DNA from: Bradyrhizobium barranii subsp. barranii
Lineage (GTDB): Bacteria; Pseudomonadota; Alphaproteobacteria; Rhizobiales; Xanthobacteraceae
NCBI RefSeq assembly: GCF_017565645.3
Contig: NZ_CP086136.1
Location: forward strand, 8,787,501 to 8,851,500
DNA length: 64,000 bases
Direction of reading: 5' to 3'
Positions 1 to 64,000 of this stretch are shown piece after piece. The translations under genes were made by a program, and so were the position numbers. Below the pieces are notes generated by a model, which ran no database searches, was not told the DNA's origin, and worked only from the letters and a program-made list of their open reading frames with translations. Position 1 is the first letter of the stretch, and every line of letters begins with the position of its first letter.

Positions 1-359
1 AAGTAGCGAAATCCGGGCTTGTAAGCTGGGTTGTCCACCTCCTTGAGGGCTGCCTCGCGCGACGCGTGGACAGTGAAGCCGCCGCAGCGCGGGCATGCGC
101 TGCGCATCCAATTAGAAAACCTGTCTAAGTCTTTCTCAGCGATGTCAGCAACGGACATGCCGTTGATCACTTGAAACGTGGGAGCAACGAGATCGTCCGC
201 AACTGATTGGCGGCTCGCAAGAGACTGCTGCACGGCAGCTGCTACATTGTCGCCAGTGACAACCCAAAGCCTTGAGGATTGTGCATAAGTACAGGGACTG
301 CCCACCAGCAACGTGGCTAAAGCAGTTAGAATTGTCTTTGAGAAACTCATTCTTTTCAT
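1..359 (-). CDS. Secreted protein, N-terminal part (runs off the left edge)
   Basis: An open frame starts at an ATG whose first base is 359, five bases after an AAGGAG ribosome site (365-370), and stays open to the window edge, giving about 119 residues. The N-terminus is a classic signal peptide: KR near the start, a hydrophobic stretch, then CTYAQSS with a cleavage site after AQ or nearby. The mature part contains a CPRCGGF segment that reminds me of the N-terminal region of secreted M28-type leucyl aminopeptidases, but the catalytic domain would lie outside the window, so this is only a suggestion. It lies 1.5 kb from gspO, and a periplasmic, signal-peptide-bearing protein beside a T2SS is a natural substrate candidate. 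Start and secretion call are good; enzyme identity is weak. Confidence 0.6.
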   Translation of the reverse strand, partial: MKRMSFSKTILTALATLLVGSPCTYAQSSRLWVVTGDNVAAAVQQSLASRQSVADDLVAPTFQVINGMSVADIAEKDLDRFSNWMRSACPRCGGFTVHASREAALKEVDNPAYKPGFRY

Positions 360-1845
360 GCCTACTCCTTTTCGCCGACGCATGAGTATGCCGATGATGC
401 AACCGCGCTACGCATGGTTACGGCAGCTGCCGGACAACCAGTCGTTCAGCGATGACCGCGGCCGGTCCGCTTGAAGTTGATGTCTCTTGCGAGAATTGCT
501 GTGGTCGTGCGAACAGAGCAAGCGGCGTGCCAAATCGGAATTCCAACATTGCGCGTTCTCTTCGTAGCATCTGGGTGCGTCGTAGCTCGATATTGGGCTA
601 ACCTGACAATCGGCACGGCTAGTGACCGACATTCGTTGCAGCGTTAGCGACGAAATCGCGACTATTCAGAAACTGTGCAACCGGTGCCGCTGAGCGTACC
701 GAATTGCAGGACCGGGAGCCGGTGGGGATCCGGCGTCATCAAGTTCTGTCGAAATGGAGAACCAAGCTAGCCTTGGCGCCATTCTCAAGGTCCCGCAAGT
801 AGGCAGCTTTGTGCTCGTGTTGGATCGTTCAGAACGAGCCGCGCTCACGGCGGGTTGCGCCAGCAGCAACTGAACGCCGGCGAGCGCTTTGTAATGGCCG
901 GGCCGGCAGTTGTGGGAGGCCTTGTCCTGCTCAGCCGCACCGAATTGCTGCTACTAATTCAAACAGGACCGCTCGCATGAGAGCAGGCCTGATCAACAAA
1001 TTACTCGAACTCGGACGGCCGCCAGCGTTGCCTTAGCGACGCGGATCATATTCTCACTGCGCCATATTCTGCGTGTGGCAGGGGCATCCACTCGAGACCT
1101 AGCGCCAGGGCCTCATTGTAAATGCGCGTACGTTCAATAGATGGTCCCCGCAGATCGGGCTGCCAGCGCTACATTCTCCAGACGCGCCGCTTGCGGGGAG
1201 GAGGATGAAAATTGCAATGCGGCGCTCCGAGGGCCTGGATCGCCGTTGTTGTCGAGGGGGACTCAATCAAGACGAAACTATTCCTTTCGGCCGCGGCCCC
1301 CGGGCCTGCAGAGCGATCGAGTGAATGTGTCGCTGATGTCGAATCCTCGTCGGGACTGCCCTTGTTCGGCCAAACCCGGGAGGCCGACCTGCGGTTAGCT
1401 GGCTTGTGTTGTGACGAAACCGCCACTCGCCCTCCGAGGCGAATGACGATCCAAAGAAGCTCGAAAAGGCGCGCCATGAGCGGGGATGAATGCGGGATGA
1501 TTCCTTCGCTTGGGTTGCTGCTCGCAACGGCGCTACGCATTCCTACGCCGCTGCTGTGCGGGCGGTACCGTCACCCAGCCTGTGACCGTAAGGGTGCAAG
1601 CAGCGTCCCGCCTCAGTCATTGCATGCCGGTTGCGGCCCGGCTAAGCTCGTAGCGTGCCTATGTGCGTCGCAATTACATTCTCATGGCGTTCACCTTTAG
1701 GTTCTGCCGAACCGTGCGCGGGTGGCAACGCGCGCCGTCTGGCCACGCCGGCGCTCGGAAGCTGGATCGCCGCGGTGATCTTGGTGGCCCTCCCCCGCTC
1801 GCATTGTGAGCCGCCACTCCATGTCGTCCTCATGCCGCAGCCTTC
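360..1845. other. Intergenic stretch with no gene recognised
   Basis: Only short overlapping frames on both strands are present, none with a convincing ribosome site or family signature. It may hold promoters for the secreted-protein gene (minus) and gspO (plus), but I see no clear sigma-70, sigma-54 or tts-box motif. Confidence 0.5.
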
Positions 1846-2436
1846 ATGACAGACTTGACTAACACGATTTGCTACACGCTGCTGCTGTTCGCGTGTGGCT
1901 GGCTGATCTGGACCGATCTCCGCCATGGCATCATCCCTGATTGGATCAACGGCTTGATCGCAGCGCTGGGACTTGCGAGGACGTTTGCGATGGAGGGGGC
2001 GATTGGTCCAGTGATCGCGGGCAGCCAAGGCTTGATAATCGCTGCCCTGCTCCTGCTGTTGAGAGAACTCTACTTCCGTTGGCGCAGCATACAAGGGCTC
2101 GGCCTTGGTGACGTCAAGTTCCTGGCCGCCGCTACGCTTTGGACTGGACTATTCGACTTCCCGATTCTGTTGCTTGTCGCAAGCGTCGCGGCGCTGTTCG
2201 TCGTGCTCTGCCTCCATGTTGTCGGGCAAGGCGCCACCGCACGAACGTCGATCCCGTTCGGACCATTTCTGGTCGTTGGCCTACTCGTCGTGCTTGCTGT
2301 GCAGACAAGCGCTGCAAGTATGTCTTTCCAGACCATCAATTTACTGGATGGTTTGTGGGCGCCAGCCAGAATACTGCCGGACATTCACGGCGCCACAATA
2401 ACGCGCCGTGCTGCCTCGCCTATGCAACCGCTCTGA
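1846..2436 (+). CDS. gspO: Prepilin peptidase of the type II secretion system (short, A24 family)
   Basis: 196 residues, hydrophobic throughout. The two catalytic aspartates of A24 aspartic peptidases are visible: one in WTDLRHG near residue 24 and one in GLGDVK near residue 90, the diagnostic GxGD motif. It lacks the N-terminal cysteine-rich methylase half of full-length GspO/PilD, as do the short CpaA-like versions common in alphaproteobacteria. Its role is to cleave the leader of the pseudopilins GspG, H, I, J and K at the inner membrane. It is transcribed opposite to the gspE-M operon that begins 8.5 kb away. The last 25 or so residues are not membrane-like and may be a natural tail. Confidence 0.85.
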   Translation: MTDLTNTICYTLLLFACGWLIWTDLRHGIIPDWINGLIAALGLARTFAMEGAIGPVIAGSQGLIIAALLLLLRELYFRWRSIQGLGLGDVKFLAAATLWTGLFDFPILLLVASVAALFVVLCLHVVGQGATARTSIPFGPFLVVGLLVVLAVQTSAASMSFQTINLLDGLWAPARILPDIHGATITRRAASPMQPL

Positions 2437-2807
2437 CGCAAGAGAGTTCACATAATGACGAAAATTGATGTCAACGGCGATTGCGGCATTCATTCGGATA
2501 TGAAGGTGTTTTAGGGATCCGGAGCAACAACATGCTCACGACTAGCTCTTGGACCTTTACGAATTAGCGCGTTTACCAAAAATCCGATCGAGAACCTCAT
2601 CACGCGCACAGGCGAGTCGAACTCGCTGGGCGCTCCGGCATTGAATCCATGCAGCGGAGAAGCGTGCAAAGGCAACGCGCAATTCATTGCGCGACTTCGT
2701 AGATTGATAGTAAGACGGAACACAGGCGTTGTCTGGAGGACCGGATGTTGGATCGGACCACTACTGCAGTTGTCGAGGTCCCAGCTCCTGTTCGGCGGTC
2801 GTCGAGT
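2437..2807. other. Intergenic between gspO and the end of the gsp operon
   Basis: Convergent gene ends flank this stretch. No gene and no strong hairpin-plus-T-run terminator was seen by eye. Confidence 0.5.
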
Positions 2808-3419
2808 TCAAGGGTGATAGATGGCCTCTCCCTCACTTCCTTTTCCAGGCTGGGGCATAGACATGATCGCCTTCTTGGAGGGGTTTTCCAACATTACCTC
2901 GCGAGCTCGCACCTGGCGTAGCACCCAGCCATCATGCTGTTCGCCGACCCTCATCCGAACCGACAGCTTGCTGGACTGATCGATGAATATCCCGAAGCTC
3001 TCGAGGCCTCCCACAACGGTTCCAACCAGCGCGAGCGCCGGCTTCTCCGGTCTCTTGGAAGACAGCGGAGGCTCGGGCACAGCGGCAATGGGCGTCGACA
3101 CGGGAACCAGCGCCCGTCGTGAGGGCGAGAAGATGGGACGATCGCGGGTAGCGGCTAGCCGGGTCAACGGAATCCCCCACAGGGGATTGGCACTGGATGC
3201 GGGCTCTTTCGGCGCCGACACCGAGTTGACGGTCAATGACGAGGGCTCAGGCTTGTCGATTCGCGCCCCACCCTCCCGCTGCCCTATCGAACGAGTGTCC
3301 GTCACTTCCTCGCTTTTCACAGCCGCTATGGCCGCGCAGACCGACAGGTTTGTTATGGCTAGTACGACGGCGGCCAAACGGATCATTGCGATAGGACGCA
3401 TCATTTGCGTTCCTGCCAT
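2808..3419 (-). CDS. T2SS GspC/GspN-like inner-membrane protein
   Basis: 203 residues, last gene of the gspE-to-M operon, overlapping gspM by 19 bases. A methionine five codons further in is an alternative start. Residues 10-33 form one membrane segment. After a proline- and serine-rich linker, a small domain around residues 128-195 has the pattern LALVGTV, GIFID, RVGEQHDGW and VRAREV, as in the homology region of GspC-type proteins that connect the inner-membrane platform to the secretin. The segment NPLWGIPL followed by RDRPIFSPSRR is typical of alphaproteobacterial genes annotated as GspN. No PDZ domain is present, so it is a short clamp protein rather than a full GspC. Confidence 0.7.
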   Translation of the reverse strand: MAGTQMMRPIAMIRLAAVVLAITNLSVCAAIAAVKSEEVTDTRSIGQREGGARIDKPEPSSLTVNSVSAPKEPASSANPLWGIPLTRLAATRDRPIFSPSRRALVPVSTPIAAVPEPPLSSKRPEKPALALVGTVVGGLESFGIFIDQSSKLSVRMRVGEQHDGWVLRQVRAREVMLENPSKKAIMSMPQPGKGSEGEAIYHP

Positions 3420-3961
3420 TGGCCCGACACCGTCAGCGAAACGCGCAGCTTTCCTGGCGGAGTGGTCGTGTCGGTCAAGAACGCCTCGACCAAGAGCTGC
3501 TCCACAAAGAGGAATGGAAGACCGGCTTCCAGATCATAGAGCAGTTGCTGTAAGGCTGGTTGTTCGATCTCGCAACTCGTCACTACACTAATGAAGCCTG
3601 CTTTCGAATGGTTACCCTGCAGTTCGACCTCGGTCGACAGAACGTCGCCCCCAGCTTTTGTGACGGCGCCGACCACCCTTTGCACCAGTGCAGCGCCTGC
3701 AATGGTCACAGTCTTTCCTTCGATAAAGGCCAAGCCTCCAGGCGCGGTCAGATTAGGCCCGCCGCGGCGATCAGGCCGAACCGCTCCTCCCTCGAACTGA
3801 GGCAATAGCTCTCCAGCCTCCTGGAGCTGGTCATATCGCGCAAGTAGATCGGTGATGGCGCTTGCGATTACCCAGAGGAAAGCGAGAACTACGATAGCAT
3901 AGCCTGACGCGGCTGCGGCAGGTGATGACCGAAATGCCACCCGAAAAAGAGCGGATCCCAT
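3401..3961 (-). CDS. gspM: T2SS assembly-platform protein GspM
   Basis: 186 residues with one N-terminal membrane helix (about 20-40), a predicted coiled stretch after it, and a ferredoxin-like C-terminal half ending in KLRVSLTVSGQW. Size and topology match GspM, which partners GspL in the inner-membrane platform. Its position directly after gspL, with a one-base overlap, is the canonical gene order. Primary sequence is poorly conserved in this family, so the call depends on topology and context. Confidence 0.8.
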   Translation of the reverse strand: MGSALFRVAFRSSPAAAASGYAIVVLAFLWVIASAITDLLARYDQLQEAGELLPQFEGGAVRPDRRGGPNLTAPGGLAFIEGKTVTIAGAALVQRVVGAVTKAGGDVLSTEVELQGNHSKAGFISVVTSCEIEQPALQQLLYDLEAGLPFLFVEQLLVEAFLTDTTTPPGKLRVSLTVSGQWQERK

Positions 3962-5028
3962 CAGGTGCTTCCCCTGAAATAGGCATTCACATGAACCTCT
4001 ATGTGAAATCGCTCGCCGGGCTCGTTCGATGATCTGGTGGTCGGTGCGAAAAATGCGGCTCGGCTGAACTGCGGTGACTGCTCGATCAGCTGGATCAGCG
4101 TCGGCGCATCCTCAGTCAGACCAACCAGTTGCAGCCGATCGCCCTCGACACGTAGCTTGGTGACATAGGTACCATCGGGCAGGATGCTCGAAAGACGATC
4201 CAGAACCAATACCGTCGCTGGCGTAGTCTGCTTGCGCCGAGCGAGCAGCGCGTCGGCAGTTGATGCAGCGGAGTTCGGATCGCCCTCGACTGCTGCCTGC
4301 TGACGCGCGATCGTGCTGCGCAGTTCTTGCAATGCTCCGTCTGCTTTGGTGCTGAGCACCATGGTTGCTATGAGCACCAATGCAGTCGCAGTCCCAGCGC
4401 CGAGCAGAAAAAACTTCAGGAGTTTCGCGAGGTCTCGGCGACCGGAGATTGCCGAACGAAGACCTGCGCTGAAAAGCGTAATCGGATGCAGGGACAACTC
4501 GCTGTGTGTATGGATCGCGACTTTGGCAGCTCCGACATGATCCGCGAACTGGACCAGCGGCTCTACCCTGGCACGCGACACCGCCGCTAAAATAAGGCCG
4601 ATGCGCTCCTTGGGTGCCGACTGAGGCTCACTAAAACCAAAAAGCGCCTTTTCGGCACTCCAGGGCGTTAGTCGATCGATCTGTGAACGGATCATTCCGT
4701 TTAGAAATGGTTCTGCCTGCTTTGGAAAGTCGAGCTGCCGAACAAGAACTTGGTTTGGGGCGAGGTAAATGTCCATTACGCACCCGCGCAGTACCCCAAT
4801 CCAGTTGCTTGGCAGGGTATGGTCGCCGGCCAGCCGAACTTGGGCATACTCTGGCTGCAGCTTGCGTGTGGAGCGCTGCAGTAGCTGTAGCGTCAGCCCG
4901 TCCCCTCCGTCGTGGCAAGCGCTTACCCGCCGGCGCCGGTGGACACGGTTCGCGATCGCTTCAAGAGCGCTAGCCACCGCGGCACACCACGCGGTAAGCG
5001 CCATTTCGATGTCACTTGCCATCTTCAT
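3961..5028 (-). CDS. gspL: T2SS platform protein GspL
   Basis: 355 residues. The N-terminal cytoplasmic part has an actin-like fold pattern (LVRQLDFPKQAEPFL, LTPWSAEKALFGF, ILAAVSRARVEPL), which in GspL docks the GspE ATPase. One membrane helix lies near residues 205-225, followed by a periplasmic PilN-like domain with the phrase LDRLSSILPDGTYVTKL. It overlaps gspK by four bases (ATGA) and gspM by one. It is short compared with gammaproteobacterial GspL, as usual in alphaproteobacteria. Confidence 0.85.
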   Translation of the reverse strand: MKMASDIEMALTAWCAAVASALEAIANRVHRRRRVSACHDGGDGLTLQLLQRSTRKLQPEYAQVRLAGDHTLPSNWIGVLRGCVMDIYLAPNQVLVRQLDFPKQAEPFLNGMIRSQIDRLTPWSAEKALFGFSEPQSAPKERIGLILAAVSRARVEPLVQFADHVGAAKVAIHTHSELSLHPITLFSAGLRSAISGRRDLAKLLKFFLLGAGTATALVLIATMVLSTKADGALQELRSTIARQQAAVEGDPNSAASTADALLARRKQTTPATVLVLDRLSSILPDGTYVTKLRVEGDRLQLVGLTEDAPTLIQLIEQSPQFSRAAFFAPTTRSSNEPGERFHIEVHVNAYFRGST

Positions 5029-5948
5029 GCCCCACCCCGCGCGTTGTGTGTTTGCGCGCCCTCGTCCTCGTGCGACAGAACTCGATAAGGCAATTTCCCT
5101 TCGCCTAATTCAATTACAACCACCGACGACCGCCGCCGACCATCGGCTGGATGTAATGACACGCGCAACCTCCACGCGTTGCTCTTGCCAGCGATGACCC
5201 TGGCACTTGCGGGTACCTGCGCAATAGCAGCCGGGCCGGCGGATAACGCGTCTCGTGAGGCGAGGAAATCCTTCAGGATCAGCGGCGTCATTCCCGGAAC
5301 TGAAGCGACCACCTCCGCCGGGGCGGCCAAGATGTCTATCCCAGGCGAGCCGCTGAAAACGGTGACAAACGGCATCACTCGGTCAAGCAGCCAGGACGGC
5401 GGCCCCAGCACTAGAGGTAGCTCGTCGACATGGACGAAGGGGGCCAGCCTTGGACCATATTTACGTCCCGCCGCTGCATAAAGCGCCTCTTCCGATCGCG
5501 CAGCCGCCTTATCCACCGGTTTGGTACGCCACGATACCACCCTATCGGCATGATCCTGCGCCGCTTCGGCGTCTGCGCCAAGGATATTGAAGAGATTGGC
5601 GATCATCTCCTTCGGCGCGGCATTGAGATCGACTCGGGCGGCCTCGGTTAGGAACGAGACCGCCACAACGTCACCGCCGATCCGGATGCTGAATCCACCG
5701 CGCCTGGGCCGCTCCTCATTTTTCGCCATGAGCAACTGATAAGCCGCTAGCTCAACGCCGGCAGCGACCAACGCTTCTGCTTGCAGGGCGTCATCATCAA
5801 TCCGCAAGACTCGCGCCGAGTTCGAAAGGTAGTGTGAGAATACCACGATGAGCGCAGCCAAGGCTGCTAGAAACCACAGCACCGCCACCAGGATGAAGCC
5901 ATCCCGAGGGCCAGCCTTGCGTGACGATTGTCCTTTCGATTGCAACAT
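5025..5948 (-). CDS. gspK: T2SS minor pseudopilin GspK
   Basis: 307 residues. The N-terminus has a basic leader then GFILVAVLWFLAALAALIV, the GspK variant of the prepilin helix. The large globular domain includes RVDLNAAPKEMIANL and a VDELPLVLG segment followed by GIDILAAPAEVVASV, the tandem helix-hairpin-like repeats typical of GspK. GspK caps the pseudopilus tip with GspI and GspJ. Its ATG follows the stop of gspJ directly. Confidence 0.9.
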   Translation of the reverse strand: MLQSKGQSSRKAGPRDGFILVAVLWFLAALAALIVVFSHYLSNSARVLRIDDDALQAEALVAAGVELAAYQLLMAKNEERPRRGGFSIRIGGDVVAVSFLTEAARVDLNAAPKEMIANLFNILGADAEAAQDHADRVVSWRTKPVDKAAARSEEALYAAAGRKYGPRLAPFVHVDELPLVLGPPSWLLDRVMPFVTVFSGSPGIDILAAPAEVVASVPGMTPLILKDFLASRDALSAGPAAIAQVPASARVIAGKSNAWRLRVSLHPADGRRRSSVVVIELGEGKLPYRVLSHEDEGAQTHNARGGA

Positions 5949-6676
5949 TAATCGCTCCGCGCGCCACCGAAAGCGGCCTTCGGGCCCTGCTGCGGCTCGT
6001 CCAGCCTCGAGCTAACGCAGTCCCTCTCGCCTTCAATACATCCCGCACCCGGAGCATCGACATGAATCCGGGCCACCCTCGACATTATGGCTAATCCGCC
6101 CCGACTACGATCGAGAATAGTCAAGCGAACGGCAGTAGGAAGCCGACCCGCCTCATGCCAGTCCGGCCACCAAGCGAGGCTCGCATCCGCATAGGCAAAG
6201 GACAGTCGGAAGGGAGGAGTAAGCAGCACCACTCGATCGACGAAATCCAGAGTTTCGGAAAGTGAAACTCCGACGGGCAGAGGTGTGAAAGGGGTTCGCG
6301 AGCGCACGAGCGCAACATCGGGTCCGTTGGCAGTTTCGCCAATCTGGACGATGTCAAGGCCAGGCCCGACATTCGGTCCAATCGCCTTGCGAACAAACGT
6401 CACCCCCAGCTCTCCCCCTTCAAACAGCGGCTGCGTCTCGTCGCGATTGGACGGGACAAACTCCGCTGCAGAAAGATCGTTGGCTATTCGGCGCAGCGCC
6501 AAACTGAGCATCTCCGCACGTTGAACACGACTGACCCCGCGATTCCACGCCGGAAACCATTGCGACGTCATCGTCGCGAGCACCGACATCACGAGCCCCG
6601 CGACAGCAAGCGCAGCCAGGGCCTCGATCAGGGTGAAACCGGCTCGCTCCTCACGATGTTCTGATGCCGCACACAT
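5948..6676 (-). CDS. gspJ: T2SS minor pseudopilin GspJ
   Basis: 242 residues from the ATG at 6676, which overlaps the stop of gspI. The frame is open further upstream, but that extension lies inside gspI and carries no prepilin leader. The leader ends in ERAGFTLIEALAALAVAGL, the type IV prepilin cleavage and helix signature with the conserved glutamate at +5. The globular part contains RIANDLSAAEF and a GEL-GVTFVRK segment usual in GspJ. It is a tip component with GspI and GspK. Confidence 0.9.
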   Translation of the reverse strand: MCAASEHREERAGFTLIEALAALAVAGLVMSVLATMTSQWFPAWNRGVSRVQRAEMLSLALRRIANDLSAAEFVPSNRDETQPLFEGGELGVTFVRKAIGPNVGPGLDIVQIGETANGPDVALVRSRTPFTPLPVGVSLSETLDFVDRVVLLTPPFRLSFAYADASLAWWPDWHEAGRLPTAVRLTILDRSRGGLAIMSRVARIHVDAPGAGCIEGERDCVSSRLDEPQQGPKAAFGGARSD

Positions 6677-7092
6677 CAGCCTGCAGTCCGCGCCAGTCGC
6701 ACTGTGCGCACATCGACGACGGCGCCCGATGCCGAACGGACACGCAGCTCCACCATGCGAGGAATCCAGCCCGCCTGACCGGCGGCGACGTCCCAACCCG
6801 TCCCGATCGGCGCAACCAGAACAGTCCACTCGCCGGAGGCGGACGCACCGCGCAATGTACCGGGTAGCAACCGATCACGGCCTGGAATCGCGGTGACAAG
6901 AGCCGCGCTCGCCTCTTGGATGACTGCGACCCTCTCCTCGATCTTACGAACGGCACGCATATTGGTTGATACGACCGTGCCAATTAACCCAAGTGACAGG
7001 CTGAGCACCCCGAGCGCGACTAGCATCTCTATTAGAGTGAAGCCAGCGTCACTCTCTTCAGCCATTGATGAGGGAACGAGAGACAACCTCAA
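6676..7092 (-). CDS. gspI: T2SS minor pseudopilin GspI
   Basis: 138 residues, or 129 if the inner ATG at 7065 is used. The leader SDAGFTLIEMLVALGVLSL is a prepilin processing site. The gene overlaps gspH (ends 7058) and gspJ (starts 6676), as in other T2SS operons where I and J are translationally coupled. GspI nucleates the tip complex. The overlap with gspH favours the shorter start. Confidence 0.85.
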   Translation of the reverse strand: MRLSLVPSSMAEESDAGFTLIEMLVALGVLSLSLGLIGTVVSTNMRAVRKIEERVAVIQEASAALVTAIPGRDRLLPGTLRGASASGEWTVLVAPIGTGWDVAAGQAGWIPRMVELRVRSASGAVVDVRTVRLARTAG

Positions 7093-7519
7093 TCCTCCCA
7101 GTCAGCCAGTCGATCCTGATCTCGAGACGCAGGTCAGCCCGCCAGAGTGCAATCGCACCACCGCAGGACAGGCCATCGGGAAAGAAACTGATCGTCGATA
7201 AGACCGGACGTTGGTTGCAGCTGCGTGGCAATATCGCCTCGAATTCGACGTCGTCCGGCACCTGGACAGCAGCGGAGCTGGCCCCCGAACGAATCGCCCG
7301 GCCTGGCGGATCAACCAGAGTATCCACCCTGACGCCACCGCCGACCGACATCGCCCGGTCAGCTTTCAGGATCGAGGCGGCCGCAAGAGCATAGGCCTGC
7401 AGCCCTGCCTTGGAGGTCTGCCGCGGCACGAACGGCAATAGCACGGCCGCGATCATTCCGGTGATTGCGAGCGTGCAAACCACCTCCAGCAATGTGAAGC
7501 CGCGTTGACCATCACTCAT
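7058..7519 (-). CDS. gspH: T2SS minor pseudopilin GspH
   Basis: 153 residues from the ATG at 7519, which overlaps the end of gspG by eight bases; the longer open frame upstream belongs to gspG coding DNA. MSDGQRGFTLLEVVCTLAI is the prepilin signature, followed by a beta-rich domain with VQVPDDVEFEAILPRSC and an ISFFPDGLSCGGAIAL segment characteristic of GspH/FimT-like proteins. Confidence 0.9.
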   Translation of the reverse strand: MSDGQRGFTLLEVVCTLAITGMIAAVLLPFVPRQTSKAGLQAYALAAASILKADRAMSVGGGVRVDTLVDPPGRAIRSGASSAAVQVPDDVEFEAILPRSCNQRPVLSTISFFPDGLSCGGAIALWRADLRLEIRIDWLTGRIEVVSRSLING

Positions 7520-8024
7520 TGCGTGCACTCGTCTGCGCACCGAGCACAATGTCGGCAGCCGTACCGCTGCCTCCCTCCTGACCGTTGGCGCCATAGGATA
7601 TGATCTCGTATGGGCCACGCTCGCCGGGGGTGCGATAAACATAAGGCGTATTCCAGGGATCGGCGGGGATCGCGCCGCCTCTCAGGTACGGGCCGTTCCA
7701 GGCCGGAATGCCGGCGGGCCGGCTCGCCAAGGCTCGTAACCCTTCTGATGCCGTGGGATAACGACCCGCGTCCAGATAAAAGAGGTCCAGTGCGCTCGCG
7801 AAGCTCTGCAACTGGATCTTGGCTGCCTTGACCTTGGACTCCACGAGATAATTGAGGACCCTTGGCCCGATCAGCCCCATGATCAGGCCTATGATGGTGA
7901 TCACAACCAGCATCTCGGCCAATGTAAATCCGCGCTCGCCTTCGGGGGCCTCCACTGGAATACGCCATATAAGTCCCGATTGGTATGCACGACGTTCCGC
8001 GACCGGCTGGCATTCTGTTGTCAT
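7512..8024 (-). CDS. gspG: T2SS major pseudopilin GspG
   Basis: 170 residues. The ATG at 8024 is supported by AGAGGAG seven bases upstream, although it gives a leader of about 31 residues, longer than the usual 6-10. The processing site is GERGFTLAEMLVVITIIGL. The mature part carries the GspG hallmarks GRYPTASEGLRAL, WNGPYLR, DPWNTPYVYRTPG and a YGANGQEGG loop that normally binds calcium. It forms the shaft of the pseudopilus. It lies 21 bases after gspF. Confidence 0.95.
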   Translation of the reverse strand: MTTECQPVAERRAYQSGLIWRIPVEAPEGERGFTLAEMLVVITIIGLIMGLIGPRVLNYLVESKVKAAKIQLQSFASALDLFYLDAGRYPTASEGLRALASRPAGIPAWNGPYLRGGAIPADPWNTPYVYRTPGERGPYEIISYGANGQEGGSGTAADIVLGAQTSARNE

Positions 8025-8045
8025 GCTGATCTCCTCTGCGCTTCG

Positions 8046-9257
8046 TCAGTCGACGAGCTGCGTGACGGAAAGCAGCGCCGTCATGACCGAAACGATCAGG
8101 CCTCCGACGACAATACTGATTGTCAGTATTGCGGCTGGCCCGACCATTCCCAAGACACGATCAAGGCTGCGCTGGAGTTTCGCTTCATAAAATTCCGCGA
8201 TGCGGCCGGCCAGCACCGGCAATTCGCCGGTCTCCTCGCCCAGCCGTAGCATGCGAACCGCCATGGGCGGGAGCACGTTGGACTCTGCCAGCGCTTGCGA
8301 CAGCTTGCCGCCGTACCGAACGCGATCAGCCGCTTCGATCCACGGGGCAGGAGACGAGGTCACGGACATCACGTCGACGAGAATGCGCTGCGTTGCGGTG
8401 AGATTAACGCCACACCCCAACAACAGTCCCAAGTTCCGACAGAACAGGCTCGTGCGGTGGAAGACGAAGATTCTGCCAATTCCAGGCAGCGTTGCAAGCG
8501 CAGCGACGATCGAAGCACGCACCTTGGTCTGCCGCATGAGCCACCAGCCCCCGGCCAGGACGAACGCGCCTGAGATCAGCAGCAAAGCGCGGTTAGCTCG
8601 CATCAGATCAGAGGCTTCCATGAAAAAGCCAAGTGCCGGGTCAGCGCGGCCGCCGAAATCGCGCAGCACTGAGGAAAATTGCGGCAACACAGCCAGAATG
8701 AAGAACAGCATAACGCAGCCCGCTGCAAGCAAAACGAAGATCGGATAATGCATGGCATCACTGAGCTTCCGCCGAGTTGCCTCGGTCCGATCACGCTCCG
8801 CGGCCAGAACCTCAAGGACTTGGCTGAGCGTACCAGAGGCTTCACCAACCTTCATGAGTGCGCCATACATTGACGGAAACAGATCAGGTTGCGCGGAAAC
8901 TGCATCGGTAAAGCTTTCGCCGCCAAGCACGGCCAACCTCAATCGTCTAATCACCGGCCGCAGCCGGCCAACATCGCGATCGCCTGACAGCAGATCAAGA
9001 GCGTCATCAAGGCGCGCTCCTGCCTTCAGAAGCAGCGCAAGGTCGCGCGTGAAACTCGTGACCTCCGCGCATGAAGGGCGGTTAGGCCAGAATCCGCGGC
9101 GAAATACCGACGCGGAACGGGCCTCCTCCACGGCTTCAATCGGTAGCAGATGCAGAGATGAAATCCGGCGCTCGGCCTCTGCTTGCGTCGATGCGACCAA
9201 CGAGCCGGCAACGATCTCTCCGAACTGGGTCAACGCTCGATAGCGGAAACTTGGCAT
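8046..9257 (-). CDS. gspF: T2SS inner-membrane platform protein GspF
   Basis: 403 residues with two tandem T2SSF domains. Each has the phrase FTRDLALLLKAGARLDDAL or its repeat FCRNLGLLLGCGVNLTATQ, followed by MKVGEASGTL or MLRLGEETGEL. Three membrane helices are visible near 170-190, 220-240 and 370-395. It is the polytopic rotor-like protein driven by GspE. It begins ten bases after gspE. Confidence 0.95.
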   Translation of the reverse strand: MPSFRYRALTQFGEIVAGSLVASTQAEAERRISSLHLLPIEAVEEARSASVFRRGFWPNRPSCAEVTSFTRDLALLLKAGARLDDALDLLSGDRDVGRLRPVIRRLRLAVLGGESFTDAVSAQPDLFPSMYGALMKVGEASGTLSQVLEVLAAERDRTEATRRKLSDAMHYPIFVLLAAGCVMLFFILAVLPQFSSVLRDFGGRADPALGFFMEASDLMRANRALLLISGAFVLAGGWWLMRQTKVRASIVAALATLPGIGRIFVFHRTSLFCRNLGLLLGCGVNLTATQRILVDVMSVTSSPAPWIEAADRVRYGGKLSQALAESNVLPPMAVRMLRLGEETGELPVLAGRIAEFYEAKLQRSLDRVLGMVGPAAILTISIVVGGLIVSVMTALLSVTQLVD

Positions 9258-9266
9258 AATCCTGAT

Positions 9267-10919
9267 TCAGCGTTCAGCAACAACACGAAGAATTTCAGCC
9301 GGCGCTGTGATTGCAGCTCGGCATTTAGCAATCCCATCGTCCAGCATCGTCGTCATCCCCCCGCCGATCGCCGCGTGGTCGATTGCCAGCCCATCGGCAT
9401 TATCGGCGATCAGCTCACGCAAACCGCTGCTGAGTTCGAGGAGTTCAAATACTCCGATCCGACCGCGATAACCGCTGTGGCTGCAGCGTGCGCAGCCCCG
9501 CGGCTGCCACATGATTTCCCCTGCAGATAGTCCGAGGCGGCTCACTCCGGTGTCCTGGCTCTGTTCATCCTCGCCGAACGGTGTCGGCGCCTTGCAGTGC
9601 TCGCAGAGTTGTCGCACCAGCCGCTGTGCGATGACGCCACGCAAAGTCGATCGCAAAAGATAGCCTTCCACACCGAGATCAAGGAGTCGCGGCACGGCCG
9701 CCACGGCCGTTTCGGCGTGCAGCGTCGTGAGCACAAGATGTCCCGTGAGCGCGGCATGGACGGCAACATTCGCCGTTTCCGGATCCCGGACTTCACCGAC
9801 CATGATCACGTCGGGATCCTGACGAAGGAAGGAGCGGAGTGCACTCGCGAAAGTAAGCCCGATGGCAGGCTTGATTTGCGACTGATTGATTCCGGGGATG
9901 TCGTATTCCACGGGGTCCTCGACCGTCAGGATTTTCCGTTCTGGCACATTGAGCATGGACATTATGGTTGCGAGAGTTGTCGTTTTGCCGCTGCCAGTCG
10001 GCCCTGTGACCACAATCATGCCGTGCGGAGCCGTGATCAGCCTGCGCAGAACAGCCTCATCGCGCTCGGAAAGGCCGAGACGGTCTACTGCAAGCTGGGA
10101 GCGGTCCTTCGGCAGAAGGCGCAGAACCGCGGACTCGCCATACTGCGTCGGCATGATAGCAACACGCACGTCGATCTCGCGACCGACCCGAATTCGCGCA
10201 GCTCCATCTTGCGGCAGACGTCGCTCCGCGATGTTCAATCCAGCAACGATCTTGATGCGAGAGATGACTGCCTGGGGCAGCACACCCGCTGGCGGCTGAA
10301 TGGCACGAAGCAGCCCATCGATTCGCAGCCGAACCGTAAGGCCCGTTGAGAACGGCTCGACATGAATGTCACTAGCGCGCATTTCGAGGGCTTTTTCGAT
10401 CAGATCATTGACCGCGCGCACGACGGGCGCGCCGCTTGCTAGGTCGCGCAGACTTTCGATGTCGTCATCGCGTAGCTGCTGAACGGCGGACTGCCCCCTC
10501 TCTTCCGCAGCCCCGAGCTTCTGATCGAGAAGGATAGTAATGTCCTCTATCGAAGCTACCTTAAATGAGGTCGGCACCCCGAACACCAGCTCCGCGGCTC
10601 TACGCGAGGGCTGGTCGGTGGGATCCGCCATGGCAAAGACGGGTGTGCCGTCCGAAAGGCGGTGAGGAAACGCGACCACTTCGCGAAGAAAGGCTGGCGA
10701 AAACTGGTCGATTGCAGGAGCGGCCGCCATCATTTCCCGCAGCGCAATACGCTCGAGACCAGAAAAGCGGGCGGCTTCGTCGGCAAATGACTCTGCCGAC
10801 AAGTCAAACATCTCCCAAGTTCTCGTCGGCCGATCACCGGGTTGCGCGTCGCCCTCCAGGTGTGCCGGACACATCCGCCGGAGATGCTCGATGAATTGCG
10901 TTGACGATGTGCCGCACAT
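9267..10919 (-). CDS. gspE: T2SS traffic ATPase GspE
   Basis: About 550 residues if translation starts at the ATG at 10919; an in-frame ATG at 11018 would add 33 residues with no homology-like features. Domains in order: N-terminal MshEN-type region, N2 domain, then the ATPase core with Walker A GPTGSGKTTT, Asp box around KILTVEDPVEYDIPGI, Walker B region MVGEVRDPETA, and a C-terminal tetracysteine zinc motif (CEHC and CARC). It energises pseudopilus assembly in the cytoplasm. It is the first gene of the minus-strand operon, so the promoter should lie in the 1.3-kb gap to gspD. Confidence 0.95.
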   Translation of the reverse strand: MCGTSSTQFIEHLRRMCPAHLEGDAQPGDRPTRTWEMFDLSAESFADEAARFSGLERIALREMMAAAPAIDQFSPAFLREVVAFPHRLSDGTPVFAMADPTDQPSRRAAELVFGVPTSFKVASIEDITILLDQKLGAAEERGQSAVQQLRDDDIESLRDLASGAPVVRAVNDLIEKALEMRASDIHVEPFSTGLTVRLRIDGLLRAIQPPAGVLPQAVISRIKIVAGLNIAERRLPQDGAARIRVGREIDVRVAIMPTQYGESAVLRLLPKDRSQLAVDRLGLSERDEAVLRRLITAPHGMIVVTGPTGSGKTTTLATIMSMLNVPERKILTVEDPVEYDIPGINQSQIKPAIGLTFASALRSFLRQDPDVIMVGEVRDPETANVAVHAALTGHLVLTTLHAETAVAAVPRLLDLGVEGYLLRSTLRGVIAQRLVRQLCEHCKAPTPFGEDEQSQDTGVSRLGLSAGEIMWQPRGCARCSHSGYRGRIGVFELLELSSGLRELIADNADGLAIDHAAIGGGMTTMLDDGIAKCRAAITAPAEILRVVAER

Positions 10920-12294
10920 AACATGATCCGCTCGCGCCCAGGGGTCGGCATCGGACCCGACTCGACTCGTCAAACACCTCTGGCAAGTCACATGCCAAAT
11001 TGTGAGAGACGCCGACATCGGCTCGCAGTGTTGTTTAGGCAGATCGTCCGCCGGGGAGCCGCGCGCTTCGTCGGCTCGAATGCGCTAGTGTTCGACTCCG
11101 AACAAGGAGGGGAACGAAGCCTACAATCCGCCAGCTCCGTCGCGAACGCGACATATCAGATAGGCGCCATGTCGCCCCTGCAGATTGGTACAGTCCTTGC
11201 TGAAGACTTAAAGCTGGAGCGGCCCTGAGACGCTGACCGGTTGGCCAATTTGACTTAGGCCGCTCCGCCGAAAGCTACAGAGGGGAGAATGACCCAGAGC
11301 ACGAGACGAAAGATTGATGCGGCACTGAATACGAACATCGCGCTGATGGGGCTGCAGAGGCATGCGACAGAGGGCAATCTGACGCAGCGCTATCAGCTGC
11401 ACCCGGGGTAACGAAAGCAGCAACTTCTGGAGCCGGTGGCCCGCACATTCGACAGCGGCAGCGCCAAGTACGGCGCAGCAATCATGGAAAGCCGCCCGTC
11501 GCAGGCACTGCCAGTTGCTCCGTCTTGTCCGCTCAAGCGCCTATGGGCGGCCACCCGCCGCTAACCAGGCGAGGATCCGGCGCTGATGCGGCGGATCGAT
11601 GAACGTTCACGAGTTGCCACGATTACTCCTGCACGACGTCCGTGGCGCTGGCGCTGAGCCTTGAACGATCCCGGTGACCGCGGCCGGCGAGTGAGGCGCG
11701 TGGTCAAACCAGCCCAAACATGAAACGCTATCCGCACGAGGCCCGTCGTTTGAAGAGACGTTGAGCTTCACCAACCCGCCGGTGGCGAGCGCCAACGACA
11801 CTCTTCCTATAGCGGCACCTGGATACGTGGGCCTATGACGCTTGGCCACTCAAACGGTACGAGATAATGACTGCGACGAACTACACCGCAAACTGGGCAC
11901 TCGCCGCAACGTTGAGCTCTTCTTGCCATTGCGCCTCTTCAGGGTCGCGATCCGGCTCTTCAGTAGCGTCGATGTGGGCGGAGCGACTTCAAGCGCATCA
12001 AATACTGCAACGGGCAAACAAGTCATCCATTCCACCGCACTTCGAAGAAGATGTGGGCGGGCAACCGATAACAGGATGAGTCGGCTGGACATAAGCGATC
12101 GAACTCGTGCTTCGGCAAGATAAACTTGGTGGCCAGATCACCGTCCTCCGCGGAATGGGCTTCAACTTCAAACGATTGGCTATCGACATGGAAGTGGTTA
12201 ATCGCGGCGGATCGGCGCACCCTCGTTGCTGGCTTTCGTGCGCGGGACGGTAAATCTGCCGCGGAGCTCCAAGCCACATCCATCACTAGCCTAA
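10920..12294. other. Divergent intergenic region between gspE and gspD
   Basis: Nearly 1.4 kb separates the divergent starts of gspE and gspD. Only short unconvincing frames are present. It must hold both T2SS promoters, but I could not identify a recognisable operator, tts box, nod box or sigma-54 site by eye. It could also be the site of a decayed gene. Confidence 0.45.
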
Positions 12295-14562
12295 GTGGAT
12301 CGCAATCCAGTGAGTCTTCCGGTAAGTCGAAGTCAGTGCGGTGGAGTCGCGCGCAACATGCTGCTTGTCGCGGCAATGCTTCTGTTCGCCTCATGTAGCA
12401 TCGTCACGAACGGCACACCTACGACAGCACCCGCTGATTTGGACGTCCTCGACAAGGTCCGATCGCTCGACATCCTTCCGCGCGGCGAACAGCCGATCGC
12501 GTCTTTCCAAGCGTCGCCTAACTCACAAGGTGTAGCAAGCAGCACCTATTCGGGTTCTGAGGTCTTCGAAGCCACGGAGGCGCGGCCGCAGCAGACCCCA
12601 AATGGTCCCGGCTACGATCTGAACTTCGAGAACGCACCTGTCGCCACCGTGCTAAAGGTGATGCTCGGGGACACTCTCGGTCTCGGCTATACCATCGATC
12701 CACGCGAGCAGGCCACAGTCAGCCTGGTGTCCGCGCGACCGGTGCCCAGATCTGACATCGTTTTCGTGCTCGAGAGCGCGCTGCGACTTTCCGGCCTTGC
12801 GCTGGTACGCGATACGGGCGGATACAAAGTCACTCCCCTCGGCAATGCCACTGGAGCCGGCCACGTCGATGCCGGTGCTGGTCATTCCGAAGCCGGCTAT
12901 GGTGTGTCAGTGGTACCGCTGCAATATGTTGCAGCGAAAACCATCCTCAAGTTGATGGACAGCTTTGCAACCCGCACTGGTAGCGTACGTGCGGACCCCA
13001 CGCGAAACCTTCTTCTGATCCAGGGGACCGGACCCGAGCGGCGAACGGCCGTCGAAACCGCCCTGAGCTTTGATGTCGACTGGATGAAAGGCCAATCGGT
13101 AGGCATTTATCCCATTCACAATTCCGCGCCAGAGCCTCTGATCGCAGAGCTCGAGAGTATCCTGGATTCCGGCGACAACGGGCTCAGTCATGACCTTGTG
13201 AAGCTTCAAGTCGTCTCCAGGTTGAACGCCATCATGGTCGTAACGCGCAAGCCGCCGTTGCTCCAGACCGTAGCGACTTGGATCCATCGGCTCGATCGGG
13301 CAGACTCGGCTCAAACCGGCGTTCGTGTCTATCGTGTCCGCTATAGTGACGCCCGCCACTTGGCCAAGGTGCTGAACCAGATGTTCGTCGGCAGCGCCTC
13401 GACGTCGATCGACATCGGCGATAAGGAGGTCGCTCGCCCGAATTCGGCTGCCGAACGGCTGTCTGCGAATACGTCCGCGCCGTCCCCCAGCCTGTCCCCC
13501 CCCGCGTCGGGCGGCAACGGCGTAAGTAACCCCTTCCCATCAGGCTTGAATTCGTCGAACGGAACGGATGCCAGCGGTGGACTTGACACACTAAACGGTG
13601 GTGGACCGCCGGTCATGCCCAACGTACGGATCACCCCTGATATCGTGAGTAACTCTGTCTTAATCTATGCCAGTCGCGAAAACTATCGGATCATCAGTTC
13701 CACCTTAAAGCAGCTCGATCAACCCGTGCTGCAGGTCGGCATCGAGGCGACGATCGCGGAGGTAAAGCTCACCAACGAGCTGAGTTACGGTGTCCAGAGC
13801 TATCTGACCAGCAAGCAGCTTGGATTGAAGACCGACCAGGGTTCTGTTCTTACCTCGACCAACGGTGCGGTGAGTAGGGCAGCGAACGCGCTGCTGAATC
13901 GCGCAATTCCGGGATTCAACTTCCTGATCGAATCGGAGTCACAGCCGGCCATTATCCTCGATGCGCTACACGGGGTGACCAGCGTCAATGTGTTGTCCAA
14001 TCCTTCACTCGTTGTCACCAACAACCAGGCCGCAACCCTTCAGGTCGGCGATGTCGTTCCGGTCCAGACTAGCAAAACGAGTTATCCATCGCAAAACGGC
14101 ACTGTGGTTAATACTATCGACTACCGCAACACCGGCATTATTCTTCGCGTTGTGCCGCGTATCACCACAAGTGGACACGTCAGTCTCGAGATCGAACAGG
14201 AGATCAGCCAGGTATCCTCGGCCGGCTCATCCGAGCTTACGCCGACCGTGTCCCAGCGCAGGGTGAAGAGCGCGGTCTCTGTGACAAACGGCCAAACCGT
14301 GGTGCTGGCCGGACTGATCAGTGAAGACCACAAGGGAGGCCGCAGCGGCATTCCGCTACTTGACGAGATTCCCGGTCTTGGCGATGTGTTTTCACACCAG
14401 AGCAAAAAGGGGCAGCGGACGGAGTTGATCATCTTCATTCGACCCCAGATCATCCAGACCGGCAGCGATGCGCACCAGCTGGCAGAGGAGCTACGTTCGA
14501 AGCTTCGCGGTGCAGTCGGCGCGAGCATTACAGATGACTTGCGTGTTCGCAATGTCCGCTGA
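12295..14562 (+). CDS. gspD: T2SS outer-membrane secretin GspD
   Basis: 755 residues from a GTG; an ATG at 12358 would remove 21 residues and place the signal peptide at the very N-terminus, which I think more likely. The hydrophobic segment ends in LLFASCS, a near-lipobox, suggesting a lipid-anchored secretin. Then come the N0 domain (LNFENAPVATVLKVML), N1-N3 repeats (VVPLQYVAAKTILKLM, VYRVRYSDARHLAKVL), a serine/glycine-rich insert around residues 370-440, and the secretin core with VGDVVPVQTS, NTGIILRVVPRI, TNGQTVVLAGLI and LIIFIRPQII. It is divergent from the gspE-M operon and overlaps the next gene. Confidence 0.95.
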   Translation: MDRNPVSLPVSRSQCGGVARNMLLVAAMLLFASCSIVTNGTPTTAPADLDVLDKVRSLDILPRGEQPIASFQASPNSQGVASSTYSGSEVFEATEARPQQTPNGPGYDLNFENAPVATVLKVMLGDTLGLGYTIDPREQATVSLVSARPVPRSDIVFVLESALRLSGLALVRDTGGYKVTPLGNATGAGHVDAGAGHSEAGYGVSVVPLQYVAAKTILKLMDSFATRTGSVRADPTRNLLLIQGTGPERRTAVETALSFDVDWMKGQSVGIYPIHNSAPEPLIAELESILDSGDNGLSHDLVKLQVVSRLNAIMVVTRKPPLLQTVATWIHRLDRADSAQTGVRVYRVRYSDARHLAKVLNQMFVGSASTSIDIGDKEVARPNSAAERLSANTSAPSPSLSPPASGGNGVSNPFPSGLNSSNGTDASGGLDTLNGGGPPVMPNVRITPDIVSNSVLIYASRENYRIISSTLKQLDQPVLQVGIEATIAEVKLTNELSYGVQSYLTSKQLGLKTDQGSVLTSTNGAVSRAANALLNRAIPGFNFLIESESQPAIILDALHGVTSVNVLSNPSLVVTNNQAATLQVGDVVPVQTSKTSYPSQNGTVVNTIDYRNTGIILRVVPRITTSGHVSLEIEQEISQVSSAGSSELTPTVSQRRVKSAVSVTNGQTVVLAGLISEDHKGGRSGIPLLDEIPGLGDVFSHQSKKGQRTELIIFIRPQIIQTGSDAHQLAEELRSKLRGAVGASITDDLRVRNVR

Positions 14563-15181
14563 TCATTGTCATATCCCGCTGCTGGCTCGACGCGACATCA
14601 TCTGGTTCGTGCTGGCGCAAATGATGGCTCTGCTTGTCGCGTTGGCGCCAGCACGCGCAGACGCCATCGCATCGGCAAGGAGCGCCTATGCACATGGGGA
14701 CTATCAGAAAGCAGTCCGCCAGCTCACCCCACTTGCCTTACGCGGCGACGCGCAAGCACAGGCGATGCTTGGTTTCATGTACGAAAACGGCTTCGGCGCA
14801 CCAAAAGTCTACGATGCTGCAGTCGACCTATATATTCAGGCCGCAAATGCCGGAATTCCATTTGCCCAGGCGATGCTCGGCCTGATGTATGACAAAGGTC
14901 ATGGCGTTCCGCAGGATGTCGTTCTCGCCTACAAATGGATGAATATTGCGGCAGCTCAGGCCCGCAGCTCTCAAAGGGATTATTGCCTCCGCTTGCGCAA
15001 CGCGATTGCTTCCAAAATGTCGATGAATCAGATCGCGCAGGGGCAAGCATACGCGCGATCGTGGACGCTGGCCCATGTTCAGGCCGGACGCGCAGCTCCC
15101 CGTTGCAGTTCTCGCAGGGCGAAGCGGTGCGCCGGGCTATTCGATCAAGAGGCGCTCGCGGTGGGGGGTGGCCGGCGATGA
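14552..15181 (+). CDS. Sel1-repeat protein coupled to gspD
   Basis: 209 residues from the ATG at 14552, which overlaps the last 11 bases of gspD. Earlier in-frame ATGs lie deep inside gspD. Residues 17-37 form a signal peptide ending in APARADA. Two Sel1-type TPR repeats follow (AQAQAMLGFMYENGFG, PFAQAMLGLMYDKGHG) with WMNIAAAQA closing the pair. Sel1 proteins are protein-interaction scaffolds; translational coupling to the secretin suggests a periplasmic accessory or pilotin-like role, which is inference. The C-terminal 40 residues are arginine-rich and low-complexity, so the end may have been altered by frameshift. Confidence 0.75.
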   Translation: MSADHCHIPLLARRDIIWFVLAQMMALLVALAPARADAIASARSAYAHGDYQKAVRQLTPLALRGDAQAQAMLGFMYENGFGAPKVYDAAVDLYIQAANAGIPFAQAMLGLMYDKGHGVPQDVVLAYKWMNIAAAQARSSQRDYCLRLRNAIASKMSMNQIAQGQAYARSWTLAHVQAGRAAPRCSSRRAKRCAGLFDQEALAVGGGRR

Positions 15182-15551
15182 TAGCCTTGGGGTCATTCGG
15201 CCCTTTAATTGCGGTTTGTTGTCAAGCTTTCCTTTTGATCTCGCCAATGGCACAACGGTAGCGCTCGTGCCGTCGGAGCCGGTCAGGGTTGCGGAGACGG
15301 CGCGAGCGCGGCTGAGGTATGATGGTTAGTCAGGCCTTGGACCCGTCATAGTTGAACCTTTGCGGCCAGCTCGGGTCATGGTCCTTTCCGACGTCGCGTA
15401 GCGCCTCATGATGATGTCCGGATCGGGCGCTTCAATGTATGCAGCGGCGTGCGGACGAGCCCGCCACCAGCCGATTGACCGAGGTCGCCACAACCACCGT
15501 CCCAGCGGGACATCGCCGGCCGGTGCGCGCACGCCGCCGCCTCCCGCGCGT
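15182..15551. other. Convergent gap between the Sel1 gene and the gibberellin operon
   Basis: Two operons end toward each other here. No gene is recognised, and no clear hairpin followed by a T-run is visible. This is also the edge of the GC-rich gibberellin segment. Confidence 0.45.
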
Positions 15552-18001
<2,450 letters not shown>

Positions 18002-18309
18002 GCGGGATGTTCCTTCTGCAGACGGTTTGACGAGAACCAGGATCAGGCAGACGCCGCGCACGTGGCCGCACGCCCGTCGCGGACAGCGCATGGGCAGCGT
18101 CGGACGGCCGCCCTGCTCCGGCGCGGCGAGGTGCCCCCGATGCAGGCGCCGGCCGTCGCACAGGCTTGCGCGCCAGCACGCCGCGTGCGCCGCGGTAATG
18201 CCGGGCAACGGCTGCGATCATCGCCGCGGACTCTGACGCAGAGCAGCATGCACCGCTGCCGCCGGCCGATCGCAACGGCTCAGGGGCGACTCCATGCGGA
18301 CGGGCTCGC

Positions 18310-19317
18310 TCATGCGCATGGCGTGTGCTCGAACAGATACGCGTTGGCCCGTTCCAGGATCTGCGCCAACCGTTCCGCACGCGGCCCCAGCGGGGCGATG
18401 GCCTCCCCGGCGTCGCGCAAAAGATCCGCCGCGAACTGGCGCGCTGCCGGCAGCCCCATGATCAACGCGCAGGTCGGCTTCTGCGCTGCTGCGTCCTTGC
18501 CGGGGGTCTTGCCCAGCGTCGCGGTATCCGCTGTCCCGTCGAGAATGTCGTCGATCACCTGCAACGCAAGGCCAAAACTGGCGCTGTAGCCATCCAGCGC
18601 ACAGTACAGCGCAGCGTGCGCGGCATCCTCCGCGATGGCGCATAGCGCGCCCATGCGAACGGACGCGCGCACTAGCGCTCCGCACTTCATCCGGTGCATC
18701 GCCACGATCCTGTCCAGCTCGACGTGCTTTCCAACCAGCGACAGATCCATGGCCTGCCCGCCTGCGGCACCCTCGGCGGACACCGCCTGCGCCAGTTCGC
18801 GCACGAGCGCGATACGGTTGTCGCCCGGCGCATTCAGGCTCGCCAGGATCAGGAAGGCGTGCGCCTGCAGGGCATCGCCGACCAGGATCGCAGTGGCTTC
18901 GCCGAACTTGACGTGCACGGTCGGAAGGCCGCGGCGAAGCACGTCGTCGTCCATCGCGGGCAGGTCGTCGTGGACCAGGGTACAGGCGTGCATCATCTCG
19001 ATGGCGGCGCCGACGTCGTCGAGCATGTGCGCCGGCGTGTCGACGAGTGCGCCGGCGGCCAGACAGAGCAAGGCGCGCGTGCGCTTCCCGCCATGCAAGG
19101 TGGCGTAGCGCATCGCCGCCATCAGCTCGGTCTCACCGTCGTTTTCGGCGCAGAGATGACGCGCCAGAACCTGTTCGACCCGCTTTGCGCCGTCCTGCAT
19201 CCAGGTCTCCGGTAGTAGCTTGCTGGATGCGCCACGCGCCTGCGCGCCCAATCCGCTAAGCGGGGACACGCCAGTTCGGTCGTCGTGTGGCGTGGAACCG
19301 GTTTGCATGTTGTTCAT
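18310..19317 (-). CDS. Geranylgeranyl diphosphate synthase (GGPS)
   Basis: 335 residues from the ATG at 19317 (AAGGA just upstream); the ATG nine bases later is also possible. It is an all-trans polyprenyl synthase with the first aspartate-rich motif HDDLPAMDDD, the HGGKRTRALL segment, KFGEATAILVGDAL and the second motif DDILD. It makes the C20 precursor for CPS. Having its own GGPS makes the operon independent of host chain-length control. Confidence 0.9.
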   Translation of the reverse strand: MNNMQTGSTPHDDRTGVSPLSGLGAQARGASSKLLPETWMQDGAKRVEQVLARHLCAENDGETELMAAMRYATLHGGKRTRALLCLAAGALVDTPAHMLDDVGAAIEMMHACTLVHDDLPAMDDDVLRRGLPTVHVKFGEATAILVGDALQAHAFLILASLNAPGDNRIALVRELAQAVSAEGAAGGQAMDLSLVGKHVELDRIVAMHRMKCGALVRASVRMGALCAIAEDAAHAALYCALDGYSASFGLALQVIDDILDGTADTATLGKTPGKDAAAQKPTCALIMGLPAARQFAADLLRDAGEAIAPLGPRAERLAQILERANAYLFEHTPCA

Positions 19318-19462
19318 GTCCTTGTTACCTGACAGGAGACGGCCACGGCGAGCGGCGAGCCGCCGCGGTGTTGCCGGCGTCGCACCGAGCGCGCGCGCCG
19401 AGTGCAGCAATGCCGCGCCTCGCCGGCGCCGCTGCTTCGCCACACGGGCATGCGATGCCAGC

Positions 19463-20815
19463 TCATGAGAATCCGATGCGGATTGTCATGGACGGATGTG
19501 CGGTCGGGTAATAGCGCTGGCCTTTTTCGACGCCGCCCAGCAACCGCGGCCGCGCCCCGGCCTTGTGCATGGTCAGCGCCAAGGCGATGCCGAACTGCAC
19601 CAGTTCCAGCCATACCAGATGGTAGCCGATGCAGACGTGTGGGCCCGTACCGAACTGCAGCATGTCCACCGGCAGGATCGGCTCCGTGCGTTGCAGCCAC
19701 CGCGCCAGGCGGAACTGATCAGGCGCCTCGTGCAGCAGAGCTGAGGTCGAGAAATGCAGCAGCGGGATGCACAGATCGGTGCCCGCGGGAATGCGCCGTT
19801 GACCGAGTTGCAATTCCTGCAGCGCGCGACGCGGCAGGACCGTGGTCGGAGGATGCAAGCGCAGCGTCTCGCGGAACAGCGCCTCGGCGACCGGACACTG
19901 CGCCAGCTCCGCGTGCCGAGTCGGCACCGCGCCCACGCGTTGCGCCTCCTCGACCAGGGCTTCCCACAGGACAGGCTGCCGCGCCAGCTCGATTACCATC
20001 CATGCCATCGTCGAGGCAGTGGTGTCGTGGCCGCCAAGCAGCAGCAAGCGGATATTAGCGATCAGGACGTCATCGGAGGGCGCATCGTGGCTGCTATCGA
20101 AGGCGCTCACCATGTCGTTGATCAACCCGGTGCGCGCGGCATGCGCACGCGCGTCGCGGACGAACTGGCGCAACTGCGCGTCGATCCAGTCGCGGGCGGC
20201 GCGGCCGCGCCGCAAGGGCAATCCTGGCAGGTCGACCGGGGGCGCGACGATCAGCTGCAGCAATTGCCGGTACTTGCGATGCCATTCCGGCAGGTCGTGC
20301 GCGGGGATTCCCATGAGGCTGAAGATGAGCTTGAGCATCAGATCGCCGGTTTCGCGCAGGATGGTTACGTCGCCGCGGTCGCGCCACGCCTGCACGCGCG
20401 CCCGGATGATGGGCGCGAACAGATCGCCGATGCCGGCCTGGGTCAGCGCCTTGGGCAGGAACGCCGCCTTGATCGCATCGCGCGCCTGCCGGTGCGCCCC
20501 GCCGTCCTGTGCGACCAACGTTCCGCCGAACAATTCGGGCGCGATCTCTTCGATCAGCGCCGAGGACACGTCCTTGTGCCGGAGCAGTGCGAACGCATCC
20601 AGATCCATGCAGGTCATCAGGTGACCGGCAGGGCCAAAATCCAGCCAGAAGTAGCTACCCAGCGTCCGTTCCGCGCGGCGCAGCAGGTGCGGCAGGCCTC
20701 TGGCGATGGCGGGAAGATGCCCGACCAGCGGGAAAGCGCCGGGCACGACCGGGATGTCGTGCCGCATTCGGTGTCGACGGTCTAGCGGGTTGAGCAGCAT
20801 GTCCGTCAGCCGCAT
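19463..20815 (-). CDS. Cytochrome P450 CYP117 of gibberellin biosynthesis
   Basis: 450 residues from the ATG at 20815, overlapping the end of the SDR by ten bases. P450 landmarks in order: I-helix LLLGGHDTTAST, ExxR in FRETLRLHPP, and the heme loop FGTGPHVCIGYHL with the cysteine ligand. In the bacterial pathway CYP117 converts ent-kaurenoic acid by 7-hydroxylation and ring contraction to GA12-aldehyde. The protein looks intact. It sits in the standard order between SDR and GGPS. Confidence 0.9.
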   Translation of the reverse strand: MRLTDMLLNPLDRRHRMRHDIPVVPGAFPLVGHLPAIARGLPHLLRRAERTLGSYFWLDFGPAGHLMTCMDLDAFALLRHKDVSSALIEEIAPELFGGTLVAQDGGAHRQARDAIKAAFLPKALTQAGIGDLFAPIIRARVQAWRDRGDVTILRETGDLMLKLIFSLMGIPAHDLPEWHRKYRQLLQLIVAPPVDLPGLPLRRGRAARDWIDAQLRQFVRDARAHAARTGLINDMVSAFDSSHDAPSDDVLIANIRLLLLGGHDTTASTMAWMVIELARQPVLWEALVEEAQRVGAVPTRHAELAQCPVAEALFRETLRLHPPTTVLPRRALQELQLGQRRIPAGTDLCIPLLHFSTSALLHEAPDQFRLARWLQRTEPILPVDMLQFGTGPHVCIGYHLVWLELVQFGIALALTMHKAGARPRLLGGVEKGQRYYPTAHPSMTIRIGFS

Positions 20816-21945
20816 GGCGCTGCGGCCGCTTCGGCGGTGTCGCCGGCCGGCCGCGCGGCGCGGCTGTTGCCACCGTCGGCGTATGTCGGCACATGCGCCA
20901 GCATGCCGCCGTCGATGCACACGACCTGGCCGGTGATGAACGCAGCATCGTCGGAGAGCAGGAACGCCACCAGCGCGGCCACGTCCTCGGGGCGGCCGAC
21001 GCGCGGCAGGAGCTGGTGGCGGCGCAGATGCCGTTGCATGCATTCGTCCAGCTTGGCGAGGAGACGCTCGGTCATGATGAGACCCGGCGCAACCGCGTTG
21101 CAGCGGATCTGCGCATGACCATACTGGGTGGCGAGTGAGGCCGACAGCATGTTCATCGCCGCCTTCGACGCGGCGTAGGACGTCAGTGCGGTGTCACCAC
21201 TGAGCCCCTGGCACGACGACACGGTGACGATCGCGCCACCGCCGCGGGCGATCATCCGCGGGACGGCCTGCCGGCAGCAGAGCAGCGTGCCACGCAGATT
21301 GACCGCCATGGTCTGATCCCAGACCGCCAGGTCCAGGTCAAGGATCGCGCTGTCGCGCGGCGTCAAATGCATGGCGCTCGCGTTGTTCACCAGCAGGTCG
21401 ACCCCACCAAAGTGCCGCTCCGCCGTCTCGAACAGCGCCGCCACCGCCTGTGCATCGGCAATGTCCGTGGCCAGGGCCAGCGCACGGCCCGCTTCGGTCG
21501 CGATCTGCGCGGTGCAGGCGATGGCCGCCGAGCCGTCAATGTCGGCCACCACTACCCTGCCGCCCTCGCGCGCGATGGCGAGGGCGCATGCCTTGCCGAT
21601 GCCGGCGCCGGCGCCGGTCACCACGGCCACCTTGCCTTCGAACCGTCCATCGTGTCGTCCTGGATTGCGTTGGTCTTTCGCGGCATGCCGCTCGGCCTCC
21701 GCCGGAGAAGGCGCAGGGTCGGCGCTGGCGCGCTCGTCATCGCCAGCATCGCTTTCAATGACCCGAATGGCGGCGACCGGGCACTGGCTGGCCGCGAGCC
21801 GCACGGCGGCGTGCAGCGCCTGGGGGACCGTCGCCACGCCCACTTCGGCCACGCCGTCCGGTTCGCGCTGGCGAAAGGTGCCCGGCAGTGTCAGCACGCA
21901 CTGCCCGGTGGTCCCGCACAGATCCTGGTCGACCACGATGCGCAT
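20806..21945 (-). CDS. Ferredoxin-SDR fusion of the gibberellin operon
   Basis: 379 residues in one uninterrupted frame from the ATG at 21945. Residues 1-65 are a small 3Fe-4S-type ferredoxin with the cysteine pattern CGTTGQC and SQCP. A linker of about 40 acidic and proline-rich residues follows. Residues from about 105 are a short-chain dehydrogenase/reductase with the NAD(P) motif TGAGAGIG, NNASA, catalytic Ser in VTVSS, the YAASK Tyr-Lys pair, and a C-terminal CIDGG. In most gibberellin operons fd and sdr are separate genes; the SDR oxidises GA12-aldehyde to GA12 or supports late steps while the ferredoxin feeds electrons to the P450s. A frameshift joining two genes cannot be excluded, but both domains are complete. 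Confidence 0.85.
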   Translation of the reverse strand: MRIVVDQDLCGTTGQCVLTLPGTFRQREPDGVAEVGVATVPQALHAAVRLAASQCPVAAIRVIESDAGDDERASADPAPSPAEAERHAAKDQRNPGRHDGRFEGKVAVVTGAGAGIGKACALAIAREGGRVVVADIDGSAAIACTAQIATEAGRALALATDIADAQAVAALFETAERHFGGVDLLVNNASAMHLTPRDSAILDLDLAVWDQTMAVNLRGTLLCCRQAVPRMIARGGGAIVTVSSCQGLSGDTALTSYAASKAAMNMLSASLATQYGHAQIRCNAVAPGLIMTERLLAKLDECMQRHLRRHQLLPRVGRPEDVAALVAFLLSDDAAFITGQVVCIDGGMLAHVPTYADGGNSRAARPAGDTAEAAAAPCG

Positions 21946-21946
21946 C

Positions 21947-23230
21947 TCAGCCCCCCTGCGCGTGCAGCCGTACCGGCAGCGCGCGGAACGTCCTAAGGAA
22001 GGCGGAGGGTTCCCGGGTCGGCTGCTCGGCCAATGCCAGCGTGGGGAAGCGCGCCTGGATCCGCGGCAGGCTCTCGGCCAACTGCACCCGGGCCAGTTGC
22101 GCACCGAGGCAGAAGTGGATGCCGTGGCCGAAGCTCAGCATGATCTTGCCGTCGGTCGACATGCCAGGACTGGTGCCGTAGAACCGCGCGGGATTGAAGC
22201 GGTCGGGATTGGCGAAGGCGTCCGGGTCGCGATTGCCGGCCGCAATCAGCACGCGCACGTCCGCGTCCTTCGGGATCACCACGCCGCCCAGTTCGATGTC
22301 GCGCTGGGCGATACGCGGGATGGAGCTGAACATGGCGGGCGCGTCGCAGCGCAGGACTTCTTCGACGAATGCCCTCAGCCCCGCGGCGTCTGCCTGCAGC
22401 CAGTGCCGCTGTTCGGGATACGCCAGCATCGCCAGGACGGCATGGTCGATGCTCGCAGCAGTGGTGACGAAGCCGCCCAGCAGCATGCCCCACAGCATGC
22501 TGATCAACTCCGCATCCGACAGCGTGTCGGCATCGTCGTCATGTGCGCCGACCAGCATCGACACGATGTCGCGGCGGGGATCGGTGCGCTTGCGCTGTAT
22601 GAGGTCGCCGAAGTAGGCCTGCACCTTGGCGCTGGCCCGGTCCGCCGCGGCGAGCTGGGGATCGCTGGCGTGCGGGCCCAGGCCTTCCAGAATGGCGCCG
22701 ATGCCGGCAGCGAGCCCGAACATGTCGTCTTGGGGCATGCCGAACAGTTCGGCGAAAACCAGCATGGGCAAGGCCAGCGCGAATTCCCGATGCAGGTCCA
22801 CCGCCTCCCCGCGCTCCAGCGCGGGCGTTATGCCGTCCAGGCGCGCTGCGACGATGCGCGCGATGCTCGGCCGCAGGTTGTCGATCTGGCCCATGGTGAA
22901 ATCGCGCGAGATCAGCCGGCGCAGACGCGTATGCGTCGGTGGGTCCTTCATCGCTAGCGTGGACGCCAGCAGATTGAGCGACGGGCTGGTCGCCGCACGC
23001 GAGAAATAGCGCGCCAGTTCGCCGGGCGCCGGCCCCCGAAACGCATCGCCCGTGGCCTTGAACGCCCAGTAGATGTCGGCGTGGCGGCTCAACAGAAAGA
23101 GGCCCGACGCCGCGCGATGCACCGGATCGTGCTCGCGCAACCATCGCATGAACGGATACGGGTCGTGGATGCACGCTGGCGACGCCAGTTCGGCGAAGGC
23201 GTCCCGGCATGCTGCAGTGGTTTCTTGCAC
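21947..23230 (-). CDS. Cytochrome P450 CYP114 of gibberellin biosynthesis
   Basis: About 427 residues from a GTG at 23230; the open frame extends upstream but those residues are not P450-like. Landmarks: I-helix [13 protein letters not shown], ExxR in EEVLRCDAP, and heme loop [16 protein letters not shown] with the cysteine ligand. In characterised bacterial pathways CYP114 acts with the operon ferredoxin on ent-kaurenoic acid (7-beta hydroxylation and ring contraction). It ends next to the ferredoxin-SDR start, consistent with coupled translation. Confidence 0.85.
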
Positions 23231-23321
23231 GTCGATGGTTACCTGTTGGTTGGCTGGCTGATCTGACGGGCGCGCGCCAGGCGCGCCGGCAGTTGCGGAG
23301 AAGATCGCGATCCGCGGCGCA

Positions 23322-24526
23322 TCACCAGCGCACCGGGAACTCCTCGAACCCACCAGTGATGATCTCCTTGCGCAACTTCAATTCTTCGGGCGACACGGCC
23401 AGGCGCAGCGCGGGAAAGCGCTGGAAGATCGAACCGAACACCACCTTGAGTTCCAGCCTGGCCAGCGCCGCGCCGATGCATCAGTGCGGCCCGGAAGAGA
23501 ACGCCAAGTGCGGCTCTCCGTCGCGTCCGATGTCGAAGATTTCCGGGTCGACAATGGCGCGTATCGAACGACGTCGCCGGCAGGCCGACCAGCACCTTGC
23601 TCTCCGCGGAAATATGCACGCCCGCGATGGTCACGTCGGTCCTCGGATAGCGCATGATGCCATCCCAGCCCGCGCCCGGCGGGTACATGCGCAGGATTTC
23701 CTCTACCGCCTTGTCGATCAGGGACGGATCGCCGACCAGGCGTTCGCGCTGTTGCGGATGGCGGAACATGGCCAGAAGGCCGAATTCGATCTGTGCGACG
23801 GTGCTCTCGTGCCCCGCCACCAGCATGCCCGCCGCCAGGCCAACCGCCTCTTCCTCGCTCGCCTTGCCCTGGTCGACCGCAGCGAGCAGATCCGCCAGCA
23901 GGTTGTCGTCCGGATCCTGGCGCTTGTCGCGCATCTTGCCGCGAATGTAGGCGCGCAGTTCTTCCCAGGCCAGGCGGGACGCGCTGGCGCGGGCCGCTTT
24001 CATGCTGGTGCGTCATCACCTCATCGGACAGCCCGGCGAAAAAGGCGTGATCCTCGTAGAGCACGCCCATCAGCGCGCTGATGACCATGGCCGGAAGCGG
24101 AAAGGAGAGGTGGCGCCGCAGGTCGGCGGGCTGGGGCTGGGCCGCCAGCGTCTCGAACAAGTGCGCGGCGATCGCTTCGACCTGCGGCACGAGCAGCTTC
24201 ACCCTGCGGTTACTGAAGGCCGGCGCCACGATCGCGCGTAGCCGGGCATGCTCGCGCCCCTCGTGCGAGACCAGCCACCCCGGCGAACCGAGAATCACCG
24301 AATCCGGGGTGAATGCCGCCGGCGGCATTCCCGCGGGCCGGAACGCCGCGTCGGACAGCACCGCCTTGGCCTCGTCATAGCCTGTCACCCACCAGCCTTC
24401 GTGCCCGGAGGGGAAGCGCACGCGGTGGATCGGACCGCTGGCGCGTAGCGCCAACATCTCGGGCGAGGGCTCGATGTGATCGACGCGCCACATCGGCAGC
24501 GTCGGCAAGGGTTGTTGTTCGGACAT
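23322..24526 (-). pseudogene. CYP112 P450, broken by two frameshifts and a stop
   Basis: The N-terminal half starts well at the ATG at 24526 (MSEQQPLPTLPMWR) and reads through LPAMVISALMG to EVMTHQHE. Near 23986 an extra base moves the reading frame. The middle (LAWEELRAYI, MLVAGHEST, EEILRMYPPGAGWD, VLVGLPATSFD) lies in another frame until about 23562, where a second length change restores the first. The heme loop LAFSSGPH is then followed directly by TGA (23481-23483) in the codon before the heme-ligand Cys (CIGAALA). Native CYP112 converts ent-kaurene to ent-kaurenoic acid, the first oxidation in the pathway. Three independent lesions make a functional product very unlikely unless they are sequence errors. 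Confidence 0.85.
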
Positions 24527-24542
24527 GGTGGCACTTCACTCT

Positions 24543-24840
24543 CTAAGCGATGGAAGGGCGGAAGGTGACCGGCAGGCGCTGCGGGCAGCGAATGACGTAA
24601 GACGGCATGTAGACGACGTCCTCCGCGGCGATGGTCAGCGCCAGATGCTCCAGCCGCACGAACAGCGCGGGGAAGGCGCAGCCCAATTCCAGACGCGCCA
24701 GCGCTGCGCCCAGGCAGAAATGCGGCCCCTGGCCGAACGACAGGTGCGGGTTGCGCCGCCGGGTGACATCGAACCTGTCGGCATCGCCATAGATCGACTG
24801 ACCGTACGGATTGGTGAAGGAGGTTCGACCGTGCCCCCGA
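24543..24840 (-). pseudogene. CYP115 C-terminal remnant
   Basis: A frame of about 95 residues with P450 character begins near 24835 and ends at a TAG at 24543. It contains NPYGQSIYGDADRFDV, the heme loop LSFGQGPHFCLGAALARLE and the P450 C-terminus, but no N-terminal 300 residues. In gibberellin operons CYP115 is the first gene and makes bioactive GA4 from GA9; many rhizobia carry only such a 3-prime remnant at this position, so a 5-prime truncation here is expected. Upstream the frame is unrelated DNA. Confidence 0.75.
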
Positions 24841-25024
24841 TGTGTCCGCCAATATAGCCTCCGGACCAGTCCCACACCGTAAACAGAGCAAATCGCGTGC
24901 CGAAGTGAATTCGCAGGCTCAGCAGGCACTACATAGCTGCGCGTAGTGTCAGGTTTCTGGCATTCAGTCTCAATGCCGACAACGGGCGCAGCAAGTGCCC
25001 GACAAAGGCCTGCTCTCGCGCTGA

Positions 25025-25186
25025 ATGTGCGGGGCAGCCCTTGCGCGAAATTTCAAGCATCTGGATTGGCTGCAGCAGGTGTGGTTCGCCGGAAACCACT
25101 CCGATGCCGCCGGGGTCATCGAACGCGATCGCGTCAGCCTGTCCGGAGGGCAAGACCTCGCCGCCTTCGTGGCTCTGGTTACCTAG
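25025..25186 (+). pseudogene. DUF2235-type hydrolase fragment
   Basis: A 53-codon piece contains LDWLQQVWFAGNHSD, which resembles the core of DUF2235 (alpha/beta hydrolase domain found in phospholipase-like effectors). It ends at a TAG after departing from the family pattern. Nothing else of the domain is visible nearby. Treated as decayed. Confidence 0.35.
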
Positions 25187-25229
25187 ATGCGGAAGCTCGG
25201 GGACGGGGCGCGGTCGCAGCGTCACGATG

Positions 25230-25530
25230 CCGGGAGTGGACTGAGCGCGAGCTAGATAAGGCGATTCAAGCTATCCTTGAGGGGGTGCCGGCAGCGAAGT
25301 TGAAGGACAAGATCGGCACTCTGGAAGCACGCAAGCATGAGCGTCTGCTCGAGGCCGTGCAGCAGCGCCTTGATGCAAACACAGAGGCGATGCGCCAGCA
25401 TCGCGAGACAGTCGAGCATCCGTTCGGCACGATAAGGCTCGCATGGGAGCGACGCAATTCCTGAACCAAACGCTTCCAAAAGTAGCTACGGAGATGCCTC
25501 TCGGTTCTGGCCTTTAGCGTAGGGCGCATT
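25230..25530 (+). pseudogene. Serine-recombinase and IS1182-type transposase fragments
   Basis: Two remnants are fused. First, RELDKAIQAILEGVPAAKL and TLEARKHE match the coiled C-terminal region of large serine recombinases. Then RQHRETVEHPFGTIR, followed in a shifted frame by MGATQFLNQTLPKV and TEM, matches the conserved C-terminus of IS1182-family transposases. Neither is functional. They mark old mobile-element turnover between the gibberellin operon and nopT. Confidence 0.5.
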
Positions 25531-26107
25531 AGATTAGCGACCAGCGCCGGGGTGCATTCTGTGGCGCCGCCCGCAGCGGCGCAATCGCTGGAGTCGCGCC
25601 CCTCAGGTCCTGCAGGGAGCACCCTGGCAATTTGGAAAACTCCGACGCTTTCACCGTTCGAAGATAAGGTGCCTTGTCAATCAAGACTTTGGCTTTTCAG
25701 GATGAAGCTGCTTGTAAGAGTCACAGCTGGACCAATATCGATGCGCCGGCTTTGCGTGCTTCAAACGAAAGTTGATGTCGTGGAAAGTCATATTCTGCGC
25801 ACAGTCGGTCTGGATCAAGCGCGTGGTTCGATAGCGGACGGCATGGATTGTCGCCGCAGCAATTGTTTCTTGGCGACGTCAGTTGAGCAAACCGCAGGCG
25901 GCCATTGCGAAACAGAATTGCAATTTGTGCCGACCGTCATGGATAGCGGGGTGCCGCCCCCCCGCTTTCGATGCCGGCACAATCGCAAGCCGGCACGCAG
26001 CCGCCTATCCGCTGCAGATTTGCCCCCGCCGCGACCGAACGCAAGCGCCGGCCGACGCATCCGCGCCTTCACAGAAGGCGTCAATCACCGCGGCCTGAAG
26101 GCCCAAC
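25531..26107. other. No gene recognised downstream of nopT
   Basis: Frames on both strands are present, one of them 192 codons on the plus strand, but none has a family signature or a convincing start. Confidence 0.4.
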
Positions 26108-26923
26108 TCACTGCATCCTTTGCGTCGTGATTGTCGACAAATGCTGCCCGTTGGGATTCCTGTAACGATTGGCGAGGCTTTGTAACAATGAAGCCATCTG
26201 GTCAGGATCTGATCGAACAGTAAATTCTCCATAGTTAGGGTCGAAAAGCGTGGTCGTTCCATTCGAGGCCGACGTCGCCACTGTGTGGGCGCCGCCTTCA
26301 GCGAAATACAAGCTGAGTAAATGGTTCGATCCGTCTTCGTTGATTTCGTTCACCATGGACTTGACGTTCGAAGACTTGCCGAATGCGAATCTCTTCTCTT
26401 CTCCAGCCGGTTCCAAGCCTGCTTCCTCCAAAATGGTATTTTGTGCCTGAAGGTCGGCCTGAGAAGATCCTGCTCCCCTGCTTCGTAACTGATCCTTAAG
26501 ACCTTGATATTGCTGCTGCCGTTCAGCCGCTGAGGCGTGCGTTTGCGATCCGGGTGTAAGCGCACTCATTCGGGTTGATGGGCTGTTGCTAAGATTGCGG
26601 AACCACTCCGCAGTCAGCCCGACGCAGATGCCGTCCACATTCGCATCACGCAGGTCGGCCGTTCTGTATTCGAACAAGGAGGTGGCCGGACTCTCTGGAG
26701 AGGATGTACTGGGTTCGGAGGCGCTAGAGGTTTGAACGTTTGCATCCAAGGTATGTGGCTTGCTGCAGCAGGCCCCCATCTTGTCAGGCAACTCCCCCGA
26801 TCGTGAGCTCCACTGGGGCGCGAGATCTGCAAGTGTTTCTGTAAAGCTGCCGCTATCCACCGACTGGCTCGGTTCGTCAGTTTGGCTAGTGCGTGTAGAT
26901 GAGCCACCGATTCGATCATACAT
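26108..26923 (-). CDS. nopT: Type III effector NopT (C58 cysteine protease, YopT/AvrPphB family)
   Basis: 271 residues. The catalytic triad is visible: Cys100 (VDGICVGLTAEW), His213 (GGAHTVAT) and Asp228 (LFDPNYG). The self-cleavage motif DKM lies at 47-49 and is followed by Gly50, Cys52 and Cys53, the acylation site by which NopT is myristoylated and palmitoylated after autoprocessing in plant cells. The first 45 residues are serine/threonine-rich, as in type III secretion signals. The known NGR234 protein uses an equivalent Cys-His-Asp triad. A tts-box-like element lies 72 bases upstream. The gene appears intact. Confidence 0.9.
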   Translation of the reverse strand: MYDRIGGSSTRTSQTDEPSQSVDSGSFTETLADLAPQWSSRSGELPDKMGACCSKPHTLDANVQTSSASEPSTSSPESPATSLFEYRTADLRDANVDGICVGLTAEWFRNLSNSPSTRMSALTPGSQTHASAAERQQQYQGLKDQLRSRGAGSSQADLQAQNTILEEAGLEPAGEEKRFAFGKSSNVKSMVNEINEDGSNHLLSLYFAEGGAHTVATSASNGTTTLFDPNYGEFTVRSDPDQMASLLQSLANRYRNPNGQHLSTITTQRMQ

Positions 26924-26994
26924 GACGATTCACCTCTCTGTGCTACCCTAGTCTCTTCGCATCAATTCGGGCTGCTCAGGCCCTGCGGCGAGGA

Positions 26995-27024
26995 TACCCG
27001 GACAAGCTGATGGCGAGCTGACGG
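26995..27024 (-). promoter_or_regulatory. tts box upstream of nopT (TtsI-binding site)
   Basis: Read on the minus strand, GTCAGCT and CAGCTTG form the two half-sites separated by about seven bases, close to the rhizobial tts-box consensus in which GTCAGCT and AAAGCT half-sites are spaced similarly. It sits 72 bp upstream of the nopT ATG with the right polarity. TtsI, induced by flavonoid-activated NodD, would switch on the gene. Confidence 0.65.
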
Positions 27025-27321
27025 ACAGCAGTTGTACAGCTAAGAAAGCGTTCCTTTGTCGGACTTCTGACAACGTCGGATACGCCTCGGCGTAGTGCTG
27101 TGTCAGATCCTCAGATTCCGGAACGCCACCGACAGGCTATCGCTGCGATGCTCGCGCGGCATCGAGCGCCCACGAACCCGAAATCGAGAGCAATGACAGG
27201 ATGCTCGCGGATTGTCTCGAGCGGTTCGGTGTTGCTGCGTAAGCGGTGTGTCTCCCACACCTTGTTTGGCGTGAGCTGATCGGCAACATGCGAGCCGTCA
27301 TATACAGTAAGGTTCGCATAT

Positions 27322-27735
27322 ATGGTTGACCATATAGTTGACGCTTCAGAGCCACGGGGCCGGGTGGATATCCAGGTCGGAGCGGGGCGTCGGCGGCGGT
27401 GGAGCGCCGTGGTCAAGGGGCGGATCGTGGCGGAGTCATATGCGCCGGGCACAGTTGTGTCCGAGGTGGCGCGCCGGCACGACCTCTCACCGCAACACCT
27501 GTTTGCTTGGCGCAAGGCCGCGCGTGCCGGTCTGCTGAGCTTGCCGGCGGAGGATGCACCGCTCTTCGTTCCGGTGGTGTCGGAGCTTCGCCCCGCTGGG
27601 ATGTGCGTGGAAGCGGCAACGCGGAACGGGATAACGATCAGCATCGAGATTGGCGATGCGGTAGTTCGCGCAGCGGCGGGGGTCGATCCGGCCTGGCTGC
27701 GCGATGTGCTGCGGGCCGTGAGGGCGACGACATGA
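27322..27735 (+). CDS. tnpA: IS66-family accessory protein TnpA (helix-turn-helix)
   Basis: 137 residues. The centre carries RRRRWSAVVKGRIVAES and GTVVSEVARRHDLSPQHLF, the helix-turn-helix of IS66 OrfA proteins, followed by WRKAARAGLL and a C-terminal domain ending in WLRDVLRAVR. It overlaps the start of tnpB by four bases (ATGA). The rest of the element is missing because another element follows. Confidence 0.85.
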   Translation: MVDHIVDASEPRGRVDIQVGAGRRRRWSAVVKGRIVAESYAPGTVVSEVARRHDLSPQHLFAWRKAARAGLLSLPAEDAPLFVPVVSELRPAGMCVEAATRNGITISIEIGDAVVRAAAGVDPAWLRDVLRAVRATT

Positions 27736-27790
27736 TCGCGGCTTCGGCGGGCGTGAAGATCATGGTCGCGACGCGGCCGGTCGACTTTCG
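27732..27790 (+). pseudogene. tnpB: IS66 tnpB, first 20 codons only
   Basis: The canonical TnpB start MIAASAGVKIMVATRPVDF is followed, just where GADAL would be expected, by unrelated DNA containing TAATTATGCGG. The element was evidently interrupted by the recombinase-trio insertion at about 27791. Confidence 0.8.
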
Positions 27791-27945
27791 TAATTATGCG
27801 GAGCCCACGATTATGCGGAGTGTGCGGCCGTTCAATCCGAGACCCGCTTCGTTATCAACAGTTTAGTTCCTGCTGCCCTCTTTCTCACTCAGCATAATCT
27901 GAGGCCTTTCTTCCTGCCTTGATGGCAACGAAAGGGAGACAAGGA

Positions 27946-29184
27946 ATGGCCAAGTCGAGTGAGGATCACTGCCACGGGCTGCGCTGCATGGACGCAGGCG
28001 ATCTCGACCCGCTGGTGACGGAGTTCACACGACACCTGACGGTGTTGGGGCATAAGAGCTTGACGGTGAGCGGCTATGACGCTGCAGCCCGTCACCTCGC
28101 GCAATGGCTGACGCTGGCCAAGATCGCAGTCGCTGATATCGATGATGGCGTCGCCGATCGGTTCGCTCGGCATCGCTGTCGATGCCACGGCATCCGTCGC
28201 GAGAGGAGCGTGTCCGCGAAGTACGTGAGGCGGGTACGCCGGTTCATCGAGTTTCTCGGCGAGCGCGGAATCGTCCAGCGCAAGCCGAAGCCCGCATTAC
28301 CGACGCCCCACCGCCGGGTGGTCGAGTTCCAGGACTGGCTGCGACAGCATCGCGGCGTCACAGAGCTGACAATAGATCGGCACGGTCGCATGGTCATGCG
28401 GCTGCTCCCGGCGCTTGGCATCAGGCCGCGAAGTTGGAATGCTCAGCTCATTCGCGACGTGATCATTGCAGAGACGAAGCGGGTCTCGCTGGCCTATGTG
28501 AAGACGATGACGATGGCGCTGAGAGGATATTTGCGGTTCCTCAGCGCACGGGGGTTGTGCCGAGCTGGACTCGATCAGGCTGTGCCAATCATTCCGCAGT
28601 GGCGACTGTCGTCGCTGCCGCGATACATCCGCTCGTCGGATGTCGAGACGTTGATTGCAACGTGCGATCAGACCACGGCGACTGGCGTGCGTGATCGGGC
28701 GATCCTGCTGCTGTTGGCACGACTGGGCTTGCGGGCCGGCGACATTCTCTCTCTTCGTCTCACCGATGTTGATTGGCAACAGGCGACACTGTCGGTTCGT
28801 GGCAAGGGGCGGCGGGAGACGAGATTACCATTGCCGCAAGACGCCGGGGATGCCTTGCTCGCTTATCTGGATCAGGCCCGGCCGCACGTCGCCGATGTTC
28901 GAATCTTCTTCATGTCGAATGCACCAATCCGGCCGCTGACAGGTTCGAGCGCAGTCTCTGATGTTGTGCGTAGTGCAATACGAAAGGCCGGTATCCCCGT
29001 TCCGTCGAATGGGGCCAACCTGCTTCGGCATTCGGCCGCGACGGCCATGCTCCGGGGCGGCGCGACGCTCGACACGGTTGGCGCCGTACTGCGCCACCGC
29101 TCACCGGACATGACCGCACACTACGCCAAAGTCGACGTGACGATGCTGCTGCAGATCGCGCAGCCCTGGCCGGGAGATGCGTGA
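27946..29184 (+). CDS. Tyrosine recombinase, first of the trio
   Basis: 412 residues from the ATG at 27946 (GGGAG seven bases upstream). It has an N-terminal SAM-like core-binding domain and a C-terminal catalytic domain with Arg in LLLARLGLRAGDILSL, Lys in GKGRRETRLPL, the LLRHSAAT box, and the Tyr in DMTAHYAKVDV. Active-site residues appear complete. The next gene starts within its stop codon. Confidence 0.9.
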   Translation: MAKSSEDHCHGLRCMDAGDLDPLVTEFTRHLTVLGHKSLTVSGYDAAARHLAQWLTLAKIAVADIDDGVADRFARHRCRCHGIRRERSVSAKYVRRVRRFIEFLGERGIVQRKPKPALPTPHRRVVEFQDWLRQHRGVTELTIDRHGRMVMRLLPALGIRPRSWNAQLIRDVIIAETKRVSLAYVKTMTMALRGYLRFLSARGLCRAGLDQAVPIIPQWRLSSLPRYIRSSDVETLIATCDQTTATGVRDRAILLLLARLGLRAGDILSLRLTDVDWQQATLSVRGKGRRETRLPLPQDAGDALLAYLDQARPHVADVRIFFMSNAPIRPLTGSSAVSDVVRSAIRKAGIPVPSNGANLLRHSAATAMLRGGATLDTVGAVLRHRSPDMTAHYAKVDVTMLLQIAQPWPGDA

Positions 29185-30098
29185 TGCTGAGTCGATATCT
29201 TGCCAAATATGTGGACCAGCAGCAGTCGCTGGGGTTCAAGTTCCGTGTCCAGCAAATCCTGCTGAGGGGCTACGTCAGCTTCGCCGAGGAGTGCGGCGAC
29301 CGGCACATCAGAAGTGCCCGGGTCCTGGCATGGGCCGCACGTGCGCCGTCACCGGAGCAGCGCCGCAACCGGTTGCTTACCGTGCGGCGGTTCGCGCTGG
29401 CGATGCACGCCGAGAATCCGCGCCATCAGGTTCCGGCGGCGGATGCACTCGGCCACGCTGTCGTCAAGAGGCGACCGCCGTATATCTATAGTGCGGACGA
29501 GATCGCACGATTGCTTCGTGCTGCGGCGGCACTCCGGCCAGCGGGCTCGATCAGACCGACCATGTATGCAACGCTCTTCGGCCTGCTCACCGCTACTGGC
29601 ATGCGGATCGCAGAAGCATTGGCGCTGCAGATCGACGATGTAACTGCCGATGGGCTCGTCGTCCGACAGACCAAGTTCCAGAAGAGCCGGCTGTTGCCAC
29701 TTCACGCAACAGCTCGGCTGGCGCTCGACAGATATCTGGTCACCCGGCGGTCGCTAACCACCACAGATCGTGCTCTCTTCGTATCGGTTGCCGGGCAGTC
29801 GCTGCCCTACAACACCGTGCGACGCATCTTCCTGCAACTCCTCGACAGTACCAATCTCAGGGGCGCCTACGCGGGGCGAGATCCGCGCATCCACGATCTG
29901 CGCCACACCTTCGCGGTCCGCTCGCTGGAGCAGTGCCGCCACGATCGTGCTGCGATCGCCCGCCATATCGTGGCGCTCAGCACCTACCTCGGCCACGCCC
30001 ACGTGACCGACACCTATTGGTACTTGCAGGCGACGCCGACCCTAATGGGCCAGATCGCCGAGGCCGGCGAGGCATTGCTCACTGGAGGCGTCGCATGA
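29184..30098 (+). CDS. Tyrosine recombinase, second of the trio
   Basis: 304 residues; a GTG one codon earlier overlaps the previous stop. Catalytic pieces: Arg in LLTATGMRIAEALAL, Lys in TKFQKSRLLPLH, HDLRHTFAV, the GHAHV segment and Tyr in VTDTYWYLQ. It is typical of the middle RIT protein, with the extended insert HDRAAIARHI before the last motif. Intact. Confidence 0.9.
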   Translation: MLSRYLAKYVDQQQSLGFKFRVQQILLRGYVSFAEECGDRHIRSARVLAWAARAPSPEQRRNRLLTVRRFALAMHAENPRHQVPAADALGHAVVKRRPPYIYSADEIARLLRAAAALRPAGSIRPTMYATLFGLLTATGMRIAEALALQIDDVTADGLVVRQTKFQKSRLLPLHATARLALDRYLVTRRSLTTTDRALFVSVAGQSLPYNTVRRIFLQLLDSTNLRGAYAGRDPRIHDLRHTFAVRSLEQCRHDRAAIARHIVALSTYLGHAHVTDTYWYLQATPTLMGQIAEAGEALLTGGVA

Positions 30099-30830
30099 CT
30101 GCGCTCACCCCCTACCTGAGCAGCTTCCTGCGCGAGCACCTGCCCAAAGAACGCAGGGCGAGCCAGCATACCTGCGAGGCGTATGCCCAGAGCTTCCAGC
30201 TGTTGCTCCAATTTGCCGCCGGCCGACTCAAGCTCAAGCCATCGAAGATCGAGATCGAACGGCTCGACGCGCCGCTGATCTTGGCATTCCTGGAGCATCT
30301 AGAGAAGCAGCGCGGCAACTCGGCGCGAACCCGCAATGCCCGGTTCGCTGCGATCAACTCGTTCTTCCGTTACCTGGAATACAGAGTGCCATCCTGCCTC
30401 GACCAATCACGTCGGATCCATGCGATCCCGATGAAGAAGACCGATCAGGCGCTCGTCGGCTATCTCACCCGTGACGAGCTACAGGCTCTGTTAGACGCGC
30501 CAGACGTCAGCACCGTGTCCGGCATCCGTGATCGAGCGATGCTGCATCTGGCCTTCGCCGCAGGCATGCGCGTGTCGGAGCTGGTCGGCCTCCGGCTCGA
30601 TCAGATCGACCGCCAGACCATGTCCAGCGTGCACATCATGGGTAAGGGCCGTCGTGAACGTGTCTTGCCGCTCTGGAAACAAACGGCTGCAGCTGTGAAG
30701 GCTTGGCTCAAAGTGCGCCCAGTCACCGACGCTCCTGAGCTGTTCTTCAACGCCCGTGCTCAGGCGATGACCCGCTCGGGCTTTGAATACATCCTGACCA
30801 AGCATGTCGCCGCGGCCGCTCGCAAGGCGC
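30095..30830 (+). pseudogene. Tyrosine recombinase, third of the trio, C-terminus lost
   Basis: The gene starts at an ATG overlapping the previous stop and reads through the core-binding domain (LREHLPKERRAS, NARFAAINSFFRYLEY) and the first catalytic part with Arg in AFAAGMRVSELVGL and GKGRRERVLPLW. It stops matching at AAAARKAPS, before the HxxR and Tyr motifs. The remaining frame to 30895 is antisense to the MetRS-like gene. The enzyme cannot be active. Confidence 0.85.
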
Positions 30831-31239
30831 CGTCCGCAGCGAACTCATCGCAATGTTCGCAATACAGTTGGACGCCCCGCCGTACGTCGACGTAGCCGGC
30901 CGCCTGCAGCTCGCGGAATATCGCTAGAGCATTTCCCTTGTGAATCGCGCTGGACGTGCGCACGAACACATCGGGCGTAATTTGCACCGCGCGCAAACAC
31001 TCTAAGATCTTGTGAACGTATCCTTCTGCGACCTCGCTAAAGGATCGGCCGAGCTTTCGTGCCGTTTCGAGCGTATATGTGCCGTGCTCGTCTGAGCCCG
31101 TGATGTAGTAGGCCCGATGGCCGGCCATGCGTTGAAAGCGGACGAAAATATCAGCGGGCAAATACACGCCGCCGATGTGACCCAGATGTAGCTTGCCGTT
31201 AGGGCAAGGCGGCGCGGGACAGATAAAATAAGTGCGCAC
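30830..31239 (-). pseudogene. Methionyl-tRNA-synthetase-like enzyme, N-terminal quarter (hydrazine-synthetase type)
   Basis: From the GTG at 31239 the frame encodes a class I aminoacyl-tRNA-synthetase start: PAPPCPNGKLHLGHIGG with the HLGH signature at residues 18-21, then ITGSDEHGTYTLETARKLG and the zinc-knuckle start LYCEHCDEF near residue 130. About 137 residues remain of an expected 450-500; the rest is replaced by the recombinase trio. It lies one base after the cupin stop. This is not a housekeeping MetRS: no tRNA-binding domain is nearby and it is in an operon with a metal cupin and an amino-acid N-hydroxylase. Cupin plus MetRS-like is the architecture of hydrazine synthetases that join an N-hydroxy amino acid to another amino acid. 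Confidence 0.8.
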
Positions 31240-31240
31240 G

Positions 31241-31570
31241 TCAATCCCACCAGATCGAGATAAACTTGAGAGCGCTATCTTGGCTGATATTGCGGATAGT
31301 ATGCCTCTGATGTGGCGCCATGTAACACAAGCTCGTTTCGCTAACATTACGGACCTGACCGTCGACTTCGAATTCTCCACGACCAGAGATCAGCAGCCAC
31401 AGTTCGTGCTCCTGATGATCGTGCGGGTCGACCGCATCGCCTGGAGCGAGCTCCGCGACTGAAGCGCCAAATGCTGGGCTGAGACCCTCCGGGAGATGCT
31501 CCAAGAGGCGCCAGACCAGAGCGCCGTATTCGGTTCGCATCAGAGAATGATCGGGCCGCGTCGTGTACAT
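31241..31570 (-). CDS. Small cupin, probable metal-binding half of a hydrazine synthetase
   Basis: 109 residues, one cupin barrel. The metal site is complete: His50, His52 and Glu56 in DPHDHQEHELW, and His90 in PHQRHTIRN. In known cupin/MetRS enzymes such as Spb40 of the s56-p1 pathway, a cupin is fused to a MetRS-like domain and catalyses N-N bond rearrangement of an ester intermediate. Here the two parts are separate genes, one base apart. The 24-base gap to the PhyH gene and shared strand indicate an operon. A general sugar or signalling cupin is the alternative reading. Confidence 0.8.
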   Translation of the reverse strand: MYTTRPDHSLMRTEYGALVWRLLEHLPEGLSPAFGASVAELAPGDAVDPHDHQEHELWLLISGRGEFEVDGQVRNVSETSLCYMAPHQRHTIRNISQDSALKFISIWWD

Positions 31571-31594
31571 GTTGGTCTTCCTCAGACGTGGCTA

Positions 31595-32374
31595 TCAGTT
31601 GCGATAGAATATGCCATTGGGACGCTTTAGGTTCTCAAGATCTGCCACAGCTTCTTCTGGTGGGTTGTACGCACGCTTCATGCGGTTGTATTCGGTGCGT
31701 GTTGGCCTCTCAGTGGATGCGCGCTGGAACACCAAGTGAATCGCACGACGCGACCGATCGCTCTTGTTTGGCAAGGAGTAATGGGGCGCATAATCGTCAA
31801 AAATGAAAACATCCCCAGCTTTCAATCGCACCGGCTCCCATGCGAAGGCCTCGGCGATCTCCGGGTGAATCACGCCACCCGCATCCATCGGAAACATTCC
31901 TTCCTTATGGCGAGCTGGCGTGAAGAAGAGCCCACCGTTGCCCGGGCCGGAGTCGTCCACGGCGATGGATGCAATTGCGTGCACCATGCGTTCGGGTATC
32001 TTGTGCGGGACATGATAGATGTCCTGATGAGGGCGGTACCCGCCGCTGTCCGGATACTTGAAGATCAGAAGTTCCTTCAACATCCGTGTCTTCTCATTCA
32101 AGAGTGTCTCGACCGCTATACGAATGCGGCCATCGGCCAGGAGCGCGTCCCGTAGAGGGGCATGGTAGTCTAAGAAGTTCTCGGCCTTGGAAATAATTTT
32201 TCTGCTGTCACTCGTCTTCTCGAACCACAACATCCACTTGTCGGAGCTTACATCCCAACGTGCAACTTCCTCAACGTAACGAGAAATCTTGTCGCGCTTG
32301 GCTGGATCGAAGAACTTCTCCAATCGAAGGTATCCATCCTTATTCCATTTCGATTGTTGCGCCTCGGTCAGCAT
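31595..32374 (-). CDS. Phytanoyl-CoA dioxygenase (PhyH) family Fe(II)/2-oxoglutarate enzyme
   Basis: 259 residues. The facial triad is His116 and Asp118 in YRPHQDIY and His198 in APHYSL, with Arg209/210 in SRRAIHLVF for 2-oxoglutarate binding. The family hydroxylates, halogenates or desaturates small molecules and is common in natural-product clusters. It overlaps the MFS gene by 35 bases and is followed by the cupin, so it is likely a tailoring enzyme of the same pathway. Substrate is unknown. Confidence 0.85.
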   Translation of the reverse strand: MLTEAQQSKWNKDGYLRLEKFFDPAKRDKISRYVEEVARWDVSSDKWMLWFEKTSDSRKIISKAENFLDYHAPLRDALLADGRIRIAVETLLNEKTRMLKELLIFKYPDSGGYRPHQDIYHVPHKIPERMVHAIASIAVDDSGPGNGGLFFTPARHKEGMFPMDAGGVIHPEIAEAFAWEPVRLKAGDVFIFDDYAPHYSLPNKSDRSRRAIHLVFQRASTERPTRTEYNRMKRAYNPPEEAVADLENLKRPNGIFYRN

Positions 32375-33644
32375 GTGTGAGCTCCTTCCTAAAATGAGAC
32401 GGATCAGATGTGCTTTGGCCGAGGCGGGTTGCTAGCACCGCATTAAGAGCGGTCGCGCTCAATAGGCTAAGCAACATCACGTCAGGGCCGAATCCACGGA
32501 CCAACTGCCCTCCGACCATAGGAAAGCCAAAGAGCCCGAGAAAGTATGCGAGGGTAAATATCTGCGATGTAGTGGGCACGGAGACGCCGTGCTCACCGGC
32601 GAGATTGACGGCTATCGTATTCAAGGTTGAATAACTTAACCCATAGCCGGCGGCAAAGAGGACAGAGGCCGCAATATAGAGTGATGTGCTGCCACCGTTG
32701 AAAAGGAACAGCACCAGAGACGCAGCGGTCAGTAGGATGAGCGTGAGTGCCAGTCGGCGTAACGGCAGGCTGCCCATGAGGTGAGCGACAGAGAAGCGTA
32801 GTATCACGCTCGTAGCAGTGAAAAAGAGAAAGAACAGATCGGAGTTCAGGTGACGTGAGGCGGAATACGCGCTCTGATATGTGGACAGCCCCGCGAACAC
32901 GCAGCCTGAAATCGCAATCATGGCGATGGGGAGTGCTGTGCACTTCTGAAGGAGTGTCGTAGTCGCGGCCAGAGTAATTGCGATATCTGGCATAGCCAGT
33001 GCCGATAGCCTCGACGTCGCGCGTCTTGTAAGGTCTACGCAGGCGGCGGCGATCACGCACGCAATCGCAAGCACCGCATAAATCGTGGCCAGCGAACCAG
33101 TGTATTTTGCGAGCAAGTGACCAAGTGGAGCTGCCAGGCCGAGCCCAGCCATTTGTGATCCGGATAAGACCGTCAAATACTGAATACGTGCTGAGGGCCG
33201 TAGATGGCGGATGATCTGCAGCGGTGCCAAAATGAAGAACACTGACCAGGCAGCGCCCACCAGCAAGCCTCCACCGTACGCAGCTCGCGTATCGAGGGCA
33301 GCGCCGGCAAAGGCAAGCATGGCTAACGCCATAAACAAGGATGCGACAGTCAACGTGGGCAATAGGCCTATCCGCTTTGCCAGCCACCCTGCCAAGCAAC
33401 AGGAAACGAGAGTGGTAGCCATGCCGCTGGAAATGATAAGACCAGCGGCTTGACCATCCGTTTCGAGCGCATGCATGTAGTCCGGCAATAGAAAGCTAGT
33501 GCCGTAAGCTGCTGCAATGACAATGGAGGCAATCAAAAATGGTACAAAGGCGCGGTAGTCGAGCGTGCCTGAAAGCTGATCGGCGGGGTTGGCCGTTCCA
33601 TCCGCAATCCGGCCCCGCAGCGGTGAGGTCGAGCCGCCGTTCAT
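32340..33644 (-). CDS. MFS-family transporter, probable product exporter
   Basis: 434 residues with about 12 hydrophobic helices. The motif after helix 2 is GWLAKRIGLLP, a shortened form of the MFS loop signature. The start at 33644 overlaps the stop of the N-hydroxylase gene (ATGA), and its end overlaps PhyH, so it is translated within this operon. Sequence alone does not define the substrate; the context suggests export of the metabolite or self-protection. Confidence 0.85.
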   Translation of the reverse strand: MNGGSTSPLRGRIADGTANPADQLSGTLDYRAFVPFLIASIVIAAAYGTSFLLPDYMHALETDGQAAGLIISSGMATTLVSCCLAGWLAKRIGLLPTLTVASLFMALAMLAFAGAALDTRAAYGGGLLVGAAWSVFFILAPLQIIRHLRPSARIQYLTVLSGSQMAGLGLAAPLGHLLAKYTGSLATIYAVLAIACVIAAACVDLTRRATSRLSALAMPDIAITLAATTTLLQKCTALPIAMIAISGCVFAGLSTYQSAYSASRHLNSDLFFLFFTATSVILRFSVAHLMGSLPLRRLALTLILLTAASLVLFLFNGGSTSLYIAASVLFAAGYGLSYSTLNTIAVNLAGEHGVSVPTTSQIFTLAYFLGLFGFPMVGGQLVRGFGPDVMLLSLLSATALNAVLATRLGQSTSDPSHFRKELTHADRGATIEME

Positions 33645-34599
33645 GTGCCACCCGATACCTGTCGGGTCGATCGCATCGCCACCACACCGGCGTCTCGTTC
33701 AGACGCGTCCGAAGTTGCGTAAACCTGAATCATCTGCCTACCGGATGTATTCAAATAGAACGGTCGGCCGAGGAGGCTATTGATAATTTGGCTGTTACGG
33801 TACGCGACCAAAGATAGATTGGCGCTCTGCAATCCGTGCTGCACGCGGCTTTGATTTTGTAGATATATTGGTCCTGGCACGGGCCGACCGAAGCGGACTG
33901 CATAGTCCGGGCCAAGTACTGGCAGGCCATCTTCCATACATGCTCCCTCGAGCAGGGCCTCCAAGAAGGGCGGCGTACGCGGCTGGAAACCAGTAGCAAG
34001 CACTATACGATCGACTAGAATGCAGCTATTTCGCTGCGTTGCGATCTCATCTAGATCTACTCGCCAACCCATTTTGTGGGAGGTGATGCCTTTCACGACT
34101 ACGCTGGGCAACACACGAAAACGGTCGGTCAGCGTGCCATCCACGCTGCGTTCGTACAGCATTTCATATAAGCGGTTGCACAAGTCGACGGAAATGCCAT
34201 CGCTCGTAAGCATCTCGCCCTCGACTATATCGCGGCGTTGCTGAAGCGGTAGAGCGTGAAAGCGACGGCTATACGCGGGCGTATAAGCTTCATTCACGAA
34301 GCTGTTGTCGTCGATGGCAAAAAAGTTCGAACGCGACGTTGACCACGTGATCTGGGTGGATACAGAACGAGTAAGAATGTCCTCGGTAATCTCAGCGCCA
34401 CTCTGACCGCCTCCCACAACGAGCACATGCTCGGCTGCTTGCGGTAGCGGCCGCTCGAGATAGTCAGCTGCATGGTAGAGAGTGCCACATAGCAAAGATC
34501 TGGCACAGGCGGGGATTTTGGGCTCTACGCCAACACCAACAACAACAGCGCGCGCTAAGTATGTGGTTGTATTCGTGCTGATGCGGTAGCCGTCCCTAA

Positions 34600-36566
34600 C
34601 CCGTCCTATTCGTGAGAGTGCGGCTTTTTGGCCCGATTGATGCGGCCGCACATCTTGTCTGACGAGGCGCACAGGATTGCCTTCGGCTTTTCACCGCCTG
34701 ACGACCCGTACTTTGCAACGCGCTTGAGGTATAGGTTGGGCGAACGGGGGGCGGACGCCCCGCCGGTCAAGGACCGAGCGGCAGCAACGCGCCTGGCAAG
34801 CCGCGGATCAGGTCGGCTTCGGGACATGCCGCGGCAAACGCAAGGCGAATGCGGCTCGTGGTCTCGACCACACGGGCAGCGATTTTCAAGAGACGAAGAC
34901 GCAGCGTCGCGAACTCGGCAGCGGCCAATTCCCGGGCTTTGGGAATGGCGTCGCGCACGGTCAGCATCAGCCAATAAGCGGCCGTATGGAGCACGAGACG
35001 GACCTGGTTGGCGAGCGCCGAACGGCAGCTGGTGCGGTCGGAGGCGAGCTGTGTCTTATGCAGCTTGATCAGATTCTCTGCTTGGCCGCGCGCGCAATAC
35101 AGGCTGTCGTAGATCCACTCGGCCGAGCCGACATCGAGGCTGGTGACGACGAAGCGGATGTCGAGGCCGAGCATCGTCGCCTCAATACGGGCGACAGTGC
35201 GCCGTTCGCGATCCCAGGACTTTGCCTTGTGGCGCGTCTCGGTATAGCCACGCAGAACCGGCAGGTTCTCGATGGCGCGTCGCGTGCGGATGTCGTCGGC
35301 GACCTCGTCGACTTTTCTGGCGAGAGGCTTGGTGCCGGACAGACCGAAGATGTAGTCGATGCCGTTGGTCTCGCACCACGCCATGGCCTCCGGCCGGGCA
35401 TAGTGCCCGTCGCCACGGAACGTAATTTGCGTGTTGTGCCATCGCGTCCGGATATGCCGTACCAGGCGGCGCAGATGGGCACGCACCTCGACGCCGCCCG
35501 GCGTCTTGCCGGGCCGCAGCACGACGGCCACGGGCCGGCTCTTCTCCGTGTCGTAGACGTGGATCGGCAGGAAGCAGCGTTCGTCATAATGAGCGTTGAA
35601 CAGCGAGAGCTGCTGATGGCCGTGGACGACGTCGCAGGTATCATCGATGTCGAGCGTGACGGATGCCGGCTCGCGCGGGTAGCTATCCATCCATGCGTCG
35701 ACCAAAATGTAGGTCAGCCGGATCACGTCGCGCAGGCGCGGAGCATTCTCCAGCCGCGACAGCGTCGGCTGGGAACACAAATCCCGGCCCGTGTCCGGCA
35801 GCCGTCCGCAGGCCAGTTTGAATGCCGGATCGGACCTCAGATGATCGAGGTCGTCGGCGTCCTCGTAGCCGCAGCAGATCGCGAACATGCGAGCGCGGAG
35901 CATATCGACCAGGCTGTGCACGACCCGCGTCGGATCGCGCCGATCCGGGAACACCCGGGCCAGATTGTTGGCCAAACCGAGACGCCGCTCGGCCATCGCC
36001 AGAAGCATCACGCCCCCGTTCGAGGTTAGGCGCCCACCATCGAAGGCAGCTGTGACTTTCTTGGCGTGAACGGCTGGAAACGAGAAGGGCGGAATCGTAT
36101 CGTCGGTCATGGCGGGCGTGGCGTTCGCGGTTGGAGGTGATGGGGTTGGCTTCGCAACCGAATCCTACGCCGCATCAGCGCTTTACCCCTCAGGCGCACT
36201 CTTACGAATAAGACGGGTTAAGTTGAAGAAAGATTGAGTGACTCCCGATCATTTCTGTGCCGAAACGTGGAGTCGCGGTCGTGCCGCGTCCAAAGAAACC
36301 GGCGCGAGCGGCCTATTAGACGCGGTAGGTGATCAGCCTCCGAAACGAGACTATCAAGCATGAAGAGATCGAGCGCGAGGCAGAGGTTTTATTTGTGTTG
36401 AATTCTTGCTTCTCGATAGTGGTCTGAAATCGTATCATCGGTCATGGCGGGCGTGGCGTTCGCGGTTGAAGGTGATGGGGTGGCTTCGCAACCGAATCCT
36501 ACGCCGCATCAGCGCTTTACACCACGCTCGCCAGCCTCTCAGGCGCCCTCTCGCGAATAAGACGGG
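34600..36566 (-). mobile_element. IS1380-type unit, copy A, with duplicated left end
   Basis: 1,967 bp flanked by the 4-bp duplication CTAA (34596-34599 and 36567-36570). The ends are inverted repeats of CCCGTC(C/T)TATTCG. Inside, a complete element (34600-36217) is followed by a 349-bp tail holding passenger DNA and a truncated copy of the element's own 5-prime end, including the first codons of the transposase, that supplies the outer right repeat. Copy B has the same structure, so the whole unit moved as one. Confidence 0.9.
34767..36110 (-). CDS. IS1380-family transposase (copy A)
   Basis: 447 residues: LTSNGGVMLLAMAERRLGL at the N-terminus, DIDDTCDVVHGHQQLS holding the first catalytic Asp, FRGDGHYARPE the second, and RGQAENLIKLHKTQL with the catalytic Glu. 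It differs from copy B at few residues (SYPREP versus SYPHEP; DLIRG versus DLICG). Intact. Confidence 0.95.
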   Translation of the reverse strand: MTDDTIPPFSFPAVHAKKVTAAFDGGRLTSNGGVMLLAMAERRLGLANNLARVFPDRRDPTRVVHSLVDMLRARMFAICCGYEDADDLDHLRSDPAFKLACGRLPDTGRDLCSQPTLSRLENAPRLRDVIRLTYILVDAWMDSYPREPASVTLDIDDTCDVVHGHQQLSLFNAHYDERCFLPIHVYDTEKSRPVAVVLRPGKTPGGVEVRAHLRRLVRHIRTRWHNTQITFRGDGHYARPEAMAWCETNGIDYIFGLSGTKPLARKVDEVADDIRTRRAIENLPVLRGYTETRHKAKSWDRERRTVARIEATMLGLDIRFVVTSLDVGSAEWIYDSLYCARGQAENLIKLHKTQLASDRTSCRSALANQVRLVLHTAAYWLMLTVRDAIPKARELAAAEFATLRLRLLKIAARVVETTSRIRLAFAAACPEADLIRGLPGALLPLGP

Positions 36567-36740
36567 CTAAAGGGAATAACATCATTGACGACCTCGGAAA
36601 AGCGCAGCGTCTTGAGTCGCCCTGCGACCCACCGGTAGTACTCAATAAACTCCTGCCGCGATGTTGAAGCATTGCGCTTGTTGACAAAGCTGTAGAGCCG
36701 ACCATGCAGCGCCAAATAGTTGAGGAATGAATATGGACTA

Positions 36741-37574
36741 GGGTCCAGACTCAATTGAGCCAATATGCGACGAGAGCGGCGAGATGAACAGCGGCCAAAA
36801 AATTACGGGCGAGCTTGTCATATCGCGTGGCGATGCGCCGGAAGTCCTTGAGCCTGCAAAAGCAGCGTTCGATGACATTTCGTCCTTTGTAGGCGCGTTT
36901 GTTGAAGCGATGGATGACGACACGGTTAGATTTATTGGGGATTACGGGCTTGGCGCCACGACGAATGATTGCGCCGCGAAGCTTGTCGCCATCATACCCT
37001 TTGTCGGCGAGGAGCACGCTCATGGGTGGCGCGAGCGCCAGGACATCGGGAGCCGCAGCGATATCGGCATCCTGGCCTGGAGTCAGATGCAGGACGACCG
37101 GCCGGCAGAGCGGATCGCTCAGCGCATGGATTTTTGTCGTGCGGCCTCCGCGCGAGCGGCCGATTGCTTGATTGTGCTCCCCCCTTTTCCGCCGGAGGCA
37201 CACCGGTGAGCTTTAATCGAGGTCGAGTCGAGCGACAGTACGACGCCGTCTTCGCCAGGCTTGGCCAGCGCTTCGAAGATTGCGCACCATCGTCCTCGCT
37301 TGGCCCAGCGATTGAAGCGATTGTAGATCGTCGTGTAAGGGCCGTATTCACGTGGACAATCACGCCATCGTGCACCCGATTGCAGCATGTGAATGATGCC
37401 GCTGACGATGCGTCGGTCGTCGTCCCGATCCGGCCCCGTCAGTCCCCTCGGCAGATGCGGTTCGATACGCGCCCATTGCCTGTCGTTCAGCCAAAACAAA
37501 CCAGCGCGCATTCTCTCGCCCCCGAATCAACACGTAGGCAAGAGAATCACGTGGCGCTATTTAGGTACAGACCC
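36741..37574 (-). mobile_element. IS5-family (IS427-type) insertion sequence
   Basis: About 834 bp with GGGTC at both inverted ends and a TA target duplication (CTA if the end is placed one base in). It sits inside the N-hydroxylase gene between codons for DPT and SPY, and its removal restores the reading frame exactly. Two overlapping transposase frames lie inside. Confidence 0.85.
36751..37511 (-). CDS. IS5-family transposase in two overlapping frames
   Basis: The upstream frame (37511 to 37119) has FWLNDRQWARIEPHLPRG, GARWRDCPREYGPYTTIYNR and the first Asp in VVLSLDSTSIKAHR. The downstream frame (to 36751) has GRSRGGRTTKIHAL, LLADKGYDGDKLR with the second Asp, and NVIERCFCRLKDFRRIATRYDKL with the Glu. 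They overlap by about 85 bases. A frameshift joins the halves into the DDE enzyme, the usual organisation of the IS427 group, so this is probably functional rather than broken. Confidence 0.9.
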
Positions 37575-38119
37575 TAGTAGGATCGACCAGGGTCACGCAA
37601 TCCTTAAGCGGCGACACCTGTAGGCGGCTGTTCGGCAGCGCAAGGCCCGGATGCCAGACAAGTGCGTCTCGCTTCTCCAGGAAAAGTGCGCGGAGCGGAG
37701 TAGGTTCAATAAGCGCTGCAAGACTAAGGTTAAATGGGCCGATCCCAATTCCGATGACATCCAGCATTTCCACAGAAGCCTCCTTGAACTCGTGTAAGTT
37801 CTTGTCGTTGGCGCTCGCGTAAATTCTGTCCGGGTCTGGGTACGTCGATTGATTACTGAAGCACGTTTGTGTGACTTGGGATGCGGCAGCGGCTTGGCCT
37901 GTAGCCGCGGCAGTGGTCCGTCTGCTCAATAGCAACCGCCGTGCCACCCACAAAATCTCGACTGCGCCTTGTTGGACGAGAAGAACATGCCCACCTACGG
38001 CATTTCGTGCGGAATCGCCCCGGCAGCTCTTGTCGGATTTACGACATTGCGGCGGCAATCGGACATACACATGCGGAATTCGGAGCGCGCGGATCCATGG
38101 CTGAAAACCAACACCGTGA

Positions 38120-38323
38120 GTGCTCGTCTACGCCGACGTCGTCTTGATGAACCTTCAGTATGCACCTGCGTTGCTCCAAAAAGGCGAGACGCCGGCGGCC
38201 GCCCCGCAAGAGATGCTTCGCATTTTTGAGACCATTACCTCCGAGCATGATGTCGGGTTGTTCCGCCGTTTCGAAATTATGCGCTACCGGCATGTCAAGC
38301 GCGGTATCCCGATTCGGACGTGA
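38120..38323 (+). pseudogene. SGNH/GDSL hydrolase C-terminal fragment
   Basis: About 60 residues containing VYADVVLMNLQYAPALL and DVGLFRRFEIMRY, which resemble the C-terminal half of rhizobial SGNH-family hydrolases. There is no GDS motif and no start. The end runs into the broken traG region at about 38312. Confidence 0.45.
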
Positions 38324-39285
38324 CAGTTGTCGAGGATCGAGTGTTGGGCCCATATGCCTTCTCGATCTGGTCCAGCGACTGAGCGATCAGGAAACTCTTG
38401 ATGCCGTAGCCGGCCATGAACGCCAGCGCGGACTCGAAGAAATCGAGCCGCCGAGCGCCGGGAATTCGTCAAGCATCAGGAGAAAGCGGCGTCGGCCGGC
38501 CTTGGCCTGCAGATCTTCCGTCAAGCGGCGGCCGAGCTGATTGAGAATCAGACGGATGAGTGGCTTGGTGCGGTTGGTGTCCGAGGGCGGCACGACAAGG
38601 TAAAGCGTGGTTGGCCGATCCCCGCCGACGATGTCGATAATCCGCCAGTCGCGGCGCCGTGTCACCTCCGTCACGACGGGGTCTCGGTGGAGGCCCAGGA
38701 ACGACATCGCGATACTCAGGACGCCCAGCGTTCGTTACCGCATTTGTTCAGCAGCTCGCGGGCAGCGGAAGCGACGACGGGATGGACGCCGCCTTCGCTG
38801 AGATGCGCCGTTCGCATCATCGCGGCGAACGTCGTCTCGATCGGCCGCTTCGGATCGGACAGGAAGGCTGCGACGCCGGCGTGGGTTTTGTTTCCTCGGG
38901 ATAGAGGACGTGGAGGATGGCACCAACCAGGAGGGCGTGGCTGGTCTTCTCCCAGTAGTTCGGCTCCTCCAGGCTACCCTCCTGGTCGACCAGGATGTCG
39001 GCGATGTTCTGGACGTCGCGCACCTCCCACTCGCCGCGGCGGACCTCGAGCAACGGGTTATAGGCCGACGATTTTGCATTGGTCGGATCGAAGAGAAGGA
39101 CGCGACCGCGCTGGCTACGGAAGCCAGCGGTGAGCTGTCAGTTCTCGTCCTTGACGAACGATCGCCGAGCCCGGCCAGGTCGGGAGCGAAGGGATAACGA
39201 GGCCGACACCCTTGCCCGATCTCGTGGGAACGAAGAACAGGACATACTCCCGCCCATCATGGCGAAGATATCTAACGATGCACGC
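38310..39285 (-). pseudogene. traG: Conjugative coupling ATPase TraG/VirD4, truncated and frameshifted
   Basis: Pieces in different minus-strand frames line up in order: YLRHDGREYVLFFVPTRSG with Walker A PTRSGKGVG; VLLFDPTNAKSSAYNPLLE; NIADILVDQEGSLEEPNYW; MSFLGLHRDPVVTEVT; FLLMLDEFPALG (Walker B); and finally AQHSILDNCHVRIG. At least four frame changes occur and both ends are missing, including the membrane-anchored N-terminus. It shows that conjugation genes were once here. Confidence 0.85.
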
Positions 39286-40279
39286 GATTGCGGATCCCCA
39301 GCGCGAGCTTTTCTACGTCAATTTCTGCGATGAAGTAGGGCAGCATGATGGGCAGCGCTTCCGCGCGCCGGTAACGCCCTATGTTCGATCGGGATATCTC
39401 CTCCAGGTCGTGACGAGCTCTTCGTCGGGCGGCATCGGCGACGCCGGTGATGATATCGGCGAGCAGATCCGGATCTTGCGGAGCGAAGTGCGTGCCCCCT
39501 TCCGCGACAAGCAACGCGAGCCAGCTCCATTGCATCTTTAAGCAAGCCACGCAGGACAAGGTGCGCCCGGAAGGCGACGGCCTCGCGGACCCCGACGGCT
39601 TTACCTGCCTCTGCGCCAGTTTCTTCATCTGGGCGAGCGGCTTCACGCGGGATGGCGATGTCATCGGCGTGCACATGTTAACCTTTGCGAATGACGGCGC
39701 CTCGCGCATGTCGGCGCGCGAACTTCAAAGGCAGACAGACATGGACCTTCGCAAGTTCGACGGCTTCCTTGCCCGGATGGGCATGCCCTCGCCGATCCGT
39801 GCGCAGACCTGGGCGACGCCGCCCGAGGAGATGTTCGGCCTGACCCCCGCGGAGATCGCCACCATGACGCGGGAGACCGCCTTCGCTCGCATGCGGGAAG
39901 CGAATTGTCGATCCGGCGCGGCCCGTTGGCGCGCTGGGAGCCGCTCCTCCCTTCCAACGATGCCTCACGATCGCCATGCGATCAGCCAACGCTGATGACG
40001 ATGATGCGCCTCGGCGCGGCGCGCTATCTTGGGAAACTCGACAGTTAGATCGGTTCCCTCGGCACATGACTGGTCGCCGTCGATGCGGCAGCAGCGGACT
40101 GAAGGACGGCTTACGCCCTACTGTCCGAGGGGTTTGGACGCTCACAATCAATATCGCGAGTAAGCTAGGTCACATTGTCCGCGTACGGAAAGAACACTAC
40201 CGATCCGGCGACACTCTGTGAGTTGGGTCTTCATCGATATTTCTGCTCGGTCTCTCTTGGATAGCGCCGGATAACATTT
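39286..40279. other. No gene recognised
   Basis: Several frames cross this stretch on both strands. A plus-strand frame with MDLRKFDGFLARMGMPSP (about 39740-39900) looks coding-like but I cannot assign it. It is probably decayed transfer-related DNA. Confidence 0.35.
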
Positions 40280-40600
40280 TGGCGTTCCTGACTACGTCCG
40301 CGAAAACTCTTCGTAGATATCGAGTTCTTCATTGATTTTGCCCCGAGCTTGCGGCCGGCCTCGTCGAGGTAGAGCTGATTGATCAGGCCGCCGTTGTGGA
40401 TCAGAAAATCACGCGAAGCCTTCATTTCAACGTCGGTCGCGACAAGATCGGGCTTGAGCTGGATCGAAAGCACTTCCGCCGTCTTCGCCAGATACTCGGA
40501 TGGATTACCGAACATCAGATCCTGGCACCGCAGGGCGATATAGGCTTCTTCTCCAAATAGCGGTACAGCGCCAAGGCGTCTTCTTCGACGACGCCAATGT
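40280..40600 (-). pseudogene. HEPN-like protein fragment
   Basis: In the minus frame ending near 40231, ALRCQDLMFGNPSEYLAKT is followed by MKASRDFLIHNGGLINQLY. RDFLIH is the Rx4H motif of HEPN ribonuclease folds, and the following NGG-LINQLYLDEAG is typical of the helical bundle. A one-base frameshift just upstream joins it to EEDALALYRYLEK. No start or stop is convincing. HEPN proteins are usually toxin or defence components. Confidence 0.4.
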
Positions 40601-41010
40601 GGCCGCGGAGAAGCACTTGCTCGAAAACCATTTCCACAACCAGCTCAGGGCCAGGCTACTTGGCTGCGAGGCGATCACCCAGCTCGTGCGCAGACCGCCA
40701 TTGCCCCGCGCGAATACCTCAACAGCAAGGGCGAGCTTTCCCGCAAGATGCAGGATGACGCACCGTCGCGTGGAATTTCACGACTGGTGTCTATTACAAA
40801 GCGGGCGAGAAGCCGTGGTCTCTTGCCGACATCCGGGATGGCGTCTGCTACACAGGCCTCGTCTTCAAGCGTACAAACAACCCGGTCGAAGCGAAGGAGG
40901 CGTGCTGTGGCGCGCAGATGTTCCCTCATACCGGCGAAGGCATCGAACGCCGCGGCTGCGAGGACCGCCCCCGTCAATGGCCCGAACCTCGGCCGGCGTT
41001 CTCCGGACGC
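40520..41010 (+). pseudogene. Prokaryotic Argonaute, PIWI-domain fragment
   Basis: Fragments in shifting plus-strand frames line up: AAEKHLLENHFHNQLRARLL; then APREYLNSKGELSRKMQDDA; then WNFTTGVYYKAGEKPWSLAD and RDGVCYTGLVFKR ending ACCGAQMF. This run is the recognisable end of the MID and early PIWI domain of long bacterial Argonautes. At least two frameshifts are present, and the remaining PIWI and its catalytic acids are absent, so it is dead. It partly overlaps the HEPN fragment on the other strand, so the exact junction is unclear. Confidence 0.6.
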
Positions 41011-41377
41011 TGCCGTTCTATCGACGTTTTGCGGCGAGGAACGGGCAGCTCTTAGGGGACCTCTTATCGCTTCGGTGTCAGTGACCGTGCATTCGAACAG
41101 ATTCCTATTCATCGGGCAGCGGACGCAAGAGCAAACGCTCAGCGAAATACAACGCTTTCGCCGCGGTCAACTACCACTGCTAGCAATTGATCGAACTAGG
41201 GATTTGTTCAATATTCGATGAAGCGGATGCTGCGGTAACCTTTTCGAAGTCGCGTGAGTTCAAACGGGAGCCACTCGCTACCCATAGATGATGACGGATC
41301 CAGCTAGCGGTCGCCGCTCGCGCTGGTCTGCCTGGTCGAGCGGATAGTGTGGCCTAGGGGCTACGCAAGATGGGACC

Positions 41378-42295
41378 ATGACTGCAATGATCTTGTCGGA
41401 CAATGTCATTCCTCGCGCCGATGTCATTAAACGCGCAGTGCGCATCGGCGCAGAAATCCGAAATGTCAAACTGTCAGGCGATTTACCGGAGCAGACGATT
41501 GCCTCGATCAATGGGCTGCTTTTGGAGCACAAGGTCATCTTCTTTCGCGGCCAGCTCCACCTCGATGATGCGGAGCAGGAGAGCTTTGCCATTCGTTTCG
41601 GAGAGTTGACACCTCATCCAACGCTCGGTGCGATCAAGGGAACAGCGTCGATCATCGAGCTTGATTCCACCCGTGCAGGTAGCCGGGCGGATCTCTGGCA
41701 CACTGATGGAACCTTCGTCGATGCCTACCCTAAGATCGCCGTGCTGCGAGGCATTGTGATGCCACCTTTCGGTGGCGATACGGTCTGGTCAAACACCGCC
41801 TCGGCCTACCTCGACCTAGCGCCGCCGCTCCAAGGGCTTGCAGACAGGCTATGGGCCGTTCACAGTAATGCCTTTGACTACGCAATACTTGCCCGCGTCA
41901 GCGAGCTCGACAAGAAGCACTTGGACGAAGTCTTCACTAAAACAATCTATCGGACTGAGCATCCCGTTGTGCGCGTGCACCCGGAGACTGGCGAACGCAC
42001 GCTCGTGCTCGGCGCTCTGGTGCAAAACTTCGTTGGCCTGCCGAAATACGATGGCCAGAAGCTGTTCGATTTGTTTCAGTCTCATATCACTGCGCTCGAA
42101 AACACTGTGCGTTGGAGTTGGAGGGATGGTGATGTAGCGATCTGGGACAATCGCGCTACACAACATTATGCAGTGAATGACTACGGCGACCAACATCGCC
42201 TCGTTCATCGCGCAACCGTCGCCGGTGAGGTGCCAGTCAGCATCGATGGTCGGAGTAGCGTAACGCGCATAACGGGCGACCACCAAGCTGTCTAG
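41378..42295 (+). CDS. TauD/TfdA-family Fe(II)/2-oxoglutarate dioxygenase
   Basis: 305 residues. The triad is His108 and Asp110 (LWHTDGTF) and the distal His in RATQHYAVNDY, with Arg in LVHRATVAG binding 2-oxoglutarate. LEHKVIFFRGQ and FGELTPHP near the N-terminus match the family. The stop TAG lies at the CTAG target site of the neighbouring IS1380-type unit, and excision would leave the same stop, so the gene is intact. Whether it belongs to the N-N-bond operon 4 kb away or merely sits near it is unknown; sulfonate or natural-product hydroxylation are both possible. Confidence 0.85.
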   Translation: MTAMILSDNVIPRADVIKRAVRIGAEIRNVKLSGDLPEQTIASINGLLLEHKVIFFRGQLHLDDAEQESFAIRFGELTPHPTLGAIKGTASIIELDSTRAGSRADLWHTDGTFVDAYPKIAVLRGIVMPPFGGDTVWSNTASAYLDLAPPLQGLADRLWAVHSNAFDYAILARVSELDKKHLDEVFTKTIYRTEHPVVRVHPETGERTLVLGALVQNFVGLPKYDGQKLFDLFQSHITALENTVRWSWRDGDVAIWDNRATQHYAVNDYGDQHRLVHRATVAGEVPVSIDGRSSVTRITGDHQAV

Positions 42296-44261
42296 CCCGT
42301 CTTATTCGCGAGAGGGCGCCTGAGAGGCTGGCGAGCGTGGTGTAAAGCGCTGATGCGGCGTAGGATTCGGTTGCGAAGCCACCCCATCACCTTCAACCGC
42401 GAACGCCACGCCCGCCATGACCGATGATACGATTTCAGACCACTATCGAGAAGCAAGAATTCAACACAAATAAAACCTCTGCCTCGCGCTCGATCTCTTC
42501 ATGCTTGATAGTCTCGTTTCGGAGGCTGATCACCTACCGCGTCTAATAGGCCGCTCGCGCCGGTTTCTTTGGACGCGGCACGACCGCGACTCCACGTTTC
42601 GGCACAGAAATGATCGGGAGTCACTCAATCTTTCTTCAACTTAACCCGTCTTATTCGTAAGAGTGCGCCTGAGGGGTAAAGCGCTGATGCGGCGTAGGAT
42701 TCGGTTGCGAAGCCAACCCCATCACCTCCAACCGCGAACGCCACGCCCGCCATGACCGACGATACGATTCCGCCCTTCTCGTTTCCAGCCGTTCACGCCA
42801 AGAAAGTCACAGCTGCCTTCGATGGTGGGCGCCTAACCTCGAACGGGGGCGTGATGCTTCTGGCGATGGCCGAGCGGCGTCTCGGTTTGGCCAACAATCT
42901 GGCCCGGGTGTTCCCGGATCGGCGCGATCCGACGCGGGTCGTGCACAGCCTGGTCGATATGCTCCGCGCTCGCATGTTCGCGATCTGCTGCGGCTACGAG
43001 GACGCCGACGACCTCGATCATCTGAGGTCCGATCCGGCATTCAAACTGGCCTGCGGACGGCTGCCGGACACGGGCCGGGATTTGTGTTCCCAGCCGACGC
43101 TGTCGCGGCTGGAGAATGCTCCGCGCCTGCGCGACGTGATCCGGCTGACCTACATTTTGGTCGACGCATGGATGGATAGCTACCCCCACGAGCCGGCATC
43201 CGTCACGCTCGACATCGATGATACCTGCGACGTCGTCCACGGCCATCAGCAGCTCTCGCTGTTCAACGCTCATTATGACGAACGCTGCTTCCTGCCGATC
43301 CACGTCTACGACACGGAGAAGAGCCGGCCCGTGGCCGTCGTGCTGCGGCCCGGCAAGACGCCGGGCGGCGTCGAGGTGCGTGCCCATCTGCGCCGCCTGG
43401 TACGGCATATCCGGACGCGATGGCACAACACGCAAATTACGTTCCGTGGCGACGGGCACTATGCCCGGCCGGAGGCCATGGCGTGGTGCGAGACCAACGG
43501 CATCGACTACATCTTCGGTCTGTCCGGCACCAAGCCTCTCGCCAGAAAAGTCGACGAGGTCGCCGACGACATCCGCACGCGACGCGCCATCGAGAACCTG
43601 CCGGTTCTGCGTGGCTATACCGAGACGCGCCACAAGGCAAAGTCCTGGGATCGCGAACGGCGCACTGTCGCCCGTATTGAGGCGACGATGCTCGGCCTCG
43701 ACATCCGCTTCGTCGTCACCAGCCTCGATGTCGGCTCGGCCGAGTGGATCTACGACAGCCTGTATTGCGCGCGCGGCCAAGCCGAGAATCTGATCAAGCT
43801 GCATAAGACGCAGCTCGCCTCCGATCGCACCAGCTGCCGTTCGGCGCTCGCCAACCAGGTCCGTCTCGTGCTCCATACGGCCGCTTATTGGCTGATGCTG
43901 ACCGTGCGCGACGCCATTCCCAAAGCCCGGGAATTGGCCGCTGCCGAGTTCGCGACGCTGCGTCTTCGGCTCTTGAAAATCGCCGCCCGTGTCGTCGAGA
44001 CCACGAGCCGCATTCGCCTTGCGTTTGCCGCGGCATGTCCCGAAGCCGACCTGATCTGCGGCTTGCCCGGCGCGCTGCTGCCGCTCGGTCCTTGACCGGC
44101 GGGGCGTCCGCCCCCGTTCGCCCAACCCATCCCTCAAGCGCGTTGCAAAGTACCGGTCGTCAGGCGGCGAAAAGCCGAAGGCAATCCTGTGCGCCTCGTC
44201 AGACAAGATGTGCGGCCGCATCAATCGGGCCCAAAAGCCGCACTCTCACGAATAGGACGGG
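42296..44261 (+). mobile_element. IS1380-type unit, copy B, with duplicated left end
   Basis: 1,966 bp, inverted relative to copy A, flanked by the perfect duplication CTAG (42292-42295 and 44262-44265). Its first 349 bp are the tail with the truncated element and the remainder (42645-44261) is the complete element. It differs from copy A by at least one base in a C-run after the transposase and a handful of substitutions. Confidence 0.9.
42752..44095 (+). CDS. IS1380-family transposase (copy B)
   Basis: 447 residues, nearly identical to copy A, with the same Asp-Asp-Glu residues in DIDDTCD, FRGDGHY and RGQAENLI. Intact and probably able to act on both units. Confidence 0.95.
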   Translation: MTDDTIPPFSFPAVHAKKVTAAFDGGRLTSNGGVMLLAMAERRLGLANNLARVFPDRRDPTRVVHSLVDMLRARMFAICCGYEDADDLDHLRSDPAFKLACGRLPDTGRDLCSQPTLSRLENAPRLRDVIRLTYILVDAWMDSYPHEPASVTLDIDDTCDVVHGHQQLSLFNAHYDERCFLPIHVYDTEKSRPVAVVLRPGKTPGGVEVRAHLRRLVRHIRTRWHNTQITFRGDGHYARPEAMAWCETNGIDYIFGLSGTKPLARKVDEVADDIRTRRAIENLPVLRGYTETRHKAKSWDRERRTVARIEATMLGLDIRFVVTSLDVGSAEWIYDSLYCARGQAENLIKLHKTQLASDRTSCRSALANQVRLVLHTAAYWLMLTVRDAIPKARELAAAEFATLRLRLLKIAARVVETTSRIRLAFAAACPEADLICGLPGALLPLGP

Positions 44262-44265
44262 CTAG

Positions 44266-44881
44266 ATAAGCGACAACATTGGCTACGACACGCACAATGG
44301 ATACTCTGCGGTTGTGCGCTCAATCGCTCTCTGCAATATTCGGCAGCTAGGTTCCCGTCGCAGTCAAAATATGAACCCGATGCGGCGCCTCTCAACTTGA
44401 AAAGCAACAACTGTTCTTCACAGGCCGCAAGAGGTTCAGCAGCTGCTCGTAGCGGTACAATAATCATTAGAGCGGCCGGGGAGTGTTCTCGTCGGCAGAT
44501 GCTGAGTCTCGATCGGCGCCACATGGCCGGGGGCCTTTCCAGGAATGCTCCGCTCGTACGTTTTTGAGCAATCCCATACGATCTGTCCTTTCTTGGGGTA
44601 ATGGCCGCGACATTATAGCTGGTTAGCACCGCGCTTTATCGTGCCTTACAACGCTAAGGAAGTTGGGATGCAATATGGATCTGCCTGCACCAGCATGCGT
44701 GAGGGATCTACCGTCTCGCCATCCGCAACAGTTTACTCTTACACCGATCGGTTCCTCCTCATGAACGCGGCTGGCGCACTTTCCCGCGCATCCTCAAAGC
44801 CGCAGCCCAAGGTCTCAGCGCCCAGTGACCACCCATCGTCTCGGAAGAGTTCTGGCGCAGACGCGCCTGCTTCCCTCGGCG
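44266..44881. other. No gene recognised between unit B and the lipoprotein
   Basis: Short frames on both strands, none with a family signature. Confidence 0.4.
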
Positions 44882-45376
44882 TTACGACCGTATCTGAGAG
44901 AGGCGGCTCAATTTATCGAAGATGAGGTCATCCACCTCTACAAGCACCACAGTGGCCGCCTCGCGTCTTATGGCGGTCCGCAAATGGCGTGCAGTGTTAA
45001 GCGTGAATTGCGGTTCCTCGATCAATAAGACTGACTTGTTGACCACAACGTCGGACCCGGTAGTGCTCTTGTCGGGAGGTGCCTCCTCGCTCGCCTCGCC
45101 GGCGGTGGGCCGCCACGTCCGATAACCATGATAGCGCCGAAAATCATGGTAATAGCCGGGGTCGTAGCGATAGCCATATCCCCTGAACGCGCTCACATGT
45201 TTCTGTGGTGCTTTGTGGATATGCGGCTTCGCCGGCTGCGAAGCAGGACCCTGGTGGGCGCAACCGGCCGCAAGCGCGCAGAAGAGGACAACGAGTATCG
45301 CCTGAACCTGCCGGAAAGCGGGGCCGAGCCGATGCAGCCCGTTGGAAGCGCAGGCCGGTAAGGAAAGCATGACCAT
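44882..45376 (-). CDS. Putative lipoprotein
   Basis: 164 residues from the ATG at 45376; a later start before the hydrophobic stretch VQAILVVLFCALAAGCAHQ is possible. LAAGC is a good lipobox. The mature part has a tyrosine-rich stretch (YGYRYDPGYYHDFRRYHGY) and a C-terminus with VDDLIFDKLS. I do not recognise a family. It overlaps the 3-prime end of the protease frame upstream, so one of the two ends is not original. Confidence 0.5.
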   Translation of the reverse strand: MVMLSLPACASNGLHRLGPAFRQVQAILVVLFCALAAGCAHQGPASQPAKPHIHKAPQKHVSAFRGYGYRYDPGYYHDFRRYHGYRTWRPTAGEASEEAPPDKSTTGSDVVVNKSVLLIEEPQFTLNTARHLRTAIRREAATVVLVEVDDLIFDKLSRLSQIRS

Positions 45377-45379
45377 CGA

Positions 45380-46560
45380 TCGGCACCTGCGTCGCAAGGA
45401 TCTGGGAAACGTTGACAGTGGCGCCGAGCCATCCGCGGTATCTGTCGACGGCAGGTCCGCTCGTGAGCTTGTAGGTGAAGCGAGCCTGCGCGCCGGTATC
45501 GTTGACCGCACAAGCGATATTGCTGGCGCCGTTTCCGGTCTCGACGTGCCACGTGCACCCTGCAATGCGATAGCCGGGCTCTGCAGGGAACGTCTCGGCA
45601 TAGTCTGCAGTATGCTCTGCAAAGACGACGGGGTGGTCGTCCTTGGTTTTATCCACCGTATAGGAGCGCTCGATCTGCTTCGGTTCGTCAAGCTGTGATA
45701 CCGGCACGTTCACGATAAGGCGGCGGTCTTCGGGCAGTATCGTGTGGATCGCTCCGGCAAGAATTTCGGGGATCTTCACCCCAGCGTTGGCTTGGGTCTG
45801 CACATGCGTGGAGTTCAGCTTGCTCCAGTTCTCAAAGAAGATCGTCGTGTCAACCCATTTCGTCCAGCAGACAGAGGGTTGTGGTAGGGCTGCGATCATG
45901 CTGTAGAGCGGGCTTGCGGTGATCACGGTCGCTGGAATGATGAAGTTGACACCGGAAACCTGCGCCTCGTTCCACTTGACGATGCCGCCACGCCGAACTC
46001 GTTGAATGCAGGTCCGCCGCTGTTGCCGACATTCATGATTGTGTCGGTCTGCCGTCGGCCGTTCGGGCTCGTCTGGCTGCTGATCAGACCGCTCGAAATG
46101 CTCAGATCCAGATCGAGAGGATAACCTAGCAAATAGAGCTGTGTCCCCATCGGGGCCTGCTGGTTGTCGTTGATCACAGGCATCGGGCAACGAGAGGCGC
46201 CACGGCTATTGCCGGCGGACTGCGACAGCTCCAGAAGAGCCAGGTCCCTGGCATCGTCGCGATGAACCGCAGTGACCTTGATGGGATTCGCATTGCGCGA
46301 CCCGAGGCGGGCATTGACGTCGAAGCTCTTGTAGTTCTCCTCGCGTCCGATCACATGGCTGTTGGTCAGCACGAGGCTGTCGCCGATGAGCAGCCCGGAG
46401 CCGCCGCCGACTTCCTGCTTGTCGTTGTACATCACGCCAACGTACTGGACGTGAACCGTCCTGACATTGTAGCGCGCAGCAATCTGCACCGCCGCGCGAT
46501 CGGCCAGCGCGGGCGCGCCCATGGATAGTAAGAGACCGAGTGTCGGGAGGGATAGAATTT
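45380..46560 (-). pseudogene. Trypsin-like secreted serine protease, frameshifted
   Basis: The first frame has the signal-peptide-like ILSLPTLGLLLSMGAPALA, then the S1 triad: His56 (LTNSHVIG), Asp93 (RDLALLEL) and Ser168 (NVGNSGGPAF), counted from the ATG at 46522, which itself falls inside the signal peptide, so the true start is slightly upstream. Just after the active serine the frame breaks near 46000, and the rest (GGIVKWNEAQVSGVNFIIPA and onward to VNVSQILATQVP) continues in another frame. As sequenced it is inactive or truncated. A secreted protease would be a natural T2SS client. Confidence 0.7.
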
Positions 46561-47008
46561 CCTGACGGCGGCGATATCGAGTGGGCTGAGTTGTCCTTTC
46601 CGTTCCATGCTGGATTACAATAGTTCATTATTGAATCGAGATCGTATTGGGTGACCTTATAATCGCCGACCGAGCCGGAAGCTTTTTCGTTACGGCACGC
46701 CTCCGGCGCATCGTCGCGGTTCTGTTCATGCGTAAAACCGAGGGCATGTCCGAATTCGTGGACAGCGACAACGCGAATGCAGAACTCGCGCCGATCTCGG
46801 AGCCTTTGCTCCAATGATTGAAGCTGAAATTGAGAGTCATGCCTGACGGCTTGCGGTCGAGATACTCCACCCTCCTGTACACTGGCACCAAAACCAACCT
46901 TTGGACCCCCAGTATGGGTTGCTGGCAGTGCGTGGACGCGGGCAGACCGGGATCAGACGCACAGCCGACAAGCTTCAGGCGGAATTGGTTGAGGCGGAGA
47001 TCCCCCAA
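46520..47008 (-). pseudogene. Metzincin-type zinc metalloprotease, frameshifted
   Basis: The zinc motif VVAVHEFGHALGFTHEQNR (HExxHxxGxxHE) and the Met-turn SIMNYCNP are clear. The upstream strand MTLNFSFNHWSKG is in a different frame, and the expected C-terminus QLSPLDIAAVRKFY is in a third, overlapping the serine-protease start. So at least two frameshifts separate the parts. It belongs to the secreted astacin/serralysin-like peptidases. Confidence 0.7.
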
Positions 47009-47017
47009 GCGCTTCCG

Positions 47018-47536
47018 TCAATGCTGGCCAGATCCTGGCTCAGGGATCAGCGGCGCGCCGCCAACGGAAATTGGCCCTTCTGGCTTAGAGGGCTGGACCG
47101 CTCTTTTCGCCAGCTTCGAAGCTGATTGGGCTGCAGGCGGAGAAGAGACTGGCGGCGCAGACGCAGCAGCGAGTGAACTCTGCAAGGATTCGATCTTCGC
47201 GGTCAACGCTTCGATTTGGTCCGTCATCCGCTTCAAATCGGCTTGCTGCGCACCGATATTGCGATTGAGTTCTGCGATTACATCGCTCGCCCGTTGTTGC
47301 TCGGATCGAACCTCCAGCAGAGCTTCCCTAACCTCAGGTGACAAGCCATGCATCGGCGCGGGCCCAAGCACTTGCGACCTCGCCAAAATTGTCTCCATGT
47401 TAGTCCAAACATAGGCTGCCGCGGCACACAAACCAAAGAAGACCAAGAGGACGAGAATCCAAGACGAGCGCCGGGAGGATTTGTGCAAAATGCGCGGTAA
47501 CTCCGAGGCGTTCGCCTCAGCAACCACATCCATCAT
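47018..47536 (-). CDS. Membrane-anchored coiled-coil protein, unknown function
   Basis: 172 residues: a cytoplasmic head, one membrane helix (WILVLLVFFGLCAAAAYVW, about 26-44), a periplasmic coiled coil (about 65-120, with EVRSEQQRASDVIAELNR and IEALTAKIESLQSSL), and a proline/alanine tail. Intact. Proteins of this architecture are common in Bradyrhizobium; no function is known to me. Confidence 0.65.
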   Translation of the reverse strand: MMDVVAEANASELPRILHKSSRRSSWILVLLVFFGLCAAAAYVWTNMETILARSQVLGPAPMHGLSPEVREALLEVRSEQQRASDVIAELNRNIGAQQADLKRMTDQIEALTAKIESLQSSLAAASAPPVSSPPAAQSASKLAKRAVQPSKPEGPISVGGAPLIPEPGSGQH

Positions 47537-48240
47537 TCTCAGCTGCCATTCCCAAATTTTGATGCCTCTCGTTCACGCAATAATGGGCATCAGTCAAGAG
47601 CTGCGGGCGAGGTACGATACTGAGCGCAAGCTCGCCGGAAGTCCCGCTATCGCTGTCGGCAATCGCCTTTCGCGTTTTTAGATCGGACTTTCGACCGAGC
47701 AGCTTACCGACCGATCATGGCTCGGGTCCGGCTGCTTAGGCCGACAGGCTAGCGGATGCAGGGCCGTGAAGCTGAAGCGGCGTCGAGATCCAGCATGAAC
47801 TCGCCCATATGCGCCGCAATCCTTTGCTAAACGGGGGATAAGAGCAGGCAACGTCACCTCAGATTGTACCAGGCTCGACATCCGAATTACGATTTTGGCG
47901 AACACCTTTGGGGCATCCATTCGCGTTCGTATGGACGCGGCGACACTAGATCGAACACTCGTCCTCGAAACCTGTCTCTTTGAGAGGCGCAAACTCCGTT
48001 TTGCCAAGCTTTGGGCTGTCCATGATCAGGCCGGTTCGACGCTTGACAGCCCGACAGCCTTGCAGGAACGAGCGAGGAATAGAATCAAAGGGCCTCCCCA
48101 GCTCGACAAGGACGGTCTACATTTGCGTCCCAATCTGCCGGATCCGCATCAGCATTTGTTTTGAGGTTCTTGTTTTAAAGTGGAGCGCGGGGTCCGGCAG
48201 GTGCCGCTAAGATTTGCGGCTTTGGTGCTACCGCGTTTGG
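47537..48240. other. No gene recognised
   Basis: Only short frames; nothing with family features or a good start. Confidence 0.4.
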
Positions 48241-48552
48241 TTGGAGAAAGTGAGTTTTCAGGTCTCGATACTTAGGATTCTCGCCGGCCAACCGGAGGGC
48301 CGGGCGAGCCTTGCCGTCCTCAAGGATTACCTGGCGGTGTTCTACACCAGCGGTCCGGAGTGGACGGATCGTACGAAGCGATTGGCGGCGCAGACGCCGG
48401 ATCTCAATATTTTCGGACAAGGGCTGGTTACGCGGGAACCCGGACAATGGATCATAACGGACAAAGGGCGGGCCTTTCTTGCTCTTCTGGAACAGAAGAG
48501 CGCACCTGAAGAGCTGGCCCCGGTTGTTTGGACAGCGCCCCGCTGGATTTAA
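48241..48552 (+). CDS. Hypothetical protein, probably winged-helix, end cut by IS3
   Basis: About 103 residues from a TTG at 48241 or a GTG nine bases later. The sequence QVSILRILAGQPEGRASLA, VFYTSGPEWTDRTKRLA and WIITDKGRAFLALLEQ has the pattern of small winged-helix proteins frequent in Bradyrhizobium. The last few codons and the stop lie inside the inverted end of the IS3 element, so the natural C-terminus has been replaced. Confidence 0.55.
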   Translation: MEKVSFQVSILRILAGQPEGRASLAVLKDYLAVFYTSGPEWTDRTKRLAAQTPDLNIFGQGLVTREPGQWIITDKGRAFLALLEQKSAPEELAPVVWTAPRWI

Positions 48553-48655
48553 GTGGATTCCTGCCGGGTTATGCTGAACGCGGGGCTTTACGGTTTTGTC
48601 GTTGCGTCGGGAGGGCGTAGCCCGACCAGAGCGACGACAAAACCGTCGGCGACGG

Positions 48656-49483
48656 TCATGCGGCCATCACCATAGCTTGCGTGCCGAAGTAAGCCTCGTC
48701 GGGCGTGCGCCCGTCAAGGCTCGAGTGAGGGCGTCCCTGATTGTAGAAGGCCAGATACTTGGCAATTGACGCTCGCGCCTCGGACACGCTGTCGTAGGCG
48801 CGGAGATATACTTCTTCGTATTTGACCGTGCGCCAGAGCCGCTCGACAAACACGTTGTCGCGCCAGGCGCCCTTGCCGTCCATGCTGATGGCGATCTTCG
48901 CGTCCAGCAGCACATCGGTGAACTCGAGGCTGGTGAACTGGCTGCCCTGATCCGTGTTGAAAATCTCGGGCCTGCCGTGCTTCGCCAACGCCTCCTGGAC
49001 CGCTTCGACGCAGAAGGCCGCCTCCATTGTGATCGAGACGCGATGGGCCAGGACCCGTCGGCTGAACACATCGACGACCGCCGCGAGATAGACGAAGCCA
49101 CGCCGCATCGGAATGTAGGTGATGTCCATTGCCCACGCATGGTCGGGCCGCTCGATCTTCAATCCGCGCAACAGGTACGGGTAGATCTTGTGACCCGGAG
49201 CCGGCTTGCTCGTGTTCGGGCGACGATAGACCGCCTCGATCCGCATGCGCTTCATCAGCGTCGCGATGTGGCGGCGACCGGCGTATACGCCCTCCCGCCG
49301 CAGCAACGATCGCAGCATACGCGCTCCCGCGAAGGGATAATCGAGATGCAGCTCATCGAGCCGACGCATCAAGGCAAGGTCCTCGGCCGAAACTGGCCGA
49401 GGTTCATAGTAGACCGTGCTGCGAGCCAGCTTCAGGACCTTCGCCTGGCGCACGATAGAAAGATCATGATCGCGGTCGATCAT
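48656..49483 (-). CDS. IS3-family OrfB transposase (rve integrase core)
   Basis: 275 residues: N-terminal HTH_21 region (LDYPFAGARMLRSLLRREG), then the DDE core with Asp in WAMDITYIPM, Asp in FNTDQGSQFTS and Glu near VFVERLWRTVKYEEVY. Overlaps orfA by four bases. Confidence 0.95.
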   Translation of the reverse strand: MIDRDHDLSIVRQAKVLKLARSTVYYEPRPVSAEDLALMRRLDELHLDYPFAGARMLRSLLRREGVYAGRRHIATLMKRMRIEAVYRRPNTSKPAPGHKIYPYLLRGLKIERPDHAWAMDITYIPMRRGFVYLAAVVDVFSRRVLAHRVSITMEAAFCVEAVQEALAKHGRPEIFNTDQGSQFTSLEFTDVLLDAKIAISMDGKGAWRDNVFVERLWRTVKYEEVYLRAYDSVSEARASIAKYLAFYNQGRPHSSLDGRTPDEAYFGTQAMVMAA

Positions 49484-49785
49484 CGCTTTGCGCTCAGCAG
49501 GCCCGCCTTGGTGAGCGCGCCGGACAAAAAATCGTTTTCCAACGCCAGCTCGCCGATCTTGGCATGTAACGCCTTCAAATCGACCGGCGTCTCGGCCGAT
49601 GTCTTGTCATGCCCAAACACGCCGGCGGCGCCTTCCAGGAGCTGGTTTTTCCAGATCGTGATCTGGTTCGGATGAACATCAAACAGTTGCGCCAGCTCCG
49701 CCAGTGTCTTGTCGCCTTTGACCGCAGCCAAAGCAACCTTCGCCTTGAATGCCGGAGAATGCGTCCGGCGGCTCTTCTTCGTCAT
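49480..49785 (-). CDS. IS3-family OrfA, helix-turn-helix
   Basis: 101 residues from the ATG at 49785 (MTKKSRRTHSPAFKAKVAL), with HTH elements AELAQLFDVHPNQITIWK and a leucine-zipper-like end KIGELALENDFLSGAL. The open frame extends 18 codons upstream without a better start. Confidence 0.9.
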   Translation of the reverse strand: MTKKSRRTHSPAFKAKVALAAVKGDKTLAELAQLFDVHPNQITIWKNQLLEGAAGVFGHDKTSAETPVDLKALHAKIGELALENDFLSGALTKAGLLSAKR

Positions 49786-50001
49786 CTTCGCTCCTGATTC
49801 GCAGCAAGAATCCTCGCCGCTGTCAGGCAGAAAATCCACTCAAGCTACTGTCCGAATTTGCGGGGCCAGCTCTCTAAGCTCACGCCCGGCGACGATGTTG
49901 CTCCATATCGTGCCGGAGCAACATTGCATACCCCGCGCACCGGCTTGATGCCCTTCGCAAACCATACTTAGATCGCTGTTGTTTGAGATGGAGACATTGT
50001 A

Positions 50002-50160
50002 GTGGCAACCGGTATTGTGAAGTGGTTCAGCGCGACAAAGGGTTATGGATTTATCAAGCCCGATGATGGCGAAGCCGACGTATTCGTGCACATCAGGTCA
50101 GTCGAGAAGGCCGGATACACCTCCCTTGCTGAGGGGGCCCGGATCAGCTTCGAGCGCAAG
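50002..50160 (+). pseudogene. Cold-shock protein gene truncated by IS21
   Basis: A GTG start eight bases after GGAG gives [18 protein letters not shown] with RNP1 (KGYGFI) and RNP2 (VFVHI), continuing to ISFERK. Cold-shock proteins have about 67-70 residues; this one departs at residue 53, where the IS21 end begins, and the frame runs on to 50229 in insertion-sequence DNA. The nucleic-acid-binding face is present but the last strand is not. Confidence 0.85.
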
Positions 50161-50379
50161 ATGCGCGTTTCGCGGGATCGTGAGCGCGGATTTCAGGGGA
50201 TCGTGAGCAGAGATTTCAGACGATCGTGAGCAACGATTTCGCGGGATCGTGAGCAAGGCTTTCGGAGCCTTGCAGCGCTTCGGCCGACAACTCAACCGGC
50301 TTAGGGATGACCTCGTGGTTAACGAGGAAGTCCAATGCCTACCCAGAGATTGTCGATGCGCCGGATCAAGGAAGTCCTT
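50161..50379 (+). mobile_element. IS21-family left end with istA start, cut by IS256
   Basis: It begins with TGCGCGTTTCGCGG and carries four tandem GATCGTGAGC repeats (50176 to about 50263), the multiple terminal repeats usual in IS21. An istA start (ATG at 50335, GAGGAAG upstream) encodes MPTQRLSMRRIKEVL, then the frame is taken over by IS256 copy 1 at 50380. Everything after that is lost. Confidence 0.75.
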
Positions 50380-51778
50380 GAGCTATGGCGGAATCTGGGT
50401 GATGACGGTGTGAGGAAGGCGGCGTATCGAGGCGGGTGACGAGCCTGCCAGAACCTCTCGAGGAGAGCGATACGCCATGACCGAGACTACCAATGTTCTT
50501 GCTTTCCGTCAGCCGTCCGCGGTTGATGATCCACTGACCGATATCGTTCGTGCCGGCGCGCGGGACCTGCTTGCCAGGGCGATCGAGATCGAGGTTGGCG
50601 CGTTTCTGGCCAGCACGGCCAATCTGACGCTGCCCGACGGTCGAGCGCGCCTGGTCCGACATGGGCACGGTCCGGTGCGCGAGATTGCGACCGGCATCGG
50701 TCCGGTGGAGGTCGCTCGTCCCAAGGTCCGCGACCGCGGAGCGAGCGGGCCAGGCGACCGCCTCCGCTTCAGTTCGGCAATCCTGCCGCTATGGGCGCGG
50801 CGGACGAAGAGCCTGGATGCCTTGATCCCGGTCCTCTATTTGCGCGGCATCTCGACCGGCGACTTCCAGGAGGCGCTCTCGGCGCTGCTCGGCAAGGATG
50901 CGCCGAACCTGTCGCCTTCGGTGATCGCCGGCCTGAAGGCCGATTGGCAGGTCGAGTACGAACGCTGGCAGAGACGCGATCTGTCGGCGCGTCGCTATGT
51001 CTACATCTGGGCCGATGGCGTGTACCTGCAGGCCCGCATGGAAGATCACAGCGAATGCATGCTGGTGCTGATTGGCACCACGCCGGAAGGCAAGAAGGAG
51101 CTGATCGGCTTCCAGGTCGGCGTGCGCGAGAGCGCGCAGAGCTGGCGCGAACTCCTGATCGACCTGCGGCAACGCGGGTTACGGATTGCCCCGCAACTCG
51201 CCATCGGCGACGGCGCCCTCGGCTTCTGGAAGGCACTGGACGAGGCCTTTCCCGGCACGCGGCACCAACGATGCTGGTGCCATAAAGTGAGCAACGTACT
51301 CGACAAGGTCGCCAAATCCGTGCAGGGCCCCATGAAGAACGACCTGCGGAACATCTATCTGGCCCCACACCGGGCCGAAGCTGAAACCGCGATCGACGTC
51401 TTCGTCGAGAAATACCACGTCAAATACGGACGTGCGGTGGAGTGCCTGATCAAGGATCGCCATGCGCTGCTCGCCTTCTTCGACTTCCCTGCTGAGCACT
51501 GGATCCACCTACGCAGCTCGAACCCGATCGAGAGCGTCTTCGCCACGGTGCGCCACCGAACGGTGCGGACCAAGGGATCGCTGTCGCAACAAACTGCGAA
51601 GCTGATGGTGTTCAAGCTCATCGACGCCGCATCGAAGACCTGGCGGCGATTGAAGAGCACGAACCAGTTGCCGAAAGTCATCGCCGGTGTAAAGTTCATC
51701 GACGGAATCGAAGTCATTCCGAACACTGAAAGCCACGCCGCCTGATCAGGCCGCGTCACCCAAAATCAGCCATAGCTC
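50380..51778 (+). mobile_element. IS256-family element, copy 1
   Basis: 1,399 bp with inverted ends starting GAGCTATGGC. The left flank is istA of the IS21 remnant (GAAGTCCTT) while the right flank (TCGGCGACG) is unrelated, so there is no target duplication. The copy therefore took part in a deletion or recombination after insertion. Confidence 0.9.
50477..51745 (+). CDS. IS256-family (mutator) transposase, copy 1
   Basis: 422 residues. Catalytic Asp in YVYIWADGVYLQ, Asp in LAIGDGALGFWKAL, and Glu in SSNPIESVFATVRHRT; the conserved CWCHKVSNVLD block sits between. Intact. Confidence 0.95.
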   Translation: MTETTNVLAFRQPSAVDDPLTDIVRAGARDLLARAIEIEVGAFLASTANLTLPDGRARLVRHGHGPVREIATGIGPVEVARPKVRDRGASGPGDRLRFSSAILPLWARRTKSLDALIPVLYLRGISTGDFQEALSALLGKDAPNLSPSVIAGLKADWQVEYERWQRRDLSARRYVYIWADGVYLQARMEDHSECMLVLIGTTPEGKKELIGFQVGVRESAQSWRELLIDLRQRGLRIAPQLAIGDGALGFWKALDEAFPGTRHQRCWCHKVSNVLDKVAKSVQGPMKNDLRNIYLAPHRAEAETAIDVFVEKYHVKYGRAVECLIKDRHALLAFFDFPAEHWIHLRSSNPIESVFATVRHRTVRTKGSLSQQTAKLMVFKLIDAASKTWRRLKSTNQLPKVIAGVKFIDGIEVIPNTESHAA

Positions 51779-52524
51779 TCGGCGACGTAAGCATCTATTC
51801 AGCCTCCCTGGAACCCTACGCTAAAGCTCCGCAGCGGCCAACAGAGATACCCCTCAATCTGCGCACGCACTTGGGACGAAAGGCCGGACTTTACCCACTC
51901 GCTCAAACCGAAGCCCCACTCGTAACTCCCGATGCCTTCCTCTTCGCTTTCGCCCTTAGGATGGGAACAGGCGACACGATGGTTATCGTTTTCGATGCCC
52001 TAGTCATTGCGACATAGAGATCATTTATTTCCAATCTTTCAGGCGCAACGATGACTGCATGATCAAACTGAAGGCCTTTAACAAGGAGGGTGCTTCCGAC
52101 AGATCGACTGGCCAAACGACGTCCGGCGTGCCTTGCCGTATTTTGCACCTGCCATGCTGCGCTACTCGTTTCCATCGCCACGGCTCAGCCAGTTCTTCAA
52201 TTCTTGGAAAGGCGCTGACAACATCAACATCCCAATCGACGGCTGGGTCATGTCTGAAACCGAAAATTGACTGCAGGTAGTCCCCAAATACACAAGTCGG
52301 CAGATACCGAGAGACCACTTTGACCAAAGAGTGCTGGCTAATCGTACAATCCTGGTACTCATCGATCAGAACGCCAGCATATGAAGCCTTTAAAATGCTA
52401 CTGATCGCACCTCTCTCGATAAGTCTCTGCGCCGCGGCGTAGACCTTCGACCATTCTTCTTCTTTGGGCTCAAAAGCTGATAAGCCAGATCTCTGTGGGA
52501 ACGCTAAAGACAGACGAAGGGACG

Positions 52525-53923
52525 GAGCTATGGCGGAATCTGGGTGATGACGGTGTGAGGAAGGCGGCGTATCGAGGCGGGTGACGAGCCTGCCAGAACC
52601 TCTCGAGGAGAGCGATACGCCATGACCGAGACTACCAATGTTCTTGCTTTCCGTCAGCCGTCCGCGGTTGATGATCCACTGACCGATATCGTTCGAGCCG
52701 GCGCGCGGGACCTGCTTGCCAGGGCGATCGAGATCGAGGTTGGCGCGTTTCTGGCCAGCAAGGCCAATCTGACGCTGCCCGACGGTCGAGCGCGCCTGGT
52801 CCGACATGGGCACGGTCCGGTGCGCGAGATTGCGACCGGCATCGGTCCGGTGGAGGTCGCTCGTCCCAAGGTCCGCGACCGCGGAGCGAGCGGGCCAGGC
52901 GACCGCCTCCGCTTCAGTTCGGCAATCCTGCCGCTATGGGCGCGGCGGACGAAGAGCCTGGATGCCTTGATCCCGGTCCTCTATTTGCGCGGCATCTCGA
53001 CCGGCGACTTCCAGGAGGCGCTCTCGGCGCTGCTCGGCAAGGATGCGCCGAACCTGTCGCCTTCGGTGATCGCCGGCCTGAAGGCCGATTGGCAGGTCGA
53101 GTACGAACGCTGGCAGAGACGCGATCTGTCGGCGCGTCGCTATGTCTACATCTGGGCCGATGGCGTGTACCTGCAGGCCCGCATGGAAGATCACAGCGAA
53201 TGCATGCTGGTGCTGATTGGCACCACGCCGGAAGGCAAGAAGGAGCTGATCGGCTTCCAGGTCGGCGTGCGCGAGAGCGCGCAGAGCTGGCGCGAACTCC
53301 TGATCGACCTGCGGCAACGCGGGTTACGGATTGCCCCGCAACTCGCCATCGGCGACGGCGCCCTCGGCTTCTGGAAGGCACTGGACGAGGCCTTTCCCGG
53401 CACGCGGCACCAACGATGCTGGTGCCATAAAGTGAGCAACGTACTCGACAAGGTCGCCAAATCCGTGCAGGGCCCCATGAAGAACGACCTGCGGAACATC
53501 TATCTGGCCCCACACCGGGCCGAAGCTGAAACCGCGATCGACGTCTTCGTCGAGAAATACCACGTCAAATACGGACGTGCGGTGGAGTGCCTGATCAAGG
53601 ATCGCCATGCGCTGCTCGCCTTCTTCGACTTCCCTGCTGAGCACTGGATCCACCTACGCAGCTCGAACCCGATCGAGAGCGTCTTCGCCACGGTGCGCCA
53701 CCGAACGGTGCGGACCAAGGGATCGCTGTCGCAACAAACTGCGAAGCTGATGGTGTTCAAGCTCATCGACGCCGCATCGAAGACCTGGCGGCGATTGAAG
53801 AGCACGAACCAGTTGCCGAAAGTCATCGCCGGTGTAAAGTTCATCGACGGAATCGAAGTCATTCCGAACACTGAAAGCCACGCCGCCTGATCAGGCCGCG
53901 TCACCCAAAATCAGCCATAGCTC
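52525..53923 (+). mobile_element. IS256-family element, copy 2
   Basis: 1,399 bp, same ends as copy 1, inserted in the UvrD-like gene. The 9-bp flanks are GAAGGGACG and GAAGCGACC, a duplication with two differences, which suggests an older insertion with mutated duplication or a recombined copy. Confidence 0.9.
52622..53890 (+). CDS. IS256-family transposase, copy 2
   Basis: 422 residues, same catalytic residues as copy 1; the residue after FLAS is Lys here and Thr in copies 1 and 3. Intact. Confidence 0.95.
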   Translation: MTETTNVLAFRQPSAVDDPLTDIVRAGARDLLARAIEIEVGAFLASKANLTLPDGRARLVRHGHGPVREIATGIGPVEVARPKVRDRGASGPGDRLRFSSAILPLWARRTKSLDALIPVLYLRGISTGDFQEALSALLGKDAPNLSPSVIAGLKADWQVEYERWQRRDLSARRYVYIWADGVYLQARMEDHSECMLVLIGTTPEGKKELIGFQVGVRESAQSWRELLIDLRQRGLRIAPQLAIGDGALGFWKALDEAFPGTRHQRCWCHKVSNVLDKVAKSVQGPMKNDLRNIYLAPHRAEAETAIDVFVEKYHVKYGRAVECLIKDRHALLAFFDFPAEHWIHLRSSNPIESVFATVRHRTVRTKGSLSQQTAKLMVFKLIDAASKTWRRLKSTNQLPKVIAGVKFIDGIEVIPNTESHAA

Positions 53924-54153
53924 GAAGCGACCAACCAGCAATCGTGTCGAGGTCATAGTTCTGTGAATTCACCTTTTTTCAGCGAGACGTTTCCGAAGAG
54001 CGTCAACACCAGCGAGTGTATGGGTGAGCACAAGATAACGGCCCGCAGCGGCGGCTAAAACGTCAGTAATGCATTCTGTCCTCCCGCATCCGGCAGGAGC
54101 GACAACGCTTCCTGCTCGGCAGCTCAATATTTTCTGGATCAGAACCTCGCCAG

Positions 54154-54482
54154 TCACTGATCGGCCCAAGTACGAATTTTCCCAATGATTTGGGGGAAAT
54201 CGCCTGTCATCGTGTTTAGGTTGGGCCCTACCAACTGCTCCCCGACCCACTCACTGGCAGCAATATCCTTGAATACACCTCTTTCGCGCGGATCAGGCTT
54301 GCCATCCTTGTCCAGCTTATCACGGACTTTAGCCAGCCCGCCTAGAACCTCTCGGACTTTTGCATCGTCTAATAGTTGCTCGAGCTCTCCAACGCTCTTG
54401 ATCTTTCGCTCCGGTAGACGCCGTCGGCCTTGGTCAAACCATGTAGCTGGATTTCAGCATCCCGAAGTTCGTCAATATCCAT
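54154..54482 (-). pseudogene. Unidentified fragment immediately upstream of the UvrD-like gene
   Basis: The minus frames read MDIDELRDAEIQLHGL from 54482, then after one frame change VGELEQLLDDAKVREVLGG and SEWVGEQLVGPNLNTMTGD, ending at a TGA that overlaps the GTG of the helicase. Overlap means the two were translated together. I do not recognise the protein; a partner ATPase or nuclease of a helicase-based defence pair is one possibility. Confidence 0.4.
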
Positions 54483-54494
54483 CCATTCCCACTC

Positions 54495-54815
54495 TTAGGC
54501 CGCAGCTCGCGAGGATGCGCGACGAACGGGCTTATGACGGATAACGACGTCCACACGATAATTAAGCCGATCTAGGCATCGAACAATCCTGTCGATCGAG
54601 AACTTCCCTACGCGGCCGGTCACTAGGGCAGATACATCAGGCTGTTTAAGGCCTAGCAGTTCGGCAGCCTTTGTCTGAGTCAACTTGCGACGTTTGATGA
54701 TCGCACGAAGCTCACGAATAAGTTTGGCTTTGAGGAGTTCTTCCTCAGGATTGGCAAAGCCAAGGTCAGCGAAAATATTATCGCTGCCTGCGGTTGCTTT
54801 AATTGCCTTACTCAT
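54495..54815 (-). CDS. HigA-like antitoxin, XRE-type helix-turn-helix
   Basis: 106 residues. The DNA-binding segment is LTQTKAAELLGLKQPDVSAL, preceded by the usual KAKLIRELRAIIKRR. The ATG overlaps the toxin stop (ATGA), so this is a toxin-first pair, as in higBA. It should repress its own promoter at the palindrome upstream of the toxin. Confidence 0.9.
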   Translation of the reverse strand: MSKAIKATAGSDNIFADLGFANPEEELLKAKLIRELRAIIKRRKLTQTKAAELLGLKQPDVSALVTGRVGKFSIDRIVRCLDRLNYRVDVVIRHKPVRRASSRAAA

Positions 54816-55186
54816 TTCTTGCCTCCTTTTCCGTAGTTCTCTTGGTAATGAGCCTCGGCTGCCTTCAACCGGGCCTGAATTACCAAGATGTCGTGCTTCG
54901 GAGTCTCAATCCCCTTCTTCGACTTCTTTTGGAAGGCATGAAGGACATAGATAACGCCAGCGAAGCGTACGGTGTAGACGGCACGGAACGTATCGCCATC
55001 TTCATCGTCGATGACCTCCAGTACACTCCGGCCACCAAAGCCCTTTAAGGCCTTGGCACGAGGATGCTCGTCGCCGTTTTGTGCATCATTGATCGCAAAC
55101 CCCATGACGCGGCGAACCTCGTCCGGGAAAGCTCGTAGATCGTCCTTTGACGATCCGATCCAAACTACGGGCTTCTGTGTGGTCAT
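54812..55186 (-). CDS. HigB-like toxin (Gp49/DUF891 family, RelE-type fold)
   Basis: 124 residues from the ATG at 55186, preceded by AGAAGGG. Family pattern: VVWIGSSKDDLRAFPDEVRR, HPRAKALKGFGGRSVLEV, FRAVYTVRFAGVIYVLHAF and KKSKKGIETPKHD, the C-terminal basic cluster that contacts mRNA in this RelE-like group. It would act as a ribosome-dependent mRNA interferase. Intact. Confidence 0.9.
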   Translation of the reverse strand: MTTQKPVVWIGSSKDDLRAFPDEVRRVMGFAINDAQNGDEHPRAKALKGFGGRSVLEVIDDEDGDTFRAVYTVRFAGVIYVLHAFQKKSKKGIETPKHDILVIQARLKAAEAHYQENYGKGGKK

Positions 55187-55236
55187 TCGCCCTTCTCTTA
55201 TAGCACTACTGCTATAATTTTGCAAGGGTTTCCTGA
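55187..55236 (-). promoter_or_regulatory. Promoter and operator of the toxin-antitoxin pair
   Basis: On the minus strand TTGCAA, a 17-base spacer and TATAAG form a good sigma-70-type promoter, about 25 bases upstream of the toxin ATG. Between and into the -10 lies a perfect palindrome, TATAGCA CTAC TGCTATA (55199-55216), an ideal antitoxin binding site. Confidence 0.75.
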
Positions 55237-55610
55237 CGGGCCTATAAATGGCGAATTTCCGCCACTGCCCGTCGACGACCTCTCCGATCCTGTCCATCAA
55301 CGTCGCTAGGCGTACTTTTGATGGCCTCGATCTTGGGTTGAAGCTATGGTGATCGCCACTGGGGAGGGGGCAATATCCTCATAAATCGAACCGGAACGAA
55401 TGGTCTAGCTGTGGCGACTGATTGATCGGGGCGCTTTGGGCGCGTCAAAGTGATCAGCGAGGACCGGTCCTCTTTGCTGAAGCCAGCCAGCCAGCAAGCA
55501 ATATTTTGAGGCTGGAGCTCCTGAGATCAGATGCCACCCAAGCTGCCTGCATTGGCAACACGCTCCCGGAAGGCGCCGCGCGTCAGTCAGGATCTACTCA
55601 GGCGCTTTAC

Positions 55611-56040
55611 ATGGTAGATCAGATCAATCGACGTATGTCTTGCGATCTTCGGTCCTACCACGCGAATGCGCTTGGCATTACTGGTCCGCAAATGATGATC
55701 TTGATGGCTCTGACGAAGCTGGAAGAAGATGGTGTTCCCGTCAATGCTGTCGCGAAGCTGATGAGAGTCGAGTCGGGTTTCATCACCAAGCAATCGAGGG
55801 AGCTTGAGGTAAGCAGTTCGTGCGCCGGAAATCCGACATGAATGATGCCAGGTACGTCCTTTTGTCGCTCACGGGCATCGCTCGCAAGATCCTTACGAGC
55901 AGCAGAAAGAGGTTGAGCAGTTCGTCTTTGATTATGTCAGCATTCAGGAGTTCGCCAAACTGGCCGCCTGTTTGAATGGACTCAGGTCTCGGTTGGAGAA
56001 GGCTCGGCTGCACGCCGCGCTGAACTCTGAGACAGATTGA
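55611..56040 (+). pseudogene. MarR-family regulator, frameshifted
   Basis: MVDQINRRMSCDLRSYHANA and LGITGPQMMILMALTKLEE are followed by the recognition helix VNAVAKLMRVESGFITKQ. Near 55809 one base change breaks the frame; the wing RRKSDMNDARYVLLSLTG follows in another, and after a second change EVEQFVFDYVSIQEFAKL runs to the TGA at 56038-56040. Two frameshifts indicate decay. Confidence 0.7.
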
Positions 56041-56288
56041 GACAGTACTGGGAAGAGCGCGGGCCTTCTGCTATCTTCCGAGAGATCTGAGCCAGAAGAT
56101 CCGTTTCGAATAGTGTCGCCCCGCCCCAGGAGCGGATATCGCCGTCCAGATGCAAGGATGGCACCGGGCGCAGTCGAACGAACGGACCAATCAGCCGATT
56201 CAGCGGCTGGGGTCGAGCGAACCGCGACACGAGTCTGAACGGTCCGTCCGTCATCCAACGCTGCTTGGCTGACCTGACGACGTTCGCC

Positions 56289-56555
56289 TCAGCGCAATTG
56301 CCTTCCCTGTCGCTCGAAGGCGTACATCGGATTGATACCGCAATAAGCGTAGGTGCCGGATGCGGTAGCCATGCACTGACTGTAGGTCGAGAACTGGCAG
56401 TTGCCCGGATATCCCCAGGCTCGGCCCTGCAGGCAATAAACGTCTTGGCGAGCCGGTGGGGTGTACGAATGAACCCGTGAAGCAGCGGTCAAATCTGATC
56501 CAAAGCTGACGAGGATAGGAAGTGCTAGGATTCCGGTAGCGAGAAGGTAAGGCAT
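56289..56555 (-). CDS. DUF3551 family secreted protein
   Basis: 88 residues with a signal peptide (MPYLLATGILALPILVSF) and the family pattern YCLQGRAWGYPGNCQFSTY, CMATASGTYAYCGINP, with the conserved cysteines. AAGGAGG lies about 11 bases upstream. These small proteins are abundant in Bradyrhizobium, hence a lineage hint. Function unknown. Confidence 0.85.
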   Translation of the reverse strand: MPYLLATGILALPILVSFGSDLTAASRVHSYTPPARQDVYCLQGRAWGYPGNCQFSTYSQCMATASGTYAYCGINPMYAFERQGRQLR

Positions 56556-57582
56556 GAGATCTCTTGCCTCCTTAATTCGCTGAAGGATAGAGCATCCGTA
56601 TTAGAGGTTTGATCTTAGTCAATTGCCGGTGTCGGGTCCAGTTGGACCATCGTCAGCGAGACAATCACCCGTGGCAGAGCCTCGACGGGGGCTCTTGAGC
56701 AGACGTTGGATATCAGGGTGGGCTTAAGAGGGCCGGAGCCGATTATCCGCACCCGTCCTTGGTCTTGGACACACTCGCTCGCGATCCGAAGCCGCCTTTC
56801 AAAGATACTCCGCAGTGAAACGCATCTTTTAAGCGCGACTTGTCGCCTTCGCGCAGCAGAACACTCGTATGGCACTCAATCCATGATCGCTTCGTTCGCT
56901 CCGACGCGCGTTGCGGGGCCCCCCTCGACCGGAGGACAACACATTGCGTCACCTCAACTGCTGCGCGCGCACTGCGTCACAATGACACTACTTCTCCTCT
57001 TCATGGCCGCTTGTTACAATGACATCCATAGATTGCGCCGGATCAATTCGCGAGGCTCCCCTTCGTATATTCTGGTTCAGGAGTTCGTGAGCATCACCAC
57101 AGACCATAGATCCCTAATCAATTCGCTCAGTGAGCTCGGCATATCGAGCGGCTCGAATCCGATCGTCAGCTTGAGTGAATTCACTTACAAGAAAGGTAAA
57201 ACCATCTACATCGAGAGTGAGCCAGCCGAGTACGTCTACCAGGTCAGGAAAGGCGCGGTACGGACCTGCAAATTACTCTCCGATGGGCGGCGCCAGATTG
57301 GCGCATTTCATTTGCCGGGTGATATTTTTGGACTCGAGAACGGCGGAGTCCACCGATTTACGGCGGAAGCGATCATCCAAACCGCTGTTCGCCTGATCAG
57401 GCGGCAACACCTTGAGACGGTCGCCGAGAATGACGCGGTTGTCTGGCGCACCTTGCTCAGCTTGACGACGAATAACTTGCAACACGCCGAAGACCATATG
57501 CTGCTGCTCGGACGTAAAACTGCTCTGGAGCGCGTTGCCGCGTTCTTGCACGAGATGGATGAACGACTCACGGCTGCTGACG

Positions 57583-58981
57583 GAGCTATGGCGGAATCTG
57601 GGTGATGACGGTGTGAGGAAGGCGGCGTATCGAGGCGGGTGACGAGCCTGCCAGAACCTCTCGAGGAGAGCGATACGCCATGACCGAGACTACCAATGTT
57701 CTTGCTTTCCGTCAGCCGTCCGCGGTTGATGATCCACTGACCGATATCGTTCGTGCCGGCGCGCGGGACCTGCTTGCCAGGGCGATCGAGATCGAGGTTG
57801 GCGCGTTTCTGGCCAGCACGGCCAATCTGACGCTGCCCGACGGTCGAGCGCGCCTGGTCCGACATGGGCACGGTCCGGTGCGCGAGATTGCGACCGGCAT
57901 CGGTCCGGTGGAGGTCGCTCGTCCCAAGGTCCGCGACCGCGGAGCGAGCGGGCCAGGCGACCGCCTCCGCTTCAGTTCGGCAATCCTGCCGCTATGGGCG
58001 CGGCGGACGAAGAGCCTGGATGCCTTGATCCCGGTCCTCTATTTGCGCGGCATCTCGACCGGCGACTTCCAGGAGGCGCTCTCGGCGCTGCTCGGCAAGG
58101 ATGCGCCGAACCTGTCGCCTTCGGTGATCGCCGGCCTGAAGGCCGATTGGCAGGTCGAGTACGAACGCTGGCAGAGACGCGATCTGTCGGCGCGTCGCTA
58201 TGTCTACATCTGGGCCGATGGCGTGTACCTGCAGGCCCGCATGGAAGATCACAGCGAATGCATGCTGGTGCTGATTGGCACCACGCCGGAAGGCAAGAAG
58301 GAGCTGATCGGCTTCCAGGTCGGCGTGCGCGAGAGCGCGCAGAGCTGGCGCGAACTCCTGATCGACCTGCGGCAACGCGGGTTACGGATTGCCCCGCAAC
58401 TCGCCATCGGCGACGGCGCCCTCGGCTTCTGGAAGGCACTGGACGAGGCCTTTCCCGGCACGCGGCACCAACGATGCTGGTGCCATAAAGTGAGCAACGT
58501 ACTCGACAAGGTCGCCAAATCCGTGCAGGGCCCCATGAAGAACGACCTGCGGAACATCTATCTGGCCCCACACCGGGCCGAAGCTGAAACCGCGATCGAC
58601 GTCTTCGTCGAGAAATACCACGTCAAATACGGACGTGCGGTGGAGTGCCTGATCAAGGATCGCCATGCGCTGCTCGCCTTCTTCGACTTCCCTGCTGAGC
58701 ACTGGATCCACCTACGCAGCTCGAACCCGATCGAGAGCGTCTTCGCCACGGTGCGCCACCGAACGGTGCGGACCAAGGGATCGCTGTCGCAACAAACTGC
58801 GAAGCTGATGGTGTTCAAGCTCATCGACGCCGCATCGAAGACCTGGCGGCGATTGAAGAGCACGAACCAGTTGCCGAAAGTCATCGCCGGTGTAAAGTTC
58901 ATCGACGGAATCGAAGTCATTCCGAACACTGAAAGCCACGCCGCCTGATCAGGCCGCGTCACCCAAAATCAGCCATAGCTC
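57583..58981 (+). mobile_element. IS256-family element, copy 3
   Basis: 1,399 bp flanked by the perfect 9-bp duplication CTGCTGACG (57574-57582 and 58982-58990). The exact duplication shows a recent simple insertion into the FixK-like gene. Confidence 0.95.
57680..58948 (+). CDS. IS256-family transposase, copy 3
   Basis: 422 residues, same protein as copy 1. Intact, so the family is probably still mobile in this genome. Confidence 0.95.
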   Translation: MTETTNVLAFRQPSAVDDPLTDIVRAGARDLLARAIEIEVGAFLASTANLTLPDGRARLVRHGHGPVREIATGIGPVEVARPKVRDRGASGPGDRLRFSSAILPLWARRTKSLDALIPVLYLRGISTGDFQEALSALLGKDAPNLSPSVIAGLKADWQVEYERWQRRDLSARRYVYIWADGVYLQARMEDHSECMLVLIGTTPEGKKELIGFQVGVRESAQSWRELLIDLRQRGLRIAPQLAIGDGALGFWKALDEAFPGTRHQRCWCHKVSNVLDKVAKSVQGPMKNDLRNIYLAPHRAEAETAIDVFVEKYHVKYGRAVECLIKDRHALLAFFDFPAEHWIHLRSSNPIESVFATVRHRTVRTKGSLSQQTAKLMVFKLIDAASKTWRRLKSTNQLPKVIAGVKFIDGIEVIPNTESHAA

Positions 58982-59172
58982 CTGCTGACGTGATCTCGCT
59001 CCCAATGTCTCGGCGCGACATCGCCGATTACCTTGGTTTGACCGTCGAAACCGTTTCGCGTGCAGTGTCGCAATTGCACACTGATGGTGTCCTCGATTTC
59101 ATCGGCAATACCCAACGCGAGATCGTGATTCTGGACCGGCAGCGGCTCGCGAGCCTTGACCTGCAAAGCTAA

Positions 59173-59743
59173 CATGCGGACGGCGTGAAAAGCTTCGGTC
59201 GCGGTTAGGATCGCCCGCAGCAACTACCGCACTTTCAGGAAAATTGATCTCACCTCCGAGGCGCAACCAATCAGCTATCGAGTGCTATTTCCCGAACGCT
59301 GCGATGTACCTTCGGGCGGTGCGGGTAAACACCGCCGGATCATACAGGCCCTTGAGCCAACGCCGGTGACGACGGCAAACCATTGCAATAGACTCGACCG
59401 CCGTTTCGATCTCGAATGGAATGCATTCGGGTTTCACGCGCGCCGCAACGTCTCAAAGGCGAAATCACCCAGAAGGTCGGCACGCCTGTTCATTTGTACA
59501 GCATAAACGCCGGTACGTTTTCGTGTCCGAAGCTCATTCGAAACAACACGACGAACGTCTAAGCATGCGCTTTTGGCCGGACGGGCCGTGCCCAATTAAT
59601 CCTCCATCAAGGCCACTTCCGGGAAAATACGGTAAGCGACGTTCGCGTCCCACTCGCAAAGGTTTGGCGTGGGGATTGCAGTCTGTTGATCAACGTGTTT
59701 GCAAATCGTTGGCGGGGGGTATGGAGGCGGCAACGACGGAGAA
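59173..59743. other. No gene recognised; probable end of the IS66 element
   Basis: Short frames only. GTAAGCGACG at about 59631 could be the terminal repeat of the IS66 element that follows, as IS66 ends often begin GTAAGCG. Confidence 0.4.
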
Positions 59744-61369
59744 TTACGAGGTGCGGCCGAACGACCAGGGCAGGAGCTCGTCGATCCGGGACTGCGGGTG
59801 ACCGGTTGCGATCGCTTTGAGCGTCGCTTTCATCCAGACGTAGGGCTCCACGCTGTTGATTTTGCAGGTGGTGATGAGCGAAGCTATGCGCGCCCATGAA
59901 CGACCACCTTCGTCGTGACCAGCAAATAAACTATTTTTACGCGTCAGAGTCAGCGGCCTGATTTGATTTTCGACGGGATTGGTGTCCATCTCAACGCAAC
60001 CATCGTCGAGAAACAAGGTGAGGCCATCCCAATGGTTCAGGAGATAGGCGATCGCCTTGCCCATCTCGCTGCCCGGCGACAGGCGAGCGGCTTGCTCGCG
60101 CAGAAACCTCTCGAGTTCAGCGACGAGCGGCCGTGATCGCTCGTTACGGGTCGTTTGCCGAGCCGGGGCGTCGGCGCCACGGATCTCCTTCTCGATCGCA
60201 TAGAGTGCGGCGATGCGCGCGAGAACGGCTTCGGCGATGGGTGAGCCGGCTTTCGGAGTCGCTGCGATGATCTTGCGCCTTGAGTGGGACCAACATGCGG
60301 CCAGCCGCAGCGGCACGCCGCCTTTGCGCTTGGGCCGTGCGAGCCGATGATAGCCCTGGTATCCGTCGACCTGAAGGATGCCGTCGAAGCCCTCGAGGAT
60401 GCGCTCAGCATGGTCACCACCGCGTCCTGGCGCGTAGTGGTAGACCACGATTGGTGGATCAGCGCCGCCGTGGCCGCGATCGTCGCGCAGGACAGCCCAC
60501 AGATAGCCGGTCTTCGTTCGGCCCCGGCCCGGATCGAGCACAGGCGCCCTGGTCTCGTCTATGAACAAGCGGCCCGATTGCTTCATCACGACGCTCATGC
60601 GCTCGACCAGCGGCGCGAGGTGGAAGGCGACCGTTCCCATCCAGTCTGCCAGAACGGCGCGATCGATGAAGATGCCATGCCGAGCCAGAACCTGCGACTG
60701 ACGATAGAGTGGCATGTGCTCGCTGAACTTGGCGACCGCCACCTGCGCCAGCAGCGCCTCGGTGGGGATGCCACCCTCCACGAGATGGGCGGGCGCCGGC
60801 GCCTGAGCAACACCGGTGCAGCCCTTTGCGCAGGCGTAGCGCGGTCGCACCGTCTCGATCACACGATACTGGGCGGCCATGACATCGAGACGGCGGGAGC
60901 GATCCTCGCCGATCTGGACCATCCGGCCGCAGCCGCAGGGACACTCGAGGTTCTCGGGTTCGATCACCTGCTCGATGCGCGGCAGGTGCGCGGGAAAGGC
61001 ACGGGCAGCGCGCCTGGTCCGGCGGCTGGACGGCGCCGTGCCGGCGCGGCGCGCACGATCGTCCTGGCGTTCCTGGACTTCGGCGATGGCAATCTCGATG
61101 TCCTCGAGAACCAGTTGCATCTGATCGGGATTGAACTTCTCCGAGCGTTTACCGAAACGTGCGCGCTCGTACTCCTTCACGAGCAGTTCGAGGCGTTCGA
61201 CGCTCTCTTTGGACGCAGCCAGTTCACTCTCGACATGAAGGCGCGCCGAGCATTCATCGTCTGCGCGACGACGCTCGGCTTCAATCATCGCTTCCTGCGC
61301 GCGGAAGAGCGCGCGCAAATCGGCGGGCAGCGCTGCAAGACGGGCGGGATCAATGGGGGACGGCGGCAC
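59744..61369 (-). CDS. tnpC: IS66-family transposase TnpC
   Basis: 541 residues: N-terminal coiled region with YERARFGKRSEKF, zinc ribbon-like CPCGCGRM, then the DDE core with Asp in FIDETRAPVLDPG, Asp in LQVDGYQGYHRL and Glu in VEMDTNPVENQIRPL, ending in the SSBD-type tail WMKATLKAIATG. It is intact, but tnpA and most of tnpB are not found upstream; GLNWKRVGERIV (about 61430-61490) could be a tnpB tail. Confidence 0.9.
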   Translation of the reverse strand: MPPSPIDPARLAALPADLRALFRAQEAMIEAERRRADDECSARLHVESELAASKESVERLELLVKEYERARFGKRSEKFNPDQMQLVLEDIEIAIAEVQERQDDRARRAGTAPSSRRTRRAARAFPAHLPRIEQVIEPENLECPCGCGRMVQIGEDRSRRLDVMAAQYRVIETVRPRYACAKGCTGVAQAPAPAHLVEGGIPTEALLAQVAVAKFSEHMPLYRQSQVLARHGIFIDRAVLADWMGTVAFHLAPLVERMSVVMKQSGRLFIDETRAPVLDPGRGRTKTGYLWAVLRDDRGHGGADPPIVVYHYAPGRGGDHAERILEGFDGILQVDGYQGYHRLARPKRKGGVPLRLAACWSHSRRKIIAATPKAGSPIAEAVLARIAALYAIEKEIRGADAPARQTTRNERSRPLVAELERFLREQAARLSPGSEMGKAIAYLLNHWDGLTLFLDDGCVEMDTNPVENQIRPLTLTRKNSLFAGHDEGGRSWARIASLITTCKINSVEPYVWMKATLKAIATGHPQSRIDELLPWSFGRTS

Positions 61370-61496
61370 ATCCGCAAGCTATCATCCCAAAGCCCCGCGC
61401 GAAACAGGTTGTCGGGTCTGAGTCAGTTCGCCGCAGCTGGCGTCGCGACAATCCGTTCGCCCACTCGCTTCCAGTTCAGCCCTTCAAACGAGGGGA

Positions 61497-61880
61497 TTGA
61501 GGAATGTCCCTGATAGTGAGTCTGACGAATCATTTCCGGAGGTGGTCGAGGTTGGGGACCCCCACCATCCTTTGTGGGGGCGCTCATATCGAGTGATTAG
61601 GAAGATCGGTCAGCGAGGCCGAGGCATTCCCGCTTCGTATGAAGTTGAGTATCGCGCAGGAAGCAGTCTTCTGATTCAAGCAACCGCAATCGAATATTAT
61701 GAGCAAGAGGCAAATCAGATTAAGCTGAGTATGGAGGCTCTACTCGAGCTTTTATCGACAGCGGATTGTCCCGACGCACATGAGCATGGATCCAGCCGAT
61801 CTTTGGTCGACGCTGACGCCCGCGCTCCGACGCCAGATCGTCGAAGACGTCGCCGCAATTTTGGCGGAGATCCCTCATGA
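61497..61880 (+). CDS. Small unknown protein coupled to a recombinase gene (DUF5372-like)
   Basis: 127 residues from a TTG at 61497 with AGGGGA directly before it, so the start is weak. The pattern VPDSESDESFPEVVEVGDPH, then HPLWGRSYRVIRK and YEVEYRAGSSLLI, is a small family often found before large serine recombinases in rhizobia. It overlaps the recombinase start by four bases. The arginine-rich tail is typical. Function unknown. Confidence 0.55.
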   Translation: MRNVPDSESDESFPEVVEVGDPHHPLWGRSYRVIRKIGQRGRGIPASYEVEYRAGSSLLIQATAIEYYEQEANQIKLSMEALLELLSTADCPDAHEHGSSRSLVDADARAPTPDRRRRRRNFGGDPS

Positions 61881-62213
61881 AGTCCGAGCTGGTCACACCA
61901 AGCCACTTGGCGCGCAAAGCCGTAGTCTACATCCGGCAGTCGACGCCCCATCAGGTCGTAAGCAATCAGGAGAGCCTGCGCCTTCAATACGCGCTTCGCC
62001 AGCGCGCCCGCGAACTCGGATGGCGTGAGGCGGCCATCGACGTGATTGATGCCGATCTCGGGTTGAGCGGCGCGTCTATAGCACAGCGTAACGGCTTCAA
62101 GGAACTCGTTGGCCGTGTTGGCCTGAGTGAAGTGGGACTCATCCTGTCGATCGACGTGACCCGCTTGGCGCGTAATTGTACCGACTGGTATCCGCTCCTG
62201 GATATCTGTGGTC
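61877..62213 (+). pseudogene. Large serine recombinase, N-terminal part, cut by IS21
   Basis: ATG at 61877; the resolvase catalytic domain is clear: AVVYIRQSTPHQV with the nucleophilic Ser, ESLRLQYALRQRARELGW, DADLGLSGAS, and LSIDVTRLARNCTDWYPL. At ICGL the IS21 end begins (62214), so the remaining several hundred residues are absent. The frame reads 14 codons into the element. Confidence 0.85.
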
Positions 62214-62310
62214 TGCGGATTTCACGGATCGTGAGCATCGATTTCGCGCGATCGTGAGCACTGAATTCAGACGATCGTGAGCAGCCCGCTACGGCCGATG
62301 GGAGATAGAG

Positions 62311-63072
62311 TCAGTGTTCTGGTTGGCCGTCAAGGGTGATGGTTTTGGCGCTGCGTTTTCGCATGCTTTCTCCGGTGAGCTGGAGGCGGTGGGCGTTGTG
62401 GACGAGGCGATCGAGAATGGCGTCGGCGACCGTGGGGTCCCCAATGGCTCCATGCCAGGTGTCCACGGGGAGCTGACTTGTGACGATGGTGGATGCGCGG
62501 CCATGGCGGTCCTCGAGGATTTCGAGCAGATCGCGGCGTTCCGCGGCGGTGAGCACCGATAGTCCCCAATCATCCAAAATCAGAAGCTGAGCGCGGCCGA
62601 GGCTTTTGAGGAGCCGGGCGTAACGTCCGTCTCCGCGCGCGAGCGCGAGCGCCTCGAACAGCCTTGGAACGCGATGATAGAGGACTGATCGGTTGTCGCG
62701 GCAGGCCTTGTGGCCGAGCGCGCAGGCTAACCAACTTTTGCCCAGGCCGGTTGCCCCGGTGACGAGCAAATTCTCGTGGCGATCGATCCAGCGACCTTCG
62801 ACGAGTTTGGCGAAAACGGCGCGGTCGATGCCCCGCGGGGTGCGCAGATCGACGTCCTCGACGCAAGCAGTCTGGCGCAGTGCGGCGATCTTGAGGCGCG
62901 TGGTGAGCCGCCTGGTGTCGCGTTCGGCGGCTTCGCGGTCGACCAACAGGCCGATGCGATCTTCGAACGGCAGGGCTTCGAGATCGGGCGATCGGCGCTG
63001 CTCCTCGAAGGCCTTGGCCATTCCGGTCAGGCCAAGCTCGATCAGCCGTTCGTGGGTTGGGTGGTTAAGCAT
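62311..63072 (-). CDS. istB: IS21 helper ATPase IstB
   Basis: 253 residues, AAA+ ATPase: Walker A GATGLGKSWLA, Walker B LLILDDWGL, sensor region IVTSQLPVDTWH, and the arginine finger-like segment DRLVHNAHRLQL. It assists IstA in target selection. It follows istA by 18 bases. Confidence 0.95.
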   Translation of the reverse strand: MLNHPTHERLIELGLTGMAKAFEEQRRSPDLEALPFEDRIGLLVDREAAERDTRRLTTRLKIAALRQTACVEDVDLRTPRGIDRAVFAKLVEGRWIDRHENLLVTGATGLGKSWLACALGHKACRDNRSVLYHRVPRLFEALALARGDGRYARLLKSLGRAQLLILDDWGLSVLTAAERRDLLEILEDRHGRASTIVTSQLPVDTWHGAIGDPTVADAILDRLVHNAHRLQLTGESMRKRSAKTITLDGQPEH

Positions 63073-63090
63073 GCCGGGTCTCTCCTTGCT

Positions 63091-64000
63091 TCAGTGGAAG
63101 TAGTCGCGTCCGCGGATATTGCCGTGGCGCAGGGGCTGGTGCTCGAAAGATTCGTCGAAGAACGTGCGATCGAGGCCGTTCTGGAGGATCGATCTAATCG
63201 AGGCGACGGAGCGCGCCTTGATGAGGATGCCCCTCCGGCAGGCTGCGTCGAGGCGTTCGGCGCCGTAGCTTTTGACGAGCGCCAGAATGCCAAGGCAGGT
63301 TCGAAAGCCTTGTTCTGGATGGGGCCGGGCGTCGATCACGGCCTGGAAAAACGCTGCTGTCGAAGGACCGATCCGCTCGCCGGCGGCGATCACCGCGGCG
63401 GGGGTCCATTTGCCGTAGCGGCGATGGGCGCTCGGCATGTGGTCGGCGATGGTGGTGTGTCCGCGTCGGTTGGGCGCGCGGGCATGGCTGGCGATCCGCT
63501 GGCCCTTGTGGAAGATCTCGACCGTCCGATCGTCGATACGGGCATCGACCAGCTCGCCAATCAGACGATACGGCGCGGAGTACCAATGGCCGTCGACCTC
63601 GACATGATAATCGGGAGCGAGGCGGCAGCGCTTCCAGCGTGCGAAGGCATAAGGCTGATCTGGCAGCGGGGTTAGCTTGGGTTTGTCGAGTTCGGCAAAC
63701 AGTTCGGCGCGGCTTGAGCCGAAGCCACGCATTTGACGAGCATTGAGTTCGTCGACGAGTGTCTTGATGGCGGCGTTGAGCTCGGCCCGGGAAAAGAAGC
63801 GCTGATTGCGCAGCCGGGCCAGAATCCAGCGCTGGGCGATTTGCACCGCGACCTCGACCTTCGCCTTGTCTTTTGGGCGCCGCGGCCGTGCGGCGAGAAT
63901 GGCCGTGCCGTAATGGCTCGCCATCTCGGCATAAGTGCGATTGAGGCCGGGATCGTAGCGGTCGGGGTTGCTGACGGCGGCTTTGAGGTTGTCGCAGACC
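63091..64000 (-). CDS. istA: IS21 transposase IstA, C-terminal part (incomplete at the edge)
   Basis: The frame is open from the window edge to 63091. The second catalytic Asp is in VCDNLKAAV at the edge, and the Glu in [12 protein letters not shown]. Further on come the Mu-like beta-barrel segments ([18 protein letters not shown]). The N-terminal HTH and first Asp are outside the window. Confidence 0.9.

Follow-up and report, generated by a model that had tools for sequence, protein, structure and literature searches.

A mobile rhizobial operon that likely encodes an exported hydrazine metabolite pathway, recently inactivated in Bradyrhizobium barranii

Introduction

Does a run of metabolic genes on a Bradyrhizobium symbiosis island encode a route to a compound with a nitrogen–nitrogen (N–N) bond, and can its host still use it? 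The question is raised by the remains of an operon in a window of 64,000 nucleotides from Bradyrhizobium barranii subsp. barranii, a nodule bacterium of the soybean type (GCF_017565645.3, NZ_CP086136.1, 8,787,501–8,851,500, forward strand), the whole stretch of DNA analysed here. The analysis below leads us to conclude that the intact operon, as carried by relatives, in all likelihood directs the synthesis and export of a hydrazine metabolite, and that the window holds a recently inactivated copy of this mobile unit.

Results

An inactivated operon

The initial annotation described five co-directional genes, for an N-hydroxylase, an MFS protein, a PhyH-type dioxygenase, a metal cupin and a methionyl-tRNA synthetase (MetRS)-like enzyme; all five indeed lie on the minus strand between 30832 and 37767 (Table 1). 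Their tight spacing was borne out: the N-hydroxylase stop (33641–33643) overlaps the MFS start at 33644, the MFS end at 32340 overlaps the PhyH start at 32374, and 24 bases separate the PhyH end at 31595 from the cupin start at 31570. The cupin, which ends at 31241, and the MetRS-like frame, with its GTG at 31239, are separate genes one base apart. The N-hydroxylase would start with the ATG at 37767, with a GTG at 37773 also possible, and the MFS protein is a probable exporter.

Table 1 Features of the operon remnant and of the elements that interrupt it
Feature	Position	Strand	Evidence
N-hydroxylase piece 1 (SidA/IucD/PvdA family)	37574–37767	−	Pfam Lys_Orn_oxgnase; collinear with intact L042
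IS5-type insertion in N-hydroxylase	36742–37573	−	Gap relative to L042, 4-base overlap; DDE_Tnp_1 and DUF4096; CTAG target duplication
N-hydroxylase piece 2, 175 bases	36567–36741	−	100% identical to L042
Insertion with IS1380-family transposase (34767–36110)	34600–36566	−	NCBIfam transpos_IS1380; CTAA target duplication; L042 comparison
N-hydroxylase piece 3, C-terminal part	33641–34599	−	Pfam Lys_Orn_oxgnase, E 8.7e-54; L042 comparison
MFS transporter, 434 aa	32340–33644	−	Pfam MFS_1, E 1.2e-18; conserved in relatives
PhyH-type Fe/2-oxoglutarate dioxygenase, 259 aa	31595–32374	−	Pfam PhyH, E 1.3e-32
Metal cupin, 109 aa, H50 H52 E56 H90	31241–31570	−	Pfam Cupin_2; PDB 5uqp (RHS1), E 1.9e-7
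MetRS-like remnant, first 136 of about 520 codons, HLGH	30832–31239	−	Pfam tRNA-synt_1g, E 1.1e-30
Three adjacent tyrosine recombinases	27919–30895	+	Pfam Phage_integrase in all three

Breakage was mapped against an intact twin, locus L042, which is 99.79% identical over 3768 bases. By this comparison the window copy is dead: the N-hydroxylase lies in three pieces, the MetRS-like gene is cut down, and a sixth gene, for a pyridoxal phosphate (PLP) aminotransferase, is absent. The ends of the larger insert in the N-hydroxylase show an inverted match in 22 of 30 bases; because a further end-like repeat lies inside it at 36192–36220, the segment 36221–36566 is possibly a separate element. After 136 codons the MetRS-like gene breaks off where it meets the third of three tyrosine recombinases, a trio that we take to be RIT-like, and this third recombinase runs into the MetRS-like remnant. 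Positions 29757–30831 had no match (E 1e-20) in the stretches of three relatives compared, and the same stretches hold the rest of MetRS and the aminotransferase. A search of the strain's own genome found no second cupin. In the window, the N-hydroxylation, N–N-forming and PLP-enzyme steps are broken by this recent inactivation, and this copy no longer lets the strain carry out the pathway.

Intact operons in relatives

Relatives in which all five genes stand intact and together, which the initial annotation had proposed to seek, were found, and the full operon has six genes, ordered N-hydroxylase, MFS, PhyH, cupin, MetRS-like enzyme and PLP aminotransferase. A close cupin was found in 26 Bradyrhizobium genomes, all of which have nodA. 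In 20 of them the six genes stand in one order, each covered by a single tblastn piece free of stops, a recurrence which argues that the grouping is more than chance. Close relatives of the operon were also found in Rhizobium, Mesorhizobium, Paraburkholderia, Ralstonia and Pseudomonas fuscovaginae. Among the ten lineage groups compared (16 loci), the first five genes occur in all ten, with the MFS gene truncated in the R. etli locus, and the PLP enzyme in eight. Searches did not find the latter in L031, L034, L035 or L033, and we consider it accessory because none was found in the Rhizobium loci. dN/dS for the six genes ranged from 0.11 to 0.57 in two pairwise comparisons (PhyH saturated in one), the cupin being highest. 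The operon is mobile and sits mostly on symbiosis islands.

Since Pfam and NCBIfam both name the MetRS-like protein as a MetRS, it could be a duplicated or resistance-type methionyl-tRNA synthetase that lies beside metabolic genes by chance. However, the PhyH–cupin–MetRS run is kept over five bacterial families (Nitrobacteraceae, Rhizobiaceae, Phyllobacteriaceae, Burkholderiaceae and Pseudomonadaceae), the intact homologue in L034 matches 16 NCBIfam synthetase models but reaches the cut-off of none, and the B. barranii genome already has two genes over the metG cut-off. A tRNA-modifying neighbour, which the initial annotation had considered, is listed in none of the incomplete gene tables of five annotated plasmid loci. 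We regard this chance placement as exceedingly unlikely and treat the protein as an operon partner distinct from the housekeeping enzyme; only 136 codons of this partner's gene are left in the window.

A PLP-binding MocR-type regulator adjoins the operon in Rhizobium and Mesorhizobium. A scan of 19 stretches upstream, each some 400 bases long (about 100 for L086), found no nod box, the best scoring 18–23/40 against 33/40 for a nodA control; the same stretches held no sigma-54 site by a pattern that had no positive control. Some Bradyrhizobium copies are preceded by a TGT-N10-ACA palindrome, which was set aside because it is not conserved in L068. Two matches in proteome papers, to MetS (R. etli CIAT 652 locus tag) and a PhyH protein (R. 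leguminosarum), were set aside as chromosomal labels that do not refer to this operon.

Comparison with hydrazine synthetases

The cupin carries the full metal site claimed for it, residues 50, 52, 56 and 90 being H, H, E and H. This HHEH set occurs in 60 of 64 rows of the clade formed by the operon and its relatives (genomes partly counted twice), the other four all coming from decayed or partial loci, and E56 occurs in 45/45 rows of other loci. In PyrN these residues are numbered identically, and the E56A change leaves it inactive (PMC8664883). A place among sugar isomerases, an alternative named in the initial annotation, found no match in Pfam or NCBIfam; one PDB cupin named mannose-6-phosphate isomerase matched weakly (E 0.047).

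The N-hydroxylase has a signature of K57 (58/58 full clade rows) and N225 (57/58), and DesB, FbsI and 6xbb lack both residues in the alignments compared. The nearest solved enzymes are 6xbb (named only monooxygenase), DesB, MbtG, FbsI and PvdA, and the closest by overall similarity is 6xbb, without the signature; comparison with these structures does not settle the substrate. SidA/PvdA-type enzymes serve mostly siderophores, and an N-hydroxylase of this type might feed a MetRS-like ester or amide ligase in a siderophore or hydroxamate pathway, the cupin being unrelated to N–N bonds; the MetRS part alone is not diagnostic. Against this, the genes listed for intact operons include no acyltransferase, NRPS or siderophore synthetase, and a metal cupin with the catalytic Glu adjoins the MetRS-like gene in all clade rows except decayed or partial ones, making such a pathway very unlikely.

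The HLGH motif of the MetRS-like protein is present in the remnant. A synthetase HMM gave the clade a median of 311 bits, versus 410 for five plain MetRS. In a MetRS tree built by a quick method the deep split has support of 47, and phylogeny was rejected as proof of membership for this weak deep support; a KFST..H motif was likewise rejected as a family mark, being also present in 3/5 plain MetRS. On MetRS sequence, the clade does not appear closer to the known hydrazine synthetases than it is to ordinary MetRS of the KFSTS type, and that sequence alone would not prove membership. The N–N logic of the initial annotation holds, and none of the three observations that it named as refuting was made, but the copy it described is broken and its MetRS part is not diagnostic; a pairing of lysine with glycine and a function as signal or toxin found no support. 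As predicted from sequence, the operon fits the known MetRS/cupin hydrazine synthetases in the metal site of its cupin, in the signature of its N-hydroxylase and in its set of genes.

That cupin and MetRS can be encoded by separate genes has been described before (PMC8664883). Two zinc-cupin synthetases, PyrN of the pyrazomycin pathway and RHS1 of Rhodococcus jostii, share with the operon the set of N-hydroxylase, cupin and MetRS-like enzyme and the residues [H/D]-x-H-x3-E plus a later His, and their cupin and MetRS may be separate proteins; their pathways have a saccharopine dehydrogenase (PyrL), suggested to act on the conjugate, where this operon has PhyH (PMC8664883). The hydrazinoacetic-acid modules Spb38/39/40, Tri26-28, AzsLMN and DobG/E, for which L136 of S. 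fragilis served as comparison control, likewise have an operon that unites the N-hydroxylase with the synthetase and an enzyme that processes the conjugate, but this enzyme is a D-amino-acid-oxidase-like flavin enzyme and the synthetase a cupin-MetRS fusion (PMC11705231, PMC10445470, PMC13061610). Clade loci instead have PhyH, with cupin and MetRS separate except in L033 and L164; clade MetRS shares about 30% identity with the fused L033 type.

Table 2 of a review gives the Mesorhizobium japonicum R7A protein Q8KGM6/CAD31310 as an identified hydrazine synthetase, and therefore a rhizobial N–N enzyme is not new; its single accession suggests that it is probably fused, as in L033 (PMC11705231). 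The same table has Ral1-Ral2 of Ralstonia solanacearum CFBP2957 as a split pair, as in this clade (PMC11705231). All six genes of the operon are present in L077 (Ralstonia pickettii) and in L076 (Burkholderiaceae bacterium 26), which is closely related to it, with MetRS 68–69% identical.

PhyH in the position of a flavin oxidase

What is new relative to other such pathways is that the third enzyme is a PhyH iron oxygenase. PhyH occurs in 0/48 other loci, and 34 of the 48 have a flavin-oxidase match (31 over 80% of the query, three partial; four are the loci from which queries came). Across the 45 other loci with an N-hydroxylase, the third enzyme is a flavin oxidase in 34 and a saccharopine dehydrogenase once (this query, from L065, matched no other locus); these searches found none of the three enzymes in the remaining ten, and the third-enzyme slot is therefore not universal. 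Clade loci gave no flavin-oxidase match beyond a fragment in L089 and fragments in L033 and L164.

The last two are mosaics. In L033 (Mesorhizobium), a clade-type N-hydroxylase C-terminal end and a whole PhyH lie between flavin-oxidase residues 174 and 303 (flanks E 3e-6 and 2e-4); L164, whose DNA is 94% identical, contains the two oxidase pieces (E 1e-6 and 0.006) along with part of a clade-type cupin. pN/pS of the oxidase leftover is 0.66 and 0.89 (spans of only 91 and 165 codons), versus 0.11–0.31 for N-hydroxylase, PhyH and synthetase; the leftover appears to drift near-neutrally, the other three being apparently under selection. The PhyH residues H116, D118, H198 and R209/R210, presumably with metal and 2-oxoglutarate roles, are invariant in 13/13 aligned rows. 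A predicted PhyH structure was discarded (mean pLDDT 36). A PhnY-like score, together with genes of the PEP-mutase family close to L035 and L063, had raised the idea of a phosphonate link, which was abandoned as neighbours of this kind do not recur.

We infer that PhyH oxidises the hydrazine conjugate in place of the flavin oxidase and probably cleaves it. Cleavage is argued from position and from one mosaic arrangement, shared by two near-identical loci and by a third that is related, and our confidence in this particular reaction stays slightly below even; some other oxidation of the conjugate is a lesser but substantial possibility. VioC/VioD or GntC, which act on hydroxyarginine, provide a model in which PhyH would be a tailoring C-hydroxylase that leaves the N–N conjugate whole, and the PLP enzyme would eliminate or cyclise to give a cyclic hydrazine amino acid. 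Consistent with this, the PLP enzyme scores 164 bits against the MppQ model, 141.5 against GntC and 106.7 against VioD and matches solved MppQ at E 5.1e-40, and PhyH resembles the NCBIfam methylphosphonate hydroxylase model (E 5.6e-54, 183 bits, cut-off 500), with ectoine hydroxylases among its weak matches. Yet the PLP family scores are all under cut-off, the best model being MocR-type, PhyH is kept in the four loci where the PLP enzyme was not found, and in L033 and L164 PhyH sits within the broken gene of a conjugate-cleaving enzyme. We hold tailoring and cyclisation to be a tenable minority reading, and prefer cleavage.

Discussion

Taken together, a pathway can be proposed for the intact operon. 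The flavin N-hydroxylase would take a diamino acid, most likely lysine, and hydroxylate its side-chain amine. By analogy with proven homologues, the MetRS-like enzyme would activate a second amino acid with ATP to form an unstable ester on the N-OH, which the separate zinc cupin would rearrange into the N–N bond. PhyH, replacing the flavin oxidase of other pathways, would then oxidise the conjugate, in our preferred form by hydroxylation of the carbon adjacent to the hydrazine nitrogen, which would split the conjugate into a hydrazino acid and an amino-aldehyde. The accessory PLP enzyme, near aminoadipate aminotransferases and MppQ, may process the product or the aldehyde, and the MFS protein would export the product.

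Among the papers listed in our literature searches, none linked such a hydrazine compound with nodulation. A more speculative extension, which we think unlikely as a whole, holds that PhyH is a second, unrelated solution to conjugate cleavage, for which flavin and saccharopine-type enzymes are known, and that it displaced the flavin enzyme in place in the Lotus mesorhizobium and a near relative; that the hydrazino acid, exported during nodulation, blocks PLP-dependent plant enzymes such as ACC synthase, like rhizobitoxine; and that the MocR-type regulator senses it.

In the natural swap of flavin oxidase for PhyH, the takeover of a step by a different enzyme family becomes open to test, and PhyH is a possible new biocatalyst for hydrazine release. 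Broken copies and their near-identical intact twins form ready-made pairs for plant tests. If the proposal is true, many legume symbionts carry a hydrazine-metabolite operon in or near their nodulation genes.

The operon copy in the window

The initial annotation had described an overlapping or closely spaced gene set with a complete metal cupin. The window sequence bears out the gene spacing and motifs (cupin H50, H52, E56 and H90), and the operon as a whole is confirmed; the hydrazine-pathway interpretation is right in outline, with the window copy itself broken. The operon lies 169 kb from nodA on the same Bradyrhizobium chromosome, of which the window spans G000:C1:8787501-8851500. Upon alignment, positions 30832–34599 are about 99.8% identical to the intact near twins L036, L042 and L043. 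The IS1380-family insert may comprise two elements because an extra end-like repeat lies inside it. The MetRS-like gene ends after only 136 codons, and part of a tyrosine recombinase trio stands where L042 holds the rest of that gene and the aminotransferase. This copy is dead; its loss appears to be recent, because the cupin, PhyH and MFS frames remain open and almost unaltered.

Coordinates of features in the window and in related loci
Locus	Positions	Strand	Feature	Remark
Window	37767 to 30832	-	N-hydroxylase, MFS transporter, PhyH-type dioxygenase, cupin, MetRS-like gene start (in this order)	
Window	34600-36566		Insert with IS1380-family transposase	CTAA target duplication; absent in intact L036, L042, L043
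Window	36192-36220		Extra end-like repeat	
Window	36742-37573		IS5-type insert	CTAG target duplication; absent in intact L036, L042, L043
Window	29757-30831		Part of tyrosine recombinase trio	
L042	within 10421-13719		Rest of MetRS-like gene, aminotransferase	
Window	42296-44261		Likely further insertion	Not in three intact relatives; 4-base overlap at ends
Window	16001-24000		G+C 0.67-0.69	Markedly above rest of window
L061 (Sinorhizobium meliloti SM11 pSmeSM11b)	1-17959		N-hydroxylase, flavin oxidase, fused synthetase, NRPS, AMP-ligase, carrier protein, GNAT, C45 peptidase	
L065 (M. amorphae pM0123d)	4159-9875		Second synthetase locus	Plasmid shared with L032
L165	8155-9516		Solitary synthetase-type N-hydroxylase gene	Mesorhizobium plasmid
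L166	7015-8319		Solitary synthetase-type N-hydroxylase gene	Mesorhizobium plasmid
L064 (Pantoea ananatis OC5a, onion isolate)	6624-12063		Split cupin and MetRS, with flavin oxidase and MFS	

Intact operons and their link to nodulation genes

Among 265 Bradyrhizobium genomes, a search at E 0.001 or better found a cupin in 55. Close copies (61–100% identity) are present in 26 of these, namely the window and L036–L060, and the remaining matches are at 39% or less. G011, a further genome of the window's species, had no cupin match in this search. The full order of N-hydroxylase, MFS, PhyH, cupin, MetRS-like and PLP aminotransferase genes is complete in 20/26, each gene being a single tblastn piece that spans at least about 85% of the query and has no stops; relatives with the five originally annotated genes intact, proposed as a check, were thus found. 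The aminotransferase is broken in L051 and L052, a stop lies within the MetRS of L055, a contig end cuts L048, and the operon is broken in L041 and the window. In all 26 operon genomes NodA was matched at E below 1e-80. Overall, 139 of the 265 have such a match (excluding 24 weaker than 1e-10), or 160 by Pfam's own cut-off, giving hypergeometric chances for the association of 1.5e-8 and 8e-7, respectively, with relatedness ignored. Operon and nodA share a contig of 7 Mb or more in 12 genomes, at 62–362 kb in 11 and, assuming a circular contig, 3.2 Mb in G214.

The operon genes also occur on symbiosis plasmids of Rhizobium and Mesorhizobium, where MFS precedes the N-hydroxylase; a divergent MocR-type regulator is present in L032, L034 and L035, its domains being checked in L034. 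In R. etli CIAT 652, where they are located between nodA and nodD2/nodD3, the MFS gene is truncated and the N-hydroxylase contains a stop. Operon decay outside the window was noted in L031, L066, L095, L097 and the broken Bradyrhizobium locus L041, and comprises, besides the CIAT 652 changes, a loss of PhyH and half of the cupin in R. etli CFN42 and R. aethiopicum. A scan of genome contigs, several genomes of which overlap the Bradyrhizobium search, yielded 37 relatives at 52% identity or more among the best 80 of 407 matches, the others being at 34% or less. These 37 belong to Bradyrhizobium, Rhizobium, Mesorhizobium, Paraburkholderia, Ralstonia and a near relative, and Pseudomonas fuscovaginae, and 35 of them have PhyH; L078 keeps only its last 65 residues, and L095 and L097 are without it and have a truncated cupin. 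At E 1e-60, a PhyH match was found in 5/391 genomes from the window's family, each of them Bradyrhizobium, and in 3/397 of the order and 4/394 of the family of genome G571; these samples share genomes. No non-core ORF, leaving out antisense shadow frames and MocR-type ORFs, recurred in more than three other lineage groups (10 groups, 16 loci).

Evidence for a probable hydrazine synthetase

Cupin residues H50, H52, E56 and H90 are present in 60/64 rows of the clade of close relatives. The four exceptions are L041 and L078, which come from one genome, and two partial loci, L095 and L097. Among 45 rows from loci outside the clade, E56 and H90 are invariant, and histidine occupies position 50 in 41 and position 52 in 42. 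In PMC8664883, the PyrN metal site carries residue numbers identical to those of the window cupin, E56A abolishes activity, and stand-alone RHS1 (PDB 5UQP) has the activity of PyrN. The 5UQP chain was the second-best phmmer match to the window cupin (E 1.9e-7, after 4rd7), with identical [H/D]-x-H-x3-E spacing, though phmmer places a gap within the motif.

For the N-hydroxylase (63 loci, 5 partial or absent), K57 is conserved in 58/58 and N225 in 57/58 full clade rows; we take K57 to be the lysine that binds the substrate carboxylate. Equivalents of both occur in PvdA (ornithine) and MbtG (lysine), and of neither in DesB, FbsI or the best match, 6xbb.

The intact MetRS-like protein of L034 scores below the cut-offs of each of the 16 NCBIfam synthetase models that it matched, and the metG cut-off is exceeded by two MetRS genes of the window's own genome (G000:C1:5637889 and 9509341). 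Neither HMM nor tree comparisons put the MetRS-like clade nearer to the known synthetases than to plain MetRS of the KFSTS type. Putative membership of the hydrazine synthetase family thus rests on the cupin, gene set and gene order. Hydrazine synthetases are already known in rhizobia: the identified enzymes tabulated in review PMC11705231 include Mesorhizobium R7A Q8KGM6, along with Ralstonia Ral1-Ral2. No description of the six-gene operon, or of PhyH in a hydrazine pathway, was found in the open-licence literature.

PhyH in place of a flavin enzyme

Three of the 48 loci examined outside the clade (L061–L065, L104–L146) are without N-hydroxylase and cupin and resemble plain MetRS; hence 45 were considered. 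A D-amino-acid-oxidase-like flavin enzyme was matched in 34/48, that is 34/45, using queries from four of these 34 loci; 31 matches span 80% or more of the query, and three are partial at 28–32% identity (L124, L137, L144). L065 has a saccharopine dehydrogenase, and ten others yielded no flavin oxidase, saccharopine dehydrogenase or PhyH. PhyH was found in 0/48 (HMM search, E up to 1). The azaserine gene order was seen in L136 (Streptomyces fragilis), which served as control. According to PMC11705231 and PMC13274452, the flavin enzyme cleaves the conjugate produced by the synthetase to hydrazinoacetic acid.

Within this set, the L061 plasmid locus holds much of the azaserine/triacsin set, and its synthetase has equal matches in five further S. 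meliloti/medicae records. The solitary genes of L165 and L166 share about 85% DNA identity with L033, with no adjoining synthetase among the listed genes.

The Mesorhizobium locus L033, from Lotus, is a mosaic. A synthetase-type N-hydroxylase is followed by flavin-oxidase residues 8–174 (E 3e-6), the C-terminal 45 residues of a clade-type N-hydroxylase, a complete PhyH (79% identity to L034), oxidase residues 303–349 of 352 (E 2e-4) and a fused cupin-MetRS. L164, 94% identical in DNA across the swap stretch, has the same arrangement: oxidase residues 8–98, the end of the clade N-hydroxylase, PhyH, the N-terminal 32 residues of a clade-type cupin (E 2e-4), oxidase residues 314–337 (E 0.006) and fused synthetase. 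L089 (M. albiziae) has the left junction in common with both, followed by clade-type cupin and MetRS. Among these loci, pN/pS of the oxidase leftover is 0.66 (91 codons, L164) and 0.89 (165 codons, L089), and that of N-hydroxylase, PhyH and fused synthetase 0.11–0.31. The mosaic loci and this pN/pS contrast thus suggest that PhyH occupies the flavin enzyme's former place in an operon still under selection. We infer that PhyH would act on the conjugate that the flavin enzyme cleaves; it may well cleave this conjugate too, and a PhyH that instead changes the product would also fit. What stands out in this operon, beyond the account of the initial annotation, is the slot taken by PhyH and the swap in place.
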